A DNA stretch of 64,000 nt from Corbicula japonica (taxonomy: Eukaryota; Mollusca; Bivalvia; Venerida; Cyrenidae), in NCBI GenBank assembly GCA_038501625.1, contig JAZAYU010000173.1:558001-622000 (forward strand). The letters are read 5' to 3'. The notes below the pieces were generated by a model. It searched no databases. It was not told the DNA's origin and worked only from the letters and a program-made list of their open reading frames with translations. Shown here piece by piece: positions 1-64,000 of this stretch; positions within the stretch are counted from its first letter, which is position 1, and the number at the start of each line of letters is the position of its first letter. Both the position numbers and the translations under genes were made by a program.

Positions 1-922
1 TCTCCTAATTTAAAAGATAATTTCAATAAGCAAGAAACATTTTTTAATCAAACATAAGAACAATAAGAAGCTATTGAAACAAATCAGAATACGTTCTTAT
101 TGTAAAGAAAAAAGTAGCAGACATAATAACACTTATTTTGGTACATAGAACTTACACAATTATGTCATGGAAATTATGTATCAGCTAACATATTAACAAA
201 ATGTGCTCGATATGACGTTCATTTTGAGTAATCGTGACGTCAGATCAGAAAATATAATATTAAATTGATATAGCAAATAGGACAGGAAACACAGTCTATG
301 TTTTTGTTCAGTAAGTTATAGCTTTTTCAATATTGTTGAAAATTCTCATTTTATGAACAAATAGAAAAAAATAATTAATGACAATGGCAACCATCAGTTA
401 TGTCATTCAGATATTTTATTAAATAAAATCGTTTCAATTAATGCAGTAATTAATATGTTTTAAAATGTTATCCAAATGCATTTTCAAAAATGCTTTAAAA
501 TGCATTCAATTTATCTGTGTCTATTTATATTCCAAAAAACATAAAATAATTATAGTAATAATTAAACTAATATTAATAATTACTCTTAAGAATATACGTA
601 TGCATTTATTTTCAAGTTAAAATATGAGATACTTGCAATCATTCTGTTTCTTGTACATGCTTTTCTTTTGTCTTTTTGCAATTGATTAATATGTATTTAG
701 CTTGATTCATTATATAGTTAATTAAAACAAGAGAGACTTTTTTGTCTTATTACTTGATTTAAAAGTAAACTAAATCTGTGCGAAATACCTTAATTATGAA
801 TTCAGTAGAAGCCTTATAATGCGACCACAAACTAGTTCGTTATGGAAAGACTAGCATTTACATTTATAATATAAATTCGTTATACCCTCTTTTAGGACTC
901 ACGGTGCGGAGTAAGAACAAAC
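1..922. other. TEP-B intron 6 (partial), no gene seen
   Basis: AT-rich sequence on the downstream side of TEP-B exon 6. I looked on the minus strand for a counterpart of TEP-A exon 7, which lies about 470 bases beyond exon 6 in TEP-A, and found none. The next TEP-B exon is probably beyond position 1. No other coding or repeat structure was recognised. Confidence 0.5.
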
Positions 923-1045
923 CTTTGAATGGACGGAAATTCTCCAGGTCCCCAGTGTAGGCATATCTGATAGTGGTAACGAACCTTCTATTCCAGTCAG
1001 GTTTTTGACATTAGTTTGTTGGTCTATTTCGTTCTTTTTCGGATC
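923..1045 (-). CDS. TEP-B exon 6 (MG2)
   Basis: 123 nt, phase 0 in and out; starts DPKKNEID and ends WRISVHSK. It aligns without gaps to TEP-A exon 6 (56231-56353), including the shared block EGSLPLSDMP. Acceptor CAG, donor GTTTGT. Confidence 0.9.
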
Positions 1046-4000
1046 CTGTAAAATTTACATGCACAAAATGTTATGATATTTATTCAAAGTATAATAAAAT
1101 TTCAATGTGATACATTCATGTATTCTTTAGAACAGAAGCAAACACGTCAATCTCTTTTGCAATGACTGGCCAATATTTGTTATGCTTTTCTACAAATATA
1201 CTCGAAGCTACTTCACAAAAATAAATTCGCTAAACAGGACAGTTTAATAAAAGTTTTAATTCAAGGAGTTTTTGTCGATTTATACTCGAACTCCGTATCT
1301 CTATTACCGATGTAAAATAGTTATGTAGTGATGCGTTTCTATATTTAATGGTCTAAATTTGCTGAACTCTGTCATTTCGTGGTAAGTATTACGTTGATAT
1401 GTTTTTGTTGTTGTTTTTTTTTCGCCCAAATTACGGAAGTAATTAACTCATATTCATTTGCATATAAATTATTGATAATTTTAATAAGTACGTCGAAAAT
1501 ACTGTGTTCCGGGGTACTTATTTTCTTTCGGCAAAATTCATAATCGAATGCTGTTTATAGGTATTTTTGATCCTGAAAATGAAAGAAATGCATAGCAAGT
1601 TGAGGGACATTATAAGCAAAGAAAAGGCATTTGGAGTATCAAAAGACAGAATACGCGGGAGCATGTTGATGTCGTGAGTTCAGGAACCCATCCCTTTTCT
1701 GAAAACAGGACGCTATAATTTAAGCTTGCCATTTGACATAAATACATGAAGTAGGATATGTCTTCAGCCAGAACGAAACAATAAATCTGACAAATTAATG
1801 TGCCTCAAATTGAGATCGTATAGAAGACAGACAATTTCACTGATAAGTGGCTCTATAAGGTATTTTGAGTAGTTTCCTGTAGTGAAAATGAAAATAAAGC
1901 CCCCAGCCTTGAAGTTACTCGCGCAATGCGCGCCACAAAACATGCACACACCACTTAATTGAAACAAATACTGACGAGTGTCAACGTAAGAATAAACCTC
2001 GTGTAATCTACAACAGAGATGACAAGGTGTTAAGCACATAGTACAGGCCCCAACATATAACTGCAAAAATGTGAAATATGCATATCAGGAATGGCCACAT
2101 CCAGCAGACAGAGAATCCCCACACAGCCAAAAAGTAGAGAGGAAAAGAGAGCATGGTATTACACTATTCAGTTTCAAAATGGACGCCACAAACAATTAAA
2201 TGAAGTGAGAACCCGAGGGGTTACCGCCTTGGAACGGTCAGTGGCAAAACAATTTGCCAGGGGGGGGGGGGGTTTAAACCAGGTTCTAGGGTGCACCAAC
2301 CTCACACTTGCCCCAACAGGTTCTCACTTCACAAAACAAGTACAAGTTGTCTTGGTGAAATAACTCCAAATCAATGAAAAATTACAAAACATAGGCAAAC
2401 AGCAGGCAAATCCAAAAACTATCATTCTTATTGTAGTGATTATATAGAACAACAAATGCCACAATATTCTGTGGTAACTGAAACGAGAACAGTCGCTTGT
2501 TCCAGAAAGAGGGTGGCCAAACACAACCTACATGCAAAATCCCCCTCATCAAATATTTATTTACTGCTCTATGACGTTCATAGGAGCCATGTCTCACTGG
2601 ATATGTTGTCAAATTATAAAGCCTCTTGATGTGAGCTAAGTCGGGCCTTTTGAAGTCGCCTTGAATGCCCCATATCACATTTTATTTGACTAAATCTGAT
2701 GTATGTCTTGTGACACGCCATGAGGTTTTTCGCATAGCCTGTAAAGAATACACGATTAAACAGACGCCAATTAATATGCAGTCTGCATTCAGGAAATTTG
2801 GCATAGCACCATTCAATCAAAACGCCAATGAGTCACATTGCAGCGGCTATAACCTTCGTTGCTGCCTCCTGACTTTTTCATGTCACACCAGAGCCAACAC
2901 CATACGTTTTCCCCACCAATAAATGCTGAAAAGTTTTTATCTGCAACATAACAGTCTGCTTGCCAAGCTCAAAAGAAAAGAAGCACAACGAGAAAAATCA
3001 TATTAAGTAAAAACATTCATGATAGAAGATGGCATTGTCTTGTTAATCAAAGAACAAGTTGAAAATCAAAAAACATGTTGCAAAATACCTACAAACAGAA
3101 AAAAAAACAAACATGGTCGGAAACCATTCAAAGTAAGAAAACAAAATCCACATCTCTAGTCGCAAGTTTTCAGATGTGCCGGTGAATGAAATTCTTAATT
3201 ATGAAAATACTGTTGTTTGGAAATAGTTAATTATCTTTGATTAATCAATAAATATCCTTTAAATAAGAATTAAATTTTGTTAGTCCTATCGAAAATTGTT
3301 TGCAACACAATGAAGAAAAGAAAGACTTTAAAAACCATTATCTTATCACTTATACAACTGACAAATTCGACGACATATGAACGACTTATTAACAGCACAG
3401 CATGATGAAAGGTTCTGAAAAGTTTTAGGCAGTTTTCAAGTTGAACTTCCTTTTTGGGTCGGCAGACCCAGTAAAAACCAATTTTCGACAATCGTTTCTG
3501 CCTTACTATGAACCTAACAATTTGAGGGTTGCATGCAAAACTGCCCTAACTCCTTCTTTATTTCAATGTAGTAACGACAGTACTTGCTTGCTACCATAGA
3601 GTATATGCTTGCTTCCCTAGAATATAGTTCTTAGTTTCAAAGTCAGTCAATGCTACAAAGCGGTCAATTTTGTAATTCTGTGAAAACGATAAAATTTATA
3701 TTAAAAAATATGGAATCAATCAATATTTGAAGAAATTTAACTCGTGGATTTTGAGTCATGAACGCGCATGAATACCTGATGGCGAAACGCCATATTGGAT
3801 TCGACAACGTTCGGTGAAGACGAAAAATCCATCGTAATCATCTGAACAGTGAGTATTTATCGAGTTATTTTCGTGATGCAATGCTTTTATAACACCCAAG
3901 TTACATTTGAATGTATATTGACAATAGCAGTTCTCTCTGTAAATAGAATTATTCATATGGAACTGGAGGTTGATTTGGTGGTTTTCGAATGGTACGTTAC

Positions 4001-7000
4001 AAAATCATTGTAAAACTTGAAATTTTAGATTCGAAAGACTACACCGCAGTAAACGTGATTTTGGCTCTTTGGGTTTTATTGAACGTAACGTCATTTAATT
4101 AATGCACTCTCCAAAATGAAAGTAGGAGTCTCAAAATCGACCGTAGGACTAACCGAAACTTTTTTAATTAAGGGCCCTAATCATTGTGGATATTTATTGT
4201 GGAACCTTGTAGAGATGTAAGTAATCAAATAATTTCAATGTATTGCATTGAAAGAAGTCGGATTTTGAACGATTAACGAATTACTTGGTTAAATATCGTC
4301 ACTCGTGCAAGAATTTTATTCCCATTTGAATGCTTGAAGTTGAAAGTAAAACATTAAGCATCTGATTCACAATGATATATATTTTTTTAATACATTTAGA
4401 TCTGTTGAAAATTATGTTTAAAGTAAGTTAAAATTCATACATGAATTGATTTAACAGATATATTAATAAATGCATTTTATGCATTTGATCACAAGAACCT
4501 GAATTTCCATCAGAAAATATCCAGATCTGAAATGAATGACATTTTCCGATATAACCCATTCCCAAACCGTTACCAGCTACATAGTTGACACGGGATTTTC
4601 TGAAGTATAGAATTTCAAAGAAATAAAAATCTAATGTTTTCAATAATTGCGCATTATATGTAGACCTTATGAAATTCGCTATCAGAAGTTTTTCCTACTT
4701 TCAATTTTGTCTTACACTCCATTTCATATGTCTCACAGGTTATTTTATCAGAACAGATATTCTCAAAATTAATAACCCAGGGAAAACCATAAGAAGAAAA
4801 AGAGTAGCACCTCAGGGATTCACCAAGTTTATACAGAAATGGGAACTTCACAATATTTATTTAATAGTATCTCTTAAATTCATTTCAGGTGAATTTAGCA
4901 TCCTTGAAGAAAGAATCAAGTATTTATTAAATGATTTAATTATTCATAAACAGGTTTAGATGATCTTTGGTAGAGGTCAGACCTGTATCAACCAAATTTG
5001 ACATAATACCCCATTTGAAGAGGTAGAGAACTGTTTGACGTCATGCAATGAAGTGGACAACAAAAGTGAAGGTAGAAAATAATGTTTGAGTTAAATCCAG
5101 AATGACAGTTAAGAAGATGTAATTATTGTAAAACGTATATTTTAGTTTCTTGGTAATGCTTGAGCTGCGATAACGCTGTCAACATTGCAACTGGTAAATT
5201 CTTGTAACATGTTAGTGGGTGGGGTACAAATCCGTTGCATTGGGAAATATTTGTTCCTATCTGGATATTTTCTGATGGAAATTCAGGTTCCTGTAATTTG
5301 ATAAATAACTCAAATTAGTTTCATAGTGTTAAACTAAGTCTTGTTAATAGTAGAATTGCCTAACAAAGTAACAATAAATTATGAAATGAAAACCAAAGAT
5401 ATAAATTTTGTTCCCTCTAAACAGGAATGTTGAACTAGGTAGTTCTAGATTCCTGCTCTTAACATGTGCCAAATTATAAAAATGAATATGTATATTATCT
5501 CCCTTTTGATGTTACACCAGTATTAAGTATTGAAGTGAACCTAATTTACACAGTGTTTCAGTTCAATAATTTTGATGTAACAAGTATTCATAAGCTTTCC
5601 AATACAAATTGTTTTAAGGTAAAATAAACCAAAACTACTTCAGACAATAATTTTATGTCTTTTTCATTCTATAATTTTTATCCAGACTTGAATTCTGATC
5701 AGCAATGTAAAATAAATTACCGGTAGTTATTTGGTAAGGACCCCACTTTTAGAATTTTAGTGACAACCCAATTTGACCAGTTTATAAGAGCAGTCAACAC
5801 ATTTTTTACTTTTTGCAGTCTGATACTTACTGGTTAATTTTAAAGTGACATGCCTGGATGATGGATCCATATTTTTTTTCAAAAGAAGGAAACACATAAT
5901 AACTTCTCTGGCAGTGATGAAACAATACGGATACTTAATCCAGTTAATCAACAGTTAATCAATATAACTTTATGAAATTTTCTTGAATGGCTGTTGGAAC
6001 AGGCATATTAATTACAAAACAAATGACAGCACTCTTTTTCACAGCAACTAAAGGAAAAACATTTTTCACAGTCCAAAAGATTGTGCGTGAATTTTTGTAG
6101 ATACACCTCACACCTCAGACTAGCAAAGTACAAAATGAGAGTAAACTAATTGTTATGATCACTCACTTAAAAAATAAAATAAGTTATTATAAAGAATATT
6201 TGTAATTTGAGCAAAGATCAAAATAATTGTTATAATTTCATGGGTGCGTTTGCCTGAAAATCAGGTTTTTGTGTGTCTAAAAATGATTGATTTTCTTCAT
6301 TTTCCCTAAATAAATTTTCAGGATTTCAGGTTTTTCAGAATTCCTAACTTGCACCCTTGCAATTTTGTGTTTGTAATAATTTCAGTGATAAAATCAAAAG
6401 AAAGAAATGTGCCATCTCTGGTTCAAAAAGCATGAAATTGGAAGAGGAGAGGAAGAAGGCTAATGGTATATTAAATTTTATTAATTGACTATTAACAGGG
6501 CTCTCACCAGACTTGCAAATCAGGGAGAAGTTTTGTCATAATTTACTGCATTATGGAGAAGTTTGCAGTCAACAGCTTTCTTTCCCTATATCTTAAATAC
6601 AAAATGACTTCTCACAAAGCTTAACGAAGAGAGAAGTCTGGTCACTTTTGATGAGACTACTTCCTTCAAGTCTCTCTCTAGTGAGAGCCCTGTATTAATA
6701 TACAGTACAGGCATTGCATACTTTGCCCCTTTTTTTACATGTCTGCAGTGTAGCAAAATCTCGAGGCATGTCATCACCTGACCTGAACATGCCATTTTCC
6801 TGGCAGACACTACATGGTACACCACATCAATACTTAAGTATTTTATCATGGCCCAGAAATTCTCATATGGTCCAGAACACCTGTATTGGCCCAGTTTAGT
6901 CTTCATATGAATTTGACCATGTTATTGGGCCACGGGCTGTCATATTTACCCTCGGCCTTCTGCCTCAGGCATATATGACTACCCTTGACCCAATAACAAG

Positions 7001-10000
7001 GTCAACTTGAATTCACTTGATTATTAACATTATATATAATAATATTCATCTGTGGGCCACCTTGAACTAACACGATGGGTTCTTGTGGTTGCTTATTCGT
7101 TTATTACATTATAGGGTAATCTCATATGAATGTGTCTCAAAAATCCAATGCTGTTTCCACTTTCATGGTTAATAACTTGACCCTTTACTCCATTTACACG
7201 CCATTTTACCACATGGGCAACCAGTGTAAATCCACATCAGATAGAGATAGCACAGATGTAGCTCCAGATCAGCTTGCACATCAGACATTTTGTGGTCTGA
7301 TCTGTATCTACTCTGTTAATTAGATACATTTAAAGCTCTTTTTAACTGGAAGCAGATGTGTCAGCACCTAGATCTACAATAGTTGCTCATGTGTTAAAAG
7401 GTGTATCCATCGAGTGAAATGAAGTATAAAAATGCAGGTGTGTTTTTTTGTAATAATTAACCCTTTACTAAATATATACACATTTTCATGACTTTGCAAC
7501 CAGTGTAGAGATCCAGATCAGATGGCAGATTTGATCTGGATCTGCACTGGTCACATTGTGGTCAGAAATAACCTATTGAATAAAAAGGCTAACAGTTTAG
7601 ATCCTAATCAGGCAGTATGGATGTGTCGGCTGATCTAGATCTACATTTACACTGATCACCCATGCCATAAAGGCATATACATGGAGGAAAAGGTTAAATG
7701 GGATAAATTGTGTATGAGCCTATAGGAATTGAAGATGGCATGAAGCCTCATCAGAAAAAACCTCTTGTGTGATATATATAATAAAAAAATTACCTTAAAA
7801 TGAATTATGACAACAGTGTAATCTGTTAACTGTTAACCTGCAACATCAATTTATGTACAACTTAATAAGTAACAAAAAGTACAGTGAACTTGATTTGGGT
7901 TATTTGTTATGATTTAAAATACAACATTTATTTTCAGCCATGTGTATCGTCAGTTTAGTGAAAGCTGTGGACTTGAAATGTCTGCAGAATTGGTAGAACA
8001 TTAGGGAGCAGAATGTGAATGTTACTGTAGAAAACGAAGACAAGGTTTGCATTTTTTTATTTTCTTTATTAAAGCTGCATGAATGTATGATAGAGACACA
8101 CTAAATATATCTGTACATGTCAGTATTTGTATTTTTGTATCTTGTAACAAGAAAACATAAAATTGTGTTTGTATGTATGTGTTGACTTGTGAGACCTCAG
8201 TTCACAAGAAAATTAATTAGGCTATTTCTTACAAATATGCAAACATTGTAGATTCCAATCAGATCCAGATCACACACCAAAGTTGTTCTTACTGATACTG
8301 ATCTATTGTTTTCCAGGTGTCCACAAGCTGCTGAATCTAAAGGGTCATTTGTGTGTCGCCCTTTCGAAGAAAAGGCAATACATAGGGATCGCTTTGTCTG
8401 TCCGTCCATCTGTCCATCTGTCCCAAAAACTTAATGTTGGTTATAACTTTGCCATTTCTTAATATTTCTTCATGAAATTTTCAAATTATATTGTTTGTGA
8501 CAACATGCTTGAGCTGATGTTAATTTTCAGGTCAAGGTCACATTTGATGGAGTTAATCCATTTTTGTACTTTTATTTTAACAGAAAAACTTAATGTTGAC
8601 TATAACTTTGCCTTTTCTTAATATTTCTACATCAAACTTTCAAATTATATTGCTCATGACAACACACTCATCATGACTCCAAGTTCTTTATGTCAAGATG
8701 GGGTTATTCCCTTTCTTGTTCTTGCATTTTTAACCTGATCTAGTTCCCAGGGCGACACAAGTGAACACACATCTAGTGTAACTTTTTGGTGGATTCTGGC
8801 AATTAATAACCAAAATTACCCTTAACTTAAGGAAAACAAAGACACTTCAGCTAAAATCATTACAACTTCAATATAAATAGGTTATTTGTTAAAATTAATA
8901 TTTCAGGATAACAGCTTTACATGGAATGCTGTGAGGAGACCAGTTTGACAATTCTGTCTATGACTGTCTGAGGGAGCATACAGCCTTTAAATTGCCACTA
9001 ATTCCTGCAATGGAGCATGCTGCTTTTGTAATGGACAAGAATAAAAAAAATCACAAATGTCGATACAAATAGTGGATGTGAAATGGAGACAATTTATATA
9101 AAATGTAACCAAAACGTTTAAATGTGCACCTCATTGAAAAAACATCAGTTGACAAAAAAGCATCAGTGTAATTGTGTGTTTGAACATTATTTGCTGAATA
9201 AAAGAACCATTGAAAAAAAACCATAGTGTCACTTGTAGTATTATTTTAAATCATGTTACCCAATTCTGTTTGTTGATTTCAAGTTTGAATATTCAAAGAT
9301 TATGACTAGCTTAGCTACTTTTTTTCTGTCATTGGTGTCACCGTATCTCAACTCAGAATTTTAGGTGCTGTCTAATGATACTGCGCTTGCAAACAACTGC
9401 TCACAGGATTCTTCCAAACTTTACAAAAGTATTCACGCCATTAAGGTAATATTCCATTTGTCATTACACTCTCATTGATAAAATGAAAAATTAAAAAGTC
9501 AGTCTAAATGCAAAATGCAAGACCGAAAGGAGTAATACCTTTAAATAAAGCGTTGTGTGAGTACTTTGACCAGCTTTGTTTCACTGTTGACCATATGATA
9601 TATGAAGTATGATATCCTTCACTTAATTTTGATTGGTCAATTTCACATTATCGTCTACAAGTCCAATCAAATTCTAGTTATGTCTTTAGACATATTGTCC
9701 TACCACCAGGTTCCCTTTCCATGTCACCACGTCTGCAAACTTGATAACAGTATTTGTCTTGACTTGTTAATTGAACATTAATTGTTTTTGGGGTCGAAGA
9801 TCTATGTCTCAGAGGACATAAAATAAATTGTTCCCCGTTCTTGAGACGAAAGTTTATTTCTGGTCCAACTTAATCAAACCAAAAAATCCATTGCTTTTCA
9901 ATTGTGTTTTGATGGCCGACCCATCAGTACCTCCAGTCCTTTGATTTCAAACAGGTTTGTATAAATGATCGACTCATTTCTTTAATGTGCAACAAAGTTT

Positions 10001-13000
10001 AGATTTTGGTATGTTGTTCGGCATTTTCCGTGGGGCGAAATAAACCAAATTTGAACCCGCGTGAAATATGATGATACCACAGTAACAATGTCAGTAAATG
10101 TGCAAAACTTTTGTCTAACGAAGAGGTGATATTATAGAAAAACAAGAGTGAAGATTCAAATTCTGAATCCCGCCAACCTATGGTTTTCTACCATAGTGAT
10201 AAAGGGTTTCACATGCTTTTTAATGTTTGAGAGATCTGGGGAAATATGTGGTAATTACTGTACGAGATGTATTAAAATGATTGTATCATTTGATAAGTCT
10301 TGTAATTAACTGCAAACAAATTAAAAATTCAAAACAGAAACTTACAAACAATGCTATGTCCAGTAGTGGATCGACAAGCTCAAGATTGCTGTTAACCACA
10401 AAGACCCGGTATTGAACTGCAAATACGATTTCTTAAATTAACAAATCTTAAGTTTTCTGCATAAATGTTCAAGATTTAAGATTTCGGTTGTATTTCTTCT
10501 TTTTATTTCAATATCACATCTTATCCAGCCCAGTGTACTTTAGATAAAACTATAACAAAATTTATTGTGTATAAAGAAGTTGTAGAGTTGATTTAATTCA
10601 GAAAGCATCTTGTAATCATTTGTTCATATGAAAACCTTAGGGGTCATTTGTGGAATTTGTGCACCATAGAACCCGTTCTTAGGAAGTGTTAACTCAAGTC
10701 TCTTTGTTATTGGTTTATGGTGTCATTTGTTTCAAACTGTTCATACTGTAACCTTACGCACTCAATTCCAACTTATATTCCGCGTGATATGGTTGTTTTC
10801 ATGGTATTAAAGGCTTAGTTCAGTGTTTCTTTTTCACTACTGTTGCATTCACTACTTGTTTGTTTCCATACTAACTAAAGATGACAATTTAGTATTTTGA
10901 TTTAAAGAAAATTACAGAAATAAACCCTGCGACATTCTTCGAATTCAGAACTTGATATACCGATTTCCCCTGGTTTGTAAATGCCTTTGTCTGTCTGTAT
11001 GAAAATACCAGAGGCTTTGTGGTATTGTGTGTCCACGTGAATAGAGTCGTGAAACTTGATTGGACCTCTGCCTGTGACATTGATTCGAAAGTTAGCCCAT
11101 TGTTGCAATGGAGGTACCTGCAGAATAATACATTTCAACAAGATCACTCAAGCTTTAACATATCTTAATATAGTTGTTTTATTTGTAAATTAATCGTTTG
11201 ATAACATATCATGTAGAAAGGTTTTTAGATGATGGTAGCCTTAAGTTTATAGACTCTCTCGCAGTACAGATTGTTTCTTCTTTTGGGAAACTTACAAAGA
11301 GGTATATGGTCTGATAAGTATTATATAATGTGACTCTTTTACCGTGCTTGATTATTTAGGCGAGTTTAACTAAATATGTAGGGCGATGGGCTTCATAAGG
11401 AAATATTCCTTCAGACTACGCACCTCTTAAAATTGACAATAACTGACATATTTGACAAAATTATGTTCAATTTTAAAAACTGCCGATTGATCAGTATTTA
11501 CAAATCAGTGTGGAGAAACACGATCGAAATAATCTGTAAGTTGAAGTACTATTAGGTAAATAATTTTAAATCTGTGTAAGTTTTTATCTATGCATATAAC
11601 ATATGTGGTTTACACACAGACAATATGTTTTGTTTATGACAGCATAATGCATACTACCTATGCTTAAGGTAGATCTTTTTCGTATTTGACAGATTGCATG
11701 TTCCTCTGCAGTTCAAGGTTTCGGAGTGCTTAAGTTTTTATAGATGTAATGAGATAAACACTTTCAGTATTTAGTATATCACATTTGCCAGCTAAAACTA
11801 CATGTATGCATATGATTTGTTATGCAATAAACTTGTCACCAAACATGACCATACTTTTTTTTTCTTCTTAGAGAACATTGCATTGGTAATATCCTACCTT
11901 GTAAACTTATCTCCAGTATTTTTATACATCGGCAGACATATTCAGTTTCGAAACGCACTCATTTATTTTTCATATTTTGATTGTCAACGATAATATTTCC
12001 ACTGATTAGTCGTTCTTGCTAAGGTTAAAAGACAAAACAAAGATAACCTTATGCAAGCATGAATCCCTCCCACCCCTGCCCCCTCCACCACGCACATACC
12101 TGAAGCTTAACTACGACGCTTGTCTGACCTGCAACAGAAAATATTTTAATAATTAATAGTGTTGTGATCTGTAATAATTTTCTTGTATAATGCTGATAAA
12201 TGTATAGAAAAACATTATTCGAGCATAATGTTGTCCTTAGTGAGCATACAAATGAGCAACAAATGAATTTTAAGTTAATATTAGGCAAATTGTTGCCTTT
12301 TGCAATGTTTGGAACCTATTAAAATCAGAGCTCTGTATATATCATTTAAAAACTACGAACCACTTGGAACGTTTTCCGAGACTTGTGTTGGTGGTATTTC
12401 AACATCATCGTCGTCTTCTTCAACATACCATTTCGATTGAATTAGCGTTACTGTAACTGTTTCGTCGTTAACAGGTCCAGAAAAGTGCACAGGTACTGAA
12501 AGACTAGCTCCAGGCCGGATGTTCTTAGGCACAAGAGCCATATAGGTGTAGTTTGCTGGCTCTCTGCATGTGATGGAGACATTCATTTAAAATAGTTTAT
12601 CCTCGTTTTATTATGTGCTTGGTAATAAGAGCAATAATTGTGTGAGCAAAATAGTAATACATCATACGTAAAAAATTAGTTTGCTTCACTGAAATCTAGC
12701 CGGTAATGAGTTTATATATTTCTTTAATGAAATCTAGCCGGTAATGAGTAAATATATTGATTTACTGAAATCTAGCTGTTAATAAGTAAATACATTTCTT
12801 CACTGAAACCTAGCCGGTAAAGAGTAAATATTTTTTCACTGAAATCTGGCTTGTAATGAGTAAATATATTTCTTCAATGAAATCTAGCCGGTAATGAGAA
12901 AATATATTTCTTCACTCAAATCTAGCAGGTAATAAATGAGTTAATATTTTCCTTCACAGAATTCTAGCCATTAATGAATATTTTTCCTTACATTCATTTT

Positions 13001-14420
13001 GAAAATTCAGCAATTTTCAAATTTTCACCATTTTCAATGTCTGTCCATGTCCGCTCCCCTATGCTTAAAAGGTGACGTTCAGTCTCTCACCCACATCATT
13101 TAATATATAAATAAGTTTGTGCGAGATTCAAATGGCCCGGAAAAACGATATGTTGGCCCGAAATGCGAACTTTCCCATCCAAATGTTGCACACGTGATTT
13201 AATTGTTGTTGTTTTCAATACCAATTAAACACTTTTTCACATTAAGTGATATCCACCTTACTTTGTAAGTAATTGACTTTTATATTTTTATATTTTAAAT
13301 TAGATTTTGTAAAGTAGCGTTACAGTAGTAATAAAAGATCAAAACTTTTCATATTTAATAAATATAATTAAAAAGGGAGGTGTGGGGAATGACCATTATT
13401 CAACTCTGATGAATCCATAGGAATTAACGATCTGGTATGCATGGATGTTTTATTTTTCTATTACTTCAGGAATGATTTGTCATTTTACCCAAGAGTAGTG
13501 GTCTTCAACGAGTAATACTATATACATATAACATGTAAGTTCAAGAAGTTTTACTCATTTAGTTAAAACACTAAAACATCGTTTATTTTCAGTAGTTGCA
13601 ACGAAATAAATGATGAGATTTCATAGTTGTAAATACCAGTTGATCCAACAATAATAGTTTCGGTTAATCTGAGTGATTATTTTCATTGCTTGGTTTAACG
13701 CAATTATTGAAAATATTTCCAAAATCGCCTTGGTGTATTTCCACGTAGAATGCTTTCTCGGAAAGAAATACCGACAATTGAAGTTCGCATTGCTTTGTTG
13801 GTGAAACTTTATTAACATCACTTACAAAGTCTTTAAGTAGGCATTTAAACACTAGTTTGTACTTCTCCACGTGCATAGTACCTTTCTGTTTTAGAATGCA
13901 ACAGTACGCAATAAATTACACGAACGAAACCCAACGACTCTGCAATACATCAAAATAAAAATATAACACATTTAAAAGGCGTTTGCGCGTTAAATAGTAT
14001 TACACGGCAAACGAAGAGAGGTCTAACATCTGAAACTACAACAAACACAATAATTGGAAATCGCGTTTTGTCGCTAAAGAAATGTCAAGCGTAATTATGA
14101 TAATGAGAAGCAGGTCACTCCAAACGTTTATTTAAGCCAATAAATATACAGAGGACATTTGTTTTGTCAGTGAAAGATAGAAACAAATATATTTACTCTG
14201 AACCCCGGATTTATGATTTTTAAACGTTGCGGCCACCAATGAAAATACATAGATCCGGGATTTACCTTAAGTGAAAAATATTTGTATCTTTCACTGGTAA
14301 AAACATTTTTTTAAATTAGTTAGTAATTAGACACCTTAATCAAATTACTTACGCCAACGTGGTTAAAATAGGTAAACTTGTCAAAACCAGGATCATCAGT
14401 TCCAGTCCCAGAAAGGCCAT
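923..14420 (-). CDS. TEP-B: thioester-containing (alpha-2-macroglobulin-like) protein, 5' part only
   Basis: Secreted macroglobulin/complement-family protein, cut by the window edge. Coding exons in transcript order: 14420-14353, 12563-12361, 12128-12100, 11117-10961, 10416-10346, 1045-923. All have AG/GT borders and phases 2,1,0,1,0,0, identical to the paralogue TEP-A. The first 217 residues comprise a hydrophobic signal peptide beginning MAFLGLELM, MG1 (YMALVPKNIRPG is the usual family start) and MG2 (FIQTDKGIYKPG, then DPLLDI). MG1 has an acidic insertion (EEDDDDVE) that TEP-A lacks. By eye well over half the residues match TEP-A. Intron 5 is 9.3 kb and repeat-filled; it spans 1046-10345. 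The thioester exon is outside the window, so activity cannot be judged. A tandem duplication is the simplest reading. Confidence 0.9.
1046..2070. other. TEP-B intron 5, no gene seen
   Basis: AT-rich intron sequence between exon 6 and the first dispersed retroelement copy. No conserved frame, tandem repeat or long inverted repeat was noticed. Confidence 0.4.
2071..2372 (-). mobile_element. Retroelement 3' end, copy R1
   Basis: Shares a 3' terminus (TGATATGCATATTTCAC, minus strand) and internal blocks such as the complement of TTACCGCCTTGGAACGGTC with copies near 20.8, 25.9, 36.4 and 62.4 kb. Copies share the 3' end but start at different points, as expected for 5'-truncated retroposition. A poly-G run (about 10 bases near 2262-2271 on the plus strand) interrupts this copy. 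The 90-codon open frame across it is fortuitous. Confidence 0.75.
2586..2850 (+). pseudogene. Decayed pogo/Tigger-type DDE transposase remnant
   Basis: In broken plus-strand frames, a block reading IKPLDVS..VGPFEVAL is followed by TRHEVFRIACKEYT and then NMQSAFRKFGIAPFN. The order and spacing resemble the end of the DDE domain of pogo/Tigger/Jerky transposases (LQPLDVGVFGPFK, then NIxSAFRxTGIxPFN). Stops and frame changes separate the blocks, so it is dead. Family assignment is from motif memory only. Confidence 0.5.
2950..4490. other. Gene-free part of TEP-B intron 5
   Basis: Mostly AT-rich. A CpG-richer patch at about 3755-3850 ends in CAGTGAGT, a good plus-strand donor, and could be a first exon of the candidate nested transcript further right. 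Nothing else is supported. Confidence 0.3.
4491..5294. repeat. Inverted repeat, 36-bp arms about 730 bp apart
   Basis: 4491-4526 and 5259-5294 are reverse complements at 35 of 36 bases (core CCTGAATTTCCATCAGAAAA). They could be termini of a foldback or non-autonomous DNA element of about 0.8 kb. A 96-codon open frame lies inside (4669-4959), but it has no recognisable domain and no coherent splice structure. Confidence 0.55.
6909..7013. repeat. Long hairpin, GC-rich loop
   Basis: Arms of about 45 bases (ACCATGTTATTGGGCC... and ...GACCCAATAACAAGGT) flank a GC-rich centre (CTCGGCCTTCTGCCTCAGG). A similar architecture occurs at 34279-34420. Confidence 0.7.
7172..7420. mobile_element. piggyBac-type MITE, degenerate copy
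   Basis: Begins TTGACCCTTTACTCCAT, has the internal motif CAACCAGTGTAAATCCA and inverted copies of AGATC-rich sequence, and ends near GGTGTATCCATCGAGTGAAA. The same layout is seen, better preserved, at 7457-7697 and 16884-17114. Confidence 0.55.
7457..7697. mobile_element. piggyBac-type MITE
   Basis: Flanked by TTAA on both sides, with termini CCCTTTACTAAATATA and CATGGAGGAAAAGG. Inside are inverted copies of CAGTGTAGA...GATCCAGATCAG. TTAA target duplication plus CCC/GGG ends is the piggyBac signature; there is no transposase. Confidence 0.65.
8351..8759. repeat. Dispersed element with TGTGTCGCCC / GGGCGACACA ends
   Basis: About 410 bp bounded by short inverted ends. It has a CTGTCCGTCCATCTGTCC run and two direct copies of ACTTAATGTTG..TATAACTTTGCC. 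I recall this type as common in mollusc genomes; no coding capacity. Confidence 0.6.
9216..10345. other. TEP-B intron 5, no gene seen
   Basis: AT-rich intron sequence up to the exon 5 donor. No long frame, array or element boundary recognised. Confidence 0.4.
10346..10416 (-). CDS. TEP-B exon 5 (MG2)
   Basis: 71 nt, phase 1 in and 0 out; reads VQYRVFVVNSNLELVDPLL. It aligns residue for residue with TEP-A exon 5 (56970-57040). Acceptor CAG, donor GTAAGT. Confidence 0.9.
10961..11117 (-). CDS. TEP-B exon 4 (end of MG1, start of MG2)
   Basis: 157 nt, phase 0 in and 1 out. It begins VPPLQQWANFRINVTG, with an N-glycosylation sequon NVT, and carries the family hallmark QTDKGIYKPGE. TEP-A exon 4 is one codon shorter. 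Confidence 0.92.
12100..12128 (-). CDS. TEP-B exon 3, 29-nt micro-exon
   Basis: Encodes GQTSVVVKLQ after completing the codon from exon 2. TEP-A exon 3 (58558-58586) is the same length and gives GQTSAVVKLQ. Too short for ORF finders; supported by the paralogue, the CAG acceptor and the GTATGT donor. Confidence 0.9.
12361..12563 (-). CDS. TEP-B exon 2 (MG1)
   Basis: 203 nt, phase 2 in and 1 out. Encodes EPANYTYMALVPKNIRPG and a typical MG1 strand pattern, with an acidic stretch. The donor that preserves frame is the weak GTTCGT. The GTAGTT four bases further on would put exon 3 in a frame that stops. Confidence 0.9.
12667..12990. repeat. 37-38 bp minisatellite in TEP-B intron 1
   Basis: About eight imperfect head-to-tail copies of a unit containing CACTGAAATCTAGCCGGTAA and GAGTAAATATATTTCTT. 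Copies diverge towards the right. Confidence 0.85.
14353..14420 (-). CDS. TEP-B exon 1: start codon and signal peptide
   Basis: 68 nt of coding sequence, 22 codons plus 2 bases, exactly as in TEP-A. The ATG context ACAACATGG is good. The peptide is hydrophobic (MAFLGLELMILVLTS) and cleavage is likely near residue 20-23. Another frame of this exon also stays open (QHGLSGTG...), but the signal-peptide frame is the one that splices in phase to MG1. Confidence 0.88.
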
Positions 14421-14478
14421 GTTGTTCTGTAAACTAGTGAAAAGAAACATTCGATAATTATCCAGTCATTTTGTCAGC

Positions 14479-14488
14479 GATATATGTC
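14479..14488 (-). promoter_or_regulatory. Possible TATA element of TEP-B
   Basis: GACATATATC on the minus strand, about 60 bases upstream of the TEP-B ATG. The match is weak and no other core promoter element was noticed. Confidence 0.2.
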
Positions 14489-16883
14489 AATATGCACAAG
14501 ATGACGTAATAATGAAGCTTCGTGCCAAGTTTTATCAAATTCCAACTTCGGTTTTTGGAAAGAAATGAAACTGGTTTACATCTAAATTAAATTAAAGCAC
14601 CCAGAGTTCCTAGAAATTACTGAACCGGAAAAAGTAAATACGAATCTTGACACCGAACGTATGGTGTTTTTTTTTACAATTGTATGCGGCTGCAAAGAAG
14701 CACTGGAGTAATTGATCAGTTATGATATTCTTTAGGTTAGGCTATGTATTGTCATTTTGTTAATGATTCCCTAAAAAATTATAACTATCGGTAATAGCAG
14801 TCACGCTCTCTACTAGTTTTATTATAGCGTACACGTATAAATTTCATTGAGTTTGATTTTAACAGTAACATTATTAAGTAAGTTGCACGCGGAGCCTTTC
14901 TACGGCGGCCACATTGCAATATACATTTTAGGTTGTAAAACGGTCCATACTTTTATATAAAAAGAATGTAAGTTAGAGTAAGATTTCTTGACTCCCCGAA
15001 ATGGGCAAAATGTATAGTCACTTTCTCTGAAGTTTAAGGGAAGTTATTGAATTTATTAAGAGGTTTAAAAAAACTTTAACCTTGATAAAATATTGTTATC
15101 AAAATTTATAACCAGAAGTGGCATTACCATAGCACTTACATCAGGTAGTCTAAGAACTTTCGGACATGAGTGTTGAAATATTTAGTCATACTGCAAAAAC
15201 TACCTCACCGGGTTATCCGATAAGCGAAATTTTCTCTATATAGAACAAAGAAGGCACATACAGGTTTAACGTGCATAACTTTTTTTCTGCTCATCTCAAT
15301 CCTTAGGTGCAAACGGTTTCATAAAATTGAATCTTTGCTTGACATTTATATATTTATTTCATAAATATTGAAGTATATTGCGATAATCTGTTTTGAGGTT
15401 AAAGTTAACCATCTCAGCCTCCTATATTCTCTATTGAAAATCGTGCAAAATCGGCTATCTGTTCGTTTTTAATGAATTAATTACACTATTTCTATTGAAA
15501 TAAAAGCTTAGGTGCAATCGGATCCAAAAAGAAGACAAATTTATCTTTCAAGTGATATATTTTTTTCTTTGGAAAAATTATGTTACAATAGTCTGTTTTG
15601 AGGTTGAAGTTAGACCATTTTTTTAATTTTCTCAAAAGGAGGGAAATACTGCGCTGAATCGATAATCGTTCTCGCGGCATTTACCTTATTTCGCGGTTGA
15701 ATGGAGACGGTTTAAGACGGTGCCATTTCAGCATATAAATAAAACTATTTAACTGCAGCCGTAAAATGAAAAAAAAATGCAAATGCGTAAAATCACACGA
15801 TCATGTATAATCAATGCCTTGTGTTTTACTTTCAATATGATTTGGTGTTGGTTTTTTTGCTGGTGATAGTAAAGTTATGATAAATTTCGTGAAGTCAAAA
15901 TTGTTGTTGTTGTAATATTCATAAAAATTTAGAATTTACATTTTGAGGCACCGAAGCTTTAAACGTGTCCAAACAAAAACGAAACACATTCTGAATTTAT
16001 TAAAGTCATCAATATGCATTTATCTATCGGAGGTTGAGAATCATCACTTTTGTACTTAAAAAGTATGAAATTCCACACCTGAGCGAAGTGAATGCAAACG
16101 GAGAATATCTCTCGGGTATTTTTTTCCTGTCAGTGAAAGATTCGAATCCACATTTTTTGACATATTTCAACGGTTCCGTACCTGTTATTAAGTAACTGAC
16201 ACAAATTCGGATGATGGATTATTCTCAGCGAAAAACCAACAACAACAACAACAAACCTGACTTAAGATTAAGTTATATTATTTTAACAAACGTATAATAC
16301 CGAATTTAGAAGAATTTGCGTAACCTTAAAGATAGTTAATTTATATTCAATTACAAAGTATTGTCGAAATGATCGAGTCAGAACAGTAAATTTACTGAAT
16401 AAAATCAACACTAATTCCTATTTAATATTGTGACTTTAATATGATTAAACTAAATTAATTGATCTGAACAACATTTTGCTTTATTTGTTTGATGGATTTA
16501 TAAAATTAACAGTAGTTTTATTTTACAACAACTTTTTCATTTCTGTATTATTTTAATTGGCCTTTAAAACAAAACAAAAATCTGTCCTTAGGTATTAAAT
16601 ATACGTCAACTGGTGTTTTATTGCACATGACTGTAGTTTAATTGTCCACATCCGGAGTAAGTGCCCCGTTAAGCATGAAACAATTACGTACACTGACCAT
16701 CCAATTTGATTTGTTTTACTTTAATGGTAAAAAGGCATGAGACAGGTACAAAACAGAAGAATTATGAAATTTTAAGTATGCAGAAGGCATTTTACGTCCT
16801 GAAAAATTTGCTAAATTAAAATATTCCTTGAGAATCCATTATCGACTTAAAATGCCGGAGTGGAATTTTTTTTAATGTAAATA
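14489..16883. other. Intergenic spacer upstream of TEP-B, no gene
   Basis: AT-rich. It contains a diverged direct duplication: 15305-15410 and 15510-15620 share AGGTGCAA.CGG and TCTGTTTTGAGGTT.AAGTTA blocks about 205 bases apart. No convincing exon on either strand. Confidence 0.45.
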
Positions 16884-17114
16884 TTAACCCTTTCCTCCAT
16901 ACACACACCTTTATTGCATGGGCGGACAGTGTAGATCCAGATCAGCTGGCACATCCGTGTCTTCTAAACTGTTCGCTTTTTGATTTGTTAGGTTATCTCT
17001 GACCAAAATGCGACCAGTGCAGATCCTGATCAGATGGCACAGATGTGCTGTCTGATCTGGATCTACACTGGTCGCACATGCGTAAAAATATGTATATATG
17101 GAGGAAAGGGTTAA
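16884..17114. mobile_element. piggyBac-type MITE, best-preserved copy
   Basis: TTAA|CCCTTTCCTCCATA at the left and TATGGAGGAAAGGG|TTAA at the right, 231 bp including both TTAA. The interior is itself palindromic, with AGTGTAGATCCAGATCAG and GATCTGGATCTACACTGG facing each other. Non-autonomous. Related copies at 7172, 7457, 48217 and 54024. Confidence 0.8.
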
Positions 17115-18666
17115 GACTGTGGAAGTAAAAACGTTAAAAGGGATGATAAATGATCAACGTAACACGCAGTATAGTCTACATGTATTACCTATTTCGATTT
17201 CTTTTTTAAAATATAATTTCGCAAAAAGTGTGTATCACCTTTATTCTAAATGATTTCGTGTCATTACACGGGTTTATAATTGATTTGGGTCTACTCGGGT
17301 CACACAATTATTGCTATATTCGGTTCCGGATATTACAGGCCAATTATAGTATTGTTACATGAATATGGATTTAATAATTTAAACCAAACTCAGGAAAGAA
17401 AGAGAGAAACTTCTGGAGTTGCTGAACTCTAAAGTGAACAATTCAGCGCATTAACAGACCCCATTCACGCCCCCAGCCTAGTTTTACTGTAACCCGCAAA
17501 GCAGAAACAAAAGGCTGCACGCTATTTTAAATGAAATCGTTTAACATACGTGTTTCTTTATAACATATAGATTCCATTTTATTATGATTAAATGAACTGT
17601 TAAAAAATAGTTGGTTGATGATATTTTCTGCTAGTTACTGTAATGTATTTGTTGAAGTAGACTTTACGAAAACTAAAATACGGATATGAATACACGTGTT
17701 TTCTTTCAAATTGCCTTAAGGGTATATCGGTTAAATAATCTATCGCTCTGCCGAAGATCTTATCAGGAGTTATTGGTTTTCTGGGGGCCAACAGTCCAGT
17801 GAGGTAGTTTTTGCAGTATGACTGAAGATCGTTTGTGCAATGTCTGAAGCAACTCTGAGCAGGAAATGAAGAGTCTGAAAACATTAATTAAAACCTTTAC
17901 CTTAAGTTAACCTTTAACATTTTTTATCGAGGACAGACACATTAATCATTCAAACTTAAAGGTCGGTATTAAGCAACCTTAAAACTCTTGAACCTTAATA
18001 ATCTGGATTATGTCTATACATTCAATCAACATTTAGCAAACATTTTTGTGGAACAAAAAAAACATGGAGTTCGTGTAAATTATAATAACTAATTAAATAT
18101 CTGGCCCAATGTTATAAACATGATCTCTTTTCTGTTTAACTAAGTACATGTGTGTATTCAAACATATTGAACTTAAACAAATGTATTTAGTTTAACTTCT
18201 TCAAAACTAACAATTTTGATAGAAAGAAAAAGCAGAACAGATGATCACGTTAATATAAAAATATAAAAATCACATGAGATAAAGAGAAAATACTACAACT
18301 AAAACTGGATTTAAATATATGATTACCTTTTTTCCAATGAACTCGAAAGACAAATCTCCCAAATAATTATACATGCACTTGTATGTTAAACGACTTCCTG
18401 AAACCACGATACACCAATCAAATCTTAACCATTTTTATTACAATCATGTTTACAAAACGAGTATTGATTTGAACCCATAATTTAAATATAGAAACGATCG
18501 GCTAGGTTATAAGGGTGTTTGCAATGTTATCGTGTCTTGCTGGCGGAGCAAATACTGAATATTTGTCGATCAAAAAATGATAATCTTGTTGGAAATACTA
18601 CCAATAATATGTGTACTATATTTTAAGTCAAAATTTAACACAAGTGTGTATCCGTCATCATTTACA
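17115..18666. other. Intergenic, no supported gene
   Basis: A minus-strand frame at 17600-17884 is Cys-containing (AQSCFRHCTND) and preceded by TTTTCAG, so a stray exon cannot be excluded. It has no recognised domain, no clear donor and no partner exon. The rest is AT-rich sequence. Confidence 0.3.
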
Positions 18667-18824
18667 GGACTGGTCCCAAGGTTATAAAACTGAGCATGGA
18701 AACCAGTCTCAAATCTCAAGGATCTGATTGGCTAAAATGGCGACTGGTCGCCATTTCAGCCAATCAGATGCTTGAGATTTGTGACTGGTTTCCATGCTTA
18801 GTTTTATAACCTTCAGGCCTGGTC
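18667..18824. mobile_element. Palindromic element P, copy a
   Basis: Near-perfect foldback: GGTTATAAAACTGAGCATGG...AATGGCGACTGGTCGCCATT... and back. Shared motifs of the family are CCAGTCTCAAATCTCAAG, ATCTGATTGGCTGAAATGGC and their complements. There is no open frame, so it is a hairpin MITE. Confidence 0.85.
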
Positions 18825-19615
18825 TAATCTGAACGAAATTGTTTTTAACCTTTTGTATCGTGTTCACAAAATCATCTGAAATTTTTATTGTCAATCATAT
18901 TGGGTGATAGAATCTGAGATCTGATTTTAAATATCACTGACAATCAATACAACAAATATGTTACATTCATATAGAGAAAATCAGTGTTAAAATCTGAATT
19001 ATATCAACATCGACATTTTATGTGAACATTCACTGAAAAGCAATGTCAAATAGTTTGACAAACCAAGAAAAAGATCACCACGCTGTAGAAATCACATCTA
19101 AACCTATTACTTATTTCATTAATTTTGCTGAATAATCAGTGTACAGATCGAAACATAGCTGAGACATTTAAAACGATTAAACAATACTTGAATATCTTAT
19201 CTCCCTCTCGATCGTTCACTTCAAACACAATTTGTAAGTTAAAATGTGGCAATAAATTTAACTATGAAGTGCTATAATAATATAATATAATCTTAAATGT
19301 ATGTTTTGTGCGCCCCTAAATCACAAACTTATATTTACATGTGCCATCAAAGATCGTAAATATGCCATACAGGGGTTCCAGGATTTTAGAAAGCATGGGC
19401 GGCTACAGGAATTCTCTTAAGTGCGGCTAGGCAAAGGTATTGGGAAAACGAACATGCTTCTCCACCCCAATCCCCTCAAAAAGAACAAGGTCAAGCACGT
19501 TATCTTGCCGTAGGTGAAACCTGGGCATATTACAAAGTTTTATTACCGATAAGTTAAATATGATCAGAGACTTAGTCTCCTTTTTCACAACGTACCTACG
19601 AGGTAAGAACATATA

Positions 19616-20345
19616 CTGTATAGCGCTTAATATTGGCGGTGTCAAATTTTGGCGTATTTTAAAGTGTTTTATATTGGCGGGGTCATATATTGGCGCACCA
19701 AGCCAGACCGCCAAAATAAAACCCTTGATGAAAAATGGCGGACATTAGACAATGGAAGAGAAAGGTAAACGTCGCAGTTAGTCTATTATTAAATTTTAAG
19801 TGTGAAAACATTATCGCAGCTACCTAATACAGTACTTGATTGCTTTGTTTGATATTCCAATTATATTCCTTTTGGTGACGCATCATAAGTTTACCTAGTA
19901 CTTGTTCGATTAATTATTATTTAATATAAGTACTAATATAGCGGGTTTCTATGAGATATTGAAAAAAATCAATTTAATTTACTACATGTACAAAAGCTAT
20001 AATTCTATAATGCTTTATTTCAAGTTCAAAACAAGTGCCGCTGAAAGGAATGGACGACAAGCGCCAAATAACACTCCTTCTGGCTATATATAAAGAAAAA
20101 AAACACATTCATTTACTCTTGTTTCGTGTTGTTTAAGTTTTTATTCAGATTTCAAAGAATATACATAATTTAGAAACATGCAACAATCTTTCTTCATCAA
20201 GGGAGGAAACTGCGAAGTAGATTTGAAATTGGCGGTGTTTTAAATTGACGGGGATTTTTATTGGCGGTGTTTTATATTGGCGCAACTGACCCTGACCGCC
20301 AATATCGCCAAAATTAAACCCCCGCCAATATTAGTACTTATACAG
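19616..20345. mobile_element. 0.7 kb TA-flanked element, copy 1
   Basis: Flanked by TA; ends CTGTATAGCGCTTAATATTG and the complement of CTGTATAAGTACTAATATTG. Subterminal arrays of TTGGCGG/CCGCCAA occur on both arms. The second copy (29907-30652) is in the opposite orientation and alignable throughout. TA target and inverted ends suggest a Tc1/mariner-type non-autonomous element. Confidence 0.8.
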
Positions 20346-20800
20346 TATATTTCGATTCTCAAAAGTAAAACATGTTTATACCCTTTACTGAGTCTATTTC
20401 CCCGGTAAAATAAGTATTTCAGCCTATAGTTATAAAAATATTTCACCTTTTTTATTACATTGACATGCTTATTACGCACGTGTTCACTTTTTTGCAATTC
20501 AAATTGACAAATTGTCATTAACGAACTGATGCAGATGTACTGACTTGTTTTTTTAAGAAAGTAAACACTTTGAACAGCAGTATTCATATTTCTGGTCTAA
20601 ATGAAATGTCTTTTCATTTTCAGGAGCAATATTGAAAACACATTTGGTCAATGTGCCTACAATCATTCAATTTATTCATGCTTTTTATTTTACCAATATT
20701 TTAAATTTGAGAGTAGTTAACAGAAGTGAATATGTTTATATAATTATATAGATTTTAATTTATTATCACTACTAATTTCTATTATAAATATAATTATAAT

Positions 20801-21268
20801 TCTGTTTTTTTATCTCTGTCATCGTGTTCTTGCTGATTTGTCTCCTGAGACTCTTGTCTCAGTAGGGTCATTGTGCCCGCCCTTTCACTTTGCAATGCTA
20901 TTTGCTTGTTATGTTTTAAATACTTGTGTGCTTTTGCGTGAAACATTTTTGAGTTGATGTGTGGGTTGGAGTTATTTCACCAAGACAACTTGTACTTGTT
21001 TGTTAATATGAGAACCTTTTGGGCGAAGTGTGAGGTTGTTGTATCTATCGTTAACCTGGTTTAAACCACTGGTTGCAAATTGGTTTGCCACAAACCGTTC
21101 AAAGGCGGTAGCCCTAAGGGTTCAATATTTCGTTAATTGTTTGTGGTTTCTTATTTGAAAATTAATTTATATTCTGATAAACGTATGCTCTTTTTTCCTC
21201 TCTACTTTCTGGCTGCGTGAGAAGGCTGTGTTTTCTGAGTATGGCGATTCCTGATATGCACTTTCAAC
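20801..21268 (+). mobile_element. Retroelement 3' end, copy R2
   Basis: 5'-truncated copy starting at the ATCTCTGTCATCGTGTTCTT block and ending ATTCCTGATATGCA. It aligns with the untranslated tail of the coding copy R3 (25.9-27.2 kb). Confidence 0.75.
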
Positions 21269-23132
21269 TTTTTAGGATATATGCGTACAAACCAATGTTT
21301 CCGGAAGCGCGATTTAAATGTTTTCACCCTTGCATGTTTTGAGAAAGAAGATCCTGTATTTTATCTCCACCAATTCAGCTTCGTTTTCTTTGCAAGACAC
21401 ACATGCTTGGTTTAATCCCCTTCTTGATCATATACGCTTTATGAAAATCGTCTTACCTTGTATTTCTGCATGGCATACTGACTTTTGTAAACGTTTTCAG
21501 TTTTTAATTCGTTTGCTTCATTGTTACCTAATAATTTTTATAAAATTTTAGATACAGGAGTATAGTCTCTTAAGTGCATGTAAAACATCTTCCTATGTGT
21601 CTTCCTATAAACAATGACATGAAGATTTGACAAAATTACTTCATTTATGTTGTAAGTATTTTATTAAAAATATGGACAAGTACTTTAAAACGTTTATACA
21701 GCCATGACCTTTGCAAATATAATACGAATAAGGAGAAGTGATGATCAATATTACAAAGAGGTAGTCATATATTCTAACGCTAAGATGGAGAACGATTTTG
21801 AAAAAAAAGGATTCTTCGATGGTTGGAGTTTAACATTTGCAAGTAATGATTTTTTTCTTCAATGAGTTGTGGATGTAAAAACTGTTCACAAACGAGGACC
21901 TTATTACTTGTTAGTATGTAAGGTTTCACGTGCAAAGACCCCATTTAAATATTTCAATACTACATGTATATTACGTGTAAGCATTGGACTTACCGACGAT
22001 GGAATTTTCTTTTGTTATTTACAGAAATTTTCTAGAGGATCATTCATCATCTATTCAAAGAAGTGTGAAAATACGTGGGAAACAAAACATTTACAATATC
22101 ATTACTTAATTACCGAGATGTAACGCAAGTTTTAACAGCTTTGCCGGTTTTCAGAGGGAGGTTGTATTTTTATACAATAAACGAACGATCTATGAAGTGC
22201 CACTTGGGCTTGACGGCGTGGGAAGTACATGCATATACATTTCCATAACAACCCATATACAGGCTCTTGAATCAAATCAAGCCTAAAATAATTTCATGTT
22301 CGGTGGCTTTCAAAGTGTCATTTTCTTCGATTCAAATGTAATTCCCGTTTCATAAGCGTAAAAACCCTCCCCCCTTACAAATCGTGTAGATATTAGTTCA
22401 TAATCCTCAGCCAGTAAAAAGATATACAACTTTATAAGATTAACACCCTTAATGATAGAATCCCCACCCATTATTATAACTTTAGCATGCGTTGGCAGTA
22501 ATAAGCATTACCATTACTGCCCATGAACAGGCTCAATCAAACCGAGCCTGCAATATTTTCATATTTTTCATGGTCGAAGGTCTTCAAATTTCCCTTTTCA
22601 TCTATTTCAGTACTTTATAAATGATATAACATCGTGTGCGGATCTGAAACGCTGTTTTCTACAGCTTAATACGTTCAAATGAACGTCCAGCATAAAAAAC
22701 TTGAGTAAAATATTTCTCAAAAAAAATACGATTCCTTTTTTAAATTGCATTATTTGTTTTTTTTTTGTTTTTTTTGTTGTTGTTGGTGGTGTTATTTTTT
22801 GTGACTTAGGTGTATTCGCATATGAATTATGACATATCTGTAGTTTATGATTCGATGTTGCAGACATTTTCATTGAAAGTTACCATGAGAATACTGGATT
22901 TCAAATTTGAATCTGTTTAATAATTTACATTTACTTTTTAAAAGTTAATTTATTTTTTTTAATTAACCAATTAGGAAATTTGCGGAGTGTAAGTAAATGT
23001 GATGTGCAAACAAGAAAATGAAAAACGGTGATCCGGAACAAACCTTGAAATATTGGATAACTGGACATATACACACTTTATATAAAAACACCTCGATTTA
23101 TATATGAACTCGTATAACAAACTAATTGCGCT
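21269..23132. other. Intergenic, downstream of TEP-A
   Basis: AT-rich spacer. Two related fragments containing CAGGCTC...AATCAA.CC.AGCCT and TTTCATGTTCGGTGG-like sequence (about 22255-22330 and 22515-22595) are probably pieces of a dispersed repeat; a third lies near 27310-27345. No gene supported. Confidence 0.4.
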
Positions 23133-23138
23133 TTTATT
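23133..23138 (-). terminator. Candidate polyadenylation signal of TEP-A
   Basis: AATAAA on the minus strand, about 200 bases beyond the TEP-A stop codon. Placement fits a short 3' UTR, but it is not the only possible signal in such AT-rich sequence. Confidence 0.4.
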
Positions 23139-23330
23139 AGTTATTTCAAGTATAAAGCTTTAAACATAAAATATAAATTACATTTAAATTCAGCATGTAT
23201 GATTTAACACAACACACAACACATATGGTGATTCGTTGAGTCCTGAGGCGAATTGTGTCGACGATTAAAATTTGTCATGATCAGGGTATAACCAAACTGA
23301 ACGCTGCTGTTCAATATACTGTTGAGAAGT

Positions 23331-23339
23331 TCAGCATTC
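23331..23339 (-). CDS. TEP-A exon 36: last two residues and stop
   Basis: A good acceptor (CTCTTTTTAG) is followed by GAATGCTGA, which in the phase left by exon 35 reads Glu-Cys-stop. This adds the fifth Cys of the C-terminal cluster. If intron 35 were retained, the tail would instead read VYGSILTVYI and stop, losing that Cys. The tiny coding length makes this the least certain exon. Confidence 0.6.
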   Translation of the reverse strand, partial: EC

Positions 23340-26300
23340 CTAAAAAGAGAATATGGTATTACTTTGATTTGTTTATTATAAAACAGCTATAAGATATAAT
23401 GCATTTTCCCGATGTAAATCCAGGCATGCAAACATCAAGTAATATATGACTGGATGGCCGTTTTAGAGCATATAATTTTGATGCATTTTATAGTGATGAA
23501 CTTAAATGAAAAGAAACTGTTCACCCTTCTCCTAAAAGTAAAACAAATTTCTGAATTGATTATCTCTCTAGATGTAAACAGTTAAAATCGAGCCATATAC
23601 CGTTGCTTGGAGTAGGTTACTCTTTGTACAGCAATCAGTTCCACATGTATCACAAAGTGTTGTTGATGCCAGTTTTGCTGGTAGGTAGCTCTTCATAGCG
23701 CGCTCACCTGAAACAACAACGAAAACATGTCTTATAGTGAGAAATAGTCCATTGTTTTTCGTCGTATACGTTGCACATGTAATACATAGCATTAAGCGGT
23801 TAGGATGGGCGTTTGAATGAGCAGCTTTCATCATTCATGTGTTAATAGTTTTTTATGGTATACAAACCTAACCCCTGAATAAATAATAAAATAAAATGTG
23901 TCTTCAGAAAGCTGGGCCCAAGATCATTACCAATCTTGCAACTCCAGCAGGATCGGTTAAAATGAGAGGCCGATTTCAGCCAATCAGATGCATGGCATTT
24001 CAGACTGTTCTCTAATGTTAGTTGTATGATCTTGGGACCAGACAATGTTGTGTTTTATACATTCACAAAAAGATGTTTGTATAAGGATTTTGTAAAATTA
24101 AGAAAGTAAATTTATAGATGTTTTATGTGGTTACCTCTAAAACACTTATAGAGCGATGATCATGCCGCATTGACAGTTAAAATTTATATTAGCAGCTGAC
24201 GTAGAAGGAACAGGTACTTACTAGGTTCATAGTAGGAGTAAACAATCACGTTGGCCGGTTTTACCCCTGCTACCAGGGACACGCGTTGTACAGGAACATC
24301 TACGCATACCTCGTCCGAGGGTATCTACAAAAATTTAACAATAACTCGTCAATTGATCTTGTTCACTTTCATATCAACAGTTTCATAATGAAATCACAAA
24401 ATGCAGTTTAATAAAACTGTGCCTAAAAGATGTTATTAATGTGTCTTTATCCAAACACAAAAACTAAACAACACAAAGCAACAATTGAAAAGCTAAAATG
24501 ACTAATACAATGTATGCTACTGACAACAATATATGAGATCCTTTGAACCAGCATTGTTTCTGCATTATATTTACGCGACAATCAAATAACACGGTCCAAC
24601 ACACTTTCACAAATATTTCATATTGTATTAATTTTAGATCTAGCCAATTTTCTTTACTGTTCTAAGTTTTCTTAATATTCGTGTAAAATAAAGATGCATT
24701 AATTACGTAAATTTATTTGGGCAAAGTTTTATTGAAAACGGCATTTTGGCCGTTTGAGAGATTTTTTATTTTTTTGTCGACGAGCAAGGATGACTGGTGT
24801 AATACTTTAATATATATCCTTCCTTAAGGAGGTTTTAAGATTTTGCGTACTCCCAGTCTCTACTCTGACCTACCTCGTCAAAGTAAATGATAAGTCTGCC
24901 CCCTGACATTTCTACCCGCTTCATTGGCGGCGTCTGAACGACCAGGTCTTCAATAGGTTCAAAGCCTGACACTACTCCGATATCCATGATAGCCATGTTA
25001 CTGCGGCTGTTAGCAATGTTGTACCTGCAAAACATTTCAAATGTGTACGGAGTTAACTAGTGTGTTCAATATTTAACAGGTCATACTGTGTATCTACTTT
25101 AAATATAGTGTTAAAATGAAATTTCTTGGTTTGACCTAGTCTCCAACAGATCTGATCGGATAAAACACTGATCATTGAACAAGTTGTTTCACGATTCTTA
25201 TGCATGAAATCGTTTATATCAAGAAAGACAATCTTTAACAGTCGCCATTTCAGCCAATCAGATGCTTGAGATTTGAGACTGGTTTCCAAACTCAGTTTTA
25301 TAACCTTCAGCCCCGTTCTTGGTTCTCTTTTTTGTGCACATTCTTTCGTTTAACACAAAGTGTTACAAGCCTATTTTTGTTACAATGTGTTCATTTTTAT
25401 ATGCAAACGTCTCTGATTTTTTGGAAATGAATTTATTCATATGCCTCCATATAAGTATGTAGACTATAATTCACCGAGACAAGGTGAACGTATTTGTGCT
25501 TTCATGGGCGAGTCAAATATGCTACTTTTACCCTAAAACATGATGGAATGCCCAATATTAAAAACTGCCATCGATCAAAGAAAGCGCTATTCACCTGGCA
25601 CATGATCGGATCGTATATTTGTTGTTGGTTTCATCAGAAGTGGTGACAGTCAGCTCATATGTAGCGTTGCTTTCTTCGCCCATCACGTTATAAAACTGGT
25701 TAATCTTTGAAATAAAATCAAATACCTTTAAACCGCTTGAATCCAAGTTGAACAATGATTTCCCCAATGTAGATTAGTTATATGATATTTTTAAGCAAAT
25801 GCTTCATTATTGTTTGCCATTATTTTCCTGAGCCAGAACTTTTATACTCTATTTATAAACAAGTAATAGGCAAGTAATAGGCATCCCAATGGGTACTAAT
25901 TGTGCACCCCTTGTTGCTGATCTGTTTTTATACTGTTATGAAAGAGACTTTATGTTATCTCTTTCTACTGAACATCAAGATGATATAATTACAGCTTTTA
26001 ACAACACCTCGAGGTACCTTGATGATTTATTAAATATAGACAATAACCATTTTCCATTACTGGTTAATAAGATTTATCCTAAAGAACTACAACTTAATAA
26101 AGCGAACACTTCAGAAAAGCAAGCAAACTTTCTCGATCTAAATCTGTCCATTGAAAATGGTTATGTCACTACTAAAATTTATGATAAAAGAGATGATTTT
26201 AATTTTAATATAGTAAATTTTCCGTTTTTAGACGGCGATGTTCCCCGTGCAACATCTTATGGGGTTTATATCTCACAGCTTGTTCGCTTTTCAAGAGCTT

Positions 26301-29300
26301 GCAACGATGTTAATGATTTCAATGAACGTAATCTTTGCATTACAGAAAAACTTTTAAAACAAAGTTATCGGTATCACAAATTAAGGAAAACCTTTTGCAA
26401 GTTTTATCGCCGATACCCAGATTTAATTCATAAATACAATTGCAGTTTAAAATCACTTTTGCAACAAGGTATATCACAGCCATTTTTTATGGAGATTTAA
26501 TTAATAAACTTAAAAAGATAAAAGGCAGTGTTAATATCTCCCGGTTATTCGTAAAAACCATCCGTAAATTTAAAAAGAAAGGTTACCAACATGATATTTT
26601 ACAGCGCTCTGCAGGCCTGGTGATCAACCCTTCTACAGTTGATCATTATGCTACCTCTTTGGTTGCACGACGGTGGTAGGGGTTTAAGAGTTTATGAAGG
26701 TTTGTGGGGAAATCTTTTCTTAAAAGAACCTAGAAGCTCGATTTGTTTCTTTTATCCCTGTCATCGTGTTCTTGCTGATTTTACTCCAGGAGCTCTGGTC
26801 TCGGTAAGATCATTGAGTACCCGCCCTTTCGGCTTTGCAATGCTCTTAGATTCTTATGTTTTATATGTTTGTGTGCTTTTGCATGCAACAGTGTTAAGCC
26901 GATAAGTGGGTTAAAGTCTTTTCACCAAGACAACTTGTACTTGTTTTGTGATATGAGAACCTGTTCGGGCAAGTGTGAGGTTGGTGCACCCTAGAACCTG
27001 GTTTAAACCCCCAGTGGCAATTTGATTTGCCACTGACCGTTCCAAGGCGGTAACCCCTCGGGTTCTCATTTTTGTTTATTGTTAGTGGTGTCTTTTTTGA
27101 AACTGATCATTTTATTAACCATGCTCTCTCCCCCTTCCTTCTTCTTGACTGTGTGGGGAGGCTGTTTTTTCTGAATGTGGCGATTCCTAATATGCATATT
27201 TCACCTTTTTTTAAAATAATGTCTTATTTGCATAATTATTTATATAATTTTTTATCTGTGTTTATTTCAACATTCTTTATGATTCTCTTCTTTTCAAAAC
27301 TGCAATATTTTCATATTTGTCGTGTTCGATGGCTTTCAAAGTTCTAATCTAGTTTTAATCTATCACAAAATCATAATTTTTTGGATGACGACTGTTTTTA
27401 TACTGGTTTTTTATACCTTATCCGAAATGTTTCTTAATGCAGATTTCTGTATTTTTTTCATAATAATTAATACATATTTAGAAAAAAAGACAATGTTTAT
27501 GCCACATATTTGTCGTATAGTCTATCATTGCTAAGGATTTAGTGGGTGTAAACCGAAGAAGACTTGATGATTTTAGTGAAAAACTCCAGTCAGCAAGACA
27601 GTTATTATAGGATTGAAACTCGACTTAAAAGAAGAAAATGTATATCTTACATCTATAACGGCCAGCCCTATACCTTTAGCATCGATTGTCACTTGTTGTC
27701 CAGAACCTTCCAGCTAAAATAAAGAACAACATATACAAGACTTATCATTTGTAATTTTAATAATCTCTCTTAAGATAACTGTTAGCAAACATTAAGATGC
27801 ATATTCTGCTGACAAGAGAGAAAATTTCAATAACGATGTGAGCATACTAAAACATATAAAAACACATCCTTCCTACTCAGAAAGTTCTTAATGATTCTTT
27901 CGTGTAGAGAGAGAAAGCGACAGAGAAAAGACAGACACTCGGACAGACAGACAAAGTATACATTCAATATGAAAATAAAACAAAGGCAAAACAGATAAAT
28001 GGAAAGGAGAGAACATGTGGGGTTACCGGTATAAGAGCATCTGGAATATAGTCAACAAGGTTTAGATGGCGGATAACGGAAAGGATGGGATGAATCTAAA
28101 AAAATATCTTACATCAACATATTGTAACACATCATGATTATCGGAGTTGAGCACGATTTGTTTCTTGGTTCCAACTAGCTCTCCTGTAGATGTTGATGTT
28201 GAAATGTCTAATGTCATGTTGACATCCTTGGAGTAAATCTGGGCTGCAAACTCTGACAGTGCTTGTAGGGCGACAACTGTGTCCTGTTAGAAAAATATCT
28301 TATATAGTGTAGTTAGAAACTGAGAGAGAGATAAAGAACTGTACGTGTAAAGATACTGAACAATAGTTATTTGGCGACTGCATTAAAGCCCAGGAAATGT
28401 GCGTTTATTTTCTGGGTCATATAATAACAGCAGCATTAACATTCGACGTGACTATGTATTTGCATATACGTACCAAGCCTTAAACGGCCGCTGTTCGTAA
28501 TGTCATTGTTGAAACTGTAAATCCGAGTTGTATACAGTGTAAATTAAATTACAGGACTTAGTGATACGTATGCAATATTTTAAACTTGCTCATCCTGAAA
28601 AGTTCCTACTATAAGGAACCTTACGCCAGCGTACATCGCGATTGGTAAAATTTATGAACTTTAGTTAAGACTTTTATAGGAATGAGTAGTATTCCATTAC
28701 TTTTCATAAACAAAAAAAAAGAAAGCCTGCAAAAGTCTTATGCTTTGTTGCGAAGGGTGGCAATATAAAATTCTCCCTGTACATTCCATCGATTATTTAC
28801 AACGTTTGATGGTCGTTGAGCAGGTTACTTAATATGTCAATTGATTTTTGCCTTTGCGTCTACTGTGACGAGCAAAACATTTCTTTTCTCAGATCCCCTG
28901 TCAGAGTTCCATTTCGTTTAGTTCCACGTAATATTTGTTTTCTTTTAATACCTGGGGATCAGACGCCGCTGAATGTTAATTTACATTGATTTGCCTTCAA
29001 TTGGAGGTAAGGCTTTGTTATTTCGACTACTATAGTTTTGAATCAAAGTAATAGTTCTGTAAACACGTAAAGCATGCGAGTTACCTGTGTGGATAAGTAC
29101 CCTCCATACGAGTTTCTGTTATCGACCAACCAGCGAAGAACCTGAAGACCTTTCATTTTATCTCCCTTTACAGCGTATGTAAGTAGGGCATATGCCGTCG
29201 TCTCTATTTCAAGAGCACGGGAGTCGTTGTTCCGCCAATACAATTTGTTTCCTGGTAATTCAGGGCATTGTTAGAATGGGTAATTGACTAGCTATAGATA

Positions 29301-32300
29301 AGTGCTATCTTTGGCAATCGCATACATTAAAAATCATTACGAATCATCGACTTCACAATTAAATGGTTAAAATGCAAAACAGTCTTTACTTGACATACTT
29401 GAACTGTAATAACATTCAATCTAAGCCGTTTATTTCTAAGGTTCAAAGTAAAAGAAAATGCATTTCCTTCCTCCACTTGATTCATAAAAGCTACATGATT
29501 GTTGATTAATCGGTCTACAGTTAACCGTTTTGTTCCCTCTGTGTTTGCACGATGGTGACAGAAATTCTGATTGGGTTTTTGTTGATCAAACTCCATGTGC
29601 TCTTGTCATAGTTAGATCATCGATTACATTGCCACTTCGCTGGAAAAAGCTATAATCGATGTTGTGTTTGTGTGTATTGATTTTGGATAAAAAAAAATGT
29701 TGAGAAATGGGTAATTTTCATTATTTCTCATAGGCAACTTGTACTCTGTCACCTTGGTGAAAAAGCGGTACAATAACTCCCTATTTCAATGATGCTTGTG
29801 ATACCGTTTATGCACTTACTTGGCGACTTGTTAGTTCATATTTGAACCTGGTGGGAAAGTGTGGTGTTGGTACAACGATAACCAATAAATTATTTGCAAC
29901 TGACTACTGTATAAGTACTAATATTGGCGGGGGTTTAATTTTGGCGATATTGGCGGTCAGGGTTAATTGCGCCAATATAAAACACCGCCAATAAAAATCC
30001 CCGTCAATTTAAAACACCGCCGATTTAATAACAGGAAGGTAGATAACTATGATACTCTGTCGCAGTTTCCTGCCTTGATAAAGAAAGATTGTTGAATGTT
30101 TCTTAATTATGAATATTCTTTGAAACCTGAATAAAAACTTAAACAAAACGAAACAAGAGTACATTAATGTGATATTTATTTTCTTTATACTTAGCCAGAA
30201 GGAGTGTTATTTGGCGCGTGTCGTCCATTCCTTTCAGCGGCACTTGTTTTGAACTTGATGAAAAGGTATTATAGTATAGCTTTTGTACATGTAGTAAATA
30301 AAATCGAGGTTTTTTCAGTATCTCGTAGAAACCCACTTTTAAATAATTAAATGATATTAAATGGAACGAGTAGGTAAACATATAATGCATCATCAAAAGG
30401 AATATAATTGGAATATCAAACAAAGCAATCAAGTACTGTATTAGGTAGCTGCGATAATGTTTTCACACTTAAAATTTAACACTAGAATAACTGCGACTTT
30501 ACTTTTCTCTTTCAATGTCTAATTTCCGCCATTTTTCATCAAGGGTTTTATTTTGGCGGTCTGGCTTGTTAGCGCCAATATTTGACCCCGCCAATATAAA
30601 GCACTTTAAAATACGCCAAAGTTTGACACCGCCAATATTAAGCGCTATACAGTATTCTACGAGGGTTATACGTACCGTCTATTGTCCCGCTTGTTTCCAA
30701 AGCATTAAAGAGAGTCATGTATGCTGGATTATTGAGGAGAATAAGAGCATAGGAACCAATTGCTCTCTCATAGTCTGACGTCATTTCTGGAATGCTTGTA
30801 ACCAAAGCTGACGTGAGTTTGCTAATGGCGTCGTCCATTCTTCTTATGAGTTCAATGTTCTATATTTTCAAAGATTAATGAAGATTGATGCTTAGTTATT
30901 TTTCATTTTCCTAATTGTTATTTCTTTAAACTTATCTAGTATTGTTAAAAATATCGTCGACATTTTGAGCAAGAACATTACAGAAACATCTCAACATTGT
31001 GAGACATATATCAACGTCAGTGTCATGCGTTCATGGAATTTATCGTAGACAAATAATTACATGTACATGTACATTTAAAAACAAATGAAAAAAAATCAAA
31101 ACAACAAAAAAGTAAGGCACTAGTGAGAACATTTATTATATTAAGTGGATATTGTTATTCATTATTTTTTATTCATTTGTATGGAAAGTGTTTTGTTTTT
31201 ACACACTATACCAGTAACCGCACGTTTATACTTGTTATAAATACTCGTTTTTTCCACAAATGCCAATCACTACTAGTATTAAACTGTTTTTGTATGCTTT
31301 AAATAAATAATGAAACATTCATAGTATTACAAAGACGAATGTCTATAAGATTTTACTTACAGTGAGAATTTCTGCCTGTTTTACTTCTTGTAATGCGATA
31401 AGAGTATAAGCAATAATGGATCTATTGCTTGCTGCTGTACCTCCCTGGAATAAAGACACGCTTAAATAATGCACCACGCCGTTCACATTCCACCATGCTT
31501 TTCTTTTTGAAGGGATTTAATTAAATATTAATTATTGTTATTACTGAAAAACAAATCGAAAATCAAATTGCAAACTTATGGCGGTCTATAATAACGATTT
31601 TGAATAGCGAGTTTTGCGAAAGTTTTAATACTTACTACAAATAAATTCTTATTTGTAATATACCGTTAAATATATTAATCAAAGATATAAATTGAAGTAT
31701 TTCTTGTGTAATTGCTCACACATATGAGATCCGCCGTCACCAAGAACATTTTATAGGGAAATTCACTTTGAAAAATTCTTGATGTCAATAATCATTTCAA
31801 AATGATCCACAGCGGAAAAATAAACTCAATTCATGTGAACATTGTCATCATTTTAGCAATTAGTGCAACTTTGAAAATATATGTGTGTTTTTCAGCAGTG
31901 ATAAAATTATATCCGAATATCATTGTCCAGATTTTGACTTTTAATAAGAGTTTTGTGTTAATAAAATACGTATATAACGAGAAATAATTTTATAAACAAT
32001 AAGCACACATTCACACACAAACTAAATAATAAATTATTTAAAATTTCAATGCAACAACCCGAAACAAGTTTTTCTGTACTCAAATAAAAAATATGTTGTG
32101 TTTAAAACACTCTAAATAACATAATAAAGCAAATAGAAAATATATCCTTACAAGGTACTTTGCTTTCCAATAAGCAAAATAATTTACCAGGAATACTTTA
32201 GAAGGAGGGGGCTTAGCCAATATATTCTTTTGCAAAGTTCATTTAACCCTAAAAAAAATAGAATTTTACAGTTCTCAATCCATACCTGCAATCCTTTATG

Positions 32301-35300
32301 ACTAACTGTACCAACATTATTCATTGTTCCATCAGGATTCTGGTTATTTACTATAAAGGTAACAGCCTTCTCAATCACGTTAGGGTCGATGAAGATAATA
32401 CCTAAACTTTTAGCTTGAGCGAAGGACTTGATGACAAATGTTGTCAGCCTGTAAACATACTTAAAAATTTACCGAAAATTTCGTGGTTTAATATTAAGAA
32501 ATCTGTTACATTTGTAATGCGTTTTTTTGCCAAGTCTTTTCCTCGCTACAAAAAATCACTAATTAAAAGTTGAATCGATTAACATTGTTATAATTGTATT
32601 AAACTATATAAGGAAATTTAAGATAAAGAGATGATTTCGTATGAGAATTTGTCGTTACTCTCTCATCGTCTTTAACACGTGGACAACCAAAATTGTTTAT
32701 ACATTTTACACGAAACAATACAAGAATGAGAGTTAATGTTAATCATGTGGAATTACAACTTGAACTAGGGAGGCCAGACAGTCAAATATACAATCAAAGC
32801 ACCTCACGTGCATAAAAAGAACAGTACAGAACACTATTGTTACCAAAGACTTCCTTCAGAGTCTGCGCTGCCGAATGCACTGAACGCACCGTCATTTCGC
32901 TGGTACACTAACTGTCGTTGGTAACCTGGAAATAATGCTTGACAAGTTTCTTAAATGTCAATGCACACACATGAATAAGTCAATAAGCAGTTAATTAAAC
33001 CAGACTGCGATCTCCTCGCAAACAAATGACAATAAGACAATTGAGGAATATCTTCACCTATGTTTGTGTAACTATGGAAGTTTTGTTACCCGAAAAGGTA
33101 AATTGTAAATGTTACCTAGATCGAAGCGACATTTTCTCTAAAACTGTGATTGACACATTGTTATCCTTAGCTTTAGTTACTACTTTCAATAAGTCTTCGG
33201 TTTTGATGCATGACATTAGTTAATTTTGCCTTTGTAATGATGCATAAAAATCACATATAAACCACCGATACATATCTCACCTGTTCTCAATACATTCTGT
33301 ATTTTGTCCATTAATTCTTGGTCGCTGTCGAATCGGCCTGTTTTTCTCATATAAGCTGCTGCAAAAACACTTGGAGCAAACTTCACCATGTTTTGCTCTC
33401 CACATCCATACGGTAGCTCGATCAATGTATCTAAGTTCTTAAATGAAGGACCAAACACGTCGCCTAGAAATAGAAACCAAGTCGCAGATATTCACCCAAA
33501 TAAGTCCGTAATAATTTGTAAGTCTAGTTTAACCCGTGCATGTCATGATGAATTATTTTGTACCAAAGATCAAAATAATTATTTTGGATTACAGGTACGA
33601 AACAATGAATACATAAATAGTGTTTGAGCATCAAAATTATCTTCTAAAACATGAATTAGCGGCAGCCACCATTGATTCTAACCAATGCAAATTAAGGGCA
33701 TTACATACGTATCACGGAATGTCAAATGCAATATTAAGCATTATCGGCTATAGACGATAATGCCATTTATAGAAGGAATAAATTATTATTATACTGCAAA
33801 GAAATTTGCTTGAATTTGATTGGATAGTTTGCCGTAGATGTATATCCGTATTTACGGATCGGCCGTAGATATGAACTGCACGTGCCTTAATTTCCCTCTC
33901 TGGCCTCCCACCATTTGTTGTCGTCCGCCATTTTGTTTTGAATTTCCGTGAAAATGCATAATTTGAAGCCGATCTTGTAAATAATAAAACGGTATGCTTA
34001 GGTATTACTAAAATTGTTACAGAAAATATTTGTGTTATGTTTTTAACGTTGAAAACGATCAGATTATTTTCAAATTTTGTAAATAAAAATCAAATGGAAA
34101 GTCCATTCAATTTCTATAGAAATGACGTCATGCAGGTAAATTAATGATGTCAGACATGTAATTATTGAGGTTCTCAGCGGGGAATTAAGCCGTTCGGCAT
34201 TAAATAAGCGAAATAAATGAAAAATCGATGTTTTCTAACTATTTTTGTCTGAAAAAAGTCTTTGCAGTATAATAAAACAATTATTTGGTTCCTTGAAAGG
34301 GTATGTGAGGATAAATTGCCGGTCTGGGTGTCATATTATCCCTCGCCTGCGGCTCGGGTAATATGACACCCAGACCGGCAATATATCCTCACATTCCCTG
34401 TCAAGAAACCAAATAACTATATAATATTGATGCTTTAACAAAGGGACGTAAATCATGATGAATGATTTAGTAATTACATTTGGAGTTATCTTTTGATGAC
34501 GTATTCTTTGACGTCATCAGCACATGTAAGCTAGGAACGAAACATTGCTTTAAACAATATATATTTATATTAAATGATATGTTTAGTCAATATTAACTAT
34601 CGTTTTATTTGATTTTATTTGATTTGAATGAATGATTGATCAATACTTGATTCTTTTAGTTTCATTTTTTTGTCGTTTGTACAATTGGTACTTACGGCCT
34701 TGGACTTGTGGATTACAAGTCAATATTGATTTATTGATAATTGATTGAATTTAGTTTATTTATTTATTTATTTTTGTCGTCTGTACAATTTGGTACTTAC
34801 GGCGGACTTGTTGATTACAAGTCATTATTGATGATTTGATATTTGGTTTGATTTGATTTAATTTGATATGATTTGATTTGATTTGATTTGATAAATAATG
34901 TTTGGAATCACCAACAGTTTCATTTTTTGTCGTTTGTACAATTGGTACTTACGGCCTTGGACTTGTGGATTACAAGTCAATATTGGTTGAGTTGAATTGA
35001 GTTGAATTGATTGATAATTGATTGATTTTAGTTTCTTTTATTTTGTCGTTTGTACAATTGGTACTTACGATCTTAGACTTGATTGCAAGTCAATATTGAT
35101 TGATTTGATTTGATTTTATAAATAATGTTTGGAATCACCAACAGTTTCATTTTTTGTCGTTTGTACAATTGGTACTTACGGCCTTGGACTTGTGGATTAC
35201 AAGTCAATATTGATTGAGTTGAATTGAATTGAATTGAGTTGATTGATAATTGATTGATTTTAGTTTATTTTGTTTGTCGTTTGTACAATTGGTACTTACG

Positions 35301-38300
35301 ATCTTAGACTTGATTGCAAGTCAATATTGATTGATTTGATTTGATATTTCATTGATTGTATGATAATTGATTTATTTAAGTTTAAATCTTTGTCGTTTGT
35401 AAAAATTGCTACTTACGAAGTTTGACTTGCTGATTACGAGTCAGTATTGATTGACTGATTGATTGATTGATGATTAATTGATTTAAGTTTAATTCTGTGG
35501 TATGTACAGTTGGTACTTGCGGCTTTGGAATTGTAAATTACAAGTCAATATTGATGGATTGATTATTTAGGTGATTGATTGACTGATAACTGTTGTGATT
35601 GACATCTGATGGATAAATGATTTGGGTTTGGGTATAAGGCCAAACACTCGGATTCTAGTGGTCTTTTTTTACCCGACGGTGTACATTTGTCGCTCGTCGA
35701 AATGACATAGTTTTGTTAACAATTCAATCTGCTCTGGAATCATTTCAGACGAGCTGAATTCTATACATGTACTCGACCGTATAAATTGTTTATTAGGCCT
35801 GGCAGTATTGAAAGTTTATTTAAATTTCTTGAATGCGAATACCATTTTGAAAGTCATGTCAAAAATTTGTATTGTTGGCGTGAGCGCAACTGGCGCTCAT
35901 TGGCAGAAAATTTTTGACATTTAATCCATGAAAATTGGACTGATTAACATTTTATTGATAATTTATTTTATTGATAATTGATTCTATTGACGTTTGATTG
36001 GTATTTGATTTAATTGACATTTAATCGATAATTGATTTGATTGATAATTGATTTCAATGACATTTGTTTGATGATAATTGATTATTGATTTGATCGATTA
36101 TTGATTTGATTGATTAATTATTGGATTAACATTTGATTAATTATTGGATTATCATTTGACTAACTTAACATTGAACTTTGATCAAACTTGAACATTGATG
36201 ATTATTTGTCGACTGCCAGGCCATATTATGCCAAATATTAAACAGTTCTACATGGTTACTATTTTGTTGAATTTATTTCCGAGATAATTTCCTCATAATT
36301 ATTTTCTTATTTTGAAATAAACCTAGAAATATATATTCATATAAAACGGTCTTTCTTAACAAGTTCAACGAGTGATCCTATCATTAATTTAGTTTAATAT
36401 TAGAAAAAAAGTGAAATATGCATATCGGGAATGGCGACATTCAGCAAAACACAGCCTCCCTATACAGCCAAAAAGTAGCATGGCATTAGAAAAAATAATT
36501 TCTTTATGGACGCCACAAACAATCAAAGAACATGAAAACCCAAGGGGTTACCGCCTTGGAACGGTCAGTGGCAAAACAATTTGCCACTTAGGGTTCAAAC
36601 CAGGTTCTAGGGTGCACCAACCAACATTTGCCTTAACAGGTTCTCATATCACAACAAGTACAAGTTGTCTTGGTGAAATAATCTAACCCACCCATCAGCT
36701 CAACAATATTGCATTCAAAATCACACAAACATATAAAACGTAAGAAGCTAATAGCATTGAAAAGCCGAAGGGGCGGGTACTCAATGATCTTTCCGAGACC
36801 AGAGTACCTGGAGTCAAATCAAGAACACGATGACAAGGATAAAAGAAACAAATCGAGCTTCTCGGTTCTTTAAAAAACATTTTGAATCATCGTCTTTACC
36901 AGCACCTTCTTTCTGTATGCACTTATCTACAAATATTCTTCAATTGCTTAACACGGAGAAAAAACACATTTGTCCCTTTCCATAACCAAAATTTGATTTA
37001 AAAATTGCTAACATGCTTCATTTAGAATTACCATCGAAAATAAAATTTTTGATTGGCCATTGATGCTTAAAATTGGAGGCAGTCATTAAGCCTGTCATTC
37101 TGACAACTGACTTCCGTGAACTGTTAAGATCAGTTGAAAAGATAAACCGTGTATAGGTAGACAAAGTACTTTAATCATTTCGTGGATGTAAAAACACATT
37201 TTAGAGTACAAAACGGTATTGTCTAAATAGCTTGACTTATAAAAATGGGAAAAATATCACATAAAAGTGCATGGGCATTATGAATTTTATTAGAGATCAT
37301 TTCATGAGAAACTAATGTCATCGACTGATATTGACGAATATAACATGGTCGAATTGCTCTGACTCTTAGAAGCATACAATCCATTCATTGCACGAAGAGT
37401 AGCGAATGAATATCTAAAAAAACTGCCAATGACGGTTGGAGTTCGGAAAGAAAACAAACCTAGTTAGGATTTCAACGTGTACAAATCGTAATTAATTGCA
37501 TGAACAAACCTACCTATGACTGTAACCCTGACACGTGCGGAGTCTTTAACGAGCTCAGTTGGATAAGATATTGGTCTGGTCTCCACAGAACCACCTTGTG
37601 TAGTGAAAGATATCAAAACGGGCGTGTTCTTTTCCTTCTCAATGCCTTCCGCCTAAACAGATAATATTAAAACATAGGCAAATATGATTACAAAACAAAT
37701 CAAAGTGTCTGATAGACAGTATCTGATAGAATCATGCTTACAAACATTGTGACCTCCATAGTTTAAGCGCTTTTCCGTGTTTTGATATTTATTGTGTTTT
37801 ATAATTAATGTTTGTATTTTGTCTTGTAAATTTTTAGCGATTGAAATATATTTAGTTGTAAGCAACGGAATTAAATAATGCCTTCCAAACACGAACTGCA
37901 TACCACCAAATGAAAAGTGATTAGAATTCGGAATAATTTTTATTGTCTTAATTCAGCACCTTTGAAATACCTGATATCATTCGTACTTAAAATCAATTGT
38001 CATTATAAAATTGGATATCGGTTTAAAAATAAACTTGTATAACTTTGAGTTTTCTTTTTTCGTGCAAACATTATTGTCAAATTTGGGTCTCGGTTGACGA
38101 AAATCAGATTTTTGCATTCTAAGCAAATCTGATGGCGTATTTGTCTAATTTCGGAGGCTATTTATCTTTACATTCAATATGCCAAACACTGCAAATTTTA
38201 TAGCGATTTTCTGCGTTTCGATTTAGACGATTTGGTACAATCTCCATCGCAGAGTTGTCGTTCCTTACACTCACTTTACATCTCTGCAAAATGCTCAATG

Positions 38301-41300
38301 TCAAGATTTTTGACATAACTCTACAGCCTTATTTTATACAGTCATAATTATGGATATGAAAGCTTGTGGATAAACAAACGACTTTCAACTTTTATTGTAT
38401 ACTCTCAGGTCATATGACAACATGAGGTAATAATAATAATATATATAGTTAAACAAGGGTGAAAACAAACATAAAGATACAAAGAGATAATATACACAAT
38501 ACGGGAGAAATTCTCCTGTAAGAATTAAGGTATTACATTAACAGTCATACAAATAATGTTACAAACGCAAGACAATCATTTACTTGAATTTGCATATAAT
38601 ATGTTTTATAAAGATACATAGATTTTTGTAATCATGGTTGCTATTACTATTCATATTTAACAACTTATCAAATTTAAAGATATTAGGTCTATTAGTATAC
38701 TCTGGTTTGATATATTTTAGTCTCATTGATCTTAAAATAGAGCATTCAAATATATAATGAAATTCGTCGCCTATACCAGTATTAAATAGTGTACATATTT
38801 GATTTTCTAATAAAATATTATTCCAAGATCCTGTTTCAACTGGTAGTTTGTGATTTCTGGTTATAAATTTGATAGTATAATTTAAAAAGCAATCGTCTGT
38901 TTCAGTCAAGTATTTTTCAAATTTAAATTCATGTTTGAACAACCTATATATCTTGCAACTGCTGGAATTTTCAATAGTTGTAAACCAATCGTTTAAAAAT
39001 AAATATCTTCACTATCTTTCATTCAAACCAAAGAAACCCAAGCAATTTTAAAATAATGTAATTGGTGAACTATATTTTTGAGTTAAAGTAAAAGTAGTTG
39101 AAAGTAGTCCCAGCCTATAACAGAGGTGAATGTAATTTGATGTCTTTTACAATGAAAAATTTTTTAAAACTGAAACTCAATGTATTAGTAACAATTGAGA
39201 ATTTTCAGTCTCTGAACGAACAATATTTTAAGTAAATTATTTTGTTGCGATACAGTAATGGTTAATAATAAGAAGTAAAAACCAATGGTTTGTGTTGAGC
39301 TACTTCGTTCAATGAAAGAAACTTGTTTAATAATATAAATAATAGCACGTTGTTAGCTTTATCTTTATCTAAAATGGTTCGCTTTACCTTAACTGGAAGA
39401 GTCCTGATAACTTCATCAAATCTGTTGGTAGGTGGGGCGATTTCGGCTCGGACGTTTAACATCATGTTCTTAATTTTTAATGGCCTGATGTTGAAGAAAA
39501 CAGGCGTTGGCTGATCCTTTCTTACCTAAAATTAACAGAGGATCTAATGTGCAATATCTTGCCTGTTACGAGACAAATTCAAGAGGCACCACTAAACATT
39601 CAAATGTCATCATTTTTTTCTTAGAACACAGAAACTAGATGTACACGTGTAACAGTGCTACTTATCAACACTTCTGTAAATTCAATTACGTTATTATAGT
39701 TTGTTCGCTTGATGAATATATTAACAAACTCAGAAGAAAATCTTAGTTAACTAATTTAAATAATTATTCTTAAATATAAGAATGCAGACAAGAACTTTGT
39801 TATTACCAAAACACAAGCTGTCATGTCTCCGGTAACTTCTGTCTCTACGTTATTCTCGTCAACGGTTATACCCACGAAGTCCTCAGAGCCTTGCAGGCGC
39901 ACTTTCACCTATAAGTTAATTATATTATTAGATATGTTCACAGGAGCAACAAATAACAGGCTACAAATAAAATTAGATGTCTTATTTACCAGACAACCTG
40001 TTACACGGCTAGTAAGCTAAATATTATAACAATACAATTAAAATTCTCTTAATAGAATGACAGCCTTATCTTTGTAAAATTTCCGGACTGGTGCATTTGC
40101 TTTAAATTGTGTGTTAAATATTCAAATCCTATAAGTGTTAGAAACATTTAAGCACAAACCAAGTTAAAATTATTTTAATGTATGTATAATAATGAACCGT
40201 GATATTTTTACAAACCTTGTGATCTTTATCAAGGTAGTTAAAGATATTTGCTTGAATGACCGCAGTCTCCCCTCTGACCACTGAATATGGGAGTTGAAGG
40301 TTTACAAAGAATGGTAAGAACACGGTCAGCTAGAAATAAAAAACTTTGACATTTCCAATAATGTACTTAGGCTATTTAAAACAATGTTATACATAAAATA
40401 GTGCATTTAGTATAAGACAAAACTGTGCAAATGACAACCTTGATTTGAAGAGTTTAATCACCAAATCCCTATGTGAAAGAAATTGTGCAATGCTAGATAA
40501 AACTAAAATAATAAAACCATTTTGGATATTTAATTTTAGGCGTGTCACCATACTGCTGACTACCCTTTTGGATATTTGTTTAAGTAAGTTGCAGACACTT
40601 GCAAATAAACGCTAAAAAAATTTTACTATTATGAGGGATGATCCACAATAACGTAGACTTTTGTTACTGCATCTTTATTTGAAACACGTTCGAGATAAAT
40701 TATATATCAAAGTCAATCAGAACACAAACGTAACAAACTGAGCTAAAATATTCATATATTTAATCGATTTCAAAAGCGCGTTCCTTGTTTGAATAACCAT
40801 GGTAACACGCATGCGGCGCACGTCATTACGGCAATATTTTATAAAGCGCATGCCGGTCCATATAAACAAAACTACTGGTGGGAAAAGAGACAAACTTCGC
40901 AACATCAAAGCGCGGTATAAGATTTATGCCATGTCAAAATTTTACGTCATTCTTACTTTGCGTTTTGAAAACAATCAATATTTAAGCGAGCTATAACAAA
41001 CGTGAAAACGTCAGAAATGTTGTCGTAAGATCGCCCGAAAATACGCGCTATTATAAAATTTTGTCACGATCTTGGAAATCCACCATCAGAAAAGCTCAAA
41101 ATGACTGACCAGAAGCAAATGAAAACTTCCGTAAGACGAGCTCTAATTTTAAAGTGGCATCAGTGGTTTTTAAATGATCAGGAGAGTCGGAAAATAAACC
41201 TGGGGCAAGGAAGATACAACAACAACCTCGTTACTGGGTGACGTCAAGCCGGGAAGCGATTGATGCGGACAAAAGTCCAGCTATTGGGGCGCTGCGCGAG

Positions 41301-44300
41301 CTATTTTATAGTGTTTAAGGAACCGTGCAACTGATATTGCAGAACAAAATATATTTTTCAAAGGTATGTTAATATTTTGTTAACGAAATTGTTTTTCAAA
41401 ATATGTTTTTGTTTAGTATTTGTATCGTTAAAAACTCATAAATTATCAAATAAGACTAAATATGTTTGTTATTTAAATTACACTTGAGTAAACGGCTACG
41501 CACACTGTGTCTACAGTCCAAACACTTGTTTAATTTTAAGAATTAAAATTTGTAATTAATTATTTTTACAGGTACACGTTCGTTGCTAAAGGACCACGAT
41601 AGTAGCGATGGGTTTTGCATTCCCTGTCGTTTCTTCGGCGGTGCGAGCGAGAAAGGGACCGATTTCTAAATCGCCTAATACAAAATGGCAAAACTTTGAC
41701 CAGCAATGAAGCTCTGCAATATTCGATCAGTGGGTTCTTCGACATCGTATTCCTGTGATGTAACGGGGTCTATTTTGAGAACTTTGAAGGTACGCTGCTT
41801 TGCTAACGCTGCGCCCATGAATTAATAACGTCACTGACGTTGATAGATCTAATTTGACGTGCGCCTGATAGCGCTTAGTGCATGATTTTAATTGTTTTTT
41901 ATGTAATGTTGTATTTTGCTGATATTTTGTAAGAATATGCTGGACATATTCCGATTAAAGCTTGTGTAATTTTATTTGTGGTATTTTAAATAATGTAAAA
42001 ACTATAACAAAAGTCTACGTTAATTTGGATCATCCCTCATATTTTATAATTTTTTGTTTTCAATATTAACAATTGGACACTGGTTTCAAAAACTACATAA
42101 AAAATATCTACAAATGTCAGGTGTAAATTTGTGAAGAATTCAGTTTAATTCCAATAAATGATATTCGGTTTATAAAAATTCGACTTCTTACACAATGCAA
42201 ATTAATTTACACCGATATTAAACCATAAAAAAGTCTTCATTTGGTGTAGAAACATTTTTGTTTGAAAGTTAGTAGTAGAGGATTTTCTGATATTTGCCTA
42301 GAATACTAATAAGTAAAACAGAAAGCACACAATTTCTCTGCACTTGATAATTTTTATGCCCCCACAAAGTGGGAGGCATATAGAGTTGCACTCGTCCGTC
42401 CCTCCGTACGTACGTCCGTACGTCCGTACGTCCCCAAATCTTGTGGCATCAACTCCTCCTAAACTATAAGGCGGATTTCTTTCAAACTTGCACAGATGAT
42501 CAAGCAGGATGTGTAGATGATCGTAAAGAAAGGATTTTTTCCTGCGACCATTTTTACCAGAGTTATGGCATTTTGTTAATTTCAGTTATAAAATATTGTG
42601 GCGTCAACTCTTCCAAAACTATAAGGCAGATTTCTTGCGAACTTGCACAGATGATGAAGCAGGATGTGTAGATGATCGTAAAGAAAGGATTTTTTCCTGC
42701 GACCATTTTTACCAGAGTTATGGCCCTTTGTTAATTTCAGTAATTAAATCTTGTGGCATCAACTCCTCCAAAACTATAAGGCTGATTTCTTTCAAACTTG
42801 CACAGATGATGAAGCAGGATGTGTAGATGATCGTAAAGAAAGGATTTTTTCCTGTGACCATTTTTACCAGAGTTATGGCCCTTTGTTAATTTCAGTAATT
42901 AAATCTTGTGGCATCAACTCCTCCTAAACCAAAGGGCAGATTCCTTGCAAACATGCACAGATGATGAAGCAGGATGTGTAGATGTTCGTGAAGAAAGGAT
43001 TTTTTCCTGCGACTATTTTTACCAGAGTTATGGCCCTTTGTTTTTTTTTCAGTAATAATATCTTGTGGCATCAACTCCTCATTTACTTTTGGACAGATTT
43101 CTTTCTAACTTGCACACATGATCAAGATGGCTGGGTTGATGATCATATAAAAAATATTTTTTTCTGCTGCCATTTTACCACAGTTATGGCCCTTTGTTTA
43201 TTTCACTTACAAAATTTTGTGTCATCAACTTCACATTTTCTATTTGGCTGATTTCTTTCAAACTTGCACAGATGATTAGACATGATGTGAAGATTGTTGT
43301 AAAGGACATTGTCTTGCAACAATTTTCACCACAGTTATGGCCTTTTGTTTATGTTAGTTATTAAATTTTGTGGCACTTACTCCTCATTTACTAATCATGA
43401 TCACCACATGTTGTTAATACCTGGTACAAAATTTTGTAACAAATGTTATTGCAGCAGTGGGGGCATCAGTGTCCTGTGGACACAGTCTAGTTCAAATTGC
43501 ACTTACATTGGCAGTGCTTGGCGCAACTCCTAGACCTGTCTTGGTATTTAAAGCAAACGCGTTAGCAACAAACTCTGTGATAGTATCTGGCACTACTTCA
43601 TTGAATATCACCTCTCCCGTCTCACTATAAAGAAAGAAAAACCGATGTATCTATCGCAACAAAAAAATTAAGTAAGTTAAACTATATCATGGCAAAATTG
43701 TTTATCATGTACGAATCACTCAAAGAAATGATAGTCATGCAATTCATTTAAGATATTACACAATAAACTGAAAAAGCCAAGTAAACATGTAGTATACATA
43801 CATGTATCATAAAACATATGGAAACTTTAAAGGCCACCGAACACGACTACTAGTAAAATAGTGCAAGCTCTGTTAATTTAGCACTTATTGAAATGCATAT
43901 TATTTATCTCGCCGCCAAGCCCCGGGTTAAGAGCAACTCAATATTTTCATATTTTCAGCGGCCTTCACGTGGTATAATTGATTACAACACTGATTGAATG
44001 TACGGGGCGACGTTTTACGAAACGAACAACGCCACTATCATAATTAAACAGAAAACAATGAACTTTGAAAACCACTGAACAGGACAAATAGCCAGATGTT
44101 GAAGGGTCAGTTTGTTTGAGCCTGTTCTCGAGCAGTAATGGAAATGCCTATTACCGTCGTCATGATGAAATATTGCAAAAGAAAGAGAAAAAAGTTTTGG
44201 GTGTTTTTTTTTCCATTAAAGGTCGCAGTGACATTGAACGAACATGAGGACCTAAGAATCAACAGAATTCGTCTACTCGTTACCACTAACCAACATACTA

Positions 44301-47300
44301 AGTTTTGGGATATTAAGCCTCTCAAGTTATTTGATCGGTCAAAGTTGTGCATATATTGTCATTGTAACCTAAACAAATTCCTCAACATCAATAGCGGTCA
44401 TCTACTAACTGTCGATTCGACATACCATAGAGTTCTCTATTTATCAATCTTATATAAATGTAATGCCATAAATGTAATTATCACACCCGTCCACCGACAG
44501 ATCCAAGAGCAGACATGTTAAGTTGTTGCAAATTTGAAAGAAGTGTACTAGGTAATTTTCATTTCGCTAGTTTTGATTAATTCTTCGAGAAAATTATCAG
44601 CTGTCTTTAAAAGCTAAATGAATTCTGCACTTATCCGTTGATTTGTGTTGAAATCTTCCAAGATCTGCATTTTATAGCAAAATGTTCGGTAAATCTGATA
44701 ATCTACATTAATATGTAAGCATTGTTGGAAAATTTAATCCCCTGGCAACATGCGAAATATTAGAATAGAAAGAATTTTAATAAGTTCCTAAAAGCCTACT
44801 TAATAGAGCTGGGGTTTAGCAATAGCCAGCTCCATGGAGCTTTTACTCGAATTTAGTAATCTGAACGTGAGGGATTACGTTTTGATCCGTTTTATTTAAT
44901 AAAAGATTAGCAAAGACTTACATTATCTGTAAATGGTTTGCGACTGCACATGCACATTGAGGTCTGTACGTTTTTATTCTTGTTAACATTCTTTAACAAT
45001 TGTGTTTTTAAAAAACGAATTGCTAACTCCCCTTAAATTTGGGATCGCCTTATAACCTCTCAGAACAGCTTATAAAATCGGACAATACCAGTTCGCCATG
45101 ATATATAAAAATATCAGAGCTCGCTTGCATGTATTTGTCACAATGTACTTGTATGTCATTTATCGATAACGTACTGTGCCCAAGGTTATAAAACTGAGCA
45201 TGGAAACCAGTCTCAAATCTCAAGCACCAGTCGCCATTTCAGCCAATCAGATGCTTGAGATTTGAGACTGGTTTCCATGCTCAGTTTTATAACCTTGTGC
45301 ACTGTACTCAAATTGTTTTACCTTGCTAAACCTGATTTCCATATCCAAGTTTCGGGGAAGTCCTTTCTGATTTGTCCGACAGGAGCTTCGCCACCACGAC
45401 CTGATTCGACAGTATCGGACATCATCATAGCAGCACCACCAAATGCTTGTACTCTTCTGCTTGCTACTGCCTGAGTTTCTATGGGAAAATAAAGTCTTCA
45501 TTCTTAATTATGATAAATGGTGTGTATATAATAATTTACGACAATTATCAAATTAAAACACTATTCTGTTCCTAATTAATTCACAATATTGTCAAATAAA
45601 AAGTGCAGACAGCTGAAAAAGGAACCAAAATGGAAGAACTTTCGGTACTACTTTGGCTTTTTTCAAGCTTTGATATTCTCCTCAAGAATACCTGCCAACA
45701 CGCGAACATTTTGACACTCACTTTGACAGGTTACTTCCACCAAATTGCTTAATGCTCTACTAATCGCCAAGAAGTAGCAATGTTCGCAAGAGATAATTGT
45801 CATAACGTTTCAAAAATAAATTTATCTTGTTTATTTAGTATTTCGAGTGTGATAAAATGTTTTATTTCAACACGCAAACTGTTTTTAAACTAGTCTAATT
45901 TTATTAAAGTTGAAAGACGTTTAATTGTCAAAGATACACATTCTTATTGAACGCAAGAAAGTGGTTTACTTTTTTGTATTCTTTACAACAGAAATTTTAT
46001 TAAAACGAAAATAATCTTCTGTGTATAGTTAAATAATATCATAACTCGCAATGGATAGGTTCGATTTGTATTAACTAGTAAGTATCGAACCTGAGCAGGT
46101 TTATTAATTTAAAAACAAAACTGAAAAGATCGGTAAGGGTTATATAAAAATGTAACAATTAGTCAAGATCAGTCGACGGTATATAGATCTCTGTATTACT
46201 GCCATATGAATTTGAAATAACCATGATCCAGTATCAGAATAGAGGGTCAAGGAGTACAAGTTACTTACCAACTTGCCACAAATCAAATCTGTATAAATTT
46301 GCGTCTGTTAACACCCTAAGGTCTGCATTCTGAAAAAAAAATCATATTGAAATAAAATGTTACAGTTGCTATAGTAACGTTTTAGATAGAAAACAGGATA
46401 ATATTAAATAAAGCTACCTATCAACCCATGAACATTTTAATGAAATAGTCTTTTCACAGCTTCACTCTTTATACCATGTTCATCTAATGGGTATCACAAC
46501 TTTAAACAACCGTGTGCCCATATAAAATGCTCTTTAACAGTAGATTGTCTATTTTTCGACTCTTTGGCCTACATAATGATATAATAACTAAAGACCACTC
46601 AAAACAAAATTAAAATAACGTCAAATAATTTCTGATCATCAGGGCTGAAGGTTATAAAACTGAGTTTGGAAACCAGTCTTTAATCTCAAGCATCTGATTG
46701 GCTGAAATGGCGACTGGTCGCCATTTCAGCCAATCAGATGCTTGAGATTTGAGACTGGTTTCCATGCTCAGTTTTATAACCTTGGGCACAGGTCCTGGAG
46801 ATTTTAAGGCTCCAATGAAAACATAATGTTCACTACACGATCATGAATAAATACAAATTAGTAGCTCACTGTTACTCGTTACCTTAGAGCAATAACAATA
46901 TATCTCCTTCATAATTCAATAGTTCTTACACCGTTTTTGACATGTTATTGTAATATTTGTTGTTAGTACATGTCCAATACCTATATTACTTTTACTTGAG
47001 CTAGTGTCTGTCAAATTATTTGAGTTTGCTTTCAATGTTTGAAATGTACATAATTAACAAGTGATATTGAATTCATGTGTTTAAACTCATATTTGTGTGC
47101 ACATTTTAAATGAAAATTAGTCATAATTTTATTTTATGCGCTCTTTCAATAAAGATTATTATCATAATTATAGTCTAGAACTGTTTTCAATCCGGATTTT
47201 GTTGTGCGTGATTGCATGGCTGCGATATAAACAATACGTAAATAACACATTGAAAACGGAATTATTAGGATCATTTTAAGTACCTTCAACAAAAACAAGT

Positions 47301-50300
47301 ACGTTATATTTTGTATAGTCCTTATCGGTTGGAATACTATTTGTTTTTGCGCATATAAAGGGATAAAAACTTGCAAAATTGCATTTAATCACAAGAAGGT
47401 CTGGTAAATGACCCACATGATTGTATCAAAATATTGTTATTCTCTACAAATAAACGCTCTGATGCACGAATACATACTAGTTATATGACTCTATGACATT
47501 AATATAAAGATTATTACATTAAAATATTGCTTTAAATGTATAGATAGTGTAAATTATTAAAATATTTGAGGGATGTGTTTCGTAATGACTGTACCATCTA
47601 TAGCATTATCATACTATCATTTATAGCAAACACACCTATTTCTGTTGTATCATTTAGTGCGATCTTCGTTGGATGATTTTTCAATAACCTGTATCACTTA
47701 TGGCGATGCGCTTTTGCTGATTTTATCAAGTTTATGCTTTTAGGTAAGATAGAGGAGTTCGTCTACATATATTGGCTATAAAAATCGGGTATAATTGGAG
47801 AAATAATAAATCATGGCGTACAAAAACACGAATTGAACTTTAACATACTAAAACAGAATGATACAACAATAGTGACTTTAGGTTATTGTTAGTTTGGAGG
47901 CTTGTATAAAAATTAAACTGTCAGGCCCAACGCAGCTGGGCGACCGTTTAATTTTTCATACAAACCTCGAAATTAAACTGTAAACTGTTTTTGTAACTGA
48001 TAAATTGGCATACACATAGATTACACAAATCAGTTGTCAAAACAGTATTTTAATGGCTAGTATAAATGTATTATGAGGATATGTTAGAAAGCGAATTCGT
48101 TAATTTCTTTAACTGAAATCAGCATGGGATCATACCTGACTCTCAAGGGAAGACCGTTGTGTTAGTCAATCCTTGGGCGGAAAACAAGACATTGATTCCT
48201 TTGCTAAAGTTCCATTTGACCCTTTACTCCATGGGATCATATATAGCATGGGATATGGAGTACGTTGTTTTTGCTGTACAGTGTTTGCTATTACATTTAT
48301 TAGAATATTTCTGAAAACAAGTGATCATTGTATATCTACATTTGTCGTACATTGAGTAAAGGGTTTATCTTCAGCTTAAAATATCAGTATTTAAATAACT
48401 TGCTTTGCTTCAGAATTTGCATGTAACGCATACCTGCGTATGTATTTATAATCGTGAACCTTGAATTTCGAAACTATTACTTAAAAAAAAACCTTAGACT
48501 ATGTTTATCAAATCCAAAACATTTTGGGACGACATTAATTATCGCTTGTTGTAAATTGTAGTTCTCAGAGTGGTCTGGGTGTTAACAAATAAAGTCAGGT
48601 AGATCCAATTGTTTCGTGTCGCCGCAGTATATAAAGGCACCGAGGCGCTTATATTTAATAACGTATCATATTTCTGTACGAAGCACTTTTAATACATGTT
48701 TTTACATCAAGCCGTTGTTCTTAAATCCGAAAAATATACTAAAATCATCTTTAAAAAATCGCCATAACCGATACACATTAATCACTAGAAACAAACAAAT
48801 GACTGAGTTAACATGTTCAATAAATGATACAGTCTAAGTCAAAGCTACATGCATGTTTGGTCTAATGTTTTGATGTTTAATTGATCAGCTATGGTATTCT
48901 TATTATTGTAAGAATAAAAATGATATGTTTCACCATCGCTAGCATGAGAATACCTCTCATAACCTGTTAAAACATAAACATTTACGCTGATTTTATTACA
49001 CTACACAGTTCAAACAGTACTTTGTGTGAGTGATTTAAGCGATTTTTTTAAAGTATATTGCATAAAAAAATGTAATTACGTCTTTCATAACAAGTGCTAC
49101 GAGAATCGCCTGTTGAATATGTATTTGTCGATTGGATTTCTCATTACAATACATACAAAATCTCCTCATTTTTGAACTGTTTACTATGTTTTGTGACAAT
49201 CAGTGCGCTATATCCGGTAGATGATACAATCGGTTTATATACAGTGCCTATCTTTGAGAGCTTACTTCAAATATGTCGCCTGCGTCATCCGCCGGAAATG
49301 ACCACGGCAATATTGGACCCCAGCCACGTACAATCCATGGGTTGTCACCGAATTGGTTCATTTCGTCTTTCACCTTAAATAGTAATTTAGTCAAACTATG
49401 AATTCCAATTTCAATGTAAAAAATATTGATTTTTTTTTGTTTACATTGTTGTATAGAATGATAACGGTATCTAACTTATATATTTCAAAATCTGGATAAA
49501 ACATAATTAATTATTTAACAGTTGTACGTACGTCTTTATAAATAATTGTTCTATTATTCATGTAATCACTGGGCTGAAGGGTATAAAACTGAGATTGGAA
49601 ACCAGTCTCAAATCTCAAGCATCTGATTGGCTGAAATGGCGACTGGTGGCCATTTCAGCCAATCAGATGCTTGAGATTTGAGACTGGTTTCCATGCTCAG
49701 CTTTTTAACCTTAGGACCTGTTCTCTCAAAACATTTCATGATGACATTTTGCTTCTAGTGAACTTAACAAAAAATAGTCAACGGTTTATATTTTAATACT
49801 GAAATCATAGTTATTCTAATTAAAATATGATGTTTCGTTTGTAAACAAAATTAGTAAGAAAAATGGAAAATATATGTTCAAGTCTGCAAAATCGAACAAG
49901 AATATTGTTGCATTTTACCCTTTTTGGAGTAATATCATTGCCTTCAGCGAGTAGCATCACACTCTTGTCCACAGCTAAAACGTTCACCAGAGAGTCTCTG
50001 TCCGCTTTTACTTTCAACCCTACACTGGATTTCGGTTCTAATGGTGAAGGCTGCACAAACTCTATTGTGACCTTAACACATTAACCAAATAAATGAAAAG
50101 GAACTTTGAAAGGTGCCGAACAAATTCAAATTTGTTTCAGAGATCAACTGGATTATTTACCTTTTGTTATTTTCCTTTTACTCATAATTATTACCGCATG
50201 ATGTCTTCGAAATTTACAACTAAAAGTTTAACAATTTTATTAAGCAGTTGTTTTTTTATTTAGAAACAAACATAACTGTTTCAAATCATTAATAAAATAA

Positions 50301-53300
50301 TATTTGTTCAAGGCAACGTAATTGTTTTAATACCATAGCGCCATGACCGGTAGACTAGAATTTCTAAAAAACAAGTTGACGACAACATGGTTTTCTGTAA
50401 ACTTATTGATAATTACAATCTGTTAACTTAAGAACTAAATAACATTAATCAATACGCTTGTTTCAATCACCATATAAATATCTTTCCTGCTTAAACTTTC
50501 ATTATTTTCATACTTTGTCCATGTTTTATGATGCGCAGAAATGTTTTTTTATTCTTAGACCATGTTTAGTAGCGCCGATTGCTGTCAAGTTCGATGCATT
50601 TTATAGTTCAATTTACATCTATCAAATAACATATTGTTCAGTTACGTAATTATGCAAATTTAAACAGACAATACTTCAAATATCTATCTAAACGATTCTA
50701 AACGACACGTATTGTTTACTAAGAGGTTCAATGCATATTCGTATCAAAAGCTTGAAATGTAGAGTTGAAGGTGGTTTGGTGGGCATTATGCAATTGTTTA
50801 AAATAAATATAATAAATCGTGTACCTTGTTTTCAAATATCTCTTCAATAACAAAGTTGAGCCCATCAGCCATAATTTCACCATCATCCTTTACACAGAAT
50901 ACCACAAAACGAGAGGTGGGTGCCATTTCCCTGGTAACGGGGATCTGAACAACCCCTTCACCGAACTGTCCGGCTATTTCGAATTCCCCTGACGTAACCA
51001 TTTGCCCTTTAGACAAAATCTGAAATACATGTTTGAGAAGAACCCATAATATCATGTTAATTTCCCCTTGTTGTATTAAATGCATGTTGGTTGTTAGAAA
51101 ATAAAATAAAATAGATAATGTCTTAAAAGAATCATTCTTTAAAAACGCTCTCTGCTCATTATAAGCGAAGAATGAGAGTCACATTGAAATGTGTGTTTAG
51201 ATCGGCTTACTAATAATTCACAGTTAAATAGTCATCAAAGATTCATACCACATATTTAGCAGTACAAGCCCCTGCTGTATTGGTCACTTTAATGGATACT
51301 ATGTCACCGATCTGAAAGAATAAAAAAAAACAGAATTATTAAAATAAAGTAAAATACTTTACACATGTACTCACCACGAAAACTATAAGCAAAACATTTC
51401 GTTTCATTTTAAAAATTCTGTGAATGCACTTATCTCTGTTTCTTGTACACACATAATAGTCTGCTTGTAAGGCTTGATTATTTACTGTATTTATACACAT
51501 CTATTCGTTGCTGTTTTTATGATGGATAATAAGCAAATATGTATTGTTATTCATTTGATTAGGAAGATAATGTCACATACTTTCAACGGGTCCACCTTGA
51601 CATTGTTGAGTATCTCTGACTTCAGGAAGACATCGCTAGGAGACCGGAACCTGCGAATCTCTTTTTGAATTTTCATTCCCTTGAAACTGACCTAAAACAA
51701 ATATCTATAAGTTAATCAAGCTTCATTTCTTCTTCTTCTTCTTACTCGAATGACGTTTAAAATTAAAATAGTCAATTCTGGCTATAGTTTCTCTGCCTTA
51801 GTTATTAAGTGTTTACATGCAATTTGATTGTCTTTTTAACGTACGCAAGATTATGAAACCTATACCAGTGCTTTCCAGACATGTTAACTTTTTCTATATT
51901 CCTGAAAACATCGATAAAAAGTAAATTTTAAACACAAAAGTAAATAATTAAAATAAATATGTTTATAAGAAATATTGCAGAACAATTCAAAGCAAATTAT
52001 CAAGATGTGAGCATCAATGTAATGTGTGTACCTCGATGGTGGCTGTGGCAGTGTTGTCTGGTATCTGGATATCAAACTGAAGCGTGCCATCAGCACTGAG
52101 CTTATAACTCATTCTCTCCTTCATTATCACGTCGCCATTCAAGAATGGTGAAATCACGTTGAAGTTTGGTATGGTGATGGTGTTGGGCAATGAGCCGACC
52201 ACAGGCTTATCAGTAAAATACGTCACCGTGACGTTTACGTCGTCTGTTAAAGACTCAGGCGGTCGATCATCCTGCTGGCTTACCTTTAGCTGAAATAATA
52301 TTCAAACAATTATACTTAAAATGTCGACAACGCTACCAATTTTTAATTTCGCAAAGAACAGACGCATGAAAAGCAGTTAAATTTGTCAAATGCCTGTTCA
52401 TTATTGTCATTTTTATAGCCTTATGTGTTTAATTTTAATGCTTCGTTTGATTTTAAAATCGACTGACTTAAGTGAAAATTTGACTTCGTTTTGGGGCCTT
52501 ATCTCGCTCAAGTCAGAGCTAACGAAATGTTTGATCTGATGGGACACCCGTTTATAGTAAGAGTCAGTAGCGGCTCCCCCCTCCCCCCCACTCCCCCGAT
52601 AACTATTTTTAGAAACAGACAATACAGAAAGCATGATTCACAAAGCTCGCAAAATCGCATGAAGATGTCATTACAGTGAAAATCAATGCAACACCACATA
52701 AAACACACCTATCTGCAATAACATATGCCTAACGTGTATGTCGTTTATTTTAAAGTTAAAAGATAATTTTAATTGATATTTGGCCAATTTATTAATTGTT
52801 TGAAGAACACATTATGTTAACCGCCTATCCAAGTGTAACATCAACGAGTGCAGACATTCGAAATAATAGAAGGTTAAATACGGGGAAACAACGTATACTT
52901 ATTTCAACATACCCATACGTTATATGGATTAAAACCTGGTTTGAAGTTTTCAGGCATATTTGGGAAGAATTCGATCTTGTAAGGGTTACTATGGTAACGT
53001 ATATCTCCCTCTCCCTGTAGGGTGATACCAGTGATGGACTCGGTCACATTGGCAAGAATACGAAACGTTTCATACTCGATGTTTCGAGATAACCGCTGTA
53101 GTACGTTCATTGGTATTTCAAAGGATGCCGTGCCATCAATCTAAAATACATCGACACAATTATCATAATTTTAATTGCGTTCACTGTGCGCTTAATTCTG
53201 AAATAAAATGGAAATATTTGTAATGATCACAGACTCAATTTTAATACAAATTGAAGCAAACTGTACATTATACTGTACAAACACAATGATTAAAAAGATC

Positions 53301-56300
53301 TTGATCTCAAATTAATATAAAGGTTATGCAAAGACAATTACAGAAGTGTAACATCATTTGAAAAAAAAAAACTGATCATATTGGACATAGATAAGTTTCA
53401 TAAAAATACCTTCGTTATAACAACTTATTTATATTAGTCATTCTTAATCAGAGTGGTTACCATGATTGTAAAGTGATTGTATATAATATTTTAAAAATGT
53501 TTATTTTACCGGCATTTCGGTTCGGAGAGCTCTGATATCAAAGAATCCGCTGGAATACTGTCTGCTTATCGTCAGTGCAATATTTCCTTTCACTGGCTTT
53601 CCAAAGGTGTAACTAAAATTAGTAACCATAAATACGTTCACTGTCTTTCCGAAAGTGTAACTAAAATTAGTAACCATAAATACATTCACCGTCTTTCCGG
53701 AAGTGTAACTAAAATTAGTAACCATAAATACAATCATGTGCTTTCCAAAGATGTAACTAAAATTAGTAACCATAAATACGTCCACCGTCTTTCCGAAAGT
53801 GTAACTAAAATTAGTAACCATAAATACGTTCGCCGTCTTTCCGAAAGTGTAACTAAAACTAGTAACCATAAATACGTTCGCCGTCTTTCCGAAAGTGTAA
53901 CTGAAATTAGTAACCATAAATACGTTCGCCGTCTTTCCGAAAGTGTAACTAAAATTAGTAACCATAAATACCATCATGTGCTTTTCAAACGTGTTACTAA
54001 AACTAGTTACGATAAATACGTTCGATACTTTACTCTATATATACATGTACATATTTGATCACTTGTGCGACCAGTGAAGATCCAGATCAGCCGGAACGGA
54101 CATAACGGCTGACACAGATCATGTAGATCTACACTGTTGACCTACGCTATCGCGTGTATATATATGAAGTTAAGGGTAAATTCAATGATTTGACTCATTA
54201 TGATGCTAACAGATTAAATTGATCTAAATGCACCGAGAGATAGTCTAGTAATAGTTTAAACGAGGCAAGAATGTGATACGTTTGCCTTGTAAACATGTAT
54301 AGACTCTTCTTTTATGGTGTTGTGTAATTGATTGTCTTTTGTACTTTTATTCATATCGTGGGCTGAACTAAACACACTTTAAACACGAACCGGTAAACTA
54401 TGGTAAAATATGGTTCACTCTTAATCTACTCCCTCGGAAAACAGTCGAGAAAATACGAATTGAAACCCAAATTGATGAAATAAGGGAAACCGAAAAACAT
54501 CCACAATTGTCTGACCGATTGATGCTATCAGTTTATCAACGGAGGGCCGCAACTTTTCGCTAATAGGGGTCCTACTTTTATGATGGTTAATGCTTAATTT
54601 GTAAATATACTGTACATTATACATTACCTTTAAAGTTGGATAAGTTTGTTAAACTTTGTTTGATAAACTAGACAGGATTTAAGCAAAACTGTGAATGGCG
54701 TTTATAGAATTGCGATCACTCTAACCGAGATCAGCTTACGGATTCGAACATCTTAGCAGGGTCTACACTGTTGGATGTCCTGTCAATGAAGCAGTCTAAA
54801 AACATCTAGAGACGAGTTAGATCCTTTTTCGGACCATGCAATTTGAACAATATGCCTTACGCTGGTATCATTGAAAGTTAGACCCAATTTTGTCACGTTG
54901 CGTATAATATTAATTTTTTCGAGTTTGGAATTACGAGTACTTTGTACTAATTTAAGAATAAAGCTTGTGTATTCCTGGTGTTTATTCGTGTTTGTGTGCG
55001 CTGTCTCAAATGTACCAATCGAAATTAGTTAATTTAATTTGTGAGTTATTCAGAAGCAGCATATATTGTGCAAAACTCAGAAACATTTTCTGCTGAATAC
55101 GTTACTTACGCTGCTTTCACTGTGCCCGTGAGTGATGTATCGGAAGTCCGACCGAATGGTGGCAAAGTAACAGTGATCTCAAACTTCGGCAAAACTGAAA
55201 TACAAACATGTTTATCAGTTGTTTAAGAATATACGTAAATTGATAATAAATGAACGTCATAAAATACTAAAATATTTCTGCATACATCTGGTTAAAAGTA
55301 GTATAAGAATGTATTTTTGCATTGGCTGTTCAAATTCTGTTTTTAAAACGACACATATTAAATAATAGTATTCGTTTTCTTTTATTGTGTGTTAAAACAT
55401 TGTATACTGTGTCTTTGCAAATTTTTGCAATTTGTTTTCTTTTTAGTTTGTTGGGTAAAAAGTGAATTATGGCATAAAGAACGCCTTAATATACCCTATA
55501 CGCCAAACCTTCCTAAATATAAACAGTGTATCTGTTCAAAAAGATGAACATGTTGAACCTAAAGAAGAACACAGGAATGCCTTTGTTACCATTTTACACA
55601 TTTTAATATAGATTCCTTAGTTGCTGTTTTTGGTTTTGTTATTGTGTTTCAGATACAAATACATACTGAATACTTTAAGCGACAAAACATATCGGTATAG
55701 AATTTTTTAACAACTTACCATATTCCTTTACTTCGAAGTAATAGTCTTTTGATTCTTCAAATTCCTGAAATAATTGTAATAAGATAGTGACAATGCATTT
55801 AAACGGAATTTAAAAGAAAACGTTCATGACATAAATGTTTTATAAACACATTTAAAATGTTTATTGTAAGAAAAGCAACGACCCCAGTAAACTGAGGATA
55901 ACATGGGGCGCGTCACGGGAAAATGTGCATTCGGTCATATTTTTAGATATTTTAGTTGTTACTATATCTGGAAAGATCTTACCTTTATATATTATTTTCT
56001 CATAACTTATTGTAAATTTTGTTACACATTTTGACAACACAATTTTATTTTTAGTGCGAAATGCATAATAAGTTTTGTCGGCTGATCAACTTAATGACGT
56101 CATTTCAAAAATTGACGTCAAATGCCCGAATGTACCTTTTTCCCTGACGCGCACCATTTCTGTTTGTTACAGCGAAATATCGTCTGAATAACCTTGATTA
56201 AGGATATGAAACACAAGTGTACGAACAAACCTTTGCATTGACTGCTATTCTCCAGTTCCCTAACGGGGGCATATCCGATAGAGGCAAAGAACCTTCTACT

Positions 56301-59300
56301 CCCGTCAGGTTTTTAACTCCACTTCGCTCGTCTATTTTGTTCCCTTTTGGATCCTGTAAATACCCACATGAAACAGATATTTACCATAGTAAAATCTTAG
56401 GATAATAATTACTATACAACTGATAAAAATAACTATACAATTATAACTGAAATGAGATGAAAAACAAACGTCACAAGAATATATCCAGTGCTCTTTGATG
56501 TGATTGATAATGTAAGTTGTATTTCACACATTTTTGGATAAGACGTAACACAGTGTTCTGCCATTCTAAATGTGTCGATCTAGCAGAATCCGTATTGGAA
56601 AGGTTTGGAAGAAATTCAAGTTACATCCGCCTCTTATTGCACAACAATTCATATTTTCCCTAAGGGACTTGAAATGGCGACCAATCGGATACTTGAGATT
56701 TGATACTTGTCTCCAATCCTAGTTGAATGATCTAAGGCCTTAAAGACTTATTTGTTATTATACTCTCCAGACCCCCGGGATGCAGGGTATTGTCCTGTGT
56801 TATTTTTAGTGCGCAAAAACATAACAGTCAAATATACATATTATAATATACAATTATAATATATAGATATACACTCATATATTGACTATTACTGTTCGAG
56901 AATCAAATAACACAAAAAAACACACAATCACCCGCGCAAGCGCCCGCGATTGCGCACACACAAACTTACAAAGAATTCTATGTCAAGCAGTGGATCGACT
57001 GGCTCAAGCTTGCTGTTAACCACAAAGATCCTGTATTGAACTGAAAAAAATGACAATAATGAGCTTCATGTTTATGTTAAAATTGTTTTAAAAATAATGA
57101 GAATAATGTTGATGTTTTTCAGACATTGTATTTATGTAAATGTTTCGATTCCCAAGTTATACAATTTAATCTAACTCAATCTTTATTGAAATTAATTGTG
57201 TTTTGATGTTATTGTTATTTTGCTGGGTTTTATTTCTTGTTTTGTTAAAACATTTTACATGTATTTATTTTAACTTTTTGATCTAACATTTTCGTTTTCC
57301 TTTTATTATCATTTGTTGAATATTGAATATCTTAAAGTCAAAGTTCAAAGTTCAAAAGTTTTATTAGGCATAAACATTAACAGTTTTTTGCCCTTAACAA
57401 TGGCGGATTTTACAAACATAATACAATCCAACATATTCATAGAAGTAGAAGACATGTTCATAGCAACATATATACTATATGATAGGAGATAAAGCATGAT
57501 ATACATAATTATTAACTTAACATAACATGGGTAATATATATTTTGTTTTCTTATATCTAAATACTTCATTGGGTTCAAATTAATATACATTTTCATCAAT
57601 AGTATAAAGCATGATATACATAATTACTAACTTAACATAACATGGGTAATATATATTTTGTTTTCTTATATCTATATACTTTATTTGGTTCAAAGTAAGA
57701 TACATTTTCATCAAGAGTATAAATATTTGTTTTGTTTATTACATACTTAGAAAACCAACCAGCAAAACAAAACAAAAATGCTGAGTCAGTGTCTCAAGAA
57801 CTAGTGTCTTTCCGCTAGAATCGTTTCTTTGGGTTATAATGCTAATAAAGATCAATACAGTCTATGTTTACACACGTGTGTAATTATCAGTAGAAGGAGA
57901 TTACTCAGTCTAAATTATGAAACAACATGGAAAAATTATTGATATTTTATATATGCAAGCCTATTAAAAACGTTGTACTACAAGGGGGTTCCATCTAATT
58001 CGCATTACCTTTCGAGAGTTCAATATGTTTATATTAGTGCTTGAGATGAAATAAACTGGTTAAGTAAACGAGATTAGCCAGATTTAGAACTAAATATACC
58101 AGTTTCTCCTGGTTTGTACATGGCTTTGTCTGTCTGTACGAATATGGCAAACGTTTTGGGACGCCCATATACGTTGGTAGAGTTGTGGAACTTGACTGGT
58201 CCACTTCCTGTAACGTTGACTTGGTAACTACCCCAAGCCAGCTTTGGTGGTACCTGTTGCAAAATTCACCAGTAAATTTAAACACGATCGTTTATACATT
58301 AATCATTACATACTGTTATTAATTAGAAATCGTTTTATAAACTGTTAATGTGGAAAAAACAAAACAAAACGTTTAATAGTGTAAAAAAATTATATAGTAA
58401 TACTTTAATTTAGATTTGCAGGTACTTCCAATTTCAAAATGTTGTAATCGGTTTCAGCGATAAAAAAGACTATATACAGCATTAAACGTTCTGTGTAGTT
58501 GTTTTCTTCTTTGAGAATAAAAAACGTCAAAACGAAATTGTAGAACAAACCAAATACCTGAAGTTTCACTACTGCGCTTGTCTGACCTGAAATCAGAAAA
58601 AAACGAAATGTGCATGGAAGGTTTCGGAAACTATTTACTGTTTTGTTACATTGTAGAAGCGGGTTTTATTTTTAACAACATTAAAAGTAAAAAACTTTAA
58701 TGAAGATTTTAATGGTACATGTTTACATTATTGTCTATATAATATTTAAGTTTTCCTGAGTAAAATCCTTGGTGATTAAAACAGAACAGCTTAATCTAAA
58801 ACTATTGATATGCAAAACAAAATAAATGTCACAAAAAAAGAATTACTTCATAGCTTAAACTTTCGACGTCTATTTTAATTGTGTAAATATTCAGAAACAC
58901 AATACCATAGTATCATCATTAAACAAAGTCGTATTCATTTTATCTGCAACATCGTCCTCAGTTAACAAGAAGGTTTGCGCCAGTCGTATAATAATATCGA
59001 TAAAATTTAAAAAAAAATTTTATAATGAAAACCTATGAGAAACCTATGAGAACACACAATTTCAATATTAGTTTCGTATATTCAAGTAGCGTATATGGCA
59101 TAGAGAGTGAAAACTCAACACTTACTAACACAAAATAGATCGCATTCATGGCTTACAATTACAACCAATTGCCAATTTTGAAAATACTAAGAGAACACAG
59201 ATCTCATATTACGACCTTGAACAAAATCTATGTTATATTTTAAATAATACAACATGAAAAGAAACGTATCGGGTTATTTACAAAGTTTAAATCATTATTT

Positions 59301-62300
59301 TTTATACCGAAAAGTCTGAATAAATAACAGAAGCGACAAGGGTTTAGGGTTTGCGGACGGACATAGTCTTCTTGATCTCAATTTTTTTATGAATTCCCAT
59401 ATTTCAGAACCATAACAAAAACAACTTAAAATTTAGAATCAAACTGTTCAGGCGTTACTTTGTACTGTTGCAAAATCAGTTAAACAAATGAAAATCAACC
59501 ATTGCTCTGATATATGTTATTATTATCTGGGTTTTAAAGTGTAAACTTTACTGTTATAAATCGAAATTTACACAAACGTACTTTTCAGAATCGTTTATAA
59601 AATGTGTCCCTTAAAACGTTTCTTTGTAGCTCTTGCAAAATCATTTTAAGAATGATACTGATAAGAGTTTGATTTTTCTCTTTCAACTGTTTTATTTCTT
59701 CTCTTTGGTATGTCTTACTATCACAAATACAAAAGAATGGCTTCTTTATGTTATAGAGAAGTGAACAGATCTGTAACATTGCCAGAGATTATAACAAAAC
59801 AAGGGCCCAAGATCGTGAAAGTCAATCTGGAGACAAGTCTCAAATCACAAGCATTGCCAATTCAGCCAATCAAATACTTGATATTTGAGACTGGTCTCCA
59901 GATTTGGTTTTATGATCTTGGGAACAGGTACCATTTGGAACGTTTTCCGTGACTTGTGTTAGAACTGTCTCTTCAGTGACACCTTCTTTGATCCATTTTG
60001 ATTGAATTAGTAAAACCGTCACTTTTTCGTCGTTAACAGGTCCGGAAAAGTGTACAGGTACAGAAAGAGTGGTTCCTGGTCGGATATTCTGCGGCACAAG
60101 AGCTATGTAGGTGTAGTTTGCTGGTAACCTACGATCAATTAAGATATCTCACAAAATCATAGAGTGATGTAATAAATGATATGTTCTGTCGAGTTTCTGA
60201 AAGATGAAAGCAGGGTATAAAAACATCGGTGTTTTACTATGTTGACCAATACAAACATATTCAGTTAACAAACATGTACATGTAGTATATAAATGAAAAC
60301 TTGATCAGTTTAATTCGGTTGGACTATTTATATTTTGGTGTGTTTTTCACAAATTTAAACTTTCAAGTTTTTTTAATAATAAATGTCGTTGTTAGAATCG
60401 ATGCTTTAAATTATCATTTTCATTATTATGATCAAATGGAACAAATCGTATGACATGTAGTATATCACTCTATCTGCTAACACTTAAAACACGTTATGGT
60501 TGAAGCAATTCTAGAGAAAACTTTATACACCTTACCGGAAGTTTACCCTTTTTATCGGCTCACTTATGCGTCAACAATGGAGCTGTCAAGTTTTATTTGT
60601 TTAAAACAATGAGTTTATGGAATTTCAAAAACAAAAGTCACTTTCTGTGAGATTAAAGTCAGAAAGTTCCGTTTAAAACAAGTTAGGCTTGAGAATTAAT
60701 TTTTCATAGATGTTTACACTGCTTCAACTTGATTAGTTTGTCATAACTTAGACCACAAGCATCGGAGCGGATAAAAGGAAAATTATTAATATTGTATCAG
60801 TTTATAATAAGATTGAGGATGTAAGTATTCTAAAGTTATCGTATTAAAGGTTGGAGCTTCGTGCATATATATTTCATTTTGTGGCAACTAAGTTTTGAGT
60901 AGACACTGTTGATGCCAGAAAAATACGGTTTCTTTATTCGAAGAATCTGTCACTTGTCTAACGTCGAGCGCTATGGTAAAAAAAGAAAAAGCAAATACAA
61001 GTCTAAAAAGCAATGTTCACATGAAAATCCTACAGTAAATATGACATTATTTAATTCTTTGGTGTGACCTTTATTATGCATTCTCAGATCGTTTTCACAA
61101 ATGAAGTCTGTGCCCAAGGTTATAAAACTGAGCATGGAAACCAGACTCAAATGTCAAGCATCTGATTGGCTGAAATGGCGACCAGTCAGATGCTTGAGAT
61201 TTGAGACTGGTTTCCAATCTCAGCTTTATAACCTCCAGCCCTGTATTCCATAACGAAGAAGAGAACTGCACGATACAAGCATCTTATAGATGCGTGTCTG
61301 CTACATAAACTCGGTAATTAGGCTTTTTTCAAAACATTTAAATGTAATAAAAGGTACTTCAAATTCATTTACTGTCATTTTTAGCTGCATTTATTTACAT
61401 TATTTATCGTCACCTTCCTCTCGTACTGTTATTCAAACCGGTTCTATATACATTATCTGTCGTCACCTTCTTTCTGATTCTGTTATTCAAACCGGTTCAT
61501 TTCACATTGTTTGACTAAATTTATAATGAAACTCGTACTTAGTTTTCATTGTTAGTTCTAAACTAATTTCCCGTAGTTAACCTTCTTCGTAATTATGTAC
61601 ATATATATTTTACTTCTGGCTACACATTAGCGTCGGTTTTTTGTGTGACTGTCAGTACACTGTGGTTAAATCATTAGTCAAAGAAAACGTGCAATTAAAC
61701 TACTTTTCGGACACAATTACGCCTGACAGAAAAAAAAGAAAAATGTAAAAGTGTATTGAACGGAACATTATTTAATTGCACTTGTTTAAACAATTGTTAA
61801 AAAACTAAGCTTATAAAAGGCGACAATTAATAAGCTTTAACACAGTATCTGGTCGACTGCGGGTGACCTTTGCAACCAGTGGATTTTTATTTAACATGAT
61901 GTTTCTCTAGACGTTTCTTTTCATAAAAATGACTGCCCTGTAGAACCAATTCCGAATCATCTTTTCATTGTGAGTAAAAAGAAACACACCCTTCTATCAT
62001 TGGTATACACAATGTTTTAATTGTTCTATTTTTATAACCAATCACGATCTCACAATGTCACTGCATTCTCTGATCAATCCGTTTTTACTTTCGATTACCA
62101 ATTTAAAAATAAATAATGCATGCATCACGCTCCCAACGAGCGTTGCACTCCGCGGAATGTACCCAGATAATGAGAATCGCGGATAACGATAGATTGTGAG
62201 AATAATGATAGATCGCCAGGTCAGAGAAAACACCATGGAGAGGATAGTTATTGTATGAATTTCATGTTATTGTGATCTAATACTTATCTTTTGCGATAGA

Positions 62301-62882
62301 TAACAATCAAGCGATGTCCTAACAGGGCAGTCCTTTTATACATACTCATCCTTTTAAATTCTCTGATGTTTATTAGTAAAAACAAATCAGCGATTCCATA
62401 CGATTTCTCCATGGAACATTGTTGAAAAAAAGTAATATATGCATATCAGGAGTCGCCACACTCACAAAACACAGCCTTCCCACGCAGCGAAAAAGAAGAG
62501 AGGAAGAGAGAGAGAGCATGTTTGTTATAAGCATGTCAATTCAAATAGGACGCCACAAACAACTAACGAAAAAGAGAACCTTTGGGGAAACCGCCTTGGA
62601 ACGGTCAGTGGCAAAACAAATAGCCACTGGGGGTTTAAACCAGGTTCTAGGGTGCACCAACCACACACTTGCCCCAACAGGTTCTCGTATCACAAAACAA
62701 GTACAAATTGTTTTGGTGAAATAACTCCAACCCACCCATCGGCTCAACAATGTTGCATGCAAAAGCACACAAACCTATAAAAAGTAACTTGCTTAACAAA
62801 ATAAAAGCACTTACGTCTGTGTTGTAGCCATTTTTAAAGTTGCCAACACAGGGATCAGCAGCACCATTCCCAGACTTGCCAT
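23331..62882 (-). CDS. TEP-A: complete thioester-containing complement-like protein, 36 exons
   Basis: Exons in transcript order: 62882-62815, 60128-59932, 58586-58558, 58253-58100, 57040-56970, 56353-56231, 55764-55719, 55194-55110, 53612-53510, 53140-52919, 52289-52032, 51691-51581, 51311-51249, 51019-50825, 50071-49919, 49373-49266, 46329-46269, 45478-45322, 43624-43507, 40329-40216, 39908-39807, 39525-39388, 37652-37514, 33463-33281, 32925-32844, 32448-32286, 31444-31361, 30859-30676, 29251-29085, 28283-28113, 27713-27651, 25704-25595, 25024-24874, 24324-24222, 23707-23601, 23339-23331. Total 4392 nt, 1463 residues, all junctions in phase. Layout: signal peptide; MG1 (about 25-130); MG2 from QTDKAMYKPG (138); MG3 from YVLPKFE (229); MG4 from LKVSQQDDRPP (367); MG5-6; variable region about 627-720; FPETWIW (723-729); MG7 (PFFVNLQLPYSVVRGE); CUB; thioester domain with GCGEQ at 958-962 and His1077 in VSHKGLQ, aligned with the C3 catalytic His; receptor-binding MG8; Cys-rich tail. 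Known family role: covalent opsonin or protease trap in haemolymph. No anaphylatoxin domain, no Arg-rich C3 processing site and no GPI tail are visible, so TEP rather than C3 or CD109. Confidence 0.94.
23601..23707 (-). CDS. TEP-A exon 35: Cys-rich C-terminus
   Basis: 107 nt, phase 1 to 0. Encodes CDTCGTDCCTKSN after the last macroglobulin domain. A Cys-rich tail after the receptor-binding domain is described for invertebrate TEPs; it probably forms disulfides with each other or with EVC in exon 34. Confidence 0.85.
23914..24043. mobile_element. Palindromic element P, copy b
   Basis: Diverged copy in TEP-A intron 34, bounded by GGGCCCAAGATCAT and ATGATCTTGGGACC. It keeps ATTTCAGCCAATCAGATGC. 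Confidence 0.75.
24222..25024 (-). CDS. TEP-A exons 33-34: receptor-binding macroglobulin domain
   Basis: Exon 33 (25024-24874) carries SNMAIMDIGVVSGFEP, the usual alpha-2-macroglobulin/C3 receptor-domain signature (MAIVDVxxxSGF), and ends YFDE. Exon 34 (24324-24222) continues IPSDEVCVDVP and the final strand VIVYSYYEP. Junction phase 0. Confidence 0.92.
25241..25317. mobile_element. Palindromic element P, half copy c
   Basis: Only one arm is present, from GTCGCCATTTCAGCCAATCA to TATAACCTTCAGCCC, with the other arm absent. In TEP-A intron 32. Confidence 0.75.
25860..27213 (+). mobile_element. Retroelement copy R3 with reverse-transcriptase fragment
   Basis: In TEP-A intron 31, opposite to the gene. 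The 25889-26500 frame holds PMGTNCAPLVADLFLY and RYLDDLL (the YxDD active-site box), then FLDLNLS and KIYDKRDDFNF. This resembles the second half of the reverse transcriptases of Penelope-like and related elements. A frameshift near 26487, in a T run, moves the reading to the frame of FYGDLINKLKKIKGS and DILQRSAGLVINPSTV. A tail of about 500 bases follows, ending ATTCCTAATATGCATATTTC, and this tail is what R1, R2, R4 and R5 preserve. Both the 5' end and any endonuclease part are missing. Exact family uncertain. Confidence 0.8.
27651..28283 (-). CDS. TEP-A exons 30-31: end of thioester domain / CUB
   Basis: Exon 30 (28283-28113, 57 codons) has DTVVALQALSEFA, the common sequence closing the alpha-alpha barrel, and then CUB strands. 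Exon 31 (27713-27651, 21 codons) reads GQQVTIDAKGIGLAVID. Both phase 0. Confidence 0.9.
29085..29251 (-). CDS. TEP-A exon 29: thioester domain helices
   Basis: 167 nt, phase 1 to 0. Contains IETTAYALLTYAV and VLRWLVDNRNSYGGYLSTQ, both conserved in this family. The latter leads into the DTVVALQAL block of exon 30. Confidence 0.92.
29745..29904 (+). mobile_element. Degenerate retroelement tail, copy R6
   Basis: Weak similarity in order to R2/R3: CAACTTGTACT, CACCTTGGTGA, GAACCTG..GG..AAGTGTG.TGTTGGT, TTTGCAACTGAC. It is cut off by the TA-flanked element that starts at 29907. Confidence 0.45.
29907..30652. mobile_element. 0.7 kb TA-flanked element, copy 2
   Basis: Same family as 19616-20345, inverted. 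It lies in TEP-A intron 28 and its end is only about 22 bases from the exon 28 donor (GT at 30675-30674). TA duplications at 29905-29906 and 30653-30654. Short stretches inside are nearly identical to copy 1 by eye. Confidence 0.82.
30676..31444 (-). CDS. TEP-A exons 27-28: thioester domain helices
   Basis: Exon 27 (31444-31361) reads GGTAASNRSIIAYTLIALQE, the block that follows the catalytic His in C3-like proteins. Exon 28 (30859-30676) continues with YERAIGSYALILLNNP. Phases 0 and 0 in, 1 out. Confidence 0.92.
31445..32285. other. TEP-A intron 26, nothing recognised
   Basis: AT-rich sequence with no array, inverted repeat or frame of note. Confidence 0.4.
32286..32448 (-). CDS. TEP-A exon 26: catalytic His of the thioester domain
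   Basis: 163 nt, phase 2 to 0. Reads LTTFVIKSFAQAK, then NNQNPDGTMNNVGTVSHKGL. The His (residue 1077) is 118 residues after the thioester Cys, against 116 in human C3. Presence of His rather than Asn predicts rapid transacylation to hydroxyl groups, as in C3, C4B and mosquito TEP1. Confidence 0.92.
32844..32925 (-). CDS. TEP-A exon 25: thioester domain
   Basis: 82 nt, phase 1 to 2. Encodes GYQRQLVYQRNDGAFSAFG, the conserved GYQRQLxYxxxDGSFSAFG helix-loop. Confidence 0.92.
33281..33463 (-). CDS. TEP-A exon 24: thioester motif
   Basis: 183 nt, phase 1 to 1. Encodes LIELPYGCGEQNMVKFAPSV: Cys959 and Gln962 form the internal beta-cysteinyl-gamma-glutamyl thioester. The motif is intact. This exon anchors the identification of the whole gene. 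Confidence 0.98.
33787..34274. mobile_element. Possible MITE with TATTATACTGCAAAG ends
   Basis: TATTATACTGCAAAG at the left and CTTTGCAGTATAATA at the right, 488 bp apart, in TEP-A intron 23. No frame inside. Directly followed by the hairpin at 34279. Confidence 0.5.
34279..34420. repeat. Very long hairpin, about 65-bp arms
   Basis: Arms such as GGATAAATTGCCGGTCTGGG / CCCAGACCGGCAATATATCC pair almost perfectly around a 9-base centre (CCTGCGGCT). The pre-mRNA of TEP-A intron 23 could fold it as one long stem. Confidence 0.9.
34610..35590. repeat. Long-unit minisatellite, about 8 copies, with TTGAT runs
   Basis: Units of about 105-155 bases each contain GTCGTTTGTACAATTGGTAC, then TTACGGCCTTGGACTTG and ATTACAAGTCAATATTGATT. 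They are separated by variable TTGAT/TTGAA runs. On the transcribed strand most units carry GTAAGTACC, a consensus-like donor. Confidence 0.85.
35930..36200. repeat. Low-complexity TTGATTGATAATTGATT tract
   Basis: Imperfect ATTGAT/ACATTTGAT repeats, probably related to the AT-rich linkers of the minisatellite to the left. No coding content. Confidence 0.7.
36405..36890 (-). mobile_element. Retroelement 3' end, copy R4
   Basis: Ends with the family 3' terminus at 36405-36440 (complement of ATATGCATATCGGGAATGGC). It extends to the block that in R3 encodes the fortuitous frame KEPRSSICFFYPCHRVL. 5'-truncated; in TEP-A intron 23. Confidence 0.8.
37514..37652 (-). CDS. TEP-A exon 23: link from MG7 to thioester domain
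   Basis: 139 nt, phase 0 to 1. Reads AEGIEKEKNTPVLISF and ends DSARVRVTVIG. The family has (AEGxxxxxTxxxL) and DSxxAxVxVxGD at this junction (CUB start). Confidence 0.92.
38430..38945 (-). mobile_element. LINE-type retrotransposon, C-terminal fragment
   Basis: The minus-strand frame 38942-38580 reads LPVETGSWN, then CTLFNTGIGDEFHYIFECS and a Lys-rich end with stop. This is the Cys/His-like C-terminal block seen in many invertebrate non-LTR retrotransposon polyproteins. A short 3' UTR ends in TTATTATTATTA (38431-38440 on plus). Everything upstream is missing. Confidence 0.65.
39388..40329 (-). CDS. TEP-A exons 20-22: MG7 and flanks
   Basis: Exon 20 (40329-40216) has PFFVNLQLPYSVVRGE and ANIFNYLDK, the highly conserved MG7 opening. 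Exon 21 (39908-39807) covers the next strands and ends TACVL. Exon 22 (39525-39388) reads VFFNIRPLKIKN and IAPPTNRFDEVIRTLPVK. All phase 0. Confidence 0.93.
40631..42040. mobile_element. 1.4 kb element with 36-bp terminal inverted repeats
   Basis: Left end ATGAGGGATGATCCACAATA and right-end complement ATGAGGGATGATCCAAATTA, both continuing into ACGTAGACTTTTGTTA. In TEP-A intron 19. The interior is CpG-richer than the flanks and has no long frame, so it is probably non-autonomous; it may carry captured promoter-like sequence. Confidence 0.75.
42356..43492. repeat. TGCCCCCAC/GTGGGGGCA element with about 150-bp internal tandem units
   Basis: Six to seven imperfect copies of a unit containing AACTTGCACAGATGATGAAG, GATCGTAAAGAAAGGATTTT and CAGAGTTATGGCCCTTTGTT. 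They are flanked by GCCCCCACAAAGTGGG and GTGGGGGCATCAGTGTCC. It opens with a CGTCCGTACGTAC run. Ends about 13 bases from the exon 19 donor. Confidence 0.8.
43507..43624 (-). CDS. TEP-A exon 19
   Basis: 118 nt, phase 2 to 0. Reads TGEVIFNEVVPDTITEF and then AFALNTKTGLGVA, the family consensus before MG7 (PDTITxWxxxAxxxSxxxGLGxA). Confidence 0.93.
43625..45173. other. TEP-A intron 18, no gene supported
   Basis: A plus-strand frame of 127 codons (44138-44521) has no recognisable domain and no splice context, so it is treated as chance. A fragment near 43825 (GGCCACCGAACACG) belongs to a dispersed repeat also seen near 22.3 and 27.3 kb. Confidence 0.4.
45174..45305. mobile_element. Palindromic element P, copy d
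   Basis: GTGCCCAAGGTTATAAAACT at the left and the matching inverse at the right; GTACT occurs on both flanks and could be a target duplication. Ends about 15 bases from the exon 18 donor. Confidence 0.85.
45322..45478 (-). CDS. TEP-A exon 18: end of variable region, FPETWIW
   Basis: 157 nt, phase 1 to 2. Begins with a Gly/Met/Arg-rich, probably exposed stretch (ASRRVQAFGGAAMMMSD) and ends RKDFPETWIWKSGLA, the invariant entry to the next domain. The paired Arg is the only basic pair here; it is not an RxxR-type C3 processing site. Confidence 0.92.
46269..49373 (-). CDS. TEP-A exons 16-17: variable (bait-like) region
   Basis: Exon 16 (49373-49266, 36 codons) reads NPWIVRGWGPILPWSF and is acidic at its end. 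Exon 17 (46329-46269) reads ADLRVLTDANLYRFDLWQV. In this family the segment between the LAVDKSV block and FPETWIW is where proteases cut and where scallop TEP shows alternative exons. The intron between them is 2.9 kb; no second exon 16-like sequence was found in it. Confidence 0.88.
46641..46794. mobile_element. Palindromic element P, copy e
   Basis: Full-length copy with both arms and the central GGCGACTGGTCGCC palindrome, in TEP-A intron 16. Confidence 0.88.
46800..47890. other. TEP-A intron 16, nothing recognised
   Basis: AT-rich sequence between palindromic element copy e and the hairpin at 47896. No array, inverted repeat or coding frame was noticed. Confidence 0.35.
47896..47969. repeat. 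Hairpin with GC-rich loop
   Basis: GAGGCTTGTATAAAAATTAA and its near-complement TTAATTTTTCATACAAACCTC flank CCCAACGCAGCTGGG, in TEP-A intron 16. Architecture like the hairpins at 6.9 and 34.3 kb, with different arms. Confidence 0.75.
48217..48366. mobile_element. Short piggyBac-like MITE
   Basis: TTGACCCTTTACTCCAT at the left and ACATTGAGTAAAGGGTTTA at the right, about 150 bp. The ends match the 7172 copy, but the interior differs. TTAA flanks are degenerate. Confidence 0.5.
49570..49721. mobile_element. Palindromic element P, copy f
   Basis: Full-length copy in TEP-A intron 15 between GGGCTGAAGGGTATAAAAC and TTTTTAACCTTAGGACCTG. Confidence 0.87.
49919..51019 (-). CDS. TEP-A exons 14-15: MG6
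   Basis: Exon 14 (51019-50825) reads FEIAGQFGEGVVQIPVTREM and FVVFCVKDDGEIMADGLNF. Exon 15 (50071-49919) reads VQPSPLEPKSSVGLKVKAD and VNVLAVDKSVMLL. The LAVDKSV block is a family invariant immediately before the variable region. Both phase 0. Confidence 0.93.
51249..51691 (-). CDS. TEP-A exons 12-13: MG5
   Basis: Exon 12 (51691-51581) and exon 13 (51311-51249) encode 37 and 21 residues (VSFKGMKIQKEIRRF; IGDIVSIKVTNTAGACTAKYV). Both phase 0. Divergent at the ends, but position and phase fit the MG5 domain. Confidence 0.87.
52032..52289 (-). CDS. TEP-A exon 11: MG4
   Basis: The largest exon, 86 codons, phase 0. Begins LKVSQQDDRPPESLTDDVNV and includes sequon NVT. Ends FDIQIPDNTATATIE. Donor GTACAC is imperfect, but the frame continues correctly in exon 12. 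Confidence 0.93.
52919..53140 (-). CDS. TEP-A exon 10: end of MG3
   Basis: 74 codons, phase 0. Reads IDGTASFEIPMNVLQRL, then the typical ANVTESITGITLQG with one N-glycosylation sequon, and YKIEFFPNMPENFKPG. Confidence 0.93.
53510..53612 (-). CDS. TEP-A exon 9: MG3 strand, start duplicated in tandem upstream
   Basis: 103 nt, phase 2 to 0. Reads YTFGKPVKGNIALTISRQYS and ends ALRTEMP; YTxGKPVKG is the family motif. Its first 16 bases and its 3' splice site (ATTTTAG|T) are the template of the 48-bp array at 53597-54025. I take the first acceptor as the normal one because it alone gives the conserved GKPVKG join. Confidence 0.9.
53597..54025. repeat. 48-bp tandem array duplicating the exon 9 splice acceptor
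   Basis: Nine units start at 53597, 53645, 53693, 53741, 53789, 53837, 53885, 53933 and 53981; the first is the exon itself. Each contains GAAAGTGTAACTAAAATTAG (plus strand), which on the transcript is CTAATTTTAG|TTACACTTTC. The unit is 16 codons, and the exon 9 frame stays open through the array (repeating VFMVTNFSYTFGKT). Confidence 0.95.
54024..54180. mobile_element. Degenerate piggyBac-like MITE
   Basis: Contains GCGACCAGTGAAGATCCAGA and GTAGATCTACACTGTTGACC facing each other and ends AAGTTAAGGGTAAA. Joins the left end of TEP-A intron 8 to the 48-bp array. Confidence 0.5.
54190..55109. other. TEP-A intron 8, remainder, nothing recognised
   Basis: No array, inverted repeat or convincing frame. 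Codon frames of about 60-67 residues here are chance. Confidence 0.4.
55110..55764 (-). CDS. TEP-A exons 7-8: MG2/MG3 junction
   Basis: Exon 7 (55764-55719, 46 nt) reads EFEESKDYYFEVKEY; exon 8 (55194-55110) reads VLPKFEITVTLPPFG. Together they give EYVLPKFE, an invariant of the alpha-2-macroglobulin family. Phases 0 to 1 to 2. Confidence 0.93.
55913..56156. mobile_element. MITE with about 36-bp terminal inverted repeats
   Basis: Left end ATGGGGCGCGTCACGGGAAA and right-end complement ATGGTGCGCGTCAGGGAAAA, continuing into a shared ACATTCGG. 244 bp, in TEP-A intron 6. Carries two TGACGTCA-like sites near 56094 and 56114. Confidence 0.75.
56231..57040 (-). CDS. TEP-A exons 5-6: MG2
   Basis: Exon 5 (57040-56970) reads VQYRIFVVNSKLEPVDPLL; exon 6 (56353-56231) reads GVKNLTGVEGSLPLSDMP, with sequon NLT. 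Phases 1 to 0 to 0, same as TEP-B. Confidence 0.93.
56665..56739. mobile_element. Palindromic element P, half copy i
   Basis: One arm, diverged: GAAATGGCGACCAATCGGAT and TTGAGATTTGATACTTGTCTCC, ending GATCTAAGGCC. In TEP-A intron 5. Confidence 0.55.
57337..57720 (-). mobile_element. Non-LTR retroelement 3' tail with tandem duplication
   Basis: On the minus strand it ends AATAAAACTTTTGAACTTTG followed by repeated AACTTTG, the kind of short-repeat tail seen on CR1/L2-type LINEs. The part at about 57490-57600 is repeated at 57600-57720 (shared ATAACATGGGTAATATATAT). Confidence 0.5.
58100..58253 (-). CDS. TEP-A exon 4 (end of MG1, start of MG2)
   Basis: 154 nt, phase 0 to 1. Reads VPPKLAWGSYQVNVTGSG and QTDKAMYKPGE. 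Sequons NVT and NST. Donor GTATAT. Confidence 0.93.
58558..58586 (-). CDS. TEP-A exon 3, 29-nt micro-exon
   Basis: Encodes GQTSAVVKLQ, identical in length and phase to the TEP-B micro-exon. CAG acceptor, GTATTT donor. Confidence 0.92.
58600..59800. other. TEP-A intron 2, remainder
   Basis: AT-rich sequence between exon 3 and palindromic element copy g. No gene or array seen. Confidence 0.4.
59803..59928. mobile_element. Palindromic element P, copy g, abutting the exon 2 donor
   Basis: Bounded by GGGCCCAAGATCGTGAAAG and the inverse TTTATGATCTTGGGAACAGG. On the transcribed strand intron 2 begins GTACCTGTTCCCAAGATC; the family end is CCTGTGCCCAAGG. So intron positions from about +4 onwards are element sequence. 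Confidence 0.82.
59932..60128 (-). CDS. TEP-A exon 2 (MG1)
   Basis: 197 nt, phase 2 to 1. Reads LPANYTYIALVPQNIRPG and VPVHFSGPVNDEKVTV. TEP-B has the same strand order. Its donor G|GTACCT lies at the edge of a mobile element. Confidence 0.93.
60129..61107. other. TEP-A intron 1, part, nothing recognised
   Basis: AT-rich; no exon or array. Further right, 61394-61451 and 61452-61510 are a local direct duplication (shared GTTATTCAAACCGGTTC). Confidence 0.4.
61108..61244. mobile_element. Palindromic element P, copy h
   Basis: GTGCCCAAGGTTATAAAACT to GCTTTATAACCTCCAGCC. The centre is slightly deleted (GGCGACCAGTCAGATG). In TEP-A intron 1. Confidence 0.85.
62431..62793 (-). mobile_element. Retroelement 3' end, copy R5
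   Basis: 3' terminus at 62431-62460, 5'-truncated end at about 62793, which is about 20 bases from the exon 1 donor (GT at 62814-62813). Two open frames across it (101 and 113 codons, plus strand) are not conserved in sibling copies and are not genes. Confidence 0.8.
62815..62882 (-). CDS. TEP-A exon 1: start codon and signal peptide
   Basis: 68 coding nt starting MASLGMVLLIPVLATL. ATG context AATATGG. Splices in phase 2 to TLPANYTY in exon 2. A second open frame (QYGKSGNGAADP...) does not splice correctly. Confidence 0.88.
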
Positions 62883-62932
62883 ATTGGTCTGTGCACCACT
62901 ACACAGGAACATAAAATACTTGTACGAACACG

Positions 62933-62942
62933 TTATATAAAT
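62933..62942 (-). promoter_or_regulatory. Likely TATA box of TEP-A
   Basis: ATTTATATAA on the minus strand, about 50 bases upstream of the ATG. It predicts a start site near 62905 and a very short 5' UTR. Not proven; AT-rich background raises the chance rate. Confidence 0.45.
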
Positions 62943-64000
62943 AAGCGAAACGAGACGGTATAATTATTCATCGTAACAGGTTTGATCAAAATCCTATGGG
63001 GAAGGATGGGGAAGTTGGGGGAAGAATGACACAGATTTTTGCAAATTAATTATTCAAGGTCATGGCCCTTTAATATATTTAACCGGAATTGTTATGTGAT
63101 GTGAATCTAGGCATCTAACTGATGATTTCACAAGTGTTCATGCGACTAAAATATTTGTTAAGCCTTTCAATAAACATCTTGCTTATACCTCCCTAAACGC
63201 TATCAAACAAACCTGATTTCTGCGAGAAGACGCGCTGATAATGCTTAGGGAAACAAATAATCAAAGTCGTGAAACTTCGCTTAAGATAACGAAGAAAAAA
63301 TACCCCGAAATTCAAAATTGTGTGCATCCTTTACGCACATCGAAGCTTCCTTCCCACTGTAATATAAAATTTCCGTTAGCGTGTTTTTTTTTTAAATTTA
63401 ACAATCAGCGCAAATGGCAAACAGTAAATGGAAACATGATCAAATCATTCCCATCTGCAAGCTTAATGCAATAGCTCCTTCAATGTCTTTTAAAACTCAT
63501 GTGTGTTTGCTTGTCATTTGAAAACTGATCATAGAAAACATTTGTCTAAAATGAGGGGTTTACCTCTGACAGTGTGCATCGCAAACTTACAAATTGATAC
63601 TTTCTCAGGTAAGCACTTGAAGACATGAGTAGGTTATCACTCAACATTATGGAACAATATCCCCAAAATATTAAAATTATATTTAATAATAAATTACAAA
63701 CAGCACAATCGTAAATTACTAACAAAAATATTACAAAGAAAATTCACATGTCGAAAGTAAGTACAATAAGAATCCATTTTAAAATATTGACACCTTTATA
63801 TTGACAGTAAACCCGATAATAATTTGTTGCAACTACCTTTATTAATGAAGTGAAGTAGCATTTCTTATTGTAATTGGTAGTTAAATAGATATTATTAAAG
63901 TTTAATGAGCTGCGAAAAGTATGCAAAAACTATAAAGCTTACATTTGACAATTTCAACAATATAATCCTAACCAGTCACTTTCTTAACTGAAAAGTATTG
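62943..64000. other. Upstream region of TEP-A
   Basis: AT-rich flank with a short purine-rich patch (GGGGAAGGATGGGGAAG, about 62998-63014). No coding exon supported; plus-strand frame 63241-63474 has no recognised domain. Clear immune-type promoter motifs were not identified. Confidence 0.35.

Follow-up and report, generated by a model that had tools for sequence, protein, structure and literature searches.

A 48-bp minisatellite across an intron/exon junction repeats a 3′ splice site of a thioester-containing protein gene in Corbicula japonica

A thioester-containing protein gene and the array at its eighth exon

The window, i.e., the whole stretch of 64,000 nucleotides of C. japonica DNA analyzed here, carries on its minus strand a gene (Table 1) that, judged from its predicted domains, its GCGEQ motif and its intact frame, is a member of the thioester-containing proteins (TEPs; A2M/CD109/TEP superfamily). 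Exon phases of the gene model are consistent, and the start of the first exon, the signal peptide and the end of the last exon were left unset. Pfam searches of the spliced model identified MG2 (PF01835), MG3 (PF17791, residues 202–281), A2M_BRD (PF07703), A2M (PF00207), TED_complement (PF07678), and A2M_recep (PF07677), and the thioester motif (PYGCGEQNM) is encoded by exon 33463–33281. The closest named relatives among the matches listed stem from Mercenaria mercenaria (58% identity over the whole query), Ruditapes philippinarum (52% over 90% of the query) and Mya arenaria (48% over 97% of the query); a further protein, P0001, shares 73% identity with the modelled TEP. By sequence, the nearest solved structures are chains of the CD109 antigen (9fx2, 8s3o). 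With one preceding exon for the signal peptide, none of which was found, the modelled exon 8 would be number nine. When exons 6–34 were compared with the window, the best second match had an E-value of 0.015, and none was convincing as an exon duplication.

The first-pass annotation of this DNA had described a 48-bp unit, composed of an acceptor and the beginning of the following exon, that is repeated about eight times upstream of that exon. This description is confirmed by Tandem Repeats Finder, by a probe search and by the register of the acceptors. Tandem Repeats Finder reported a period of 48 with 89% matches (score 640) and, as read from one haplotype, 9.1 copies. In transcript direction, 24 nt of intron 7 end sequence are followed in each unit by 24 nt homologous to the beginning of exon 8, and nine AG acceptors lie in register on the minus strand at 53612 + 48n (n = 0–8; Table 1). 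A 24-base probe placed over the acceptor gave eight matches with at most three mismatches in the window, all of them inside the array, and none in 100 shuffles. By blastn of the array against the window, only matches of 14–25 bp (E 0.029–0.36) were obtained outside of it.

The local context is nearly alike for eight of the nine acceptors, the outermost one (53996) being decayed. Eight units lie upstream of exon 8, and over 24 nt their exon halves are 3–7 nt away from its true start. Six of these units (type A) are 1–4 nt apart from one another; the other two (type B, acceptors 53996 and 53756) are separated from type A by 9–12 nt and from each other by 5 nt. The outermost unit has diverged from the consensus at 10 of 48 positions. 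The near-identity of the type-A units points to a recent expansion or to homogenization.

Table 1. Gene, exons, tandem array and modules at the locus (positions within the window).
Feature	Positions	Strand	Description	Basis
TEP/CD109-like gene	23583..60118	−	34 modelled exons, 1443 residues, 0 internal stops	gene model and Pfam
Exon 7 (exon 8 of the first-pass annotation)	55110..55194	−	donor AGC/gtaagt, phase 2	gene model
Exon 8 (exon 9 of the first-pass annotation)	53510..53612	−	acceptor 53612; MG3 (YTFGKPVKGN...TEMP); donor CCG/gtaaaa	gene model
48-bp tandem array	53589..54023	−	across the intron 7/exon 8 junction	Tandem Repeats Finder and acceptor register
Open frame	53504..54034	−	open in exon-8 phase through all units, 177 codons	ORF scan
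Module 1	53613..53660	−	acceptor 53660; codes YTFGKTVNVFMVTNFS	acceptor register, translation
Module 2	53661..53708	−	acceptor 53708; codes YTSGKTVNVFMVTNFS	acceptor register, translation
Module 3	53709..53756	−	type B; acceptor 53756; codes YIFGKHMIVFMVTNFS	acceptor register, translation
Module 4	53757..53804	−	acceptor 53804; codes YTFGKTVDVFMVTNFS	acceptor register, translation
Module 5	53805..53852	−	acceptor 53852; codes YTFGKTANVFMVTNFS	acceptor register, translation
Module 6	53853..53900	−	acceptor 53900, top score of the array; codes YTFGKTANVFMVTSFS	
Module 7	53901..53948	−	acceptor 53948; codes YTFGKTANVFMVTNFS, as module 5	
Module 8	53949..53996	−	type B, most diverged; acceptor 53996, the weakest; codes NTFEKHMMVFMVTNFS	

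Splice sites and reading frame of the units

The acceptors were scored with a matrix derived from the 32 acceptors that the gene model has besides 53612, a comparison limited by the fact that the other exon boundaries had been picked by a generic matrix plus phase. On this own-gene matrix 53612 scored 9.13 and ranked 22nd of 33 from the weakest; five upstream copies likewise scored 9.13, and the remaining three scored 10.63 (53900), 8.57 (53852), and 3.65 (53996). Among the 6115 AGs of the window, 67 scored at least as high as 53612, seven of them being array acceptors including 53612 itself. With a matrix of 30 acceptors, 53612 ranked 24th of 30. Its rank from the weakest depended on the interval considered, being 31st of 33 on −20 to −5 or −30 to −5, and 9th of 33 on −8 to +1 alone. 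On a generic metazoan-type matrix it scored −1.4, among the lowest of the 30 acceptors then modelled. The suspicion that short polypyrimidine tracts leave most units silent is accordingly supported by the generic matrix and by the −8 to +1 interval, but not by the own-gene matrix. Moreover, this doubt bears equally on 53612, since an identical tract precedes this acceptor, which is required by the gene model.

Over −24 to +6, seven of the eight upstream copies have no or one mismatch to 53612 and the outermost has four; over −48 to +6, five copies show 2–3 mismatches, two show 9–10, and the outermost shows 17. The closeness of the seven copies means that 53612 has no advantage over its neighbors in local sequence. 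As to branch-point-like motifs, every one of the nine acceptors has TTTAT at −17, and 53612 has TACTAAT at −55 and −7. The best match per unit, TACTAAT, is only 7 nt away from its own AG, a distance too short for a branch point to serve that AG, and some copies may therefore be inert.

Exon 7 ends in phase 2 (GC/gtaagt), and the T completing the alanine codon is supplied by 53612 as well as by each of the upstream acceptors. As the period equals 16 codons, every step upstream would add 16 residues between ...TVKAA and YTFGKPVKG.... At the level of sequence, phase and period thus bear out the earlier claim that any of the acceptors keeps the frame, with 16n residues inserted into MG3. The open frame itself is not independent evidence, since the mirrored frame on the plus strand is, as a side effect of the repeat unit, open too (53495–54058, 187 codons) and since neutral mutation often leaves the units open. 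A random 48-mer of the same composition was open in the given frame in 29% of trials, and in a simulation of neutral mutation with this unit and the observed difference counts all copies were stop-free in 57%. A period divisible by three is expected by chance in one of three cases, and half of the unit is already coding. We estimate the joint chance at roughly one in five to ten, so that an open in-frame array is weak evidence.

Codon changes between the units gave no signal of selection on the modules: 5 of the 16 distinct changes relative to the consensus are synonymous (p = 0.35), as expected without selection. Variable columns are fewer in the intron halves (5 of 24, nine copies) than in the exon halves (13 of 24, eight copies; Fisher p = 0.036). 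Without the two type-B units, 4 exon-half columns compare with 3 intron-half columns, the latter counted without the copy of 53996. Constraint on the acceptor halves was set aside as an explanation, since the column difference is carried by these two linked units.

The units were also considered as cassette or mutually exclusive exons. Exons ending at 27 of the 28 internal GTs of the array would have a length that is not a multiple of three and would shift the frame, the exception being 53990 (score 2.53), which would give an exon of 6 nt. The internal donor-like sites score at most 5.4, which places them low in the range of the 33 modelled donors (3.4–9.9). This arrangement was therefore ruled out.

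Homologous proteins, comparable systems and interpretation of the array

In all eight aligned homologs the residues flanking the insertion point are joined directly, with no module in between, which supports 53612 as the canonical acceptor. Module words were additionally scanned for in 134 retrieved proteins, namely the best 120 of 271 matches to the full-length model plus one module (E ≤ 0.001) and 14 matches to a 216-residue piece with five modules (E ≤ 10). None of them contained a module or two YTFGK-like motifs; stray matches comprised an unrelated one in P0119 (residue 27) and a single FGKTA each in P0122, P0123, P0124, and P0126. When a 614-residue piece was scored on the module region alone, none of 6138 candidates reached E ≤ 10. 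As this search missed known TEP relatives of admissible length (e.g., P0019 with 801 residues), it speaks only against multi-module proteins. All protein searches covered proteins of 0.55–1.75 times the query length.

In an AlphaFold2 model of P0019, a relative from Mya (alignment of 30 sequences, mean pLDDT 73.5), the insertion point corresponds to the end of strand 334–343, before the turn to strand 352–359. From this position, each module would be predicted to add one turn and one strand. A single-sequence structure model of the translated open frame looks like stacked strands (mean pLDDT 77.9). Confident structure models of near-perfect repeats are unreliable, and Foldseek searches with this model returned nothing at E ≤ 0.001 (best E 1.4), for which reason no weight was given to it as support.

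NAGNAG sites and other tandem acceptors are cases of competition for a single donor, with small in-frame insertions as the result. The array resembles them in its multiple acceptors facing one donor and in the in-frame insertions that their use would give; however, NAGNAG sites are 3 nt apart, whereas the nine sites of the array are spaced by 48 nt and each has its own upstream context. The closest parallel encountered is the VNTR in intron 18 of human ABCA7, which starts with the splice donor of exon 18 and consists of 25-bp units numbering about 12 to 427 in people, with an isoform retaining exactly one repeat unit found in mRNA (PMC5954066). In both cases the repeat unit contains an authentic splice site, which is hence repeated, with 53612 being the last of nine in register here. 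In ABCA7 it is the donor that is repeated, and use of the next copy of its 25-bp unit breaks the frame; the clam array, known from genomic sequence alone, repeats an acceptor with a 48-bp unit that keeps it. Apart from the ABCA7 repeat, no splice-site VNTR comparable to this array, and none on the acceptor side, was encountered in the titles and abstract beginnings of the literature matches listed. In Drosophila, intron gain can proceed by tandem duplications that copy proto-splice-site sequences and can allow differential splicing (PMC2891723), but there an intron is created inside a coding exon, whereas here an existing acceptor was multiplied. The C. elegans minisatellite CeRep25B has been linked to regions of multiple alternative splicing; it is an intronic element and does not consist of repeated acceptors (PMC4039745).

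The first-pass annotation had also referred to the diversification of TEPs by alternative splicing. Mollusc cases do exist, but in the excerpted text of PMC7016707 they concern alternative exons of the bait/cleavage region and not acceptors in MG3: BgTEP2 of Biomphalaria has 12 mutually exclusive exons over 30 kb, and CfTEP of Chlamys has six. They share with the array a tandem repetition within a mollusc TEP gene, which in those genes varies the protein by splicing. They differ from it in that whole bait/cleavage-region exons are repeated, whereas the clam array multiplies an acceptor with 24 nt of exon in MG3.

The account we hold to be the probable one, if narrowly, is that of a young minisatellite straddling the junction, with 53612 giving the main mRNA and the upstream acceptors probably giving minor in-frame isoforms. 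The array would have arisen by successive tandem duplications of 48 bp across the intron 7/exon 8 junction, so that each copy would bring along a putative 3′ splice site together with its 24 nt of exon 8-like sequence. Given how little the copies differ in local context, the choice among them should depend mainly on position and on signals in the exon or the upstream intron rather than on the strength of the sites. The homologous proteins suggest that the main mRNA uses 53612 and contains zero modules. The upstream copies appear competent by sequence and are probably spliced at a low level, with at least one of them probably used in a minority of transcripts. Exon 8 would then have a length of 103 + 48n nt, and 16n residues would be inserted in frame at a β-strand/turn boundary of MG3; such insertions are probably tolerated rather than selected. 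As for the earlier proposal of a splice-site minisatellite generating length variants, the repetition of the modelled acceptor, its phase and the similar local contexts speak for it; the neutral codon changes and the lack of a module-bearing protein among the 134 retrieved do not.

It is also possible, though we consider it the less probable case, that the array is a silent intronic minisatellite, that only 53612 is ever used and that the open frame is a by-product of unit composition. The upstream copies would then be skipped since exon sequence beyond +24 or the distance to the exon 8 donor defines the exon. The ease with which a frame stays open (29% of random 48-mers, 57% under neutral mutation), the neutral codon changes (5/16 synonymous, p = 0.35) and the absence of modules from the eight homologs and from the retrieved proteins all agree with such silence. 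What argues against it is that seven of eight upstream acceptors have no or one mismatch to 53612 over −24 to +6, so that nothing local makes them weaker, and that ABCA7 provides a precedent for the use of a repeated splice site. The opposite extreme is a choice of the first AG, with the branch point located upstream of the array. In this case 53996 or 53948 would be the most used acceptor, and the main protein would carry 112 or 128 additional residues in seven or eight modules. The ancestral intron would be the one beyond the outermost unit, and expansion would have pushed 53612 away from any ancestral branch point located beyond −24; yet the homologs lack modules, 53996 is the weakest acceptor (3.65), and the stacked-strand model of the open frame found no significant structural match (best E 1.4). 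We therefore regard this possibility as highly improbable. Tandem arrays are generally prone to mis-assembly, but an artefact, with a wrong copy number or an array absent from the animal, has a negligible probability, as the units bear different substitutions and an array of 435 bp should be short enough for single long reads.

A regulated diversification, in which the array works as a functional length switch and produces MG3 variants in the immune response, with a copy number that perhaps varies between individuals, is very unlikely. In its favor, the period is divisible by three, all acceptors are in phase, splicing diversifies mollusc TEPs (PMC7016707), and the intron halves vary less than the exon halves (5 vs. 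13 of 24 columns, Fisher p = 0.036). This column difference, however, is due to the two linked type-B units and disappears without them, the codons show no selection, the splice diversity described for TEPs in the excerpt of that study lies in the bait/cleavage region, and an insertion of 16 residues would be expected to add one strand to a β-sandwich domain. Regulated immune diversification by the array is thus unsupported. Also unlikely is a working ladder of acceptors, which would yield a graded series of TEP isoforms, their MG3 being extended by 0 to 8 of the 16-residue modules, and in which an unstable VNTR differing in length between animals would set the length repertoire of an immune protein via splicing. 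If a ladder of this kind operated, an even module number should be tolerated better than an odd one, since each module would correspond to one strand and one turn.

Even without an immune function, nine in-register acceptors, eight of them nearly identical, facing one donor constitute a clean natural test of spliceosome choice, in which position should decide the acceptor and the outcomes differ by steps of 48 nt. If the upstream copies were used, the array would mirror the donor VNTR of ABCA7 on the acceptor side and in frame, and it would be a way for a minisatellite to extend a protein domain while the gene stays intact.

Further repeats and a second gene copy in the window

A second tandem TEP copy is located on the minus strand at 12553–923. 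Homologs of exons 1–5 were found in it at 12553–12359, 12129–12100, 11117–10965, 10417–10346, and 1045–923 with 53–90% amino-acid identity, and its exon 8 is expected beyond the start of the window. Just upstream of its exon 1 homolog lies a 38-bp tandem array of 7.7 copies (12684–12977). Another tandem array, with a 155-bp unit and 6.1 copies (42436–43375), is located in the intron between modelled exons 18 (ending at 43507) and 19 (starting at 40329); it overlaps with none of the modelled exons, and its period is not divisible by three.

Interspersed repeats are present as well. One of about 150 bp, i.e., the size of a SINE, occurs in both orientations with pairs about 75–94% identical (18663–18825, 45173–45309, 46640–46797, 49568–49725, 59805–59920, and 61108–61248). 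Copies of another, 300–500 bp long, are about 73–85% identical (2062–2369, 20803–21273, 26710–27214, 36403–36882, and 62422–62788). Finally, 19613–20347 and 29905–30655 form a pair in opposite orientation with 88% identity over 764 columns, the latter copy being intronic and situated about 20 bp downstream of modelled exon 30859–30676.
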